Source: a virus. Taken from it: a stretch of 44,381 bases of DNA. Shown piece by piece: positions 1-44,381 of the stretch (within the stretch, counting starts at the first letter, position 1; the number at the start of each line of letters is the position of its first letter). The translations under genes and the position numbers were made by a program. The notes below the pieces were generated by a model, which was not told the origin of the DNA, did no database searches, and was given only the letters and a program-made list of their open reading frames with translations. The stretch covers positions 1 to 44,381 of the IMG/VR virus record IMGVR_UViG_3300009073_000021. One strand, 5' to 3'.

Positions 1-1554
1 AAAGCAATACAGTTCGAACACATTATTATTCTCATAGATTTCCCCGCCTGTCGCGGCTAAAAATGCAGCGGCGTCTGTAGCCGGTAACGCCACCGGCGTT
101 ACAACTCCGTCTTCCGTTTCGATACTGGTAATAATACCACCGTCCTGATAAAACGTCTCTCGAAGATCGCCCAAATATTGGAGGCAACACGCTACGCAGG
201 TGTCGCAATCCGCTTGGATCGTAGCGCGCGACCAATGACCATCGGCATTATAAGTGGGATAGGGTCCGCTGACATCCCAAACGAGCACCCCTACCTGGAC
301 AATCTCAATAAACGGAGGAGTAGTGGTAAATACCGCCTCAAACTGGGGGACAGGGTCGAACGTCCCGTCATTAGGGTCAGATGTGGTCGCCACACTACAT
401 TCGTCCGGGTCCTCGCCCCCCTCCAGCACGCCGACCAGCACGCCGACCCAAATCTCTCCGAGGTCTGGGCAAGGCACTGCCTCCCCTCCGCTAAAATTCC
501 GAAAACTCCCCGTGGTTGGAGGCTCGTTTTTTAAAGTAACAGGGGTACCCTGCCTAAACGCCTCACAATCAAAGCACTCGGCTTGGGCCGATCCGATGAT
601 CATCGGGGCGTCTGGAGCAAGGCTATACGGGATAAATCCGTGCTTCAGTTCGACGGTCCCTATTAGATCTCCGTCGCAAACAGCTGGGGCACTACAATCT
701 GCGTAGGTTTCTACCTGCCCCACAATCACGCGAGTGTCGCCTTTCTGCGCCAAGGTGTAACGCGTCGGACCCCCTTGGTAACAAGCCGAAACAGTTGCCG
801 AGTAATAAGTTACCTTGGCATTCGTATAGGTCGGCTTGCATTCCCCATTGCTGTCCTCCCTTCCCTCGCCGCTCAAAAAGTAGCATCCGCCCGGCATGCA
901 CGGCTGCCACTCCGACAGGGTGACGCTGATACACCTAGGCATCCATTTACAAAGCCCAGTCCCCTGATCCCCAATTGCACATTGGGCATCTGGCTTCTCT
1001 GCTATTTCGCAACACGCGGGGCAGATTTCGAGACCTAACGTACCCTCCAAAATAAAATCGTTACTTGTATTTACCTTGCTTCTGCATTCGCAAGTCTGGG
1101 GGGTTTGGAAAAACCATTTAGCCAAGATTGTACCAAAACCAAAGGCGCCGCTAGTGCTCAGCCAAAACCTCCATCCCCCGCCAACTGTGATGGAGGTCGC
1201 AGTTAGCCACAACGTCTGGCAATAAGCAATCGTCTCCCCATTTGGCCCTTCCGACTCAAATGTAGCGCGGCCTACTGGGCAACCGTCGTCATAAATGCAA
1301 AGCTCAGTTTCAGTGAAATCAATACTCGTAATTGTTTTATTTGTATCTCCTACAGGAGTAGGATTGGACTCCAATGATCCGGCATCCAACTTAATCCTCA
1401 CCCCGCGATTTGTGAAACATCCGGGCTCGTCTCCTGAGCAGTCTGGCCAGACAAAGTCACCTCGTTCGCAGTTTTTACAGCCGCATTTAGCCAAGCAACC
1501 TCCCCCGGTCTGAAAGAATCGAGACCAAACGGTATGGTTATTCGGTTGCGCCAT
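1..1554 (-). CDS. Cysteine-rich tail protein, 3' end outside the window
   Basis: An uninterrupted frame of 518 codons runs from an ATG, whose A overlaps the TAA stop of the preceding gene, to the left edge. The protein has no signal peptide. It is very rich in cysteine, with a dense cluster near residues 20-55 and further CC and CxxC pairs throughout. I do not recognise the family. It follows the tape measure and two other Cys-rich genes in a coupled series, so a distal tail, baseplate or fibre-base role is likely. If the window closes into a circle, the frame ends six codons past the edge (about 524 residues) and overlaps the start of the next gene by about 44 bases. Confidence 0.85.
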   Translation of the reverse strand, partial: MAQPNNHTVWSRFFQTGGGCLAKCGCKNCERGDFVWPDCSGDEPGCFTNRGVRIKLDAGSLESNPTPVGDTNKTITSIDFTETELCIYDDGCPVGRATFESEGPNGETIAYCQTLWLTATSITVGGGWRFWLSTSGAFGFGTILAKWFFQTPQTCECRSKVNTSNDFILEGTLGLEICPACCEIAEKPDAQCAIGDQGTGLCKWMPRCISVTLSEWQPCMPGGCYFLSGEGREDSNGECKPTYTNAKVTYYSATVSACYQGGPTRYTLAQKGDTRVIVGQVETYADCSAPAVCDGDLIGTVELKHGFIPYSLAPDAPMIIGSAQAECFDCEAFRQGTPVTLKNEPPTTGSFRNFSGGEAVPCPDLGEIWVGVLVGVLEGGEDPDECSVATTSDPNDGTFDPVPQFEAVFTTTPPFIEIVQVGVLVWDVSGPYPTYNADGHWSRATIQADCDTCVACCLQYLGDLRETFYQDGGIITSIETEDGVVTPVALPATDAAAFLAATGGEIYENNNVFELYCF

Positions 1555-2303
1555 TACGCGGCTCTCCCATCGCCGATGAGATCGATTTTGCCATTGCAAC
1601 AATTTATGAACAGATTTGACTCCGTGCCGCTGTTAAGGATTTTTACCGAGCATTCATCTGTCTCATTGACGATGTCGATCTTGCCAATGCAGGTGTAGAT
1701 TTCGCCGTCGACCGCAGCGACATTATTGGCTTCGTCATCAGGATCGTCGACGCCGCATTTCCACGGCGTCGATGTTGGCAGGGCCGTTACATCTCGGACG
1801 ATGACGTCGACGCCACGGATGCACGCGCATAGGCATCGCTCTGCGGCGCTGGTTTCTACGTCTAGAGTGCCCGCCTTGATTTCGATGCAAGCTAAGATGT
1901 CATAGATGCCCGTCGCAGGTAGAGGCATTGTCGCATCCCCATCCGTAGGCCAATCCGATCCCTCGAAGGTGGGCTGATTGGTGTACTGCGTGTTACCACC
2001 GCAGGATGTCGACAGGCCGAGAGGTTTAATCCAACCATGCTGGATATTCAGCAGAGCGTTGCCATCGTCGTCATTAGTCTTCGTCGGCTTAAATGGATAG
2101 CCGGTTTCAACAATCGGACCGCCAGCGGGAACCTGAAAATTACAGACCGGACGAATCCCGTCAGAGCATTGATCCCAGGTGATGCACCCATCCGCCGCAG
2201 GCAACAGGCATCGCCGACGCATCCATTGACGGATCGCCCGAATGGTCCGAGGCCCAGCGACTTGCCCCGCGTCTAGCTGGAGCGGTAAATCGTCTTGGCT
2301 CAT
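1554..2303 (-). CDS. Cys-rich distal tail protein of unknown function
   Basis: The 249-residue protein starts with MSQDDLPLQLDAG and carries about twenty cysteines, including CACIRG and a CC pair near the C-terminus. There is no membrane segment or signal peptide. The start codon sits in an ATGA overlap with the upstream stop, and its own stop overlaps the next start, so it is translated as part of a tightly coupled tail operon. Position after the tape measure suggests a tail-tip or baseplate component. I see no family motif. The late position and shared Cys-rich style with both neighbours support a virion role, which remains inference. Confidence 0.8.
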   Translation of the reverse strand: MSQDDLPLQLDAGQVAGPRTIRAIRQWMRRRCLLPAADGCITWDQCSDGIRPVCNFQVPAGGPIVETGYPFKPTKTNDDDGNALLNIQHGWIKPLGLSTSCGGNTQYTNQPTFEGSDWPTDGDATMPLPATGIYDILACIEIKAGTLDVETSAAERCLCACIRGVDVIVRDVTALPTSTPWKCGVDDPDDEANNVAAVDGEIYTCIGKIDIVNETDECSVKILNSGTESNLFINCCNGKIDLIGDGRAA

Positions 2304-3127
2304 GGTCCGACGCTTCCCCCGTAGAGCTTGCGACTAACCCCAGGGCATCCGTCCCAAGTCTGATAAATCGTATAGGTTCCGTTATCGTTATAGGTAACTC
2401 GCGGAACATTCTTAATCCACTCCATGCCGTTCGGGAAATTCAAGGCGGCGCAGCTGCTAATATCCCCCTGCAGAGAGGCCGCAGAAACGACACAACCTAC
2501 ATTTTCATAAGACGCCTCGACGCCAGAACACCAGCGCGTCGTCTGCCGCTTAATCAGGCGATAACAATAGGTATCTACCGTGGTTTGCCCCTGTGCGTAC
2601 ATCTTCCAGTAACAAAAGATCAGCTCTTGGCAGGCTGCCTCCCCCCCTGCCATCTCCGTAATTATAGCTGCAGTAACTTCGCCACCGGTCTGTACCAGAT
2701 TATCAATCTGGTTATAAGCCACCAGCATCTTGGCCTGTTGCGCTGCCGTCAGCCTCCCATTATTTGCCGTAAAGGGATTGAAGCCCCCGACTTCACTAAT
2801 ATTCGGAATCGAGCCCTTGAATCTACCGCTATAAAACTTCAGCGGGACACCGCGCCGCACCGGCTCCAACTCCCATGCGCAGCTGTCTTGATCGTTGTCT
2901 GAAGGAGGAGTATCAGGATCGGCGCCCGTTGACTCCAACTGCCAGCAGAATCCCGCCTTGGTCAGCGTGGTCTCTCGGGCAGCCGCGATCTCCGCCGCTT
3001 CTTGTACCTGGATCGCGGCAGGCGTACCCTCCCAAGAATTCGTGACCGTAAAGCCAACCCCAGGCTTGTATTTACGAACGGATGAATACAGGCAGATATC
3101 CGCCCCAATGGATTTGAAAAGTGGCAT
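2300..3127 (-). CDS. Distal tail protein downstream of the tape measure
   Basis: The 275-residue protein begins MPLFKSIGADICLYSSV, and its ATG overlaps the tape-measure stop by one base (TAATG). In siphophages the gene directly after the tape measure usually encodes the distal tail protein or an adaptor to the tip, and the size fits loosely. No HMM-level similarity can be claimed from reading alone. The central part has two predicted amphipathic helices (around residues 120-175) between cysteine-bearing beta-type stretches. It is coupled on both sides and so is almost certainly real. Confidence 0.8.
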   Translation of the reverse strand: MPLFKSIGADICLYSSVRKYKPGVGFTVTNSWEGTPAAIQVQEAAEIAAARETTLTKAGFCWQLESTGADPDTPPSDNDQDSCAWELEPVRRGVPLKFYSGRFKGSIPNISEVGGFNPFTANNGRLTAAQQAKMLVAYNQIDNLVQTGGEVTAAIITEMAGGEAACQELIFCYWKMYAQGQTTVDTYCYRLIKRQTTRWCSGVEASYENVGCVVSAASLQGDISSCAALNFPNGMEWIKNVPRVTYNDNGTYTIYQTWDGCPGVSRKLYGGSVGP

Positions 3128-5196
3128 TAAATGATTTCCAATCGGGTAACGGTTTGGTTGGCGCGGAGAATTTGAGCCAGTAGACGATTCGCCTCGGTCT
3201 GAAGCCGAAGCCGCATCTCTTCCGCTCGACGATCACGACTAGCCTGCTGGAGCTCGGCCCCAACATTTGGCACAGTGAATAGCCCCCGCGCCTGAAATTC
3301 ATCGAAAGGCTTAATCGAGATCCCTTGAACCTTCTTGAGCTCATCAACCAGCTGCCGGTAATCACGAATCGCCCCTTGCCGCGCACTTTTGGCCGCCTCA
3401 AGCTCGACCTGTTGCGCGGCCTTGCGCTCTGCGACATTCTCTTCCGCCAGATTCACTCGCTCGGTGGATTGCGCAACACGATCCGCCTGATCCGCCAGAC
3501 GACCTTGCGTGGCTTCGATCTCACGGGAAAGGGTAGCAATGCGCTGACGCAAAGACAGGGCTTCACGATCGCTTGTCGTGTCCAAGCTTAAATCAAATTC
3601 TAATCCTGCCCGAGCCGACTGCAACCGTTTAAGCTCAGCCGTAATCGCCTCGTAATCTTCCCGAGCCGAATCCCGAACCGCTTCCGCTGTCACGATCTCC
3701 GCATTTTGCTCGAGTTCCCGACGCTGACGAGCCACCGCATCCGCTGACGCTTGTTGGGCCTCTGCGACCTGAATCGCCTGCTGAGCAATCCGATCCTGCA
3801 ATGGTTGGATCCGCGCCATGGTCTGCTCAAGCTGAGACTGGAATCGCACCGCGTCTTCAGACCCCTTGGTCGAGACAATCACATTAAATTCAAGGCTGTT
3901 TACAATTCCCTCGATCGCCTGAAGCTCGTTTTGGAGCGCGGTCAATTCCTCTTCAGCCGCCTGCTGAATATCATTCGAAGCCGCCACGGCAGCCGCAGAA
4001 CGAACCCCCCGCTGTGACGACGCACTCGCCAAGGTCGTTTGCGCCAACGCCTGCGCCTCTTTGGACGCAGCTGCAGCCGAACGCTCACGAGCCGAAGCCG
4101 CCTTTTGCGCTTCCGCTGCTACTTTGGCTTGGGCCTGCTGGATCTCGATGCTGATATCCGCGATCTGGGTTTGGAGCCCTAGCGCGTTGGTTACATCGCT
4201 CTCAATGGTTAAATCGTATTCAAGCCGCCCCTGACGACTCAGGAGGATGTCCAGCTTGGTTTGCTCAGAAGCAACCGCCTGAAACAAACGCGCCTCGGCG
4301 GCTTTTAATTCTGCCGTAGCCGACTGACGACGAGCCAACCTTGCCTGCAGCGCCTCCTGCTCCTGCCGCTGAAAGGCGGCATTGGCCTCCGCCTGCCTTT
4401 TTAAAATATCTTCCCGAATCTCATCGATGCTCAAAGGATCTAATCCAGCAACCGAGGCAAAGCTTGAGTTGCCACCGGTTTTGAAGAAGTTCGCAATACC
4501 GCGGGCCGCCAAGGCGAAACTTCCGGCAATCGTTGCGCCTGCCTTTACGCTGTTGCGCTCAAGCCTCGCAAGCTCCTGGGAATACAACGCCATATTATTT
4601 AGCAGTTCATCCTCAATGATTGTCCCAGCTTCGCGAGCCGCATCTGTAATCCCGCCAATGCCATCCGAAGCCAATCGCTGAAGCAAGGGCCGAGCCTGCA
4701 AAGCATTCTCCCCTAAAATCTTAACCTGAGCGCTGTAATTGCCAGTCTTCTGTTCGCCTTCAGCCACTTTTGAAAGTAGATCACCGATATCGCCATTCAG
4801 ATCCGAGGTTGATATCCCCAGATCTCGGAACGATTGAAGCAACCCCGTATTCCCGTTTTGCGCTTCGCTTGAGTTCTTTTTCAGGTCTTTGAGAATGTCG
4901 TTAAGCGCCGCCGTCTCACCTCCCAGATCCCGCTGGACCGAAGAAAGAGCCTGGTACTGATCAACCTGAACCCCAAGGATATCAGCCGTCCGCGTCAACT
5001 CCCCCGCTGCATCCAACTGCTTTTTAACGAAGCTCGTTACAGCACCAACCGCAAAGGCCCCTGCGATCTTGGCACCCAGATTATCAAACCGGTTGCCCAT
5101 ATCTTCCGCAGTTTTTGCGGTCTGGCCACGAACCTTATCCAGAGTGTTGAAATACCCCGAAGACTGAAGCCCCATCTTTACAAAAATATTCGCCAT
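3127..5196 (-). CDS. Tail tape measure protein
   Basis: This is the largest tail gene (689 residues). The N-terminal 60 residues end in a hydrophobic, glycine/alanine-rich helix (GAKIAGAFAVGAVTSF), then comes a domain seen in many phage minor tail proteins (LTRTADILGVQVDQYQALS). From about residue 255 to the end it is one long Ala/Gln/Glu/Arg-rich coiled coil. Tape measures set tail length and act in DNA ejection. Within the coil, LEYDL (325), LEFNV (435) and LEFDL (532) mark three imperfect repeats of roughly 100 residues. The gene starts a transcription unit behind a motif shared with three other late genes, and the assembly-chaperone-like gene lies just upstream. Confidence 0.9.
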   Translation of the reverse strand: MANIFVKMGLQSSGYFNTLDKVRGQTAKTAEDMGNRFDNLGAKIAGAFAVGAVTSFVKKQLDAAGELTRTADILGVQVDQYQALSSVQRDLGGETAALNDILKDLKKNSSEAQNGNTGLLQSFRDLGISTSDLNGDIGDLLSKVAEGEQKTGNYSAQVKILGENALQARPLLQRLASDGIGGITDAAREAGTIIEDELLNNMALYSQELARLERNSVKAGATIAGSFALAARGIANFFKTGGNSSFASVAGLDPLSIDEIREDILKRQAEANAAFQRQEQEALQARLARRQSATAELKAAEARLFQAVASEQTKLDILLSRQGRLEYDLTIESDVTNALGLQTQIADISIEIQQAQAKVAAEAQKAASARERSAAAASKEAQALAQTTLASASSQRGVRSAAAVAASNDIQQAAEEELTALQNELQAIEGIVNSLEFNVIVSTKGSEDAVRFQSQLEQTMARIQPLQDRIAQQAIQVAEAQQASADAVARQRRELEQNAEIVTAEAVRDSAREDYEAITAELKRLQSARAGLEFDLSLDTTSDREALSLRQRIATLSREIEATQGRLADQADRVAQSTERVNLAEENVAERKAAQQVELEAAKSARQGAIRDYRQLVDELKKVQGISIKPFDEFQARGLFTVPNVGAELQQASRDRRAEEMRLRLQTEANRLLAQILRANQTVTRLEII

Positions 5197-5207
5197 TACT
5201 CTGCCAC

Positions 5208-5235
5208 TCTATATAAAGGTAGCGAGTTATACCCC
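5208..5235 (-). promoter_or_regulatory. Late-gene leader motif, copy 1 (tape measure)
   Basis: Read on the minus strand this is GGGGTATAACTCGCTACC followed by TTTATATAGA, one of four near-identical copies placed directly before late genes. TATAAC could serve as a -10 element; no conserved -35 is visible among the copies. Here the motif is followed by GTGGCAGAGTAATG, so a GTG-GCA-GAG-TAA mini-frame would end on the start codon of the tape measure. Confidence 0.65.
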
Positions 5236-5261
5236 ATGCCCCCACCCGCACAGAAAGAAAG

Positions 5262-5301
5262 TTGCGCTTTCCCGCAAATTAATACTTGCGTAAATGCGCA
5301 A
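5262..5301. promoter_or_regulatory. Two identical operator dyads of the accessory pair
   Basis: TTGCG-N6-CGCAA occurs twice, at 5262-5277 and 5286-5301, exactly 24 bases apart. The second copy covers the -35 box of the plus-strand promoter next to it. The arrangement is that of a tandem operator for a dimeric repressor, probably the HTH protein encoded second in the operon. Confidence 0.6.
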
Positions 5302-5315
5302 TTGTGGTGTATACT
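5286..5315 (+). promoter_or_regulatory. Promoter of the plus-strand accessory pair
   Basis: TTGCGT and TATACT are separated by 18 bases. The -10 box ends five bases before the ATG of the next gene, so transcription would begin at or next to the start codon and the message would be leaderless. The direction opposes the surrounding virion genes. Confidence 0.6.
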
Positions 5316-5320
5316 AAGGT

Positions 5321-5644
5321 ATGAGCAATAAAAAAAACAAAATTACGCCCGCAGATATTGAAATCATTTTCGACAATTCCGGCTCCCTATTCGTCGAGTG
5401 CCAAAAGGAAAAAGCCGCGTGGTATTTTTTTGACCCAGCCGAAGCGGCTGAAGAACTACGCTATCTCCTTGAAGATCCAGAGTCAATCAGCGACTGGGAT
5501 CTGTCTGGAGTCAGATGCGAATTAAGAGATCACCCCGAGTACGAAGTAATCACGCTGGAGGCGTTTAAAAAACGTTTCGACAATGATGATCTACCTGGCG
5601 GCATAGCCGCAGAAACCATCGCTTCGGAGTGGACGGGCGTATGA
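5321..5644 (+). CDS. Accessory (moron-type) protein of unknown function
   Basis: The 107-residue acidic protein (start MSNKKNKITPADIEIIF) is transcribed against the tail operon from its own promoter. No known domain is recognised; the sequence looks like a small mixed alpha/beta fold with a WYFFDPAEAAEEL segment. The ATG directly follows AAGGT behind the -10 box. The next gene begins in an ATGA overlap, so the two proteins are made together. Morons of this layout are often expressed from the prophage and protect or modify the host; that role is inference here. Confidence 0.75.
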   Translation: MSNKKNKITPADIEIIFDNSGSLFVECQKEKAAWYFFDPAEAAEELRYLLEDPESISDWDLSGVRCELRDHPEYEVITLEAFKKRFDNDDLPGGIAAETIASEWTGV

Positions 5645-5880
5645 GGATAACCACCCAACACTCCGCATCCTCCTACGGAATCCCCGTCATCCTAGATGAC
5701 GCGGGAAGCCCGATGGACGAGCGCGACGGCTTAAAGGCAGTCCTTAAATTCCTTGGCTGGTCGCTTGAAGACCTTGCCAACGCAACGGGGAAAACCCTAT
5801 CGACCTGCCAGAAGTATGGAAAGTCGGCCACCATCCCCGCAGAGGTTTTGAACGTCCTAGCAGACCAAATAAATAGCTAG
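5641..5880 (+). CDS. Small HTH regulator (Cro-like) of the accessory pair
   Basis: From the ATG in the ATGA overlap the protein has 79 residues; an in-frame GTG twelve bases earlier is a less likely start. Residues about 30-75 (LKFLGWSLEDLANATG, then KTLSTCQKYG and IPAEVLNVLADQI) have the spacing of a Cro/CI-type helix-turn-helix. It probably binds the two identical dyads over the operon promoter. The stop overlaps the end of the convergent tail-chaperone-like gene by four bases, so there is no room for a terminator between them. Confidence 0.75.
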   Translation: MRITTQHSASSYGIPVILDDAGSPMDERDGLKAVLKFLGWSLEDLANATGKTLSTCQKYGKSATIPAEVLNVLADQINS

Positions 5881-6467
5881 TCCAAATCCCCATTCATTTC
5901 CGCCATTTTTAGAAACGGATTATAGTCCGTGTTCCCCTGGCGTTCCATCCACGTCGTAATATGAGCCGCCGCTTCTGAAAAGGTCATGTTCCACGCGTCT
6001 TCAGCGCAGGAAACCACCCCGCAATGAATCAGATCGTGCACCCAGTGCCAGATCCAAGGACACTTCGACTTCCCCTGAACCTCGACCCCAGAATCCTCAC
6101 CTTCAGACCTGTTCGGCCTTGGGCGACGCATGCTCTTGGTAATGTATTGATCGAGCGCATTTTGAATAAACTCTTCATCCTGAGTCGGATCTTTCGGATC
6201 TACTTCAGGCAACCAGTCCATGCATTCGGGCGTAGGATCACGCAGGAAGTCACGAATGGCAGACATATCTGGTAACCCAAGGATATGCAACGCTGTGACA
6301 ATCTCGTCCTGCCTGATTTCTTCCGCAGTAAAAACAGCATTCTCGGTCGCTTGAAGCGCCCAGATATGCCCCAGCGTAAACGGCTGAAGCCGCCTGCCAA
6401 GGATATCCAAGACAGGCGGTGAGGTAACCGCAGAGAAGTCAGGATCTGTATGAACCCGCCGCGCCAT
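5877..6467 (-). CDS. Putative tail assembly chaperone
   Basis: The 196-residue protein starts MARRVHTDPDF; a TTG codon directly before is possible but less likely. It lies between the probable tail tube gene and the tape measure, the place of the G/GT-type chaperones in long-tailed phages. The C-terminus (IHCGVVSCAEDAWNMTFSEA) is helical and Trp-rich. I see no clear slippery heptamer producing a GT-like extension, and the accessory pair now separates this gene from the tape measure. Confidence 0.6.
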   Translation of the reverse strand: MARRVHTDPDFSAVTSPPVLDILGRRLQPFTLGHIWALQATENAVFTAEEIRQDEIVTALHILGLPDMSAIRDFLRDPTPECMDWLPEVDPKDPTQDEEFIQNALDQYITKSMRRPRPNRSEGEDSGVEVQGKSKCPWIWHWVHDLIHCGVVSCAEDAWNMTFSEAAAHITTWMERQGNTDYNPFLKMAEMNGDLD

Positions 6468-6470
6468 CAA

Positions 6471-6977
6471 TTACGCTTTCTTTTTGTCCTTGGCTTTTGC
6501 GTCACCTTCTGGAGCCGTGTCTTTGGCCGCATCACCTTCTGGAGCCGTCAGCGGGGCTGTCAGCGGTGCAGTTGCACCATCAGGACACCACTCCTCAAGA
6601 ACGACGTTGTATGTATCGCCAGAACCTTGATCGCCCCCTTTCTGGTTGGTCAAACTTGTGACCCGCCACTCGGTTGCGCCATAAGGCTGAAAAGCAAATG
6701 CCTTAGATCCACTGAAAGGCGCTTTTCGGGCAACACAGCCTTGGGGGAAGTCTCTGTATATATTCCCGCCATAAGATTTTTTGCAGGCAAACTGCATCGT
6801 GATGGTGTGGCGAACCTTCGTTTTAACCGAGCAATCATTGCCCAGGTAATCGGTCCGTTTTACTTCTTCGATGGTAGATCCGACCGAACAGCTCTCGATG
6901 CAGAGATGCGGACACAAGCTCCGCATATCGGTGGTTTTAAGCTCGTCGCCTGAAAATTTATCTGGAATTTTGGCCAT
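6471..6977 (-). CDS. Probable major tail (tube) protein
   Basis: The 168-residue protein begins MAKIPDKFSGDELKTTD, with GAGG nine bases ahead of the ATG. Size and position (after the tail-terminator-like gene, before the chaperone) fit a tail tube subunit. The first 130 residues look beta-rich with eight cysteines. The last 35 are low complexity, with APLT and APEGDA repeated and a lysine-rich end, and the DNA shows matching short tandem repeats. The tube assignment rests on synteny. Confidence 0.6.
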   Translation of the reverse strand: MAKIPDKFSGDELKTTDMRSLCPHLCIESCSVGSTIEEVKRTDYLGNDCSVKTKVRHTITMQFACKKSYGGNIYRDFPQGCVARKAPFSGSKAFAFQPYGATEWRVTSLTNQKGGDQGSGDTYNVVLEEWCPDGATAPLTAPLTAPEGDAAKDTAPEGDAKAKDKKKA

Positions 6978-6983
6978 GGTTAT

Positions 6984-7460
6984 TTACCTCGTATTGATAG
7001 TGATTGAAATTTCTAAATTGTGAACCGAGACCAAGCAGTTATCGTCTGAATCAACCTGCTTCAAGGCAGATGTGGGGCAGATCTGGTGGATCTTGTGAGG
7101 CAGATCAGGGCAGGCACCGAGCAAAGACGCGTCCCAGTCCCAAGGCGCAAAAAGAAAGCAACGCACTGCCGAAGCAATCTCCGCATGATGCTCCGCCCCG
7201 TCCTTGGCCGCCGTAACCACCCGAAAGCCCCCCTCGATGATCCAATGATCCTTCTTGCCTGTAAATTGTGACTTCTCTTGATCCTCAAGCCGGATCGTAT
7301 CCAACTCACAGCAGATATAGGGCTTCTTCTTCTCTTCGGTTCCGAAATATGGATAAATCGGAACCCCAACCAACGCGGCAAGACGCGGATCCTCTTCGAT
7401 GCAGGAAATCAAAAGCTTGTGAATCGCCTGCTCAATATCGGCTTCAAAATACAAGCTCAT
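6984..7460 (-). CDS. Putative tail terminator / tail completion protein
   Basis: The 158-residue protein (MSLYFEADIEQAIHKLL) is coupled to the upstream gene by an ATGA overlap. Length, the N-terminal helix followed by a beta-rich body, and its place directly before the tube gene match gpU-type tail terminators, which cap the finished tail and form the joint with the head. No sequence motif proves this. Confidence 0.55.
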   Translation of the reverse strand: MSLYFEADIEQAIHKLLISCIEEDPRLAALVGVPIYPYFGTEEKKKPYICCELDTIRLEDQEKSQFTGKKDHWIIEGGFRVVTAAKDGAEHHAEIASAVRCFLFAPWDWDASLLGACPDLPHKIHQICPTSALKQVDSDDNCLVSVHNLEISITINTR

Positions 7461-8083
7461 ACGATGAACCCCGACTTCTTGGCATTCTCCCGCTGTTTGC
7501 GATCGATGTATTTGACCATGTCCTTGGTCACGATCACCGCCGCCCGCTCAAGGCAGGAATTCAAAAGGCTCTCCTTCTTCCGACCGTCCGCCCCGTCCCG
7601 CTGCGCCAGCTCACCGCGAACCGATGCTTCAAAATCACCAATGCCACGAATGCTCGCCCGCTTCGCCACCACTCTGGTATTAAAACGAAGTTGCTTTGCC
7701 GATACCCGACGCGCAGGCATACGCCCGTTGCGATTCGGTTGCTGAGATCCTTTAAACTTGTTCGCGCTCTTGATGAATACCGAACGCAAATAGGTGGTCG
7801 ACGACTTACGACGCCCCAGAAGCTTCACTTCCCGAGCCCGATCATCAAGATCCCACCCACCACGGCCATACTTTTGGTTCATCCACCACGAAATATACTT
7901 CGGATTTTCAACAACCCTCGCGATATCAGAACGCTTCGCCACCGGAGTGCAACGCGCTGCCTGAAGCTGAAGATCAAACATCTTCGCATTCAAGATCTGA
8001 GGAAGCTCACGACGGTTAACTTTGACGTATTTCCGCAATGCCTTATCGAGTTCAGAGAAATCCACTTCGCCCGAAAAGCTCAT
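7457..8083 (-). CDS. Neck / minor tail protein (HK97 gp10-like by position)
   Basis: I place the start at MSFSGEVDFSELDKALR: its ATG overlaps the upstream stop as ATGA, and a GAGG lies eight bases before it. An ATG two codons earlier and a TTG nine codons earlier are alternatives. The result is a basic protein of 208 residues rich in Arg and Lys, with an amphipathic N-terminal helix and a later basic segment (KRASIRGIGDFEASVRG). Tail-completion proteins of the gp10 type have this N-terminal style and sit between head-closure and tail-terminator genes. Confidence 0.6.
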   Translation of the reverse strand: MSFSGEVDFSELDKALRKYVKVNRRELPQILNAKMFDLQLQAARCTPVAKRSDIARVVENPKYISWWMNQKYGRGGWDLDDRAREVKLLGRRKSSTTYLRSVFIKSANKFKGSQQPNRNGRMPARRVSAKQLRFNTRVVAKRASIRGIGDFEASVRGELAQRDGADGRKKESLLNSCLERAAVIVTKDMVKYIDRKQRENAKKSGFIV

Positions 8084-8466
8084 CGGCATTCCCTCAATTC
8101 GTAACAGCAAACGACATCGCCAGGGTAATCCGGTGACCCCGTGACCTGATATTCCTTGTCCCCGCTCTTGGACTTCACCGTGACCATATCGAGCTTCTCA
8201 AGCGGTGGACATCGCACCGTACCCGCCTTATTGCCAACGATCTCATTCGTTTGCGCATCATAGCAAAGCTCAATCGTCAAAGACTCGTCGCAATCGTAGC
8301 CAGAACGCTGCAAAGAGAAATCAGACTCGATGGTCGAGATCAGGGCGCAGAATTCCTTCTGATCCCCATCTGGCCCCGTAATCACGACGATTTGCCCCCT
8401 GCCATCTGGAAGCCAATGTTTCCAAGCGCAAAACCAATCGCGTTTTAATTTACGAGCCGTAACCAT
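8080..8466 (-). CDS. Putative head-closure / neck protein
   Basis: The 128-residue protein (MVTARKLKRDWFCAWKHW) has a basic aromatic N-terminus and a beta-rich, Cys-containing body. It precedes the gp10-like gene and overlaps it by four bases. In siphophages this spot holds the head-closure or adaptor protein that bridges portal and tail. The function is inferred from order only. It is the first gene after the haloperoxidase-like gene, with which it shares the transcript. Confidence 0.55.
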   Translation of the reverse strand: MVTARKLKRDWFCAWKHWLPDGRGQIVVITGPDGDQKEFCALISTIESDFSLQRSGYDCDESLTIELCYDAQTNEIVGNKAGTVRCPPLEKLDMVTVKSKSGDKEYQVTGSPDYPGDVVCCYELRECR

Positions 8467-8479
8467 CGAATCCTAATCC

Positions 8480-9451
8480 TTAGCAGTCGTCTTCTTTTTC
8501 AGCCGTCGCATTCGCCAAGGCTTCCGCCTCGATCAAGGCATCGACATCGCCCTCCGCAAAAGCCGCTTCGACTTGAGCATCCGCCTCAAGAATGATTTCC
8601 GCGTAGTCTTGGCCCATTTTCAAACCGGCCAGATTCGCGTCAGCATAATGCACCCCGGCAAAGGTACGGTACTGCGCAAAATGATAAGACGAATCGTAAA
8701 CCACGTTCAGCGTCTCCTGCGGAAGATCCCAAAACTTCTGAATCAACGCAAAGACCACACCCGCAGCCGCGCCATGACCGGCAACGAATTCGGGATGTCC
8801 TGGGCATCCTTCAGGGTACGCGGTAAAAACCCCGCCATCGATCTGGAAGAGTTCTTCAGGCCGCAAACGCCCAAAGAAATACTTCGTCGGAAAGACACAT
8901 TCATCAAAGGTACGGGCGATAATGCTCAACACCCGCGCCTGACGCCCAACCCGCTCGACAAAGCCAACGTGAGCCGTAGATCCACGAGGCGAAAAGCCTT
9001 CGGAGAACAACCAGCGCTCAATAAAACGATACAAGTCCAAAGGATGATCCATCCGGACCGCAGCTGCAGCCGATTTTGCATCCGTAATCCCCGCCAACTT
9101 CAGCGGGGCAGGAATAACCGCCCCATCAAAAGCAGGGTTCGGACCGTCATAATGCGCCTTTAGAAAAGCACTAGGCCACAAATCAGATTGCACCTGAGCG
9201 ACAACATCCTCGACTTCAGCCGCCAAGACCGCGAATTCATCACTGCCAGGCATCGCGGGCTCAGGAATCGAAAGCACATTCGCGCCAGCACGAGGCGAAA
9301 CAAGACCGGTAAGGGTTTCACCCTCGCCACGAGGCCCGAAGTCAACCGAGTCAGATGTCAGCGGGAAGGTAAGCGGAGCGATTGCGCCTTTCGAGAAAAA
9401 GGTCTTGGCCATCAACGCGCACTTGGCTTTAAAAAGATCGAGATGCTTCAT
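8480..9451 (-). CDS. Vanadium-dependent haloperoxidase-like (PAP2 superfamily) enzyme
   Basis: The 323-residue protein carries the complete vanadate/phosphate pocket of the PAP2/vanadium haloperoxidase superfamily in order and spacing: K190-x6-R197-P198, then HPEFVAGHG (A224, G225, H226), then R262-x5-H268-x2-D271 within YRTFAGVHYADANLAG. The stretch YPEGCPGHPEFVAGHGAAAG resembles bacterial haloperoxidases more than lipid phosphatases, and there are no transmembrane helices. Such enzymes oxidise halides with peroxide; relatives hydrolyse phosphate esters. The chosen ATG gives MKHLDLFKAK; the frame stays open upstream through a terminator hairpin and the 3' end of the decoration gene, so longer forms are rejected. 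No strong Shine-Dalgarno is visible. The location between capsid and neck genes is very odd for an enzyme. Confidence 0.85.
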   Translation of the reverse strand: MKHLDLFKAKCALMAKTFFSKGAIAPLTFPLTSDSVDFGPRGEGETLTGLVSPRAGANVLSIPEPAMPGSDEFAVLAAEVEDVVAQVQSDLWPSAFLKAHYDGPNPAFDGAVIPAPLKLAGITDAKSAAAAVRMDHPLDLYRFIERWLFSEGFSPRGSTAHVGFVERVGRQARVLSIIARTFDECVFPTKYFFGRLRPEELFQIDGGVFTAYPEGCPGHPEFVAGHGAAAGVVFALIQKFWDLPQETLNVVYDSSYHFAQYRTFAGVHYADANLAGLKMGQDYAEIILEADAQVEAAFAEGDVDALIEAEALANATAEKEDDC

Positions 9452-9469
9452 GGTAAAATAGAAATTGGG

Positions 9470-9503
9470 AAAAAGGCCCTCCCTCGTGAAACGAAGGAGG
9501 GCC
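9470..9503 (-). terminator. Intrinsic terminator after the capsid-decoration genes
   Basis: On the minus strand a 12-bp stem (GGCCCTCCTTCG paired with CGAGGGAGGGCC, one mismatch, five-base loop) is followed by TTTTT. It lies between the decoration protein and the haloperoxidase-like gene. It would make capsid transcripts end here most of the time and lower expression of the genes beyond. Confidence 0.85.
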
Positions 9504-9524
9504 TCCAGGAAGGTTAATGAACAA

Positions 9525-9809
9525 TTAGGAGGTTGGAGCTGGAGCCTTGACCTTCGGCTTGGCTTTTGGCTTCTCTTCGGCCTTGGCAGGCTTCGGCTTA
9601 AACTGCTGGAGGCGCAAGAGACGCATGCCCTTGCCCCGTCCAGAGATTTTATAGATGGCAGCCGAACGGGTCTTGTTGCATCCCGCCAGCGCCTTTTCTG
9701 CAATCTCTGCGTTTACAGAGGCAAAGGTAACACCTTCGCCCTGACGCAAATCAGCTTTGAGCGTGTTGCCCTCGGCATCGGTGAAAAGTACAAGAAGTTC
9801 GATGCTCAT
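9525..9809 (-). CDS. Small head protein, possible decoration protein
   Basis: The 94-residue protein starts one base after the capsid stop. Residues 1-70 (MSIELLVLFTDAEGNTLKAD) look like a small beta-type domain. The last 25 are a Lys/Ala/Pro tail (PKPAKAEEKPKAKPKVKAP). A small gene next to the capsid gene, sharing its transcript and lying before the strong terminator, suggests a high-copy head component such as a decoration protein. A head-tail joining role cannot be ruled out. Confidence 0.6.
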   Translation of the reverse strand: MSIELLVLFTDAEGNTLKADLRQGEGVTFASVNAEIAEKALAGCNKTRSAAIYKISGRGKGMRLLRLQQFKPKPAKAEEKPKAKPKVKAPAPTS

Positions 9810-9810
9810 C

Positions 9811-10866
9811 TTAGCCCTTCGCTTTCGTCACGAGGCAGAAACTCTCTGGCTTGATGACTTTCATCGCAGGTTCTGCGTAAATGTTGATGCCACAAGACTC
9901 ATAGCCGTTCATGACGAAATCCATCCACATGGTGATACCCGTTTTCGGATCGCGGAACGCCATACGGTTTTTAACCCCAACCGGAAGCATGTCGCTGTTG
10001 GTAATCGCACCAAACTCTTGCAAGCCACTGAGAGGTTTACCGTCGAGGTTGATCCATTGACGAGTGTTGAATGCCATACCGGATTTAACTCCGAATACGC
10101 CACCAATCTCGGCCAAATCACCCTCGCAGAGTTTCTCGAACTCCATGATGTTGATCCCAGCCGTCTGAGAATTCGGAAGCTCACCACCGGTGATGATCGC
10201 GTTACCGTAGGACTCGGTAGGCATTTGCTTGTCACAACCGAGTTCAGCAATGAGCTCGGTGTAGTAATCGACGCCGAGCATCCCGCAGATATTCGTGTCG
10301 CGACAGGCTTTTTTGAAGTGGGAACGAATACCCAAAAGATCGCGCCACTGGAAAGCAGCTGGATCAATAGACTGAACCCCAGCCCCTTCATTGAACTCAG
10401 TGACTGCCTCTTGAATCAAGAGCAAGCCCTTGATCATGATCTTGCAGGCAACCGCGTTGATGCCGTAACGGATTTCGTTGACGATGCTACGATTGAGCAT
10501 GTCATTGTTCCAGCAGTTAAGCATCTCAGGCGTCAATTTGAAGCAGTAGCGACAGATGTCGTCGATTTCTACTTCAACCGGAGTAAGGCAAGGCCCGCAA
10601 CCCTTCAACGCACCACGATCAATGGTTGAGTCGGTTTTTCCGTCAAGAGATCCGTAGAAATCAGCGGCAGGAATGGTTTCGGCTTTGCCTTCAAAGGTTT
10701 GGCAATGGAGGGTGAGCTTGTTGCAACGCCCTCCCATTGAGCTCATGGTGTCGGTAGATCCGATTTCGTCAATGCCGAAGCACTTGTCGAGGTCGAGACC
10801 GACCTTATAAAGGTCTTCGATAACAATGGAGGTCAATTCCTCCTGGATGAGTGGAATAGATGGCAT
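9811..10866 (-). CDS. Major capsid protein (HK97-fold expected)
   Basis: The 351-residue protein starts MPSIPLIQEELTSIVIEDLY, with AAGGA six bases before the ATG. It follows the protease-scaffold gene and precedes a small head gene and a terminator, the standard place for the capsid subunit, and the length is usual. The C-terminal half has the look of an HK97 P-domain region (GVFGVKSGMAFNTRQWINLDG, then a beta-rich end). It holds an unusually high number of cysteines (C29, C48, C55, CGPC near 90, C105, C108 and others). There is no obvious cleaved delta domain, since the protease gene carries its own coiled-coil extension. Confidence 0.85.
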   Translation of the reverse strand: MPSIPLIQEELTSIVIEDLYKVGLDLDKCFGIDEIGSTDTMSSMGGRCNKLTLHCQTFEGKAETIPAADFYGSLDGKTDSTIDRGALKGCGPCLTPVEVEIDDICRYCFKLTPEMLNCWNNDMLNRSIVNEIRYGINAVACKIMIKGLLLIQEAVTEFNEGAGVQSIDPAAFQWRDLLGIRSHFKKACRDTNICGMLGVDYYTELIAELGCDKQMPTESYGNAIITGGELPNSQTAGINIMEFEKLCEGDLAEIGGVFGVKSGMAFNTRQWINLDGKPLSGLQEFGAITNSDMLPVGVKNRMAFRDPKTGITMWMDFVMNGYESCGINIYAEPAMKVIKPESFCLVTKAKG

Positions 10867-10875
10867 GGTTAATCC

Positions 10876-12333
10876 TTAGGAGGTTTTAGAAAGTTGGTTT
10901 GAAAGCGCCTGACGATCTTGGTCCGACAGCTCTTTGAAAAAGGCTTGAGTAGCTTGGTGGCCTTCGGCCTTGGCAGAAGCCAACGCTTCGACCAAACTGG
11001 TTGCAGACGCTTCGGGCGCGACGCCAGATGGGACGGCAGGGCCACCACTCGACGCGTGTTTAAATTCCGCTTTGCCGGCCAAGACCGCTTTATGCGAATC
11101 GAGGTCAGCTAGAGCCGTAGAAAGGTCCGCTTGAGCCGTCGCCAGCACGGTGGCGAGGTTCGACTTTTCAGCATCCAACGCATCGCGCTGGGCTTCAGCC
11201 GTTGCAACCCGCTCAGAAAGCAAATCGCGCTCACGAGTAACCGCTTCCGCCGTAGCTTGAACCGTACGAAGCTCGGCCGCGTGACGATCCGCCTGCAATT
11301 GCGCCATCGTAGGCGCTGGAGCCGGTTCAGAGGCGTCAGAGTCTTTCGGCTCATCCGCGTCGCCTTCCGCATCGCCTTCAGGAAGCGTAACCCCAAGGTA
11401 ATCCGCGCCAGCTTGCGCCAAATCCAAATCACCTTCCGCGAGAGTAGCTAAATCGACGAGAGTCGATGTATCAGCTTGCCCCATCGCGCTCGCGAGGCCG
11501 GAAACAATTCCAGCCTGATTAGTATCATCGGTTACCATCGCGGTAACCGCATTAAGAAATAAAGCGCCAAGACCGGCACCTGCTTTGCTATTATTCATAG
11601 TCTGCCCTTTTTTGGCATGTTTGGTTTGAGAGGCGGGGCCGGTCTCGGACCGCATCGAAGCAGCCGCTCGGAGCGCCTTAGAAATTTTGACGCGTTCATC
11701 GCCATGAGGAAGCATCCCCACGCAAGCCGCGATTTTAACCGGAGCATCAACCACTGTGATCTTCTTCAGTCCGTAATTTGAAGCAGTAGCACCGGAGATC
11801 GTGAGCTCGTTCTTCATGTGCGCTCGCCATTCCTCTTTGCTGAGGTCTGAATTCTCCGCGTAAATACCAGCCAAGCGGTCCGCAGTTTCCTGAAGCTTGC
11901 GATGCGCCTTTTCGAAATCGGTCAAATTGCCGTAAATCCCCATTAAAGGCTCATGCAGGAAAAGAATCGCCGCAGTTGGCAGAATGATTTCATCCGCTGC
12001 AAAAGGGATAACCGACCCCATAGATGCACCGATCCCCATAATCTTCGCGGTAACATGAGCAGGATGATCCTTGAGGTAATTGTACATCGCAATCCCCTCA
12101 TCGACGCATCCACCATAACACTGGATATTCACTTGGATACGATCCCCGGCACCAAGCCCCAGCGCGTCAATTTCCCGCTTGAAGGTCGTGGCCGTATGCG
12201 CGTCCGTAGCGAAGTCCGCCCAATCACTGTCGTAATCAATGTAACCGTAAAGGTCGACTTCGCCAGAGCGTGAGCCGTCCGCCTGGTCCGTGACCATCGC
12301 GCTAATATCAAATATGTTAAGTTTTTTACTCAT
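10876..12333 (-). CDS. ClpP-type head maturation protease fused to a scaffold domain
   Basis: Residues 1-200 form a ClpP-like serine protease: QCYGGCVDEG resembles the ClpP PGG loop, Ser104 lies in GIGASMGSV as nucleophile and His127 in LFLHEP. The usual Asp position is not clear (GLKKITVVD). Residues about 250-485 are Ala-rich, acidic, then coiled-coil (about 330-420), as expected of a capsid scaffold. An internal ATG at 11598 (MNNSKAGAG) would yield a separate 240-residue scaffold from the same frame, as in lambda C/Nu3. The start codon lies two bases behind a late-gene leader motif. Confidence 0.88.
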   Translation of the reverse strand: MSKKLNIFDISAMVTDQADGSRSGEVDLYGYIDYDSDWADFATDAHTATTFKREIDALGLGAGDRIQVNIQCYGGCVDEGIAMYNYLKDHPAHVTAKIMGIGASMGSVIPFAADEIILPTAAILFLHEPLMGIYGNLTDFEKAHRKLQETADRLAGIYAENSDLSKEEWRAHMKNELTISGATASNYGLKKITVVDAPVKIAACVGMLPHGDERVKISKALRAAASMRSETGPASQTKHAKKGQTMNNSKAGAGLGALFLNAVTAMVTDDTNQAGIVSGLASAMGQADTSTLVDLATLAEGDLDLAQAGADYLGVTLPEGDAEGDADEPKDSDASEPAPAPTMAQLQADRHAAELRTVQATAEAVTRERDLLSERVATAEAQRDALDAEKSNLATVLATAQADLSTALADLDSHKAVLAGKAEFKHASSGGPAVPSGVAPEASATSLVEALASAKAEGHQATQAFFKELSDQDRQALSNQLSKTS

Positions 12334-12335
12334 CT

Positions 12336-12364
12336 TCTACATAAAGGTCGGGAGTTATACCCCC
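12336..12364 (-). promoter_or_regulatory. Late-gene leader motif, copy 2 (protease-capsid unit)
   Basis: On the minus strand GGGGTATAACTCCCGACC then TTTATGTAGA, followed by AG and the ATG of the protease. It lies inside the last codons of the portal gene, so its conservation is not explained by a shared protein. See copies at 5208, 14280 and 43902. Confidence 0.65.
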
Positions 12365-13911
12365 GACGCTTCCTCCCCGTCTGATTCACTAGATGAGTCC
12401 GCCCCTTCAGACGCGACTTTGGCCGAAGCCTCGACCGACGTAAGCTGTCCAGGCACCGCCGCATTGATGATATCCCGCCACGTAAGCCCCCCGCCAATAT
12501 CCTTGGCGACTTCCATGGCCGCCTTGATCTCGTTGCCCTTCTCGGCAAGCATCTCGTTGATGCTCAGGCCCATATCGATCGCCTTTTCCGTAAGCACAGG
12601 ACACCCAAGGTTCCATTGCTCCTTCATGGCGGACGCCTCTTTGCCAGGATCAAACTGAATCTCCCTAGGCCCAATGATCCGAAGCTTATGCTGTTCCGAG
12701 ACTTCAACCCCATTCGGAAGCGAGCGAGTTGGAGCCGCCGGCAAAAGCCCGTCACGAATCCCCATGAAGATTTGCCAATGATACCAAGGCGTTAACACCT
12801 CGGCCAAATCACAGGCCATCGCCTTGGCAGAGTCATGATCCCGCTTGAGAATATAACGCCCCGCTGAGAAAGAGGCGCTCGTCTTGCGGGTTAATCCCTC
12901 CGGTGACATTCTCAGGCAACTGGCGACATGCTCAACACAAGCCGCCATATAAGGAATAATCGTCGCGTTAGGCGTCGCGGAAGCCAACGACTTCGCATCC
13001 GCAGAAGGATCGTTGCTGTAAAGCATCTTGCCGAATTCAGTATCTTCCTCATGGATCTTGGCACCCGACTCAAGATCACGACTCAGATCCCCCATGCCCT
13101 CCGCAAACTCCGAAGCACCTTCACCCTTGATAAACCAGGCATGTAGCGCATCGAGAATCGCCTTGGAAATAATCTCTTGATCCAACCGCTCAAGATCCTT
13201 GATCTTGTTCAGAACCGGCCACAAATCACCGGTTCCGCGCTCTTGGTCGAAACGGATATCCCGGGTCCAGCGAATCATGCTTTCCTCTTCGACCGAATTC
13301 ACCTTCTCCCGATCAATCAGCCCCTTTTTCGTGCGCTGGGCCACCCAGTACCGGATCGGCTTGCCCGAATCGCGATCACACTGCACCCCGTCCGTGATCG
13401 GATCACGAGGCTCGACATCCTTGCCCTTGCGCTTCTTGGGCTTCGGGGTACAGATCCGACATCCTTCGATCGGCTGAAGCAATCCAGACTCGACGCGATT
13501 GATAAACAATTCGCCTTCAAACATCCGATGGATCAAACAAAGGCGCTGAAACTCGCGCATCGTGTAGCGCTCGCGAACATCGACCTTCTTGGATCGTTCT
13601 TGAATAAATTCTTGCGCCTGACGGTTCCACTCTGGATCAGACGTATCAGGCTTAAACTTCAGGCCCTCTTTGCCGAGTACCAGGTCAATCGCGTTGCCAA
13701 TGATCGCCCCCACCAAAGGAGAATTCCGCATCGCGTCCAGCGATTCCGCAACAAGCTGGGACCGACAACGAGTAACGCAGTCTTCAGATCCCTTTCGCTG
13801 GCGCGTCTGAATCCGACGACGCCCAGGCTTCGCCGCATCATAAGACGCATTTTCCAGCGCATCCGCAGGAACCCAAAGGCCCTTCATGTCAACGTACGTT
13901 CCCCCGCTCAT
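12355..13911 (-). CDS. Portal protein (lambda gpB-type family)
   Basis: From the ATG in the ATGA overlap (MSGGTYVDMKGLWVPAD) the protein has 518 residues; a GTG seven codons upstream is the alternative. Features of the lambda-type portal family include RNSPLVGAIIGNAIDLVLGKEG-type N-terminal helices, YTMREFQRLCLIHRMFEGE, the DQERGTGDLWPVLNKIKDL segment and TSASFSAGRYILKRD, followed by an acidic Ser-rich tail. Portals form the dodecameric ring for DNA entry and the head-tail joint. Large terminase lies upstream and protease downstream, with the connector gene directly before. Confidence 0.92.
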   Translation of the reverse strand: MSGGTYVDMKGLWVPADALENASYDAAKPGRRRIQTRQRKGSEDCVTRCRSQLVAESLDAMRNSPLVGAIIGNAIDLVLGKEGLKFKPDTSDPEWNRQAQEFIQERSKKVDVRERYTMREFQRLCLIHRMFEGELFINRVESGLLQPIEGCRICTPKPKKRKGKDVEPRDPITDGVQCDRDSGKPIRYWVAQRTKKGLIDREKVNSVEEESMIRWTRDIRFDQERGTGDLWPVLNKIKDLERLDQEIISKAILDALHAWFIKGEGASEFAEGMGDLSRDLESGAKIHEEDTEFGKMLYSNDPSADAKSLASATPNATIIPYMAACVEHVASCLRMSPEGLTRKTSASFSAGRYILKRDHDSAKAMACDLAEVLTPWYHWQIFMGIRDGLLPAAPTRSLPNGVEVSEQHKLRIIGPREIQFDPGKEASAMKEQWNLGCPVLTEKAIDMGLSINEMLAEKGNEIKAAMEVAKDIGGGLTWRDIINAAVPGQLTSVEASAKVASEGADSSSESDGEEASGV

Positions 13912-14279
13912 CGACGACCCCGCGAATGACACCGACGAGAGCGCCCAAGATTCGCATTATTGCAAGCCCAGCCCGTAGGCGCAGGCGTCCCGCAAAGCGC
14001 TTCAATATCGGCGATGCACTTACAAACCCAATTGTAAGCCGTCAGGATGTCAGCCGGTCCACGGAAAGAGAACGAGCGCCCGCGCACCGAATAGCTAGAA
14101 AGGTTGCAATCCTCCCAAGCAAGCGTCTTTAGCTCGCGCTTGGCCGCCAAAAGCTCCGCCAAGTCCTCAGGGATTTTATCATACTCCGCCGCAAGCAAGT
14201 CCTGAATCTCCTGAATCACTTCAGGAGACGGACCAGCTGGGGGAGGTTTTTGGGGGTCTGGAATTAAATCTTGGCTCAC
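13908..14279 (-). CDS. Head-tail connector, gpW-like
   Basis: The protein begins at GTG directly after leader-motif copy 3 (VSQDLIPDPQKPPP, 123 residues). A proline-rich start is followed by two helices flanking a short hairpin, with SYSVRGRSFSFRGPADIL at the turn, the pattern of gpW-type joining proteins. It sits just upstream of the portal, as W does in lambda-like phages. The C-terminal 20 residues are Arg-rich. Reading the same frame further upstream would cross the motif and a hairpin, so the GTG start is preferred. Confidence 0.75.
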   Translation of the reverse strand: MSQDLIPDPQKPPPAGPSPEVIQEIQDLLAAEYDKIPEDLAELLAAKRELKTLAWEDCNLSSYSVRGRSFSFRGPADILTAYNWVCKCIADIEALCGTPAPTGWACNNANLGRSRRCHSRGRR

Positions 14280-14308
14280 TCTACATAAAGGTCGCGAGTT
14301 ATACCCCC
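14280..14308 (-). promoter_or_regulatory. Late-gene leader motif, copy 3 (connector-portal unit)
   Basis: On the minus strand GGGGTATAACTCGCGACC then TTTATGTAGA, directly followed by the GTG start of the connector. A hairpin with a T-run stands immediately upstream, so transcription of the accessory operon ends and late transcription plausibly restarts here. Confidence 0.7.
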
Positions 14309-14311
14309 ACA

Positions 14312-14367
14312 AAAAAACCTGCCACAAAATGGCAGGTCGGTATTGCTCATCTGCCACTCAATGGCAG
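14312..14367. terminator. Paired palindromes with T-run ending the accessory operon
   Basis: Two 17-base palindromes, CTGCCACAAAATGGCAG (14319-14335) and CTGCCACTCAATGGCAG (14351-14367), are 32 bases apart. On the minus strand the second one read is followed by a T-run, a good intrinsic terminator for the operon beginning at 15088. The same paired arrangement occurs at 23090 and 43950. Confidence 0.75.
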
Positions 14368-14379
14368 ATTCTTTATTAT

Positions 14380-14553
14380 TTAATGCTTAGTTTCACGATC
14401 AAGCTTCTCTTCAATCGCTTCCCGAAGCCAGTCCGCGAGCTTTCGGGGCCGAACGTGGCGAACAAGCTTTGCTTTGTAGGATTGCTCGATCTGGCATCCG
14501 ATCCGAGAAGGCTTTTCAAACTTGTGATTGTTGGAATTCTTGTCGAAAATCAT
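14380..14553 (-). CDS. Small ribbon-helix-helix regulator
   Basis: This 57-residue protein (MIFDKNSNNHKFEKPSRIG, ending RETKH) starts in an ATGA overlap with the preceding gene. After a basic N-terminus, RIGCQIEQ forms a likely DNA-contacting beta strand, followed by two helices (SYKAKLVRHV and RKLADWLREAIEEKLDRE), the layout of Arc/CopG-type RHH proteins. As the last gene of a three-gene operon it is a good candidate for the repressor that binds the perfect dyad over the operon promoter. Confidence 0.75.
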   Translation of the reverse strand: MIFDKNSNNHKFEKPSRIGCQIEQSYKAKLVRHVRPRKLADWLREAIEEKLDRETKH

Positions 14554-14813
14554 TTGACCTGCCAGTTTCCTGGCTCTCCTGAATAACGAACTTCCAAGAT
14601 TGAGCCGTCGTCATGGAATACGAGATCCCAAGCGTCAACTTCAGTACCGTCGCCTGCTACGCTGTCGGCATCCTTCCGACGGTGGCACTCAAATTTGTAT
14701 TTGTAAGAGGCTCCTTTGGCTGCAATGCTTGCAATTCTAGCTTCAGATGGTTCGCCAAAGTGGAAACCCTTTTCAAATAGATCGTCTGCGAATATAGCTG
14801 CTTCTTTTTTCAT
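14550..14813 (-). CDS. Hypothetical accessory protein
   Basis: The 87-residue protein (MKKEAAIFADDLFEKGFHF) has an alpha/beta composition and no recognised motif. It lies in the middle of a three-gene operon between the terminase and the connector, coupled to the RHH gene after it. The flanking promoter, operator and terminator mark the group as an accessory insertion in the virion gene cluster. Confidence 0.7.
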   Translation of the reverse strand: MKKEAAIFADDLFEKGFHFGEPSEARIASIAAKGASYKYKFECHRRKDADSVAGDGTEVDAWDLVFHDDGSILEVRYSGEPGNWQVK

Positions 14814-14824
14814 TAGATGAGCCC

Positions 14825-15088
14825 TTATACGTATTTAAGTAGGGTCGGTTTACCGCTGTCGTGATCTCCTTCCACAACTTCTTTAAGATCGTAGACAACA
14901 TCTTCTTCCCCATGTTTTTCAATCGTCAGGGTTTCTGGCGCCCAGTCACCACCGTCAATATAGGCTTCTAAGACCTTTGCATCATCCGCCAGATGATCAT
15001 TAGCGTTAATATGCATTGAAATGGTTGCCTCATAGACGCCTGAGGTGGTTGATACTTCGAACTCAGTTGATTTAATTGTAATGCTCAT
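14825..15088 (-). CDS. Hypothetical acidic accessory protein
   Basis: The 87-residue acidic protein (MSITIKSTEFEVSTTSGVYE) is predicted to be mostly beta strands at first (alternating hydrophobic and polar residues to about position 30). It is the first gene behind a clear promoter. The leader between promoter and start contains a short CCCTCG/CGAGGG hairpin. The function is unknown. Confidence 0.7.
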   Translation of the reverse strand: MSITIKSTEFEVSTTSGVYEATISMHINANDHLADDAKVLEAYIDGGDWAPETLTIEKHGEEDVVYDLKEVVEGDHDSGKPTLLKYV

Positions 15089-15155
15089 GATGTATTCTTT
15101 CGTTTATTCAATCCCTCGATCCGCGAGGGGCGGGTGGCGGTGATCGCCATGACTT

Positions 15156-15193
15156 ATCCTACCACATCTTTCTACTTGATGCCAAGTAGAAAG
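15156..15193 (-). promoter_or_regulatory. Promoter with perfect operator dyad
   Basis: On the minus strand TTGGCA (15185-15180) and TAGGAT (15161-15156) are 18 bases apart. A perfect 11-bp inverted repeat, CTTTCTACTTG and its complement around GCAT (15168-15193), covers the -35 box and part of the spacer. A dimeric repressor bound here would block the three-gene operon; the RHH protein at its end is the likely ligand. Confidence 0.75.
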
Positions 15194-15231
15194 TTGATTT
15201 ATTTTCCGATTCTTTTTCTTTAAGTAATTTC

Positions 15232-17073
15232 CTAAACATTCAGAGGGCGACAGTACACCGGCTTCCCGCCAATCTCATGAATCCGAGCCCCCACGACGCA
15301 GTTTTTAAAACAATCGAACCAGTCAATCCGCGACCGCGCCTTCTCAACCCGTCCATTTACCATCTTCACCCCGCTAAGATGCGCCCTCAACTCGTCCGCT
15401 GCATCCGTAGGCAGATGCAATCCCACGTTCCCCTCCCCCGCAATTAATGCCAGGGCTTCCCGAGTAAACAGATCGTTCCGAAAGCCAATGTGTAAAACCG
15501 TGTTTTTCTTCCGCTTCGTGGGCTTCCCCGTCTTTATGCAACGACGCGAGGCCGTCCACGGAAGATCAAACTTCGCGGTCCGGTCCTTCCGATCCTCTTC
15601 TTTCTTCTCCGCGCTCGCAGGCGTAAACGCACTGCAAAGACTCCAACGATGGGCAAGGCCGAAGCTCCGAAGCTCGTCTTGCCGCTTTGCATAGCGCTGA
15701 TCCACCATCATGCGGACACAACTATGCTGCACGATCAACTCCTGCATTTCCTCAAGCCCGAAGGTCTGCCCCGCGCCATAAATTCCAAAATCACCATCCT
15801 CGATGCATTCCAAAATCATCCAGTATTCGCGGTCCTTCTGGATGTCCCCGCCCATGATATAAACCTTTTCCTTCTTGCTCAGAATATCGAAGTCGCCCCA
15901 GATATCAGGCGCCGTCTTCGCCTTCTGGCACAGCAACGGAAGAAGCTCCGTACCGGAATGGTAGCCCAGCAGATTCCGCTCCGTCAGCGTATCCAGGGTA
16001 ATCGAGGTTTCTTCATCATCCGTAAACGGTTCCGCCAAGTATTCGCCATAAACCGCCCGCATCGCAGTCGGGTCCTTCTTCATAATCGCCTGCAAATACT
16101 TCGTGGCGATCAGCTCCCAACTCAGGAAAGGCGACATCATGCCATGGACCGAACGCGAGCGAACCCCAGGCAAAGCGTGTTCATTCGTCGGAACCCATTC
16201 CCCCGTCGCCACGATCTTCTTGCGATCCTTAAAATCGATCTCCGTCCCGCAAGGCGTCACATAGCGAAGCGTCGACGCCACCCGATTCAAGTCCCAGTTT
16301 TCCGTAAGCGGATCTTTCGCCCCCTGGTCCCATTTTAACCCGTCATCCGAATCCGAATCCCCAAAGCGAAACCGGAACGGCTTGCCCGTCTTCGGATCTT
16401 GCATAAACCAATAGCGCTGATCCCCCTCAAGAAACAAATCCCACATCGGGTCTTCATCCATCGGCGCCCGAAGCATCGGGTTTAACGAGCTCCCCGCGTA
16501 GATCGTAGAAAACGGAAAAGTCACCGTCCGGTTTTTCAACATATCAACCAGTATCGCTTTCCACAAGCTCAGCTCATCCGCCACAATCAAATCGAAACCT
16601 GTCTGCTTCAGCGTCGACGCGCCCCCAGGCCAACCCAGCATGCAATCCATTTGCGGGTACTTGATAACATGTTCATTTGAGATCGCCGATTTATAAAGCC
16701 GTTGCAGCTCAGGAGACAACTTCATCCCCCGCTTGACTCGCGTATCAAACGCTTCCTCCCCGCCCTTTTGATCCGCTGCAATAAACAGAGTCGGCGCCGG
16801 CTTGTGGATCTTCTTCCAACGCATCGCGGTCAAAAAGTGTTCAGACATCGCCGAACGAGTAGACTTCACCGTATAATCAAATTTCGTAAACGGATCATTT
16901 ACCGCCTCCATCACCTCCTTATAAAAAGGAGCGAAGTCAGGATCAAACGGACCCATCCGTGGCGTATCATACTCAGGCGCCCGCGAATAATTAAAGTTCT
17001 CTGCCGCGTACTGCCAAACCGGAATGTCTGGAAGCGGCCGAACCTGAGCCGCCAAAGAAGAAGCCGTACTCAT
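15232..17073 (-). CDS. terL: Terminase large subunit (GpA-type)
   Basis: The 613-residue protein is an ATP-driven DNA-packaging motor with nuclease. The ATPase has a deviant Walker A at K70-STRSAMS, Walker B at 161-167 (DLIVADE) and a YAGSS coupling motif near 193. The RNase H-like nuclease begins around residue 420 (IMGGDIQKDREYW), continues at MMVDQRYAKRQDEL and ends near RIDWFDCFKN. This style and length match the lambda gpA family, which usually makes cohesive ends. Its start overlaps the TerS stop by four bases. Confidence 0.92.
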   Translation of the reverse strand: MSTASSLAAQVRPLPDIPVWQYAAENFNYSRAPEYDTPRMGPFDPDFAPFYKEVMEAVNDPFTKFDYTVKSTRSAMSEHFLTAMRWKKIHKPAPTLFIAADQKGGEEAFDTRVKRGMKLSPELQRLYKSAISNEHVIKYPQMDCMLGWPGGASTLKQTGFDLIVADELSLWKAILVDMLKNRTVTFPFSTIYAGSSLNPMLRAPMDEDPMWDLFLEGDQRYWFMQDPKTGKPFRFRFGDSDSDDGLKWDQGAKDPLTENWDLNRVASTLRYVTPCGTEIDFKDRKKIVATGEWVPTNEHALPGVRSRSVHGMMSPFLSWELIATKYLQAIMKKDPTAMRAVYGEYLAEPFTDDEETSITLDTLTERNLLGYHSGTELLPLLCQKAKTAPDIWGDFDILSKKEKVYIMGGDIQKDREYWMILECIEDGDFGIYGAGQTFGLEEMQELIVQHSCVRMMVDQRYAKRQDELRSFGLAHRWSLCSAFTPASAEKKEEDRKDRTAKFDLPWTASRRCIKTGKPTKRKKNTVLHIGFRNDLFTREALALIAGEGNVGLHLPTDAADELRAHLSGVKMVNGRVEKARSRIDWFDCFKNCVVGARIHEIGGKPVYCRPLNV

Positions 17074-17699
17074 TCCTCGTCTTCGTCTAGATCCAGCTCA
17101 TCCCCCAAGGCATCCAACTTGTCAGCGTACCAAGCTCGCCACTTTTTATCATAAGCCTCAGCCAACAGATAAAGATCCGCGCCAAGATCAGCGGCCCCCG
17201 CCAGCCATTCCTCATGCCCCTGCATCTGGACAGAAAGAAATTCATGCATCCGCTCAACATGAGACCGTCGTGTTATCAATTTTCCCCGAAGCTTCATGGT
17301 TCGGGTCATGGCATATTTAGCGTCCCACTTAATCCGCTTCGCCTTGTCCCGCTCAAGATCTGGCGAATCCTCCGCCGACTTATTTTTCACCGCCTGGACA
17401 AAATCGAGCCAAGCCTGAACCGGCCAACCCCACTTCTTTTTAGAAGGAGCGCCTTCAATCTTCCGAAACTTCTTGGTCAACGTAGTCCGATCGATCCCAA
17501 CGATCTCCGCCAGCTCAGTCAAGGTCTTCACATGCTTGGGATGTTTTTTCTTATTTTTAACCGGCTCATCTTTAAGACGAGACTCTTCCAGCCGATTCCT
17601 TTGCTCGCTCGTCAGGGGCTTCCCCGCCTGAACCCGCTTGAGAATATTGATTAAATCAGCATCAAGCGCCTTGCCAACCGTATCCGCTAAGTTACTCAA
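17070..17699 (-). CDS. terS: Terminase small subunit
   Basis: The 209-residue protein has a central helix-turn-helix (LTELAEIVGIDRTTLTKKFR, about residues 60-80) followed by a W/P-containing wing and a long helical part with an acidic C-terminus. Small terminases recognise the packaging site and recruit the large subunit, whose gene follows with an ATGA overlap. An HTH in the first half and a helical region for TerL contact are typical of the Nu1 group. The start overlaps the methylase gene by eight bases. Confidence 0.8.
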   Translation of the reverse strand: MSNLADTVGKALDADLINILKRVQAGKPLTSEQRNRLEESRLKDEPVKNKKKHPKHVKTLTELAEIVGIDRTTLTKKFRKIEGAPSKKKWGWPVQAWLDFVQAVKNKSAEDSPDLERDKAKRIKWDAKYAMTRTMKLRGKLITRRSHVERMHEFLSVQMQGHEEWLAGAADLGADLYLLAEAYDKKWRAWYADKLDALGDELDLDEDEE

Positions 17700-18894
17700 G
17701 CTCTGCCTTTTCGCCTGTCAGGTTCTCCCAGCGCTGAACAATAACATCGCAGTAGGCAGGCGACAGCTCGCAACCGTAGCACGTTCGTCCAAGCTGTTCA
17801 GCCGCGATCAGCGTTGTTCCAGACCCGAGGAACGGGTCGTAGACTAGATCGTCCTTATCACCGTGATGCCGAATAGGGCGCGCCATGCACTCGATTGGCT
17901 TTTGGGTACTGTGGCCCGTTTCCGACTTACTTGGCTTATCAATATCCCAGACTGTCGTCTGCTTCCTGTCCCCCTGCCACTTCGCTGTCGCCCCCTTTCT
18001 AACACCATACCAGCATGGCTCATGCTTATGATGGTAATGACCTCGACCAATTGCGAGCTGGTTCTTGGCCCATATCAGCAGGTACCTAAGTACAAAATCT
18101 GAAGATTCAAGTGATTCAGCGACTGTCTTTGTGAAAACTGAGGCGTGCCAAACGTAGCAAACATCGGCCTGACATAGCGCCCAAGCTTCTGACCAGTCTG
18201 CCCGATCATCGTTCTCTACCTTGCCGACGGCTCTCCCATCGCTGGGAGAGCCGTCGGCACGCATTGCCTGGTTTCGCCAGTCAGCATCATACTCAACGCC
18301 ATAGGGCGGGTCCGTAACCATCATAAATGGCGATTGGTCATTTAAAACTTTCCCAACCACATCCGCGTCCGTCGAGTCACCGCAGATCAACCGATGCCGT
18401 CCAAGCTTCCAAACATCCCCAGGCTTGGTCGTCGGATCTTCTGGCACCTCTGGCACCTCATCATCTTCGACTTCGGGTGTTTCATCAACACCGATTTCAA
18501 GCTTCAAATCCTCTTCAAACTTCTCAAGATCAAAGCCCCAGCTTTCAAGGTCAACCGAGTCGAATTCAGCGGAAAGAATACCCAGGTCAAACTCACCTGT
18601 ATTTTTATTCATGCGGATATTCATTTCCCGCTCGCGCTCAAGATCGTATTCAACCTCGACGGTTGGTACCTCCTCGATGCCAAGCGCATGCGCAGCGCGG
18701 ACCCGTTGGTGACCGCTCACCAGAATATTCAATCTTTCAGGATGCATATTTACGATGACCGGTTCAACAAAGTCGCCCCGCTTGATACTATCGCAAAGTT
18801 CTCTGAATTGTTCGTCACTGATTTTACGTGGATTATACTCTGCCGCGATCAGATCACGAACAGGGCGCATAATTATTTTTGTCACCGTTTTCAT
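17692..18894 (-). CDS. ParB-N domain fused to a DNA methyltransferase
   Basis: Residues 1-95 are a ParB/Sulfiredoxin-type domain (LIAAEYNPRKISDEQ, then VSGHQRVRAAHALG). A Pro/Glu-rich acidic linker follows, then a DPPY-class methyltransferase: DPPY at 195-198 before the SAM motif DPFLGSGTT near 353, the beta-class order used for N6-adenine or N4-cytosine methylation. Such fusions are common next to phage terminases and may protect DNA or mark packaging sites; no paired nuclease is visible, so it is an orphan. Confidence 0.9.
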   Translation of the reverse strand: MKTVTKIIMRPVRDLIAAEYNPRKISDEQFRELCDSIKRGDFVEPVIVNMHPERLNILVSGHQRVRAAHALGIEEVPTVEVEYDLEREREMNIRMNKNTGEFDLGILSAEFDSVDLESWGFDLEKFEEDLKLEIGVDETPEVEDDEVPEVPEDPTTKPGDVWKLGRHRLICGDSTDADVVGKVLNDQSPFMMVTDPPYGVEYDADWRNQAMRADGSPSDGRAVGKVENDDRADWSEAWALCQADVCYVWHASVFTKTVAESLESSDFVLRYLLIWAKNQLAIGRGHYHHKHEPCWYGVRKGATAKWQGDRKQTTVWDIDKPSKSETGHSTQKPIECMARPIRHHGDKDDLVYDPFLGSGTTLIAAEQLGRTCYGCELSPAYCDVIVQRWENLTGEKAELE

Positions 18895-18983
18895 AGCGTG
18901 CGTGGTAAAATATTTTAATATGTCGCGGAAAAATTCAAAGTCGGGAACCTAAAGCAAGATAGGGGTACCCCCCTCAGGAGAAC

Positions 18984-19256
18984 CTAATAGGGGGGAGGGG
19001 TAGTGGCGGGGAGGCAGTCCGAACAATCCGGTTCAGTAAATAAATAATAAGGATGCGCCTGCCTTTTAACCGCATCGCGAACCATCTGCATGAATCGTTC
19101 ATCTCTATCCAGACACTTATCGCACTTGCACTTTGGTGGCTGAGGGATCGCGGGAGCCGGTTCAAAGGGACATAGCGGATCGGGTGTATGCTCGTGCCAG
19201 CTTCGGCAACCGGACGCGCTGAGAAGTAGGAGCGCGAGTATTGGTAATGATTTCAT
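18984..19256 (-). CDS. Small lipoprotein, possible spanin-like or surface protein
   Basis: The ATG in the ATGA overlap gives a 90-residue protein with a lipoprotein signal: MKSLPILALLLLSASGC, cleaved before C17. The mature part is Pro- and Cys-rich (PAPAIPQPPKCKCDKC), then a charged helix, and ends TTPPPY. Small Pro-rich outer-membrane lipoproteins are seen as outer spanins, but this gene lies in the regulator/terminase cluster, so entry exclusion or surface display are equal alternatives. Confidence 0.7.
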   Translation of the reverse strand: MKSLPILALLLLSASGCRSWHEHTPDPLCPFEPAPAIPQPPKCKCDKCLDRDERFMQMVRDAVKRQAHPYYLFTEPDCSDCLPATTPPPY

Positions 19257-19942
19257 ACTCGCCACTCCATGCCATCATCAATTAGCTGTTGGCGCTGATG
19301 CCAACGGAATTCAACCATCTCCAAAAGCTCCTGACTGTCCTCGCCAAATGCCATCTCATAACCCGCTGCATCCATTAGCTCTTGGATCAGATGGGTAAGC
19401 CATTGCGCTTTGTTATAGTCGGTCCTCGCTAGCGTCTTGCCGTACTTCTTGATGCCGACCTTTGAGCGTTCACGAAACTCTGCGAGTATGTAATCGTCGA
19501 GCCATTCAGCCGAACCAATCAGCTTGTCGATGACAGGGCATGTTTGAGTTTTGACGAGGACGGCTCGCTTGGTTGGCGTTCCAACCTCGTACATGTTCCC
19601 ATCGCCATCCTCAGCCTTGATTGCGTCCAAATGTTTTAAGTCAGCAATCTCTTGAATCACTTTGGGATCTAATGCGTCACCTTCAATAACTTCCAAATCA
19701 TCGCTCACGCCCATGAACGCCTGAAGCCCTGCGATGTCGCTGACCTTTACTGGCTCTCGGGGATTTGGTGGGTACGGTAGCCATAAGGTGTAGTCTGCAT
19801 GTATCTCATCCCTGCCACCACCACGATCAATCAGGTCAGCAACCCAACCCTTATTTGCTGAGTCGTAAATCAGAACGCACACCCCTTCTGGAACGGTCTC
19901 AATCGGCTGAGGCTCAGGCCATTCGATTTCTTGTTCACTCAT
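19253..19942 (-). CDS. DUF551-like plus MazG-like protein
   Basis: From MSEQEIEWPEPQPIETVPE (229 residues, start overlapping the upstream gene by eight bases) the N-terminus resembles DUF551: VPEGVCVLIYDSANKGWVAD followed by a YTLWLPYPPNP end. The C-terminal third has the pattern of phage MazG-like nucleotide pyrophosphohydrolases (KVGIKKYGKTLARTD, then LTHLIQELMDAAGYEMAF). This would suggest a nucleotide-pool or alarmone hydrolase. The EE/ED metal motif is only partly clear, so the enzymatic call is tentative. Confidence 0.6.
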   Translation of the reverse strand: MSEQEIEWPEPQPIETVPEGVCVLIYDSANKGWVADLIDRGGGRDEIHADYTLWLPYPPNPREPVKVSDIAGLQAFMGVSDDLEVIEGDALDPKVIQEIADLKHLDAIKAEDGDGNMYEVGTPTKRAVLVKTQTCPVIDKLIGSAEWLDDYILAEFRERSKVGIKKYGKTLARTDYNKAQWLTHLIQELMDAAGYEMAFGEDSQELLEMVEFRWHQRQQLIDDGMEWRV

Positions 19943-20699
19943 ATCGACCCCCCTTGCTGAACTGCAAAACCCCTTCAAGCTCAGGCCATTGCTCAAGCAA
20001 TCGCTTCACCCGCTTATTGATCGTCTTCTGCGAGACCTTCAACCGCTTCCCCAGCTCGGTCTGGGTAATGCCAGGGTAACGGAGACGCATCATCAGAAGC
20101 GGACCGCCATCAGGATATTCCTCGTTAACCTCAAGCAGAAATTGAAACCCCTCATCAATCCGCGCCTTCTTACCGACCATAACGTCCTCCCATGTAATGA
20201 TTTGAGCAAGTATGTCATAACTTACCCAGCCCGATCTCCACTTGCGAGCGGATCGAGTCTCCCGAGCACGTTCCGTCTCTGCCACCATGTCAACGATCTC
20301 ATCGATCGTCGCGACCTCCGTACCTTCATCCGGTTTCCATCCCGCCAAGGAAATGACATCCTCCGCTTCCTCAATCGATCCAGAGAAGATCTCATACCGA
20401 GGATTGACTCGAACGAAGAGGCAAGCCGCCATCCGAGCGCGCCCGTCGATGACCTTCCCGCCCTTTAGCAAGATAGGTTCCTTCAATCCGTTCTTTCGGA
20501 TATCCGCACAGAGGCAAGCGAAGACATCTTCGGCCATAAATGGCTCGGACTCAATTAATGGATGATGCTCAAAAGGCTTCCGCACAAATTTATTGTAAGC
20601 TGACCAAAATCGTGATGCAATCCCGTGGTAGATTTGTGGGACAAAAAGCCGATTTAGAAGGGAGTCAAATGCAGTTAAATACAGTGCAATATGGTTCAA
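19935..20699 (-). CDS. ParB-like domain / HTH regulator
   Basis: The frame of 254 codons opens with TTG; the recognisable part starts at FEHHPLIESEPFMAEDV and includes GLKEPILLKGGKVIDGRARM, a ParB/Srx-type core (residues about 42-105). The C-terminal part is helical with an HTH (GITQTELGKRLKVSQKTINK, about 213-232). Such ParB-HTH proteins are common phage transcription or packaging regulators. The true start could be a GTG about 38 codons inside, as the first 40 residues look unlike the family. A regulator of late transcription is one possibility; not provable here. Confidence 0.7.
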   Translation of the reverse strand: MNHIALYLTAFDSLLNRLFVPQIYHGIASRFWSAYNKFVRKPFEHHPLIESEPFMAEDVFACLCADIRKNGLKEPILLKGGKVIDGRARMAACLFVRVNPRYEIFSGSIEEAEDVISLAGWKPDEGTEVATIDEIVDMVAETERARETRSARKWRSGWVSYDILAQIITWEDVMVGKKARIDEGFQFLLEVNEEYPDGGPLLMMRLRYPGITQTELGKRLKVSQKTINKRVKRLLEQWPELEGVLQFSKGGRYE

Positions 20700-20952
20700 C
20701 GCCCCTTTTCAGTAAAAACGGCATGAATCCCCACCAAAGGCCCATCTTTACTACCTAAAAACGCAATATTAACCCCTATAATTGACCGAACACAAAAAAG
20801 CACCCCGAGCCAGAAGTTAAGCCTATCGACATTGCAACCACAGTTACTTACGAAATCATGTGGATACCTTGGGGGACATCTGCTACAATCCCAACGCAAA
20901 ACGCGCAACAATGTGCAAAGCAGATCAAAAATAGTTTACTGGAGACCAAACG
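20700..20952. other. Divergent intergenic region before the integrase
   Basis: This non-coding stretch separates the ParB-like gene (leftward) from the integrase (rightward). A TACAAT box at 20884-20889, with a weak TGGATA 17 bases upstream, could drive the integrase. GGAG stands eight bases before the GTG start. I cannot identify an attachment core or arm sites by eye. Confidence 0.4.
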
Positions 20953-22377
20953 GTGGCGAAACCAAAACGAAATTTACGACCCAAAACAGGCCAGAAAAAG
21001 ACCCGAGCCACAGGCAAAACCATTGAAGGCCACCTCTACAAGCGCCTAAAAAACGGGCGATACATCCCCGCTGACGACCGCCGCGAAGGAAACTTTTATC
21101 TAGAGGTACGCAGAGGCGACCGACGCGCCCTCTACGATGCCAAAGGCAAAAACATAAAAGATCTCCCCAGCGCCCGCAAAGCGCAAAAAAAGATCATGGA
21201 CGAAATCAATGCGCTCAACCGCCGCGACTACGCCATCCGGCTCCGCGAACGCGTCATCCAAGCCGACGACGAACTTTCTGCCATCCACAAACAACAATGG
21301 AGCCCCATCAGCGAAGTCTGGCCCATCTTCCGCGACTCCCCCTTCCGATCCACCTACACCGCCGACCGCCTGCGCAAATACACCCTAAGCATCGAACGCC
21401 TCGCACTCCACCCGCCGGCCAAATACCTGCAAGACATCCGAGGCGAAGAAGCACGCCACTACCTAGCCGACTATGAAACGCGATACAGCAACAGCAAAGC
21501 AACACTAAACGCCATGCGCGGACGCCTAGCCACCATCTGGGATATCCTACAAGAACACATAGACCTTCCAGACAATCCTTGGAAACGCATAAAGATCCGA
21601 GGCCAAGACAACGTCAACAAACAGCCCCTCAGCAGAAAAGAAGTCCTCGCCTTCCTCGACGCCTGCCTTGCCACCACACCAGCTGGTGCCCAACACGGAG
21701 ACCTCCAATTGCTTGCACTCATCGGCCTAGGCACCGGCCAACGCCTCAAAGACTGCGCCACCCTGCAAATATCAGAAGTCGACCTCGAAACCCGACTCAT
21801 AAAACGCGTTGCAGCCAAAACCCGACACAAGAAACGCGCCCCAGTCCTTTCAAAGATCCCCGTATTCGATCTCCCCGACCAACCCGACGCGCTCTACAAC
21901 GCCCTAAAACAACGAATCGACAACGCCCCGCCCACCCAAGAAGAAGTCTGCCCCTGGTCAAACGCGGCATACGACAAAGGCCCAGGCGAAAGAGTATATC
22001 ACTACCTAGACATCGCGTGGCAGAAATCAGGCATCAAAAACCGCCACGTCAAAAGTCCAACCGGGAAAAACCTCTGCGTCAAAGGCTTTCACAGCCTGAG
22101 ACATACCTACGTCAGAAGCCTAGGGCTGGCAGACGTGTCGCAGGCGCTAGCGACAAAGGCAGTCGGACACAGCAACCCCCAAATCACCCAGGTATACACG
22201 TCCGTGGGTCGAGAAGAGGCAGAAATAATATCAGCGGGACCAGAGCGCTACCTAAAAGAAGGAGGCGACAAACCCCGCGAACACCTTCCCCGTCATGTCA
22301 TCGAGTTGCTTAAAGCCATCGACCCAGCAGATCCGACATCAACCAAACGGATCATCAATCAGATTCTTGGCGATTGA
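20953..22377 (+). CDS. int: Tyrosine recombinase, phage integrase
   Basis: The 474-residue protein starts at GTG (MAKPKRNLRPKTGQ) behind GGAG. A basic N-terminal arm-binding region (1-80) is followed by a core-binding domain (about 115-215) and the catalytic domain with R264 (GTGQRLKDC), K289 (AAKTRHKK), H380-SL-R383-H384, H406 (VGHSNPQ) and nucleophile Y415. All active residues are present, so integration should be functional. The C-terminus extends about 60 residues past the tyrosine and overlaps the convergent gene by 23 bases. It shows the window is from a temperate element. Confidence 0.95.
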   Translation: MAKPKRNLRPKTGQKKTRATGKTIEGHLYKRLKNGRYIPADDRREGNFYLEVRRGDRRALYDAKGKNIKDLPSARKAQKKIMDEINALNRRDYAIRLRERVIQADDELSAIHKQQWSPISEVWPIFRDSPFRSTYTADRLRKYTLSIERLALHPPAKYLQDIRGEEARHYLADYETRYSNSKATLNAMRGRLATIWDILQEHIDLPDNPWKRIKIRGQDNVNKQPLSRKEVLAFLDACLATTPAGAQHGDLQLLALIGLGTGQRLKDCATLQISEVDLETRLIKRVAAKTRHKKRAPVLSKIPVFDLPDQPDALYNALKQRIDNAPPTQEEVCPWSNAAYDKGPGERVYHYLDIAWQKSGIKNRHVKSPTGKNLCVKGFHSLRHTYVRSLGLADVSQALATKAVGHSNPQITQVYTSVGREEAEIISAGPERYLKEGGDKPREHLPRHVIELLKAIDPADPTSTKRIINQILGD

Positions 22378-22627
22378 GGACTACGCCATATGCTTGTACA
22401 TGGAGTTTCTTTTCACGTAAAAGAACCCACTGGAAGAACTCTTCCCGAGTAATTTCCCCGCTATGAACCTTCCCGAGCTGCAACTCCATCTCCGTTGGAA
22501 ATTTACGATGAATCAGCTCCTTGATTTGGCTGTCCCTTAATTCCAACTTCTCCATAAGGTTATGGATTCGCCCCTCTTCTCTAATCAATTCAGATTTAGT
22601 CATAACCTCAAGATCAGAATCAACCAT
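22355..22627 (-). CDS. Hypothetical helical protein
   Basis: The likely start (MVDSDLEVMTKSELIREEG) overlaps the upstream stop by eight bases and gives 90 residues. The protein is almost wholly helical and charged (residues 10-80). No family is recognised. It is the last gene of a small leftward cluster, and its 3' end overlaps the integrase 3' end, so the two transcripts converge without a terminator. Confidence 0.65.
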   Translation of the reverse strand: MVDSDLEVMTKSELIREEGRIHNLMEKLELRDSQIKELIHRKFPTEMELQLGKVHSGEITREEFFQWVLLREKKLHVQAYGVVLNRQESD

Positions 22628-22853
22628 GATGCCACCACCCGCCGATCGTTCCGAAGGCGAAGAAGCCAAGACCAATCAAGGCCAAAGGAGCCGCGATCCA
22701 GGTCACGTTATGAAATGCAAACGCCAGCAAGAAGATCAGGAACCCAATCAGATTCGCCCCCTTAAACGTCTTGCTGGTTAGCTCAATCTCTTGAGGCCGC
22801 GCCTGATTCTTTGATTCATACTTCCCAGTACGGTGCTTTGGTCTTCTCGTCAT
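22620..22853 (-). CDS. Small two-helix membrane protein
   Basis: The 77-residue protein has a basic cytoplasmic N-terminus (about 32 residues) and two adjacent hydrophobic segments (LIGFLIFLLAFAFHNVTW and APLALIGLGFFAFGTIG). It could be a superinfection-exclusion or lysogeny-expressed inner-membrane protein, as it lies in the cluster near the repressor. It is coupled by ATGA to the gene before it. The function is not known. Confidence 0.7.
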   Translation of the reverse strand: MTRRPKHRTGKYESKNQARPQEIELTSKTFKGANLIGFLIFLLAFAFHNVTWIAAPLALIGLGFFAFGTIGGWWHHG

Positions 22854-23071
22854 AATAATCCTCCAATATCAATTCTTCTCTCAGAAACCTCAACCGTGTA
22901 TACCTCGACCTCATCTGATATTTCCGATGAAATCACAGTGGCGACGGGCGAACCGGAAAAATAATGGGTGCTGGTCTCGTCCATAAGTGGGCTGGCGGAC
23001 AATCTCGCTCCTATGGCGTAGCCTGGGCGCTTTACACGAAAGGTAAGCTCAATGATGCGCGGTTTTTCCAT
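22850..23071 (-). CDS. Hypothetical small protein
   Basis: The 73-residue protein (MEKPRIIELTFRVKRPGY) looks beta-rich, with alternating patterns throughout. No motif is recognised. It is the first gene after the paired palindromes at 23090 and is translationally coupled to the membrane protein gene that follows. Confidence 0.6.
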   Translation of the reverse strand: MEKPRIIELTFRVKRPGYAIGARLSASPLMDETSTHYFSGSPVATVISSEISDEVEVYTVEVSERRIDIGGLL

Positions 23072-23089
23072 AGTCCTTCAATATCAAAT

Positions 23090-23137
23090 CTGCCACTCAA
23101 TGGCAGACTTTTTTTTGCTTCTGCCACTCAATGGCAG
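23090..23137. terminator. Paired palindromes CTGCCACTCAATGGCAG
   Basis: Two identical 17-base palindromes at 23090-23106 and 23121-23137 are 31 bases apart. The first is followed on the plus strand by a T8 run, but the genes on both sides are leftward; read leftward neither has a T-run. They may therefore be protein-binding sites or RNA-processing hairpins as well as terminators. Confidence 0.6.
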
Positions 23138-23139
23138 AC

Positions 23140-23331
23140 CTAGTTTAAAGTGCAGCTAATGTTCTTAATAGCTCCATAGCAGATCTGGCGGAGTTTAGCA
23201 CCCAAAGGGGCATACTGGCCAGTTGACTCGTTTAGCTCCATGACAGTCCCAGCTGGGAAGCAATAAGCTTTAGCGGGGGGTATATAATCCTCCACTAGCA
23301 TTACTTTTTTGGGCAACAGATCATTTTTCAT
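23140..23331 (-). CDS. Hypothetical small protein near the repressor
   Basis: The 63-residue protein (MKNDLLPKKVMLVEDYIPP) has a clear promoter of its own and ends directly before the paired palindromes, so it is probably a single-gene unit. It lies just downstream of the repressor gene on the same strand and could be expressed in the lysogen. No family is recognised. Confidence 0.6.
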   Translation of the reverse strand: MKNDLLPKKVMLVEDYIPPAKAYCFPAGTVMELNESTGQYAPLGAKLRQICYGAIKNISCTLN

Positions 23332-23339
23332 TAAAAATG

Positions 23340-23368
23340 AGTAAAGCGTACGTCCAGTTTTTAGTCAA
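23340..23368 (-). promoter_or_regulatory. Leftward promoter downstream of the repressor
   Basis: On the minus strand TTGACT (23368-23363) and TTTACT (23345-23340) are 17 bases apart, a near-consensus sigma-70-type pair. The ATG of the 63-residue gene starts nine bases after the -10 box, leaving only a very short leader. Confidence 0.65.
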
Positions 23369-23408
23369 GATCCGGCTTTAAAGTATACAAATGGTTCATA
23401 AATATACA

Positions 23409-24008
23409 TCAGATCAAAATCTTCACGAATCGCGCTTGGTAGATGGTGTCTTCTGTCATCGAGGCATCTTCAAAGTCAGGATTTGCGCTCTTGAGCTTGG
23501 GCCAACGCCCCTTCTTCTCATAAAGCTTCAATACCGCTTCGCCATCAATCTGGAAAACGCCAACGGATCCATTCTTAGGCGTGACCGCTTCCACCTTTTC
23601 GACCAAGATGATCGATCCGTCTGGGATTGGGTTCGGGCCTCCATCCATAGAGTCGCCATTTACATGCAAGGCATAAAACGTGTCTGGATACTCTTCCGAT
23701 ACAGACATTTTACTCCCTGGGGATAAAAACGCCCCCGAAGGGTTCCCAGCTGCAACCGATCCCTCGATTAATAATTCGTAGGTCGGATCTGGTTCATTCT
23801 TTTCAATATTATAAGAGGAGCGATCCTGCATTACCATTAATGGGTTATTTAGTGAGTCCCTCGAAATCTTCTCCTCAACAGCGAAAAGTAGCCATGCGCT
23901 AAGCGAAAGTCGCTTATCAGATGAATACTTCACTGCCTCCTCCTTAAGAATTCGCGGACAGCGAAAGGTGATAGATGTATCTTCAGTTTGGTTCACAAGT
24001 AGTTCCAT
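23409..24008 (-). CDS. Lysogeny repressor: RHH N-terminus with S24 peptidase domain
   Basis: The 199-residue protein has the C-terminal LexA/CI-type self-cleavage domain: cleavage site at A87-G88 in GSVAAGNPSGAF, Ser120 in NGDSMDGG and Lys161 in GEAVLKLY. The N-terminus is not the usual HTH. Residues 10-48 (TSITFRCPRILKEEAV, then LSLSAWLLFAVEEKIS) fit a ribbon-helix-helix fold, with ITFR as the DNA-contacting strand. It would hold the early operon silent and be inactivated after RecA-dependent cleavage. A possible -10 box places its transcript start at the ATG, as for lambda PRM. The divergent RHH protein is its probable antagonist. Confidence 0.85.
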   Translation of the reverse strand: MELLVNQTEDTSITFRCPRILKEEAVKYSSDKRLSLSAWLLFAVEEKISRDSLNNPLMVMQDRSSYNIEKNEPDPTYELLIEGSVAAGNPSGAFLSPGSKMSVSEEYPDTFYALHVNGDSMDGGPNPIPDGSIILVEKVEAVTPKNGSVGVFQIDGEAVLKLYEKKGRWPKLKSANPDFEDASMTEDTIYQARFVKILI

Positions 24009-24015
24009 AATCTTA

Positions 24016-24124
24016 ATTGTATTACATCGTAATACGCTTGACCGCTACAAACCTACATCTTTTTTGTAATTACATCTTGCACTGAGTAATAGCTTGTCTT
24101 ACAGAGTATGTAAGAGCCTGTAAG
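24016..24124. promoter_or_regulatory. Switch region: divergent promoters and GTAA/TTAC operators
   Basis: A perfect palindrome GTATTAC-ATC-GTAATAC (24019-24035) overlaps a leftward TACAAT (24021-24016) of the repressor. TGTAATTACA lies at 24065-24074. CTTAC-N7-GTAAG (24098-24114) and a further GTAAG (24120-24124) cover the rightward -10 (TTGCAC at 24077, TACAGA at 24100, spacer 17). All sites share short GTAA half-sites, as expected of RHH dimers arrayed on DNA. Confidence 0.7.
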
Positions 24125-24126
24125 AC

Positions 24127-24291
24127 ATGAATAATAAAAACCAAACCCGCGACACGATCACTTTCAGAACAAATCTGAAACAAGATCTCGAAAAGCTTGC
24201 CAAGGAAGATCACAGAAACCTCACAAGCTTCCTTAACTATAATTTAAAAAAATTGGTTGAGTCATCCAAAGCCAAAGAGGTGGAAGCATGA
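24127..24291 (+). CDS. Cro-like RHH regulator
   Basis: This 54-residue protein (MNNKNQTRDTITFRTNLK, ending AKEVEA) is an Arc-type RHH: strand DTITFRTN, helix KQDLEKLAKED, turn HRNLT, helix SFLNYNLKKLVESS. The ITFR strand and the LTSFLNYNLKKLV/LSAWLLFAVEEKI helices align with the repressor N-terminus, so both probably recognise the same sites. It is the first gene of the rightward early operon, the position of Cro. The next gene starts in an ATGA overlap. Confidence 0.8.
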   Translation: MNNKNQTRDTITFRTNLKQDLEKLAKEDHRNLTSFLNYNLKKLVESSKAKEVEA

Positions 24292-24623
24292 ATTGTCCGA
24301 TTTCAATTTTAGCTAAATGTTTACATTCAGCTCACCACCAAGACTTACCAGATGTTCCTGAATCAGAATTTCATGGTAAAACGATAAAAGCCCACCGACC
24401 GCCCCTACATACGATTGAGGTTTTATCCGTATTTAAAGAAACTTGGGAGAGCACCGCGTTAGGGTTCGGGGGAATGGGTGGCCAGGCAATAACGCCTGCC
24501 TACACCGTGATTATTACGAGCAATAATGGTCATTCAGGATGCGTTTACAGAGGCGGAAGGTTGCTTGGCGCCTTTTCTGGAGATCGTCTTCAGGAAATGA
24601 TTCACGGGAGGTCAAGTCGATGA
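24288..24623 (+). CDS. Early hypothetical protein
   Basis: The 111-residue protein (MNCPISILAKCLHSAHHQ) starts inside the stop of the Cro-like gene. There is a Gly-rich stretch (GFGGMGGQAITPAYTV) and a beta-rich second half; no known family. As the second gene of the early operon it may serve in host takeover or regulation, but nothing in the sequence says which. Confidence 0.65.
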   Translation: MNCPISILAKCLHSAHHQDLPDVPESEFHGKTIKAHRPPLHTIEVLSVFKETWESTALGFGGMGGQAITPAYTVIITSNNGHSGCVYRGGRLLGAFSGDRLQEMIHGRSSR

Positions 24624-25216
24624 GCGCCCCGACCGTCAAATCTTCAAGATGCCTCATCCTTGAGGACAAAGGCGCCTTCATTGAGGATAAAGAACTAATC
24701 AAGGCCATCCGATGGGTATTGCAGGCGATGTATACCCGTACGGACCTTGCCCGCCCCAATATCTACAGAAAGGTTAAGATTGAGGATGGATTCATATGGG
24801 CAACTGATGCTCATCGTATTCACAGGCTAGAGCTCCCCAAAGATTTTAAATCCGAGGACGGGATCTATAGCGTAATCCTAAATAAATCAAAAAAGATTGT
24901 CTTATCCTTTGTTGATCATGAGGAAGAGGGGGACAAGTTTCCAACTTTCAATTTTGGTTCAAACGATTCAGCCAAACAATCAGACTTTAATACCAGATAT
25001 GCTTTCTGCAGCTCTGAAGTCGCGTTGTTGACTGGCTGCATTATTAATCACCGATTCATAAAGCAGGCGCTCGGAAACAAACTGTTCCGTAAAATTGCAA
25101 ATGTATCTGCAAAGATGTCTTATAACGATGATACTGTAATATTTAATTTTACGTGGCGCGAGTTCAACTGCAGCGCCGTTGTTTCATCCGCTTCATCCGT
25201 AAGGAGCAATGTATGA
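24620..25216 (+). CDS. Putative sliding-clamp-like (DnaN-fold) protein
   Basis: The start ATG overlaps the upstream stop and has GGAGG seven bases ahead, giving 198 residues. The segment IWATDAHRIHRLELP resembles the conserved ATDGHRL of bacterial beta clamps and phage clamp-like proteins, followed by a beta-rich body with GIYSVILNKSKKIV and MSYNDDTVIFNF. A full clamp subunit is near 370 residues, so this would be a shortened two-domain form or a clamp decoy. Confidence in the fold is moderate. Confidence 0.6.
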   Translation: MSAPTVKSSRCLILEDKGAFIEDKELIKAIRWVLQAMYTRTDLARPNIYRKVKIEDGFIWATDAHRIHRLELPKDFKSEDGIYSVILNKSKKIVLSFVDHEEEGDKFPTFNFGSNDSAKQSDFNTRYAFCSSEVALLTGCIINHRFIKQALGNKLFRKIANVSAKMSYNDDTVIFNFTWREFNCSAVVSSASSVRSNV

Positions 25217-25341
25217 GCGCCCTACTAGTAAACGGTGACGTCATCGTCGCCACCTGCTGGGCACTATCCATGCTCTGGCTGTTCTCCATGGCATTCGTCA
25301 TGGACCGCAAGACCCCAAAGACAGGAGGTCGCCAATGGTAG
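25213..25341 (+). CDS. Small single-pass membrane protein
   Basis: The 42-residue protein (MSALLVNGDVIVATCW) starts in an ATGA overlap behind AAGGAG. One hydrophobic helix (VATCWALSMLWLFSMAFVM) is followed by a basic tail. Its stop overlaps the next start. A longer in-frame start exists upstream but lies inside the clamp-like gene. The function is unknown. Confidence 0.65.
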   Translation: MSALLVNGDVIVATCWALSMLWLFSMAFVMDRKTPKTGGRQW

Positions 25342-25610
25342 CCCGCTTAGAAGTAAAAGAGGTCATCGACCTCAGCAAATCCAAGGCCGCCTCTGCGACG
25401 ATAAATCTCCACATCGACCTGGTCAATCTCCCCGACGAAGACATGACCAACTTGATGGCCATCCTTCTCCCCAATGGAGAAATCGAATTGTTCCCAGGAT
25501 TACGACACGGAGGACAATGGGTTTACGAAGAAGATTCACCGGTTCACGACCAAGAAAGCGTCATCGGTTGGGCTGAAATCCCACAATTGAAGGGGTATTT
25601 CACATGTTAA
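25335..25610 (+). CDS. Early hypothetical protein
   Basis: The 91-residue protein (MVARLEVKEVIDLSKSK) has an AGGAGG eight bases before the ATG. Predicted alternating strands and helices, acidic overall; no family recognised. It is embedded in a chain of small early genes with start/stop overlaps. Confidence 0.65.
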   Translation: MVARLEVKEVIDLSKSKAASATINLHIDLVNLPDEDMTNLMAILLPNGEIELFPGLRHGGQWVYEEDSPVHDQESVIGWAEIPQLKGYFTC

Positions 25611-25702
25611 TCACATTTTTTACGTTCGTTGTGTGCCTCGTAGCCGCCTCTGGCTACGAGGCTTTTAAAGCCATCCTAAATTCCCAAGGGGGTGCAGAAT
25701 GA
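25604..25702 (+). CDS. Very small membrane peptide
   Basis: A 32-residue frame (MLITFFTFVVCLVAASGY, ending QGGAE) begins inside the stop of the previous gene and ends in an ATGA overlap with the next. It is one hydrophobic helix with a short polar tail. The tight overlaps at both ends are the main evidence that it is translated. Confidence 0.5.
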   Translation: MLITFFTFVVCLVAASGYEAFKAILNSQGGAE

Positions 25703-25854
25703 ACCTCGCCCCGATCTATTACTTGCAATCGGCTGCATTAGCCAACCGCCAAGGGGATCGCCACCTGCGAGACTGCGCCCTGGGCCTTTGCTCCGCAAGC
25801 TTGGGGATCGATCTCCATTCGCTGGGTCTCTTCCCCGCCTCCTTTTACATTTAA
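25699..25854 (+). CDS. Small hypothetical protein
   Basis: A 51-residue frame (MNLAPIYYLQSAALANRQ, ending FPASFYI) with GGGGG about nine bases ahead of the ATG. It starts in an ATGA overlap and is the last gene before a terminator. It appears helical with two cysteines; no motif known. Confidence 0.5.
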   Translation: MNLAPIYYLQSAALANRQGDRHLRDCALGLCSASLGIDLHSLGLFPASFYI

Positions 25855-25877
25855 AATAAACCACCTCCTAATACGGC

Positions 25878-25920
25878 CCGACACCTACGTCGGCGCTGGA
25901 TAACGTAACCAGCATTTTTT
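25878..25920 (+). terminator. Tandem hairpins with T-run in the early operon
   Basis: CCGAC-ACCTAC-GTCGG (25878-25893) is followed by GCTGG-N9-CCAGC (25895-25913) and six T residues. The second hairpin with its T-run is a plausible rho-independent terminator between the small-gene chain and the zinc-ribbon gene; an antiterminator could regulate passage. Confidence 0.65.
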
Positions 25921-25933
25921 CAAAGGAAAATTC

Positions 25934-26107
25934 ATGAGCATTAAACGACAAATCAAAGGCCCAGCTGTGACCTGCCCGACCTGCTTCGGCTCCAAAAGGT
26001 TTCGGCATCCCGAACGCAAGGGCGAAATCTTGACGTGCACCCGTTGCCACGGCATCGGCGAAGTCGCTCGCCCAGGCAAAGCCACTTACAAAAAGGGGAA
26101 CCCATGA
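25934..26107 (+). CDS. Zinc-ribbon protein with two CxxCxG knuckles
   Basis: The 57-residue basic protein carries CPTCFGSKRF (from about residue 14) and CTRCHGIGEV (from about residue 35). Two CxxCxG motifs resemble one zinc centre of the DnaJ cysteine-rich domain. It could bind nucleic acid or a protein partner. The ATG follows AAAGGAAAATTC, and its stop overlaps the next start. Confidence 0.7.
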   Translation: MSIKRQIKGPAVTCPTCFGSKRFRHPERKGEILTCTRCHGIGEVARPGKATYKKGNP

Positions 26108-26235
26108 GCATGACCGAACAAGCAAAAGCACAGGGCTGGAAAGCCCTCAAAGTCTGGAACACCGGCGTCATCACCGGAATCAACCCGAATGGGTCCTTCG
26201 ATGTTTATCACGAACCAAAAGGAGCATCATGTTAG
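26104..26235 (+). CDS. Small hypothetical protein
   Basis: A 43-residue frame (MSMTEQAKAQGWKALKVW) between the zinc-ribbon and exonuclease genes, overlapping both by a few bases. GGGGAACCC precedes the ATG. A short helix then GINPNGSFDVYHEPKG; no family recognised. Confidence 0.55.
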   Translation: MSMTEQAKAQGWKALKVWNTGVITGINPNGSFDVYHEPKGASC

Positions 26236-26762
26236 ATCTATTTATCGACTTGGAAACAACCGGAAGCAAGCCAAGCAGCGACTTTTGGGAGATTGGCGCG
26301 GTTACAAAAACCACGAGAAAACGCGAAGGTGAATACGAACATTTCTTTCATTTCACCGAAGCAAAGGATTGGGATTTAGATACCTATAAATGGGCCGAGA
26401 AGCAGGAAGGAATGATCGAGCGATTCGTAATGTCCCGATCAAATTCAAGTAAAGTCCATGAAGTAATTGGAAGCCTTTCAAGCTGGGTCCGTTGCTTTGA
26501 AGAGGAACCGAAGAACGTTCGCGTCTTCTCATGGGGCAACTTCGATATCCCCATCTTGCAGAACCACCTATCAGAAGGGCAAGAACTCCCCTGGCATTAC
26601 CGGAACGAGATCGACCTAAGAAGCGTAACCCGCTTTCACGGCCTAGACATCCGGCCAGACACGAGCACCCACAACGCTTTAGCAGATGCCCAAGCCCTCG
26701 CGGAGTTTTACTACGGCCCGCTTGCAGCTTGGAGGGCCGCTTGCAGATTGGAGGGGTCATGA
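26229..26762 (+). CDS. DEDDh-type 3'-5' exonuclease
   Basis: The 177-residue protein belongs to the DnaQ/RNase T superfamily. The acidic pair is in LFIDLETTG (D7, E9), the third Asp in FSWGNFDIPIL and the final His-Asp in THNALADAQALAEF. A single-domain nuclease of this size fits phage exonuclease-VIII-like or proofreading-type enzymes, which act on DNA or RNA 3' ends in replication, recombination or host shut-off. AGGAGCATC precedes the ATG. Confidence 0.85.
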   Translation: MLDLFIDLETTGSKPSSDFWEIGAVTKTTRKREGEYEHFFHFTEAKDWDLDTYKWAEKQEGMIERFVMSRSNSSKVHEVIGSLSSWVRCFEEEPKNVRVFSWGNFDIPILQNHLSEGQELPWHYRNEIDLRSVTRFHGLDIRPDTSTHNALADAQALAEFYYGPLAAWRAACRLEGS

Positions 26763-26926
26763 AATGCGAACATAATGCAGAGCGCCTGCCAGTCGATGCG
26801 AACCTCCACCGGTTCTTTGGATGTCAGACGACCAATATTATTCCGCTCAGGTGGTTGCCCTGGCTTTCGGTGGTGCGCACCACGTGCAAGGAGTTTTCAG
26901 GGAGTGCGGACGCGGTGTCAAAATAA
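26759..26926 (+). CDS. Possible small protein overlapping the next gene
   Basis: A 55-residue frame (MKCEHNAERLPVDANLHR) starts in an ATGA overlap with the exonuclease and has GGAGGG before it. It shares 106 bases with the following gene in another frame. Translational coupling supports it; the unusual overlap and lack of family argue against it. It may be a leader that carries ribosomes to the next start. Confidence 0.35.
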   Translation: MKCEHNAERLPVDANLHRFFGCQTTNIIPLRWLPWLSVVRTTCKEFSGSADAVSK

Positions 26927-27162
26927 GCTTACGGGCGGAACTTGCGACCTATGACGGCTCGTTGCTCACCGACCTTGTTATCAATGCCCACAGATTTGCC
27001 GTCCGGATATCAGTCACAGGCAGCTCAGTAGGGAGAGTGGGTCTTAAGGCCCATCCTCGAACCCATAACAGCGAGGCCCGCTATTACGAACGCCATCCAG
27101 GTCTCTCGGACTTAGCTCGCTACACGAGCATGATCCATGAAGCCGATCTACTTGAAGAATAA
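26821..27162 (+). CDS. Conserved phage/bacterial hypothetical protein
   Basis: The 113-residue protein (MSDDQYYSAQVVALAFGG) has features of a small family I recall from proteobacterial phages: an N-terminal helix with FGG-HHV, a central segment where LTDLVINAHRFAVRI reads as the common LTxLVxxAH motif, and ERHPGLSDL near the end. The function of that family is unknown to me. It begins within the preceding small frame. Confidence 0.65.
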   Translation: MSDDQYYSAQVVALAFGGAHHVQGVFRECGRGVKISLRAELATYDGSLLTDLVINAHRFAVRISVTGSSVGRVGLKAHPRTHNSEARYYERHPGLSDLARYTSMIHEADLLEE

Positions 27163-27310
27163 ACCCTCAAACCGATTTCGGAGCAACCTGCTCCCGACGG
27201 AAATTAGAAAAAGTATCCCCACCCCATCCCGCCTTGGCCAGTTGGCCGGACAACTCCGGACTCCCCAGCTGGCGAAGGGGGGGCGGGTTTAACCGCTAAG
27301 AACTCAACCC

Positions 27311-27730
27311 ATGAACGCACAAGATCAGAAATTCTTAATCGAAGCCCTTGAACGTGTCGGCACCGCGACGCCTGAGCATAAAAAGCTCATCCGCAAAATC
27401 GTGGTCGACCCCAAGTTCCACCAGCGCGAACTCAAGAAGGCACGCGAGTTAAAGACGGACGATTACCTCATCAGCATGAAAGAGGCGGCCGAAGAACTGC
27501 GCTGCACTCCAAACACGGTTCGCAACTACTGCGAAAGAGGCATCTTAACCCGAAAAATGAACGGTAAATTCCAGATGGTGAGCCTCAAGGAAGTTCGCGA
27601 ATTCAGAAAAAACGGCACCGGCATCGAGGTGAAATCAAAGGAAGCTGTCAGCGAGGCAAGCCAGAAAGCGGCCGGTATCTTGGCGCAGATGGTTCTGCTG
27701 AACAACAAGCTCCAATCAACAATTTCATAA
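27311..27730 (+). CDS. Excisionase-like / MerR-type HTH protein
   Basis: The 139-residue protein has a helical N-terminus (1-50) and then a winged-HTH of the HTH_17/excisionase type: YLISMKEAAEELRCTPNTV, RNYCERGILTRKMNGKFQMV. A Gln/Ala-rich helix ends the protein. It could be the excision factor for the integrase or a regulator that binds the repeat array, which starts seven bases after its stop. The 150-base leader upstream holds a GC-rich imperfect hairpin (CGCCTTGGCCAG with CTGGCGAAGG). Confidence 0.7.
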   Translation: MNAQDQKFLIEALERVGTATPEHKKLIRKIVVDPKFHQRELKKARELKTDDYLISMKEAAEELRCTPNTVRNYCERGILTRKMNGKFQMVSLKEVREFRKNGTGIEVKSKEAVSEASQKAAGILAQMVLLNNKLQSTIS

Positions 27731-27736
27731 CTATTT

Positions 27737-28030
27737 ACAGCAGGTCGTATGGTGCGCAGGGAGATCCTGCGACGGACTTTGATTTAGTGGTCTCTGAAAC
27801 AAAGACCTGCTGTTTCCACTCAATTTAAAACCAAACAAATTTACAGCAGGTCGTATGGTGCGCAGGGAGATCCTGCGACGGACCTTTAATCTGGTATCTG
27901 AAACAAAGACCTGCTGTTTCCACTCAATTTAAAACCAAACAAATTTACAGCAGGTCGTATGGTGCGCAGGGAGATCCTGCGACGGGGAAGTTCCCGACTT
28001 AAACCCCTTTGAAACAAAGACCTGCCTTTA
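27737..28030 (+). repeat. Three-unit tandem repeat with structured flanks and variable core
   Basis: Units start at 27737, 27843 and 27947 (periods 106 and 104). Each begins with ACAGCAGGTCGTATGGTGCG and an internal hairpin CGCAGG-GAGAT-CCTGCG, identical over about 40 bases. A core of 16-25 bases then differs, and TGAAACAAAGACCTGC follows, identical again. ACAGCAGGTC at the front pairs with GACCTGCTGT at the end (units 1 and 2; unit 3 keeps seven pairs). No gene fills the region 27731-28053. It may encode three related small RNAs or be a protein-binding array. Each unit also holds a short ATG frame (MVRREILRR start) of 12-26 codons. Confidence 0.85.
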
Positions 28031-28053
28031 AAACCGCCCACATTAGGAGATCC

Positions 28054-28308
28054 ATGAACCCCGCAAAGAAGAAACCAAGTAAAAGCGAACGTTTAAGCCA
28101 GCGAATCGCTCAACTCAGCCAACGAAACAAAACCCTCTTTACCCTACTGGGCGCAATCATCGCGCAGCAGAAGTCCCGCGAGCTCGTCTTTAGCTTCGAA
28201 GAGATCAACCAGGTCGACCTCAACACCTTAAAGCTAAACGTAAACGAAGACCCAACCTCACGCATCACCCGCGTCAGCGTCGACCAATCCGAAGGAGAAT
28301 CTTCATGA
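28054..28308 (+). CDS. Early hypothetical protein
   Basis: The ATG with AGGAG six bases ahead gives 84 residues (MNPAKKKPSKSERLSQRIAQ). A basic helical N-terminus (Ser/Arg/Gln-rich) precedes a helix LFTLLGAIIAQQK and a polar tail. It could contact nucleic acid through the basic helix; no family is known. Its stop overlaps a tiny coupled frame. Confidence 0.65.
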   Translation: MNPAKKKPSKSERLSQRIAQLSQRNKTLFTLLGAIIAQQKSRELVFSFEEINQVDLNTLKLNVNEDPTSRITRVSVDQSEGESS

Positions 28309-28388
28309 ACATGGACGACGCCCTGCACCTTTTAACAGTAACGAAAAGAAGAGAAGAGCATGAATGTAAATACAGGAACAATAAATGA
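28305..28388 (+). CDS. Very small coupled frame
   Basis: A 27-residue basic peptide frame (MNMDDALHLLTVTKRREE) starts in an ATGA overlap behind GGAGAATCTTC and overlaps the next gene by 29 bases in another frame. It may be a real peptide or only a translational coupler. Confidence 0.35.
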   Translation: MNMDDALHLLTVTKRREEHECKYRNNK

Positions 28389-28698
28389 ATTTGAACCGAC
28401 GCCAACTAGCCAAAGGGCTATGAAGGCAATCAATAGCCTAATGCTGAAGGACGCCTACAACCGTAGCCGCTTGATGGGTATAAAGGCTCAACTGGTAAGG
28501 ATAGGCTCAGAAATTGAGGATTCAGTTCATATCGAATACACATCATGGGTCGTAATGCTCAAGAAGAATGAAGACGGTAGCTGGACGGCATTAACGTGCC
28601 TAGACCTCAACAATTTAACAAGCGATGACGAGACGGACTTCGACATAATTATGCCTATTCCTGACCCTGAAACCATTCCAGACTTTCAAGGATTCTAA
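28360..28698 (+). CDS. Early hypothetical protein
   Basis: The 112-residue protein (MNVNTGTINEFEPTPTSQ) has a helical middle and an acidic C-terminus ending PDPETIPDFQGF. GAAGAGC precedes the ATG. No family is recognised. It sits between small early genes ahead of the replication module. Confidence 0.6.
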   Translation: MNVNTGTINEFEPTPTSQRAMKAINSLMLKDAYNRSRLMGIKAQLVRIGSEIEDSVHIEYTSWVVMLKKNEDGSWTALTCLDLNNLTSDDETDFDIIMPIPDPETIPDFQGF

Positions 28699-28721
28699 GG
28701 ATTTTAACCAAAGAAGAAACC

Positions 28722-28967
28722 ATGACCTTACCCATCTACATCATGATCGCCTGTATCTATCCCGCCCTGTCCATTACCTGGTACATCTTCTTCTCAAAAG
28801 ACGAGGACGCACTAAACGGAACCGACGCCTACACCGTCCGCCTAGTCATTGGCCTTTTCTGGCCCATTACCGGCCTTATATTCCTATCGGATCGCGGGAT
28901 AAATCATGCCGAAGCATACCGAAACCGACGCCTAAAGCGCCTGAAGCAAGAAGGAGGCCCCGCATGA
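28722..28967 (+). CDS. Small membrane protein
   Basis: The 81-residue protein has an N-terminal hydrophobic helix (LPIYIMIACIYPALSITWYI), a polar loop and a second helix (VRLVIGLFWPITGLIFL), then a basic tail (NRRLKRLKQ). Topology with both ends on one side is likely. It overlaps the initiator gene by four bases. Confidence 0.7.
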   Translation: MTLPIYIMIACIYPALSITWYIFFSKDEDALNGTDAYTVRLVIGLFWPITGLIFLSDRGINHAEAYRNRRLKRLKQEGGPA

Positions 28968-29995
28968 GCCTAAACAAGAAAGTCATCATCTTCTCATGGC
29001 GACAAGCTATCCAGGAATCTCCGCTTGAGCCTATGTGTAAACTCGTGCTCATGAACCTATCCTGCTACATGAACGAACGCGGAGAGTCCTGCTACCCCTC
29101 CATCGTCGAGCAGTGCCGAACCACCGGAATCAAGAGCAAAGGCACCGTCATCAAGCACCTAAAAAAGGCAGCTGAAAAAGGGTTCCTCGACATATCAAAA
29201 CACGGCTTCGCAGGCCAGAAATGGGCTCGCAACGACTACCGCGCCAGCTTCCCCGCCAGCCTCAAAACATCCCCAAAAACCGAAGGCAGTCCATCTGCTG
29301 AACCACCTTTAAGCCCAAAAGAAGGCGGTTCATTTGACGATATTTCACCCGTCGTTACCCGTCAAGGCGGTTCAGCAGATGGACCACCCGAAGAAAAAGG
29401 CGGTTCATCTGTTGATCAAAGGCGGTTCATTTCGTTGCCAAAGGCGGTTCAGCAGATGGACTCTAACATGTCCATTAACATGTCCAAAGAAGTTGCTGAG
29501 GGAAAAACCCCATCATCATCAGCCCCTCTCAGTGATTCACAAAAAGCCATCATCGAGATCCAAACCATCATCGAGAAGGTACACCAAGCCGTCCCAAGCG
29601 CCAAGGTCATCACCGCCGCCCAGCTCCAACTCATGAACCGATCTCCCAACCTGAACCTGCAAGACCTCAAGCAAGCCTGCGAGAAATTTGCCCTCGACCA
29701 CCACGGCCAAAATTACCACCAACTCAGAAACCCAGGAAGCAAGCTCCGTCGCTACGTCGAGACCCAAGCAAGCTTCATCAAAACAACCCAAACCCCAAGC
29801 GCCCCGCCATCCCCTGGCGGAATGATCCAAGGCATCCAAGCCAAGATCGAAAAAGGAATCCAGCTCACCGTGGCCGAAGTCTGGGAATGGATCTACGCCA
29901 AAAAAGAATTCCCCCCCAAAGAAGCCCGCACCGAAGACATCCCCGATCACATCCATGTCCAGATGATGGATCACCTAGGATTGGAGACCGCTTGA
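28964..29995 (+). CDS. Replication initiator, O-like, with HTH
   Basis: The 343-residue protein has an N-terminal winged-helix domain of the phage replication type (KLVLMNLSCYMNERGESCYP, VIKHLKKAAEKGFLDI), a low-complexity linker (about 100-165) whose DNA contains iterons, and a helical C-terminal part (about 185-343) that may bind the helicase. In lambda the O gene likewise carries the origin. SSB-type and DnaB-type genes lie downstream. The last 40 bases are duplicated 693 bases further on. Confidence 0.8.
   Translation: MSLNKKVIIFSWRQAIQESPLEPMCKLVLMNLSCYMNERGESCYPSIVEQCRTTGIKSKGTVIKHLKKAAEKGFLDISKHGFAGQKWARNDYRASFPASLKTSPKTEGSPSAEPPLSPKEGGSFDDISPVVTRQGGSADGPPEEKGGSSVDQRRFISLPKAVQQMDSNMSINMSKEVAEGKTPSSSAPLSDSQKAIIEIQTIIEKVHQAVPSAKVITAAQLQLMNRSPNLNLQDLKQACEKFALDHHGQNYHQLRNPGSKLRRYVETQASFIKTTQTPSAPPSPGGMIQGIQAKIEKGIQLTVAEVWEWIYAKKEFPPKEARTEDIPDHIHVQMMDHLGLETA
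29324..29451. repeat. Origin iterons inside the initiator gene
   Basis: GGCGGTTCA occurs five times in one orientation, starting at 29324, 29366, 29399, 29421 and 29443, each preceded by AA or CAA and two followed by GCAGATGGA. Spacings of 42, 33, 22 and 22 are near whole helical turns. An inverted partner TGAACCACC lies at 29299-29307. This matches a lambda-type origin within the O gene. Confidence 0.8.
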
Positions 29996-30018
29996 ATGAG
30001 TTGGCTCTTTTCGCAGGC
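29942..30018 (+). repeat. 77-base direct repeat, copy A
   Basis: This covers the last codons of the initiator gene and the first bases of a methyltransferase start that is then lost. It is identical to 30635-30711. The pair flanks a foreign-looking gene, so copy A looks like the original junction and copy B the regenerated one, or the reverse. Confidence 0.9.
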
Positions 30019-30055
30019 TTTGCTGAAGATTTGACGTTAAAATTGAGGATTTAAA

Positions 30056-30559
30056 ATGAAGAAATATTACCATGTAAGCAGGTTCTGCCACTCAGCAAGC
30101 CTCCGCATTGATAACAGACCTTTAAGTGATTGGTATGAGGATTTTGGATCGCCCCGCCTTTCTGTTTCGACATCACTTGGTCAATGTTTGGCCGCCAATT
30201 ATTTTAGCGGAATAACTAGCTACTACGAAATTAAATCTAATGATGCGGTGAAGGCGGAAGTTTGGGACTCGTTCCTAACGAACGAGCACTGGTTAAGAAG
30301 CGGGAAAATGAAACGCTCAGGGCATTTTAAGCCTTCCCTCTTGGAAGACATTTACTCAGAGGTTTTCAAATATCACGCCCTTTACAATAAAACTGGGACG
30401 AATTACGCAGTGAGAATTGCGCTACTTTGGCGATCAGCAACGGCACTTTCAGATATAGATTTATCCTCTTACGCATCGAAACTTTGCGACCGATTTAAAA
30501 TCAACCCTCTGGACTGCTCAGAATGGGACGAGGCGTATGAAAAAATCAAGGCGATATAA
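30056..30559 (+). CDS. Inserted accessory protein, possibly ADP-ribosyltransferase-like
   Basis: The 167-residue protein starts MKKYYHVSRFCHSASLRI. The pattern YHVS near the start, then SPRLSVSTSLGQCLAANYF, recalls small phage proteins related to Arr-type ADP-ribosyltransferases, but I cannot confirm catalytic residues. Its base composition is more AT-rich than its neighbours. It lies between the two copies of a 77-base repeat and is thus a recent insertion in the replication operon; anti-host or anti-competitor function is inference. Confidence 0.7.
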   Translation: MKKYYHVSRFCHSASLRIDNRPLSDWYEDFGSPRLSVSTSLGQCLAANYFSGITSYYEIKSNDAVKAEVWDSFLTNEHWLRSGKMKRSGHFKPSLLEDIYSEVFKYHALYNKTGTNYAVRIALLWRSATALSDIDLSSYASKLCDRFKINPLDCSEWDEAYEKIKAI

Positions 30560-30571
30560 CCTCCGACATTC

Positions 30572-30619
30572 AAAATAACCAAATAGGAGGCCCAAATGGC
30601 CCAAGTAAACATCGACACC
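30572..30619 (+). repeat. Truncated copy of the DUF669 gene start
   Basis: These 48 bases match 31869-31916 at 45 positions, covering AATAACCAAATAGGAGG and the first eight codons of the DUF669 gene. The match ends in GACACC, and the sequence then continues into GTCGCG, as occurs after a GACACC at 31979 inside that gene. It marks a second recombination joint of the insertion. Confidence 0.85.
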
Positions 30620-30688
30620 GTCGCGTATCGACATCCCGATCACATCCATGTCCAGATGATGGATCACCTAGGATTGGAGACCGCTTGA
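30596..30688 (+). CDS. Chimeric mini-ORF made by rearrangement
   Basis: ATG behind AGGAGG opens a 30-residue frame: MAQVNIDT from the DUF669 protein, a few new residues (VAYRH), then the end of the initiator protein (PDHIHVQMMDHLGLETA). Its TGA overlaps the TTG start of the methyltransferase. It is probably not a functional protein but keeps translation coupled into the methyltransferase gene. Confidence 0.5.
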   Translation: MAQVNIDTVAYRHPDHIHVQMMDHLGLETA

Positions 30689-30711
30689 ATGAGTTGGCTC
30701 TTTTCGCAGGC
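30635..30711 (+). repeat. 77-base direct repeat, copy B
   Basis: Identical to 29942-30018 over the full 77 bases. It supplies the ribosome-binding site and first codons of the methyltransferase and of the overlapping frame. Confidence 0.9.
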
Positions 30712-31509
30712 GCTGGTGGAGGAATACTCGCAGGAAAACTCCTCGGATGGCGAACAGTTTGCGCTGTTGAAAGAAATAGATTTGCCGCGAGCGTATTGCT
30801 GGCGCGACAAAACGACCGAGCCATTGAGCCTTTTCCAGTTTGGGATGATGTCTGCACCTTCGACGGAAAACCTTGGCGCGGATCTGTTGACGTGGTTTCG
30901 GGAGGATTTCCTTGCCAAGACATTTCCATCGCGGGAGCAATGCAGGGACGCAAGGGCATTGGGGGTGACAGGTCGGGTCTATGGAGCGAGATGTTTAGAA
31001 TTATTGGGGAGGTTCAACCAGCCTATGTTTTCGGTGAAAATTCGCCAGAACTCAGGTCTCAAGGACTCAAGCAAGTCATCCGAGAGCTATCCAGCCTCGG
31101 GTATATTTGTCGATGGATCACCCTTGGAGCTGACGTTGTCGGACTACCTACTAAGCGAAGACGGTTATGGTTCTATGCTTCCAACCCCAACAGCGAGAGA
31201 CTGGAAGGACACCTTCGGGATGAACCCAGTCAGGCCAGATGGCAAGTCGCGCTTGGACCGGATACCAATGCTTACTTTCGATCATGCCAGAAGTGCGGGT
31301 ATGTCTTCGAAGCAGATGACAAATACGGATGCCCTAACTGCGAATATGAAGGGCCGGGTCCGTATAGAGATCCTGGGACCGGACTACTCCCCAGAGTTGT
31401 CGGAATGGATCATGGGGTGGCCGATAGGGTGGACCGACTTGAGGCCATTGGAAATGGCCAAGTTCCAGCAGTGGCAGCTTTGGCATGGAAGATTCTTTCA
31501 GGAGAATGA
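30685..31509 (+). CDS. C5-cytosine DNA methyltransferase
   Basis: The 274-residue protein begins at TTG (NELALFAGAGGG), with GGAG five bases ahead. Motif I (FAGAGGG), motif IV with catalytic C77 (GGFPCQDIS), motif VI as ENS (118-120), motif VIII (KRRRLWF) and motif X (AIGNGQVP) are in order. The target-recognition region is short and holds a zinc ribbon CQKC-CPNC (201-219). No partner nuclease is near, so it is an orphan, probably anti-restriction. The entire gene is overlapped in the next frame by another plausible protein gene. Confidence 0.92.
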   Translation: MNELALFAGAGGGILAGKLLGWRTVCAVERNRFAASVLLARQNDRAIEPFPVWDDVCTFDGKPWRGSVDVVSGGFPCQDISIAGAMQGRKGIGGDRSGLWSEMFRIIGEVQPAYVFGENSPELRSQGLKQVIRELSSLGYICRWITLGADVVGLPTKRRRLWFYASNPNSERLEGHLRDEPSQARWQVALGPDTNAYFRSCQKCGYVFEADDKYGCPNCEYEGPGPYRDPGTGLLPRVVGMDHGVADRVDRLEAIGNGQVPAVAALAWKILSGE

Positions 31510-31513
31510 ATGA
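30689..31513 (+). CDS. Overprinted protein sharing the whole methyltransferase gene
   Basis: A 274-codon frame, four bases further on, runs from ATG to TGA without interruption. It reads MSWLFSQALVEEYSQENSSD, later FQFGMMSAPSTENLGADLLT, LPTPTARDWKD (164-174) and EWIMGWPIGWTDLRPLE (239-255). I recall proteins with these same signatures (WLFSRALVEEYS, LPTPTARDWKD, EWLMGWPIGWTDL) from phages, so this is not random open frame. Shared signatures map to shared DNA: WLFSQALVE lies over motif I, WIMGWPIGW over the region before motif X. Both proteins may be made from the overlapping TTGAATG start. The role is unknown. Confidence 0.7.
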   Translation: MSWLFSQALVEEYSQENSSDGEQFALLKEIDLPRAYCWRDKTTEPLSLFQFGMMSAPSTENLGADLLTWFREDFLAKTFPSREQCRDARALGVTGRVYGARCLELLGRFNQPMFSVKIRQNSGLKDSSKSSESYPASGIFVDGSPLELTLSDYLLSEDGYGSMLPTPTARDWKDTFGMNPVRPDGKSRLDRIPMLTFDHARSAGMSSKQMTNTDALTANMKGRVRIEILGPDYSPELSEWIMGWPIGWTDLRPLEMAKFQQWQLWHGRFFQENE

Positions 31514-31548
31514 CTATGATGGATTACCTAGGCGAGGTTGAAGCATGA
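31510..31548 (+). CDS. Twelve-residue coupling frame
   Basis: ATG directly after the methyltransferase stop encodes MTMMDYLGEVEA and ends in ATGA on the next gene. MMDYLG and its DNA resemble the MMDHLG end of the initiator gene, so it looks like an old remnant of the same boundary sequence that now serves as coupler. Confidence 0.35.
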   Translation: MTMMDYLGEVEA

Positions 31549-31883
31549 TCGATTGCGAGCCAGCGGACGTTTACGTAGAGACAAAAGTAAAGGCCCGAAA
31601 ACCACACCGATGCTGTGAATGTCGAGGTCGGATTAAAAAATCTGAGACGTACCAAAGAATCAACATGGTTTACGGGGGATCAGCGAGCACGTGGAAAACC
31701 TGCAACGATTGCGCCCATCTTAGATGCCAAGTGAGGGACGCCCTACAGCAAGAATGCGTCGGAATTGGAATGCTTACATGGGCTCTTGACGAAATAGAAA
31801 ACGATCAACTCAACGGACAGTTCAACGCCATTTCATTAGCTCGCTCTATAAAACCAATCTTAAAAACAAAAATAACCAAATAG
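31545..31883 (+). CDS. Zinc-finger-type hypothetical protein
   Basis: The 112-residue protein (MIDCEPADVYVETKVKARK) has RCCECRGRIKKSETY and WKTCNDCAHLRC, four to six cysteines spaced for one zinc site (about residues 23-65), followed by a helical tail. Small proteins of this type are common in phage replication operons with unknown role. It starts in an ATGA overlap. Confidence 0.7.
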   Translation: MIDCEPADVYVETKVKARKPHRCCECRGRIKKSETYQRINMVYGGSASTWKTCNDCAHLRCQVRDALQQECVGIGMLTWALDEIENDQLNGQFNAISLARSIKPILKTKITK

Positions 31884-31916
31884 GAGGCCAAAATGGCCCA
31901 AGTCAATATCGACACC
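31869..31916 (+). repeat. Source of the duplicated gene start
   Basis: Contains AGGAGG and the first eight codons of the DUF669 gene; 45 of 48 bases match 30572-30619. Confidence 0.85.
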
Positions 31917-32291
31917 AACGAATACCCAGAATTCGCCCCCCTTGAAGAAGGCTTCCAGCTCGCCCACATCGTCCGCGAAGACACCGTCGCGACCAAAAAA
32001 GGCGACGGCAAAATGCTCGTCCTCAAGTGGAAAGTCCTCGACGGCGTCTACAAAGGACGATCCCTGTTCAAACGGTTCAACATCGAGAACCCAAGCGCCG
32101 TAGCCGAGCAGATTGCCCAGCAAGAACTCGCAGGCATCGCCCGAACCCTCGGCATCGAAAAACTAAACGACACCCTTGACCTGCAGCTCAAGCCCCACCA
32201 GATCTTCGTGCGCCAGCGCACCCACTTGGACGGCGGAAAGATCTACAACGACATCGTCTACACCAAAAGCATCGAACCACCCACGCTCTAA
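31893..32291 (+). CDS. DUF669-family protein, putative ssDNA-binding
   Basis: The 132-residue protein (MAQVNIDTNEYPEFAPLEE) matches the DUF669 pattern of phage single-strand-binding-type proteins: a conserved lead strand, LVLKWKVLDGVYKGRSLFKRFNI, then a helix (AQQELAGIARTLGI) and a final pair of strands. It would protect ssDNA at the fork together with the helicase encoded next. AGGAGG lies seven bases before the ATG. Confidence 0.85.
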   Translation: MAQVNIDTNEYPEFAPLEEGFQLAHIVREDTVATKKGDGKMLVLKWKVLDGVYKGRSLFKRFNIENPSAVAEQIAQQELAGIARTLGIEKLNDTLDLQLKPHQIFVRQRTHLDGGKIYNDIVYTKSIEPPTL

Positions 32292-32345
32292 ACTCTAACA
32301 AGCCAAACCCAAAAAAATAAACATCCCTTTAGGAGGGTGTAGCAT

Positions 32346-33635
32346 TTGAACGCCCAGCAAACCGAAAAAGGCATCATCGCCGTCATGATCTTCCGATTCC
32401 CCGACGTCTGGCCACTCTGGCTGGAACGCGGGGGAGGGATACACTGGTTCGCCAATTCAGATCTCCGGCGCATCTACCAAGCCATCGAGACCGTCGCCAA
32501 TAAAGGCTTCTCCGTCGATCTGATCACCGTAAACGACGAGCTCGGCAAAGACAAAGACAACCGCGTCGACTACGGCGCCCTAGAAGACCTCGTCGACGAA
32601 CACGGCCACGGCGGACTCTACAACCTCGACAGCTGGATCGAGATCCAACGCGACATCGTCACCCGCCGCCACGTGACCCGAACCATCGGCCAAGCCACCG
32701 CCGACCTAGAAGACCGGCCCGACATCGACCTGCAAAGCTTCGTCGGCACCACCATCGACGAACTCGGGCGCGACCCCGCAAAACCGCCCCAACAGATCCT
32801 CGACCAAGAAGCCATCATCAACCGCGCCATCGACTGCGCCAAGAATCCAACCGCCCGCATCGGCATGCCGTGGCCCATCGACGAATTTAATCGCTCTGGA
32901 CAACTCAGCCAACCCCCGCTGACCGACGAATACATCATGCTCCTCGCCCCGCCAAGCGTCGGCAAAACCGCCCTCGCCATCCACTGGGCCTTGATCGCCG
33001 CACGCCCCATGATGGGGATCAACGTAAACTCAAACAATGGCAGATACTACAACACCCCAGGCCAAGAACAGCGCCCCATCAATATCTACAACCTCGAAAG
33101 CGGCGGACCCAGTTCCGCTCAAAAGATCTACACCCGAATTCTCGCCAATCAAACCGGCATCGACATGACCTGTCCCAGCTCCGTCAATCAAAACGAAGAA
33201 ACCCTGCGTGAATTCAAGATGCCCAAGAACCTAAACGTCATATACCACTGCAGAGACCTCCCCCAAATCCAAGCCCACGCCCAAAGCACGGGGGCGGGCA
33301 TGATCTTTATCGACAATTTCAAGCACATCGAGGGAGCAGGCGAACGCGAAAGCGAGCTCACAAAGCGATACCTCGAGCGGAGCATAAACATCGACCGAGT
33401 CCGAAAAAACCTCGGCATCCCCGTCGTATGCCTGCACCACACCAACTCGGACGGCAAGGCCATGTGGGCGACCGGTGTTTTCCAAGACGTAGACATCAAC
33501 ATCGGCCTCAGCCGAGACCAGGAAGGCAGCGCCTCCCCCATCATCTTTAACATGAACAAAAACCGAGACGGAAGACCTGGTCTTTGCCACCTAAACTTTT
33601 TAACTCACTGCCAACAATTTTCACTGCAGGTATAA
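32346..33635 (+). CDS. DnaB-type replicative helicase
   Basis: The 429-residue protein starts at TTG with AGGAGG ahead. The N-terminal domain (about 1-140) is the helical DnaB-N type (ESE-like start QQTEKGIIAVMIF). The RecA-like ATPase has Walker A at 201-208 (APPSVGKT) and Walker B near 310 (GMIFIDNFKHIEG), followed by LHHTNSDGK. It differs from DnaB in several loops and may be a DnaB/RepA-type ring helicase loaded by the O-like protein at the iterons. Confidence 0.88.
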   Translation: MNAQQTEKGIIAVMIFRFPDVWPLWLERGGGIHWFANSDLRRIYQAIETVANKGFSVDLITVNDELGKDKDNRVDYGALEDLVDEHGHGGLYNLDSWIEIQRDIVTRRHVTRTIGQATADLEDRPDIDLQSFVGTTIDELGRDPAKPPQQILDQEAIINRAIDCAKNPTARIGMPWPIDEFNRSGQLSQPPLTDEYIMLLAPPSVGKTALAIHWALIAARPMMGINVNSNNGRYYNTPGQEQRPINIYNLESGGPSSAQKIYTRILANQTGIDMTCPSSVNQNEETLREFKMPKNLNVIYHCRDLPQIQAHAQSTGAGMIFIDNFKHIEGAGERESELTKRYLERSINIDRVRKNLGIPVVCLHHTNSDGKAMWATGVFQDVDINIGLSRDQEGSASPIIFNMNKNRDGRPGLCHLNFLTHCQQFSLQV

Positions 33636-33639
33636 TATT

Positions 33640-33873
33640 ATGAGACGAACCATACGAGGATACGACGAAAACGGAAGATGCAACCTAATTATGCACGTTG
33701 CAGGATTCTATGAATATGGAGGGTTTTATTTTAGTTTCGACGAACGGCTTGGGCCATTAAAGCTAAGAAGAAGCGATGACAACGAGGCAAAACGAACCGG
33801 TGTAAAATTCTGGAAGGCATTTGAAGAATGGTTTGCATTACCAGTAGAAGATCGTCTGAAATACGAGGTCTAG
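33640..33873 (+). CDS. Hypothetical small protein at the end of the early operon
   Basis: The 77-residue protein (MRRTIRGYDENGRCNLIM) is beta-rich at first (GFYEYGGFYFSFDERL) and helical at the end (KFWKAFEEWFALP). No family recognised. It is the last rightward gene before the convergent terminator. Confidence 0.6.
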   Translation: MRRTIRGYDENGRCNLIMHVAGFYEYGGFYFSFDERLGPLKLRRSDDNEAKRTGVKFWKAFEEWFALPVEDRLKYEV

Positions 33874-33903
33874 GTAAGGAAAGTCACTCAGCAACAGAGT
33901 AAT

Positions 33904-33919
33904 AAAACCGACGGGTTTT
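33904..33919. terminator. Convergent terminator between early and late operons
   Basis: AAAACC-GACG-GGTTTT is a perfect dyad with T residues at the end of either strand. It lies between the last rightward gene and the end of the leftward lysis-region series, where a bidirectional terminator is expected. The stem has only two G-C pairs at its top plus A-T pairs, so it is modest. Confidence 0.5.
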
Positions 33920-33926
33920 GGGATAA

Positions 33927-34511
33927 CTAGCCTTTCCGAATCTGTGCCAACGCATCAATAAACGCATGAATCTCAAGACGGTGAGAAGTAGCCAGCGCCT
34001 CTTTTTGAAGCTGCGACTTGCGCCACATATTTCTAGAAACCCGAGAGACGCCAGGAAGCCACGAAAGCGCCTCGTACCGTCGCCACGCCTTCCATCGAAT
34101 CCGCTTGGCCGTAAATGGCGCCTCCGGCTCAATCACCTTCGCATACGCCAAATAAACCCGCTTCATAATCTGATGGGTCTCAATAAGAGAATAGCGCCAT
34201 CCAAGTCCCATCGTGGCATAAAGCATGTCGTGGATCGTGCAGGGGATCTCTCGCTTGCGTAGCCAAAGCGGAATGAATAAAAGCTTGATGCGCTTCGGCT
34301 CGCGAAGCCAAACGGGTTCAAGGATTTCCGAAATGTAATCGCGAACGCAGGAACAGCCATCCGATTGCAGATGCAAATCAGAATCCAAGTAGGCCAGCTT
34401 GATCAGCAAGCCGACCTCAGCATCAACCAGCATGATGTCATCAAGTCGCAGCGCTTCGCGGAGGTTTTCCTCACGCTCCAACGATCTTTGGCCCCATTCA
34501 TGGTCAATCAT
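33927..34511 (-). CDS. DUF1353-like protein, possible lysis-region gene
   Basis: The 194-residue protein (MIDHEWGQRSLEREENLR) has LQSDGCSCVRDYISE and CTIHDMLYATMGLGW, which resemble the D-G-x-S and HDxLY motifs of DUF1353, a family often found among phage lysis and tail genes. The C-terminal half is basic and helical. A recognisable muramidase or amidase is absent from the window, so a role in lysis is possible but unproven. Confidence 0.5.
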   Translation of the reverse strand: MIDHEWGQRSLEREENLREALRLDDIMLVDAEVGLLIKLAYLDSDLHLQSDGCSCVRDYISEILEPVWLREPKRIKLLFIPLWLRKREIPCTIHDMLYATMGLGWRYSLIETHQIMKRVYLAYAKVIEPEAPFTAKRIRWKAWRRYEALSWLPGVSRVSRNMWRKSQLQKEALATSHRLEIHAFIDALAQIRKG

Positions 34512-34759
34512 AACCTACAGCCACGCTTGCCCTGGCAGGCGCTTTTGCACTTGCAGACAGTCGCCCATTTAAATAATTTATACAGCCGATGAGCGACAGC
34601 CATCAGGCCCGTAATGATGGCGATGATACCCGCCATCGAGGTAATAAAGCGGACCCCTTCAGGGCTGGCCAAATATCTCAAGAACGAATTCTCCGCCACA
34701 ATTCCTAATAGCATCGTAGAAAGGGAGGCGACGAACGTGGTATCAGTTACAGACTTCAT
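34508..34759 (-). CDS. Holin candidate
   Basis: From the coupled ATG the protein has 83 residues: an N-terminal weakly hydrophobic segment (FVASLSTMLLGIVA), then a strong helix (FITSMAGIIAIITGLMAVAH) and a basic Cys-rich tail (KLFKWATVCKCKSACQ). Length, one to two membrane helices and charged C-terminus fit a holin; position near the end of the late operon supports it. Confidence 0.6.
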   Translation of the reverse strand: MKSVTDTTFVASLSTMLLGIVAENSFLRYLASPEGVRFITSMAGIIAIITGLMAVAHRLYKLFKWATVCKCKSACQGKRGCRL

Positions 34760-35160
34760 GAACACCCCCCTGATAAGTATACATTTGGAGGCGGTTCATC
34801 TTTTGCGATTCTATAAACGCTCTGTATTTCCTCCCCTTCAGTGTCATATTTAAGCCAAATTGAAACAAATTGCCCATCTGAAAATGACGGAACGCACCAA
34901 GAAGGAAGCGCCATCATGGTCTCAAAAATGTAATCCTGAAAAAACCACCGCTCGCCATCTCTGCGAAGCCACCCAGAATCGTAAATTGGCGAGCTCAACT
35001 CATGCTGCCATTCGTGCGTATTAAAATTGCATGTCATCCAATGCATGACCCGCTCGCTACGGACAATACCCAAGAGAGGGATCGGACCAGCGTTGCGAAT
35101 CCACAACTCAAAAAACACGCGGACAAATGGGTATAATATATTGAGAACAAACCGATTCAC
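34756..35160 (-). CDS. Hypothetical membrane-anchored protein
   Basis: GTG overlapping the upstream stop (TAGTG) gives 134 residues. The N-terminus (NRFVLNILYPFVRVFFELW) is hydrophobic and could anchor it in the membrane; the rest is Trp-rich and soluble-looking (HWMTCNFNTHEWQHEL). It lies between the metzincin and the holin candidate and is coupled to both. Confidence 0.6.
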   Translation of the reverse strand: MNRFVLNILYPFVRVFFELWIRNAGPIPLLGIVRSERVMHWMTCNFNTHEWQHELSSPIYDSGWLRRDGERWFFQDYIFETMMALPSWCVPSFSDGQFVSIWLKYDTEGEEIQSVYRIAKDEPPPNVYLSGGCS

Positions 35161-35756
35161 TATTCTTCCTCGTCCAGCTCGCAGGCAGACACAGCGCCCT
35201 TGCAAATCTTAATCCGAGCGCCCAGCGCCCCTTGAAAAGCAACAACATCCGCAAGCATAAAGCGCGCATATTCAGGCCCCCGAAGCGTTGGCCCCATAAG
35301 CGCCCCTTTTTCTTCAAGGTGCGGAATATTAAACGTATGCCCCGTCTCATGACCAGTAGCGTCAATCGTTTCCCCGAGGTGATTCATCTCAAGATCCGCC
35401 TCGTCATAAATTTGAACCCCATCAAGGCGAGTTCCCCGAGGAAGATAGGCTTTGGCCACCGTACCGCCAACCCCATCAATCCGCCCGATCGAAGCCTTAA
35501 TGTCAGCCCGTTCGGGGCGATCAACGAAATCAAAATCGATATTCGTCCACTGAGCAATCGCAGTCAGCGCCGCCGTCATCGGGCGAAGCAAATCCCGCTC
35601 CGCCCATACCGTGATGACCCCACGGTTAAGCAGATCGAAGTCCAGCTCGGCCCCCGTCTTGCCAGGCATCCGCGCCCAGTTCAGCGCAAGCGGGATATTA
35701 ACCGCAAGACAGCCAGAGCAGTCCCGCGCTTTATATTCTTCAGGTATTTCTATCAT
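35160..35756 (-). CDS. Metzincin (matrixin-like) zinc metalloprotease
   Basis: The 198-residue protein has HETGHTFNIPH (H136, E137, H140, H146), the extended zinc motif HExxHxxxxxH of metzincins, followed by the Met-turn in GALMGP (M154). The usual Gly at the eighth motif position is Asn. IAQWTNIDFDFVDRPERADI upstream is typical of matrixins. No signal peptide is visible; it may act on the host surface from the virion or aid lysis. Metzincins are rare in phages. Confidence 0.82.
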   Translation of the reverse strand: MIEIPEEYKARDCSGCLAVNIPLALNWARMPGKTGAELDFDLLNRGVITVWAERDLLRPMTAALTAIAQWTNIDFDFVDRPERADIKASIGRIDGVGGTVAKAYLPRGTRLDGVQIYDEADLEMNHLGETIDATGHETGHTFNIPHLEEKGALMGPTLRGPEYARFMLADVVAFQGALGARIKICKGAVSACELDEEE

Positions 35757-35789
35757 GTTAATATTTTATTTAAAATGGAGCCACCCAGC

Positions 35790-35804
35790 GTCGGATCGTC
35801 CGAC
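35790..35804. promoter_or_regulatory. Hairpin between fibre region and metzincin
   Basis: GTCGGA-TCG-TCCGAC is a perfect dyad in the 66-base gap after the lipoprotein gene. The leftward transcript has no T-run after it, so it may be a weak pause or processing site. Confidence 0.35.
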
Positions 35805-35822
35805 TTTGCGACGGCTACCATT

Positions 35823-37631
35823 CTAGTAATCCTTCTCAAAGCGATCACAGCTGGTCGGGATATTCACCCCACCGATGCCATAAAGAACGCGTACACTCGG
35901 CCCCCACAAACAGCCAGGAATCCCATTGCCACTCGCGTCCTTAAAATAAAAGGTAGGTCGATCGCCATTCGTGCGCCCGTTATAAGATCCCTTATACTGC
36001 TTCTGGATCTTCGATAGGCTATTATCCCAGAAGTTATTCTCAGCCACAATCTTAAGCTCCGTCACGTTAGACGAGGATGGCAAAAGGACCGCCAGCCCCC
36101 CCGTCTTTTCCGAGATTGGTTTCCATAAAAACTGCTTCGAAGCCCCACAGTCAGGACAGATCTCCGTCGGCCCCTCAGGGGTTGGAATCTCAACGGGTGG
36201 CTCGCAAGAATCGCAAATCGGACAACATTCCCCCAGCGGTAAATCATCATTATTCGGAGTTCCATCGAGTTCCGTGCTCCAAATAATCGTCCCGAATTCC
36301 CCAGGGCGATTCAGTAGCTCAACCGTCGCATCTGGCATCCCGTCGCTATTGCGAATGTCCGTGCCAGATGTTTCCCATTCCTCTTTTTTATTGATGCTGT
36401 GAGCGCTCAACGTGCCAGGAATGTCCTTACGCGCTGCGCCAATTCCGTTATGCAGAATCAAACCTTTATAACCCGTCGAGCGGATGTAATTCGCCAACTT
36501 GGTATAAAACGGAATCGCCCCATTCAAACTCGGCTCAAGCCCAAGCATAACACCATGCGGATTGACCTTGCGAACCAAGTCATCGACCACCGCCTTTTCG
36601 ATTTCTAGCTGGATGTTATTGTAAAAGGTCGCCTCAGAACCAAAGCACTCGCGCTCCGCCCAAGGATTGGAAAGAATGACAATGTTCCGAAACCCTTGGC
36701 CTTGCAGATACTGTATATTTTTAACCGGAGTATCGGCAACCTGTCGACCAATGCGACCCGCGACAATATGATCACGGTCGAAGTCAGACTTCGGGCAATC
36801 CAATTGGAGCGCGATCGTGGAAACAATCGTATCGAAGCCCAGCGCCTTCAACTCCCGAATATCGTCACCGCCTCGACGCTCAATGAACGTAGGATCTTGA
36901 AACGCATCCGTGAGCATGATCCCCCGAATCCCAGCTGTAAAGGAATCCTTGACAACTGGCTCAGGCTCAGACGGAAGCGGGACAGGCTCAAAGCGTGGAC
37001 GGTTATTTGCCCGAAACGCATCTTGCTCCGCTTGCCGCCGCGCGGCTCGCTCCTGTTCGAGAAGGTTTTGACGAGATGCCAACTGAGAGCGCAATGCTTC
37101 CGCGTCTCGATTCGCACGGTCTAGAAGAAGCTCAGCCTCGCGACGCTCCCACGTATTGATTTCAACCGTCTTCGTCTCCGCCTTGTTCGCCATCTTCGCA
37201 GGCTTTGAACTCGCTCCCGTGATATCATTAACTGCAGAGTAAAAGGCATCTGGATCGTTAGATCGAAGCACCGCAGACCCGCCACCATAAGCGGTCGAAT
37301 CAGCAACGCGCTGAGATTTAAAGCCTTCCTTGATCGCGCTAAGCGCGGACTCATAGACTTTTCCACGAAGGCCACTAGCATCGAGCTTGGCGACCTCAGA
37401 TTTGTATTCCTCGCTCTGGTCAGGCGGACGCGTACGGAAGCCAACAATCGTCAGCTCATGCTCATGCGTGCCACCTTTCCAAGCCTTTTCGGGGATGACA
37501 GATTCAACGCTAGGCTTCGATCCCGAGCCAGCAGTCCCGACAATCGGACCACCCGTAGTTCGGAGATTCGGGCATCCGCAAAAGAGGAACGCCAAGCAAA
37601 GGAGAGATGAGATACAGAGGGGATTCTTCAT
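35823..37631 (-). CDS. Lipoprotein with coiled coil and TIM-barrel-like glycosidase domain
   Basis: The start ATG lies four bases after the preceding stop and gives 602 residues with a lipoprotein signal (MKNPLCISSLLCLAFLFCGC, lipidated Cys20). Next come a beta-rich part, a coiled coil (about 155-220) and, from about residue 235, a barrel-like domain: GIRGIMLTDAFQDP, LKALGFDTIVSTIALQL, VNPHGVMLGLEP and YIRSTGYKGLILHNG look like successive strands and helices of a glycan-active TIM barrel. The C-terminus has CPICDSC and CPDCG knuckles. It may anchor on the host outer membrane or digest surface polysaccharide. Confidence 0.7.
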   Translation of the reverse strand: MKNPLCISSLLCLAFLFCGCPNLRTTGGPIVGTAGSGSKPSVESVIPEKAWKGGTHEHELTIVGFRTRPPDQSEEYKSEVAKLDASGLRGKVYESALSAIKEGFKSQRVADSTAYGGGSAVLRSNDPDAFYSAVNDITGASSKPAKMANKAETKTVEINTWERREAELLLDRANRDAEALRSQLASRQNLLEQERAARRQAEQDAFRANNRPRFEPVPLPSEPEPVVKDSFTAGIRGIMLTDAFQDPTFIERRGGDDIRELKALGFDTIVSTIALQLDCPKSDFDRDHIVAGRIGRQVADTPVKNIQYLQGQGFRNIVILSNPWAERECFGSEATFYNNIQLEIEKAVVDDLVRKVNPHGVMLGLEPSLNGAIPFYTKLANYIRSTGYKGLILHNGIGAARKDIPGTLSAHSINKKEEWETSGTDIRNSDGMPDATVELLNRPGEFGTIIWSTELDGTPNNDDLPLGECCPICDSCEPPVEIPTPEGPTEICPDCGASKQFLWKPISEKTGGLAVLLPSSSNVTELKIVAENNFWDNSLSKIQKQYKGSYNGRTNGDRPTFYFKDASGNGIPGCLWGPSVRVLYGIGGVNIPTSCDRFEKDY

Positions 37632-37635
37632 AGGT

Positions 37636-40065
37636 TTACTTCGCAACAAGATTCTTAAGCTCCAAATGGAATTGGGAGTTGTATTCATATTCTGAAATTA
37701 AACCATCAGGGCGACCGATGTAGATCGTGTCAGATGATGTTTCAGCAAGGCCCTCGCATCCAATCACGATGGTTCGATCTGAAGTGCAGCTCGAATTAAT
37801 GCTACTATGAATATGTCGCGCAGGTTTTTTAATTCCAAAAGCAAACTCTTGATCGTCACATACATTTCCTAGGTCAAGATTGACGTACACAAGCCCCACG
37901 CCTTTAGATGTGATTTTCAAAACGCGGAGACCATGCACTAGGTCACCCGCTTTTGTATCCGCAGGGACGCGCATGTGAGCCTGTCCGATGACTTCAATGG
38001 CGGTCCATTCGGTCGGACGCTTAGAGCGAGGTACAAACGGCCCCCCCGCATCACGCAAGGCGATAAATTCTGCAGTCTCTTTGGGCAGGTCTTCGAAGAC
38101 GGTTTTGGTGTACTCTTCCAGAGAATCCGGTTGCCCATCTTCGCCCTCGACTTTGCGAACCAATATTTTTTCAACCTCGACTTCTTCGGTAACAAGCTCA
38201 CCAAACGCCCCGCGCTCAAAGCGGGGAACACCACTAAATTTGGTGTTTCCCAAAAGGACCGCGCAGGCCGATGGTGCACGTGCTACGGTGTCGGCATCGC
38301 CTTCAAAATCTGCGGTCACCCCAAATTCCTCGGTGGTAATCAAAACCTTAAGAGGGGTCCCGGGCTTATGCGGAACACCGTCGAGGTTCTTCCACATTTC
38401 GGAAACGCCCGGAAATACAACCCCGCCTGTAAACGCACCGGAAATATCCATGTTTCCGGTGGGAGTAGAAAACCGTCCCGTGCGATTCGCGGTTGAAGGC
38501 AGGGTGCCACCAAAGGCAAAACCCCAAACCGTTGCATTCGGATCGTTAGCCTCGGTGCGCTGGCTGTTAAGCAATGTTGTGCATGATCCACCCAGTGCGT
38601 TGTTGTCGTTGATGTTACTTTCTCTGCTGGCGATGACGGCTGCGTCGTCAACTTCGAAAAGTTCGCACCGACGGGATGAGTAAATTCCACCAACATTAAC
38701 GGCACCGCTCAAGGTATTATCCACCCCGTGTACCATGCCACAATTTAGGTTTTGACCTGAAACCTCAAACTGATTTTGCCCTCCGAAAAAGGCGGTTTGA
38801 GTAAGCCCAGCGAGAACATTGTTTCCGGTGATCGTTGATGCTCCTGCGGACCCACTGCAACCCTCAATACCCGCAATCTGCAACGAACCATTTACACCGA
38901 TATATTGTGAGCCACCAACATGAATCCGGCTTGGATTTGTATTGCCTCCGCCATCAATCAACATTCCCAAGCTCCCATCAACCGCGATACGAAAACCGCG
39001 CTGGATTTCAGAGGTTCGGGAAGCGGTTGCAATGTTTTGCCCAACCCCCAAAACCTTTGAATCAACTGAAGCGATGGCCGTGCAACCGCCAGCCGTTACC
39101 GATCCTTGAGCCTCACATCGAACGCAGTTAAGAATCCCGCTGGGGTGCTTGGTTGTAACCTCTTGGGTATTTCCATCGTCGGAGTCCAAAGCATTTACCT
39201 GCAAGTCTCCTTGGTGGGGGCTCAATACGTGAGGGATGCCAGCTGTACCAGTTCCTCCAACACCAAGAGCGCGTTGCAACGTCAAATCGTAATACTTACC
39301 AGCTGGAACGTGGCTATCGCCATGGTGCCCAATGTATCGCCCAAGGAAAGTTTCAGGTACGCAAGCCGTAGCGACGGCAACCGTTGAGGTCGTAGCCGAT
39401 CCATCAGCGTTCAGCGCAACCGTGTCAATCGTTCCGCCTGCAATGACTACAGAGTTGCTGTAGGTAACCCCGTTGCCTTCCTCGTACTCAAAGACCAGAT
39501 TTGTACCATCATCGAGGTAGAATTCAGGAGTCCCGCAACAGGCCGGTTGAATTGGCACAATGGTCTCAACTCCACCCGCGTTATGCACGATGCTAGTCGT
39601 ATTGCCGTCCGCGTCCGTCAAATAGGTTAAGGTCGAGATATCAGGCTGAGGAAACAGAATGTCCGTCGAACCAGCAAGGCCCACAAACGTAAAGCCATTG
39701 GTCACACCGCCAACAACAATCGGCTCAAGAGAAGCGCAGACAGGACAGGAATCAAAGACGGTCACCTTCCCGTCAACTGCTGTATGCGTTACCTTTACGG
39801 TTCCATTCTCGTTGGTCGTTACAACCAGCGAATCAGTCGGAAGGTTCGCAGGAAAAGCAACCCCGTTTTCGATAATCGTCAAGACGCCATCAACGATCGT
39901 CACGCCCTCGATGCAACACGCATCACCGCCAGCGTTCGTCGAGGTATTCAAGGTCAAATCACCTTTCACGATATAAGTATCGCCACAGCTTTTAACCGTG
40001 CCACCACCCGCGAAAGAGGACAACGAGGCCCCCAGAAATAGAAGAGAAAGTACAAGATGCTTCAT
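37636..40065 (-). CDS. Tail-fibre-like protein with signal peptide and peptidase-G2-like end
   Basis: The 809-residue protein begins with a Sec signal (MKHLVLSLLFLGASLSSFAG). A Cys-containing beta-rich N-terminal part and a repetitive beta-helix/trimeric head follow (about 270-530, many GG and short N/S/T turns, e.g. NNVLAGLTQTAFFGGQNQFE). Residues about 545-715 resemble the peptidase-G2 autoproteolytic assembly domain of phage fibres, notably FVPRSKRPTEWTAIEVIGQA. A final beta-rich domain ends NLVAK. It should form a trimeric receptor-binding fibre, but export signals on fibres are not usual. Confidence 0.75.
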   Translation of the reverse strand: MKHLVLSLLFLGASLSSFAGGGTVKSCGDTYIVKGDLTLNTSTNAGGDACCIEGVTIVDGVLTIIENGVAFPANLPTDSLVVTTNENGTVKVTHTAVDGKVTVFDSCPVCASLEPIVVGGVTNGFTFVGLAGSTDILFPQPDISTLTYLTDADGNTTSIVHNAGGVETIVPIQPACCGTPEFYLDDGTNLVFEYEEGNGVTYSNSVVIAGGTIDTVALNADGSATTSTVAVATACVPETFLGRYIGHHGDSHVPAGKYYDLTLQRALGVGGTGTAGIPHVLSPHQGDLQVNALDSDDGNTQEVTTKHPSGILNCVRCEAQGSVTAGGCTAIASVDSKVLGVGQNIATASRTSEIQRGFRIAVDGSLGMLIDGGGNTNPSRIHVGGSQYIGVNGSLQIAGIEGCSGSAGASTITGNNVLAGLTQTAFFGGQNQFEVSGQNLNCGMVHGVDNTLSGAVNVGGIYSSRRCELFEVDDAAVIASRESNINDNNALGGSCTTLLNSQRTEANDPNATVWGFAFGGTLPSTANRTGRFSTPTGNMDISGAFTGGVVFPGVSEMWKNLDGVPHKPGTPLKVLITTEEFGVTADFEGDADTVARAPSACAVLLGNTKFSGVPRFERGAFGELVTEEVEVEKILVRKVEGEDGQPDSLEEYTKTVFEDLPKETAEFIALRDAGGPFVPRSKRPTEWTAIEVIGQAHMRVPADTKAGDLVHGLRVLKITSKGVGLVYVNLDLGNVCDDQEFAFGIKKPARHIHSSINSSCTSDRTIVIGCEGLAETSSDTIYIGRPDGLISEYEYNSQFHLELKNLVAK

Positions 40066-40067
40066 AA

Positions 40068-40379
40068 TTAGTTACCCTTTTTGGTGTTGCGTTTAGCGGT
40101 TTTTGCAGGAGCTTTCGACTTGGCTGGCTTCGCAGGATCGGCCGCATCCTCGGATTTTGGTTCTTTCACATCGACCACGACGTCCTTCTCGGAAATCAAT
40201 AGCTCGATGGCAAAGATCGCCTCAAGCGCAGCAATATGATCCTCAACGGTAAGCGTCTTCTTAGCAACCAGCTTCTTCAAAGATGCCGTCGCCTGGGCCA
40301 TGGTCTGAGGCTCTTCGGCCCCAGCTGGTGCGAAGCTCAACAGCCCCGCCAAAATAAATAATGAGAGTAAAGTTTTCAT
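40068..40379 (-). CDS. Small exported protein
   Basis: The 103-residue protein has a Sec signal (MKTLLSLFILAGLLSFAPAG, then AEE), a helical middle (LKKLVAKKTLTVEDHIAALE) and a Lys/Pro/Ala-rich tail (KPAKSKAPAKTAKRNTKKG). It lies between two fibre-like genes and could be a periplasmic chaperone or small subunit for them. The function is not known. Confidence 0.65.
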   Translation of the reverse strand: MKTLLSLFILAGLLSFAPAGAEEPQTMAQATASLKKLVAKKTLTVEDHIAALEAIFAIELLISEKDVVVDVKEPKSEDAADPAKPAKSKAPAKTAKRNTKKGN

Positions 40380-40397
40380 GTTTGATTAGGAAAAGGA

Positions 40398-41681
40398 TTA
40401 GAGAAGAGAATTATTGAAGTAGTCTCGACCGCGATTGGTATTCGCCGCGCTTAAGGTGGTCGCCCAACTACCAAAACCATATACAGATCTGGTATTAAAT
40501 GCAGTCGTGATCCGAGCCAAAGCAGACAGCTTGGCGCGATAATGATTTCCGCCTGTCAGCGTCAGTGTTGATTGAGAATCAACAGAAGACCCATAAACCG
40601 TAGTGACCGCCCCTTGATAATTGATAATCGCAAGGCTCGTCACCGAGTTGTAATAACTTCGGATGCTAGAGGCATCGCGAAAAATCTGGCTGGCGGCCGA
40701 TTCTACCGCATCATAATATTGCCTTACCTCATTGGTATTAAAATTACGTCCCCGCCCCCGCGCAGAAAAGTCGCAGCCATAAACCAACCAAAGACCGCTC
40801 CCAGCCTCCGCACGCGCCTCAGAATAGCCCGCCCAAGCAGAGTAATAGAATTGATTAAGCCCCGCGTACTGCCGATGCGTTCCGTAAGACCCAAAATCGC
40901 AATAGTAAAACCACTGACGAGTCCCGCTATAAAAATAAATCCTAGAAGACGAATCAAAGGTAGATCCGTAAGATCGAACGTCATCCCGATCCCGAAAAAG
41001 CCAATATGCCTCTGACGCCATCTCATGGTAAAAGATCCGCACATTCGTCGACCGCTCCCCGTAAATCCGACTCCGACTCGTCATCGTCAAAGCACGGATC
41101 AACACCGCCGCATCATCCAACTCAAGAATCGCATCGTCAACGATACCAGAGGCCCGAATATAACCCGACGCCCCACGGATATCCGTCGACGACTCCGACT
41201 CAAAACGATTATCGTCCAGGTCAATCACCGGATCGCAATCACAAAGCAGGGTCGCCTCACGCACATGATTCCCAGTCCAAGCCGTTTCAGCCCACGGAAA
41301 GCGATCCACGGCAAGGCCCGATTGATCCTCGACAATGTTACCCCGATTGTCTTCCAGAGCCGTCAGCCGCCCCGTATCCAGGTCATACCGACCCCGCCAA
41401 CCCGAGTTGTCCAGCGACGTAAAAACAACCGCATCAAAACCAAAGGTACCAACGCTGTCAGCCCGCAGGCAGATGCCCGTAACCATCCCAGCCGTCAGGC
41501 AACCCCGAGCGTAATCCGTCACACAATACGTGCAACCCGCGACAAGAGTATCTGAATTCCGCAAGGCCGCGATCTGCGCCCGAGTACCGGTCGTAACTTC
41601 GCATTCCCCGCCCCCGCTAGCGGACTGGTCCGAAGCAAAAGCGACAAAAGGAACGAGTAAAAATAAGAGAAGATATCGCAT
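40398..41681 (-). CDS. Exported beta-helical fibre-like protein
   Basis: The 427-residue protein starts four bases after the upstream stop with a signal peptide (MRYLLLFLLVPFVAFA, cut near SDQSA). A short domain with CTYCVTDYARGC leads into a long repetitive part (about 160-410) rich in Tyr, Arg, Ser and Phe, with recurring strand-turn units such as SRIYGERSTNVRIFYHE and STLTLTGGNHYRAKLS. This is the look of a right-handed beta-helix fibre or adhesin. The high Tyr/Arg content is unusual. Confidence 0.7.
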   Translation of the reverse strand: MRYLLLFLLVPFVAFASDQSASGGGECEVTTGTRAQIAALRNSDTLVAGCTYCVTDYARGCLTAGMVTGICLRADSVGTFGFDAVVFTSLDNSGWRGRYDLDTGRLTALEDNRGNIVEDQSGLAVDRFPWAETAWTGNHVREATLLCDCDPVIDLDDNRFESESSTDIRGASGYIRASGIVDDAILELDDAAVLIRALTMTSRSRIYGERSTNVRIFYHEMASEAYWLFRDRDDVRSYGSTFDSSSRIYFYSGTRQWFYYCDFGSYGTHRQYAGLNQFYYSAWAGYSEARAEAGSGLWLVYGCDFSARGRGRNFNTNEVRQYYDAVESAASQIFRDASSIRSYYNSVTSLAIINYQGAVTTVYGSSVDSQSTLTLTGGNHYRAKLSALARITTAFNTRSVYGFGSWATTLSAANTNRGRDYFNNSLL

Positions 41682-41685
41682 AATA

Positions 41686-43899
41686 TTACTCCACTGGGCG
41701 AAGCCCAGTCCATTGAAAGTTACCGCCAGCGAGCGCAAAGGCAGGCAAGAGGCCCGTCACGCAATCGCTCTCTGTCGCATTGTAAGAAATCGAATCCACC
41801 CGCCTCCCCGTCCCGAGCTGGAACCCGCCATTGATCGTCGTGATCCCAGAAATATTATTGATCGTCACCGACTTCAGCCCCGCAGGAACCGAACCCGTAC
41901 CGTTCGCATAAACGTGCGTCACTGGTAGTTTATTACAGGTCTTATCCAAAATCGACTGAAGCAGGGCCAGTACAGGGTCGCCCGCATCAGGAATTAAGTC
42001 GCCCGAATCGCAATCAACAAAGCCACCCACAAGCGGGTAATCGCTCAAGGTACCCGCGCCATCATCAAGCTGATAGGTCCATGTGGCATCGCAGGTATCA
42101 AAATAACCAATAATCGAAACCCAGTCACTTGCGTTCGTCGATGCCACATCATCGCAGCCGAAAACCACCTGTTTCGGACAAGTTGCAGCGGGAAGCTCAG
42201 GCACCGCGCCACAAGCATTAATACAAATCGGAACCTCAGTGATAACGTCCCCATCCGCATCCGTCCAAAAACTATCGCAAGCGTCATCACAAGAGACGTG
42301 ATGTTTTACGTAAACCACCGGAGTTTGAATCGCCTGAATCACCAAATCGCGGACATACTTCCCGCTGGTAAACGTACCCGCCACCGGAACCGGATCGCCG
42401 GGGCAAACCCGAAATCCAACATAGCGATAATACATGTCGGCCAAGACAACATCTGGAGCAGGAACCCCGCCACAGCCAACCGGAGGATTAGAGCCAGGAA
42501 TCTGACAAAAAGCCGTAACCACCTGCGCCCAAGGCATGATGCCAGACAGCCCCGTCGCGGTCTCATTAACTTGAGCCGTCCAATTCGGCTTCGACGTATT
42601 CACAAAAGAATTTACCGTGCCATCGCTAAAGGCAATCGAGATCGTACCCCCTTGCCGACGCATAAAAGTATTATCGATGCCCCCCTCAACAAAAGTCTGA
42701 CAGTACTCCAAAACCTCATAATCGCAGGCAGGATTCTTATTCGACACAATCAAGCAATGATTCGTGATGTCGCTCAGATCCACCGGCCCCTTGTTCGTCG
42801 CAACCAAGCAATCACCATCCGCCTGCGTAACCACAACCGTTTGGATTCCGTCATGAGTAGTCGTGACCACGCCCGTGATATGAACCGGCAATGGCTCATC
42901 GACGCAAACAGTGACCTTCCCCGTAATCGGAGGCAACGAAGCAACATCAACCGTTCCGGTCACAGCAAGAGGATCATCGGTGCAAACTTCAACTTTACCC
43001 GTAACCGCCAAAGGCTGGCCAACGATCTCAACCTTACCCGTAACCGTAACAGGTCCATCAATAACAACCGGAGGCAGACTCGTAATGATCAAGCCATTCG
43101 TGATCGCCAACCCGTCCGCCAGCGTATCGCCAATGCCATCAAGCTTTTCGCAAACGTTAGAAAGCGCAGCGAGCTCCTGCATCAAAAGGTCGATCTCAAC
43201 CAAATCGTTCGACTTCGCAGTCTCCCAGCAATCCAAAATCTCGCACTCAAACGGAACGACATCCAAGTCATCCATCGCGATAACCGTAGGCGGACAGTCC
43301 TCGTTCTTCAAAAATTCGGGACTCGGGACATATGGCGAATTATCCAAGGTGCAAAACGAAATGCCATTCGGATCCTTCAAGGCAAGAAAACAGGTGCCAT
43401 CGCAGTCCGTAAACGAAGCGCTCACCACATTCTGAACCGTGCTCGTTCCGTTCATCGACTCCAAAAGCGCATCGATTTTCGCACATAAATCAGTCAAATC
43501 CACATCTCCGCCGACGCCTGGCCCAACGCCTGGCACAACAGGACAAGGCACATCAACACATTGCAGCTCGACACTCGTCGCAGCCGGAGCCACCGCAACA
43601 ATACAACCAGTCAACAGCCTGACCGGAAAACAAGCCACCGTCCCCGCCTCAAAACTACCAAGCAGAGACATCGTGCCCTGCCGGCACCACCAGAGTTCAA
43701 CCGTACCCGAACCCGAAGCCTGCGCCTCAATCCCAGTACAGCCGGACTTCCAGAAAGCCTTTTTACCTCCCCCGCGAAAGTCATCGGCCGAACAATCATC
43801 ACAGGTTGGCGTCCCTTCGGCCAAAGGTGTCAACGGATACCACTGACCGAAAACGGACGCGGAAGCGAATAAGCTGAGGAGGATAATAAATTTTGTCAT
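41686..43899 (-). CDS. Exported Cys-rich fibre/baseplate-like protein
   Basis: The 737-residue protein has a signal peptide (MTKFIILLSLFASASVFG, then QWYPL) and many cysteines. Residues about 275-355 hold repeated short strands PVTVTGKVEIVG, PLAVTGKVEVC, PLAVTGTVDV, PITGKVTVC, as in phage tail-spike and fibre shafts. The C-terminal 80 residues (NGTGSVPAGLKSVTINNISG) resemble a small domain common on phage baseplate proteins. It starts a transcription unit two bases behind leader-motif copy 4. Confidence 0.7.
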   Translation of the reverse strand: MTKFIILLSLFASASVFGQWYPLTPLAEGTPTCDDCSADDFRGGGKKAFWKSGCTGIEAQASGSGTVELWWCRQGTMSLLGSFEAGTVACFPVRLLTGCIVAVAPAATSVELQCVDVPCPVVPGVGPGVGGDVDLTDLCAKIDALLESMNGTSTVQNVVSASFTDCDGTCFLALKDPNGISFCTLDNSPYVPSPEFLKNEDCPPTVIAMDDLDVVPFECEILDCWETAKSNDLVEIDLLMQELAALSNVCEKLDGIGDTLADGLAITNGLIITSLPPVVIDGPVTVTGKVEIVGQPLAVTGKVEVCTDDPLAVTGTVDVASLPPITGKVTVCVDEPLPVHITGVVTTTHDGIQTVVVTQADGDCLVATNKGPVDLSDITNHCLIVSNKNPACDYEVLEYCQTFVEGGIDNTFMRRQGGTISIAFSDGTVNSFVNTSKPNWTAQVNETATGLSGIMPWAQVVTAFCQIPGSNPPVGCGGVPAPDVVLADMYYRYVGFRVCPGDPVPVAGTFTSGKYVRDLVIQAIQTPVVYVKHHVSCDDACDSFWTDADGDVITEVPICINACGAVPELPAATCPKQVVFGCDDVASTNASDWVSIIGYFDTCDATWTYQLDDGAGTLSDYPLVGGFVDCDSGDLIPDAGDPVLALLQSILDKTCNKLPVTHVYANGTGSVPAGLKSVTINNISGITTINGGFQLGTGRRVDSISYNATESDCVTGLLPAFALAGGNFQWTGLRPVE

Positions 43900-43901
43900 C
43901 T

Positions 43902-43930
43902 TCTACTTAAAGGTCGCGAGTTATACCCCC
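43902..43930 (-). promoter_or_regulatory. Late-gene leader motif, copy 4 (exported fibre operon)
   Basis: On the minus strand GGGGTATAACTCGCGACC then TTTAAGTAGA, AG and ATG. Together with copies at 5208, 12336 and 14280 it links the fibre operon to the same control as the head and tail units. Confidence 0.7.
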
Positions 43931-43949
43931 AAACCTGTGATTCCCCCGC

Positions 43950-43997
43950 CTGCCACTCAATGGCAGGCTTTTTTTCGCCCCTGCCACTCAATGGCAG
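43950..43997. terminator. Paired palindromes CTGCCACTCAATGGCAG, third locus
   Basis: The 17-base palindrome occurs at 43950-43966 and 43981-43997, 31 bases apart. The first is followed on the plus strand by CTTTTTTT, yet both flanking genes are leftward. As at 14280, a leader motif starts about 20 bases further along the leftward transcript. Confidence 0.6.
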
Positions 43998-44008
43998 ACC
44001 TGCGCAGA

Positions 44009-44381
44009 TTATTGCGGAGAATAAACCGGCTTGCCTTTTTTCACGTTTATTTCGTTATGCCAGTCGATCATGGCTATTTGCAGCGCGTTTGGTTCGTCGA
44101 CGATTTCGAGGAGCGAAGGGACTTTTCGGAGCGTCTCCAGCTTGCATTCGCCGCAAGGGATTCGTCCTGCAAGAGCTTCGAGGACGCGCCGCCTCCGGGC
44201 TTCTGGCTGGGTGTGCAGGTCGTGGAGCTCCCGCCAGATCGGCGCGGCCCATTCGTCAGAAGCGACCAGTTGGAGTGGTGCCGGAGGAAGTGGCGCCCGA
44301 GTAAGTGGCGCTGGAGGATCGGAACAAGGGGCAGGGCAGCGGTCCGCGTTGTAGTCGTACTCAATTACGACTGCCTCCCCT
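44009..44381 (-). CDS. Tail-region protein, 5' end outside the window
   Basis: An open frame enters from the right edge and ends at TAA (last residues GKPVYSPQ). The visible 124 residues are Pro-rich at first (PAPLTRAPLPPAPLQL) and then helical with IPCGECKLETLRK and IDWHNEINVKK. If the window is circular, the frame extends through an ATG at 23-21 (MCSNCIALG) and gives exactly 132 codons including the stop, partly overlapping the Cys-rich gene. No family is recognised. Confidence 0.75.
   Translation of the reverse strand, partial: GEAVVIEYDYNADRCPAPCSDPPAPLTRAPLPPAPLQLVASDEWAAPIWRELHDLHTQPEARRRRVLEALAGRIPCGECKLETLRKVPSLLEIVDEPNALQIAMIDWHNEINVKKGKPVYSPQ

Follow-up and report, generated by a model that had tools for sequence, protein, structure and literature searches.

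Does a phage that carries a haloperoxidase-like gene among its virion genes make an enzyme that oxidizes halides, or does the gene product do something else with the same fold? Seaweeds and cyanobacteria rely on vanadium enzymes to produce oxidants of bromine and chlorine. Vanadium haloperoxidases are known from algae, fungi, and bacteria (PMC10427571; PMC4859513), and a literature search that covered few subscription journals turned up none from a phage. The stretch of DNA that we analyzed (the window) is the whole of the virus record IMGVR_UViG_3300009073_000021, a single contig of 44,381 bases. It most likely represents a temperate tailed phage, because it encodes a GpA-type terminase large subunit (15232-17073; GpA_ATPase, E = 6.3e-16; phrog_15, 1.1e-36), a lambda-family portal protein (12355-13932; Phage_portal_2, 4.4e-42), a ClpP-type head maturation protease (10876-12333; CLP_protease, 1.3e-20; phrog_94, 1.8e-43), and a tape measure protein (3127-5196; phrog_9570, 2.8e-11), all on the minus strand, together with a CI-like repressor and a phage integrase. 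One minus-strand frame (1-1602) is open at the left end; once the ends are joined, it stops some 20 bases inside the right end, and a second frame crosses the same junction (window ends 1-1602 and 44074-44381). Because these frames continue across the joined ends, the genome may be circular or circularly permuted, without a terminal repeat.

The haloperoxidase-like gene lies at 8480-9451 on the minus strand, where the open frame (9451 to 8480) has 323 codons from Met1. Its relatives, described below, begin at a short F-x-K-G segment, so the true start is probably Met14 at 9412 and not Met1. The gene is real. It is located between head and tail genes that all share its strand, with terminase, portal, and head protease upstream and the tape measure gene downstream; only 13 bases separate it from the next open frame, and its GC content and codon-position GC are like those of the neighboring virion genes. 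Upstream, a strong terminator-like hairpin with a U-tract (9503-9470, minus strand) was found by folding the stretch 9440-9524 (minimum free energy −31.1 kcal/mol, z −4.9). It ends about 18 bases before Met1, and no promoter-like site was found between it and the gene. Expression of the gene, and of the tail genes behind it, therefore probably depends on read-through or on a promoter that escaped recognition. An annotated terminator also adjoins the capsid gene in Acinetobacter phage Scuro, whose gene order is similar. An earlier reading made from the sequence alone (the sequence-only reading) had proposed this frame, with no strand given, between decoration and neck genes and just after a strong terminator. 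The frame, the terminator, and the virion-gene location were all borne out, whereas the decoration and neck roles come from gene order only and have no family match.

Beyond the hairpin, the frame at 9811-10866 (minus strand; 351 aa, 15 Cys) is probably the major capsid protein, an assignment made from gene order only because the frame follows the head protease as in phages of related order. It has no family match, a search with it found no related phage, and its single-sequence model (pLDDT 34) is unusable. Several other genes on the minus strand are unusual. Adjoining the terminase, 17692-18894 encodes a ParB-like domain fused to a DNA methyltransferase, and a related ParB-methyltransferase-type gene follows the haloperoxidase gene at locus L035. 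The gene at 35160-35756, near the end of the late module, has a metallopeptidase domain of the Matrixin type (PF00413, 6.9e-7) and may encode a peptidase that acts in lysis or in the virion. Several successive late-strand frames within 35823-43899 have signal-peptide-like or lipoprotein-like N-termini, which is odd for tail proteins; examples are 37636-40065, which also encodes a Peptidase_G2 autoproteolytic domain, 40068-40379, and 41686-43899, whose homologue at L030 has no leader.

The window protein matches Pfam PAP2 (PF01569) with E = 6.3e-6 and 26.4 bits, just below the curated cut-off of 27.2; PHROGs and NCBIfam searches gave nothing useful. Hydropathy analysis found no membrane-type hydrophobic stretch and no signal peptide-like segment (maximum over 19 residues 1.39, versus 2.24 for the membrane PAP2 protein at L003), and the protein thus lacks the trait of a membrane PAP2 lipid phosphatase.

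We searched for relatives by scanning IMG/VR with a DNA pattern for GxPxHPx[FY]x[SA]GH, which yielded 25 stretches. Five of them encode compact proteins of 272-313 aa. In four of these the alignment covers most of the window protein (34-37% identity, E 4e-28 to 4e-42), and in the fifth it covers the second half. A profile search returned nine loci, eight of them compact and three of these new, and two further scans (with a second motif and a second profile) returned already known members only. The compact family comprises the window protein and eight others of 262-344 aa, all from uncultivated and very different phages, a count drawn from 2.9 million viral contigs and bounded by the exact-pattern seeding. 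In the family alignment, the nine proteins are 25-34% identical. A tblastn search of 50,697 phage records with three members of the compact family and one of the long viral bromoperoxidase-like proteins gave no match, nor did one of plasmid records with the window protein; bacterial homologues were sampled by one GTDB pattern scan. Candidates that we rejected were L002 and L004, wrong-frame matches of a short motif peptide that contain no gene, and L003, an ordinary membrane PAP2; L006, among the 25 stretches, looks spurious.

Most of the nine members sit in tail, lysis, or portal neighborhoods. At L034 the gene shares 4 bases with the end of a tail-fiber gene and is followed by endolysin, terminase, and portal genes; at L037 it directly precedes a portal/head-tail adaptor-type gene, at L032 it lies downstream of portal-type and tail-spike-like genes, and at L033 an endolysin gene follows after about 3 kb. 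The L030 gene comes just after large cysteine-rich genes, among them a homologue of window 41686-43899. The setting is not always a virion neighborhood, since the L035 gene stands between a protease gene and the ParB-methyltransferase-type gene, and at L031 and L036 the neighbors mostly have no assigned function. Four of the records (L030, L031, L034, and L035) contain a clear terminase, and the L033 record a marginal one. An all-against-all comparison of flanking genes gave sporadic pairs only and no obligatory partner. L033 (7146-7484) and L036 (5999-6304) encode homologous small proteins near the haloperoxidase gene with a GSR...DSDWD nucleotidyltransferase-like motif; the L033 protein has no Pfam match.

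Long bromoperoxidase-like proteins (about 420-576 aa), whole or as fragments, are encoded by the remaining 19 stretches and by L038. These genes (L007, L008, L010-L015, L017, L018, L020-L025, L027, L028, and L038) come from uncultivated viral contigs, and two of the long proteins match solved bromoperoxidases with E-values of 1.7e-44 and 1.3e-52. Since a search for terminases succeeded in only part of these records, some of the contigs may be cellular or prophage edges. In a tree, a 100/99 branch splits compact from long proteins, with a warning from the tool that long branches meet around L036.

Three motifs on the minus strand define the putative active site. Motif 1, K190-X6-R197-P198-E199-E200 (residues 190-198, 8858-8884), and motif 3, R262-TFAGV-H268-YADA-272 (residues 262-272, 8636-8668), were located by translation and alignment; motif 2, Y212-PEGCPGHPEFVAGH-226 (residues 212-226, 8774-8818), was located by alignments that included a PDB bromoperoxidase and contains H219, A224, G225, and H226. 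The vanadate-pocket residues K190, R197, G225-H226, R262, and the axial H268 are present. In an alignment of 21 proteins (nine compact and 12 long), K190, R197, P198, H219, H226, R262, and H268 are invariant. The sequence-only reading had claimed all pocket residues at the correct spacing. Its list stands for K190, R197-P198, G225-H226, R262, and H268, and it overlooked H219, which is found seven residues before H226 within the EGxPxHP stretch common to bromoperoxidases. A complete active site was wrong in detail: the motif expected at the axial His is RX5HX3D, but D271 comes one position early, at H+3, which leaves A272 at H+4, while the Ser of PSGH is replaced by A224.

Both changes recur in relatives. 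The H+4 residue is Asp in seven of the nine compact proteins and Ala in two (window and L033), and it is Ser or Glu in three of the long bromoperoxidase-like proteins. Most relatives also have Ala in place of the PSGH Ser, and L036 has AMH where the others have AGH. The solved bromoperoxidase of Acaryochloris marina (HPSYGAGH in the PDB chain), a biochemically active enzyme (PMC11871015), has Ala there as well, so this Ser is no strict requirement. From these alignments, neither change would prove inactivity. Nevertheless, with the H+4 Asp and the PSGH Ser both absent, the catalytic competence of the window protein appears uncertain.

The spacing from K to R is KX6RP in the compact family, as it is in phosphatases and in fungal chloroperoxidase; Corallina and most of the long viral proteins have KX7RP. 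Directly upstream of motif 1, F187 occupies the halide-specificity position K-3, which is Phe in eight of the nine compact proteins, the exception being the Ala of L034, and Trp in all 12 aligned long viral proteins. The bromoperoxidases of A. marina and Corallina have Arg at this position, the chlorinating enzymes of Ascophyllum and Curvularia have Trp, and Phe or Trp at K-3 raised chlorination in the C. pilulifera (Corallina) enzyme (PMC11871015). The Phe at K-3 leads us to predict that activity in the window family, judged from this residue, would extend beyond bromide.

To which branch of the superfamily does the protein belong? Against solved proteins, the nine-member profile gave E-values of about 1e-10 for red-algal and cyanobacterial bromoperoxidases, 1.6e-6 for the Zobellia haloperoxidase, and 8e-4 at best for acid phosphatases, in line with the haloperoxidase-like label of the sequence-only reading. 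An AlphaFold2 model of the window protein (mean pLDDT 77.3, pTM 0.75) is mostly good over residues 59-317, which form one helical domain, and unreliable over residues 1-58. Foldseek with this model returned PAP2/haloperoxidase superfamily matches only, a bromoperoxidase first, in agreement with the PF01569 match just below the cut-off and with the PAP2 core that had been named as a check. The model-based comparison supports membership in the superfamily and cannot separate peroxidase from phosphatase, because the Foldseek scores for bromoperoxidases and acid phosphatases overlap. TM scores normalized to the target were 0.55-0.62 for class A acid phosphatases versus 0.20-0.24 for the much longer bromoperoxidases. 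Two four-helix bundles in about 500-670 aa would be expected of a haloperoxidase of the bromoperoxidase lineage, whereas the window protein has one well-predicted helical domain and 323 aa.

We lean, with a little more confidence than doubt, towards a soluble single-bundle haloperoxidase of the vanadium-bromoperoxidase lineage that is made with the late virion proteins. Speaking for it are the profile preference, the invariant pocket, the F-x-K-G segment, A224 as in A. marina, the Foldseek result, the lack of a membrane-type stretch, the phage relatives, and the Phe at K-3. Speaking against it are the absent HxxxD Asp (window and L033), the phosphatase-like KX6RP, the overlapping Foldseek scores, and the missing first bundle, since the substrate channel of the A. 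marina enzyme needs an adjacent subunit (PMC11871015). Some of these points would fit a soluble phosphatase of the same fold, a compact bundle that cleaves phosphate esters during infection and retains bromoperoxidase-like motifs by ancestry. The size and one-bundle build, the TM scores, and the KX6RP spacing agree with class A acid phosphatases; moreover, the pocket residues are common to haloperoxidases and acid phosphatases, and apo-haloperoxidases can dephosphorylate (PMC4859513). We nevertheless regard a phosphatase as unlikely, if still a serious contender: the E-value of the sequence profile is seven orders of magnitude lower for bromoperoxidases, the EGxPxH, RPE, and N-terminal F-x-K-G stretches are characteristic of those enzymes, the PSGH Ser is replaced, and no signal peptide-like or membrane segment suits the protein to an envelope role.

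Loss of the HxxxD Asp and the PSGH Ser in a gene located between head and tail genes might also mark a degenerate or repurposed copy, a structural or binding protein of the virion that kept the fold and lost catalysis; the same Asp is lost in L033, and L036 has AMH for AGH. This seems improbable to us, because every member retains all side-chain contacts to vanadate (K, R, H, R, H) although the proteins are only 25-34% identical, a conservation that would be unlikely without selection for a functional oxyanion pocket, and because the Asp also varies (Ser, Glu) among the long bromoperoxidase-like proteins. The fold is versatile, since NapH3 (8cxl), a solved homologue in the superfamily, catalyzes a rearrangement, and the phage pocket could similarly serve to rearrange or oxidize one particular molecule of the phage or the host, with no free hypohalite formed. 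We consider this very unlikely, as neither a substrate nor biosynthetic neighbors were identified and 8cxl is a weak match to the window model (E 0.05). That an assembly artefact or cellular contamination put the gene into a phage contig is scarcely credible. The window is a single contig with no close relative, and the phage and plasmid records gave no match; against this, homologues occur in eight more phage contigs (a clear terminase is present in four of the records, and portal, tail, or endolysin genes in others), and the gene matches its virion neighbors in base composition and is tightly packed on their strand. The sequence-only reading had named a lack of relatives in other phages together with signs of assembly error as grounds for doubt, and the eight relatives remove them.

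For the favored haloperoxidase, halide oxidation is likely, as far as the residues tell. The protein would correspond to the C-terminal catalytic part of a bromoperoxidase plus a short N-terminal F-x-K-G segment. By homology, K190, R197, G225-H226, R262, and the axial H268 would hold vanadate, H2O2 would convert the bound vanadate to peroxovanadate, and this would oxidize iodide or bromide to hypohalous acid; chloride might be oxidized too, because position 187 is Phe. Production would presumably coincide with that of the late virion proteins, and the target could be the particle itself, through oxidation of cysteine-rich capsid and tail proteins, or the surroundings of the lysing cell.

The particle is a candidate target because virion-module proteins of the haloperoxidase phages are unusually rich in cysteine. 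All five open frames in the window that have at least 150 aa and at least 4% Cys fall in the virion-strand module. Cysteine-rich proteins of this module are encoded on the window minus strand at 1-3127, 6471-6977, 9811-10866, and 41686-43899, and further ones at L030, L033, and L036, with 4-6% Cys in the window and up to 9.9% in L033. Mean Cys content of frames of at least 150 aa was 1.95% in the nine gene-bearing phages versus 1.15% in eight control phages related distantly through their terminase (Mann-Whitney test, one-sided, p = 0.0035), in a small sample and a post hoc test uncorrected for relatedness, with frames called mechanically and controls unmatched for host or habitat. A profile of the cysteine-rich tail gene was too divergent to search with. 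The cysteine content suggests oxidative maturation, as a lead and not a result. In animals, peroxidasin uses HOBr to cross-link collagen IV. By analogy, the minimal haloperoxidase might be a virion-maturation tool whose hypohalous acid, formed at or in the particle, cross-links cysteine-rich capsid and tail proteins, an idea that we hold to be quite doubtful.

The phage host, the compact build, and the virion-cluster setting make the window family surprising. If active, its members would be unusually small for the class and would place an oxidant-making enzyme within phage virion and lysis gene clusters. Virion cross-linking, oxidation of the host surface, and removal of competitors at lysis would become directly testable, and the proteins, in which Phe occurs naturally at a position that influences chloride use, would offer biocatalysis a compact scaffold.

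Among known proteins, the best sequence-profile relatives are the bromoperoxidases of Corallina (1qhb/1up8/7qvw) and Acaryochloris marina (5lpc/8q21). They have in common with the compact family a VHxD region, RPE, EGxPxHPxxxxGH, RxxAGVH, and the N-terminal F-x-K-G (GSFTKGLPHD in Corallina). The compact proteins differ in being phage-encoded, in their 262-344 aa versus about 600-670 aa, with most of the N-terminal bundle missing, in KX6RP instead of KX7RP, and in Phe instead of Arg at K-3; the window protein differs further in the absent HxxxD Asp. The long IMG/VR proteins (L007, L008, L010, L013, L015, L017, L018, L022-L025, L038, and others) have the same motifs in the same aligned order but are larger, with Trp at K-3. 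The vanadium iodoperoxidase of Zobellia (4cit, 4usz) belongs to the same superfamily, with the same pocket and a fold match, but is bacterial, has about 415-458 aa, and matches more weakly. The best structural matches among viral proteins are the giant-virus PAP2 proteins of Yasminevirus and Hokovirus (8.9e-6 and 3.9e-5), which differ in their 485-637 aa, in coming from viruses of eukaryotes, and in their 16-17% identity. Class A acid phosphatases (PhoN, PhoC, and the E. blattae enzyme) share the compact single-bundle size, KX6RP, and the overall fold, but their sequences match weakly, and the PSGH expected of this class is AGH in the window protein; the better-scoring matches share the bromoperoxidase-type EGxPxH and RPE.
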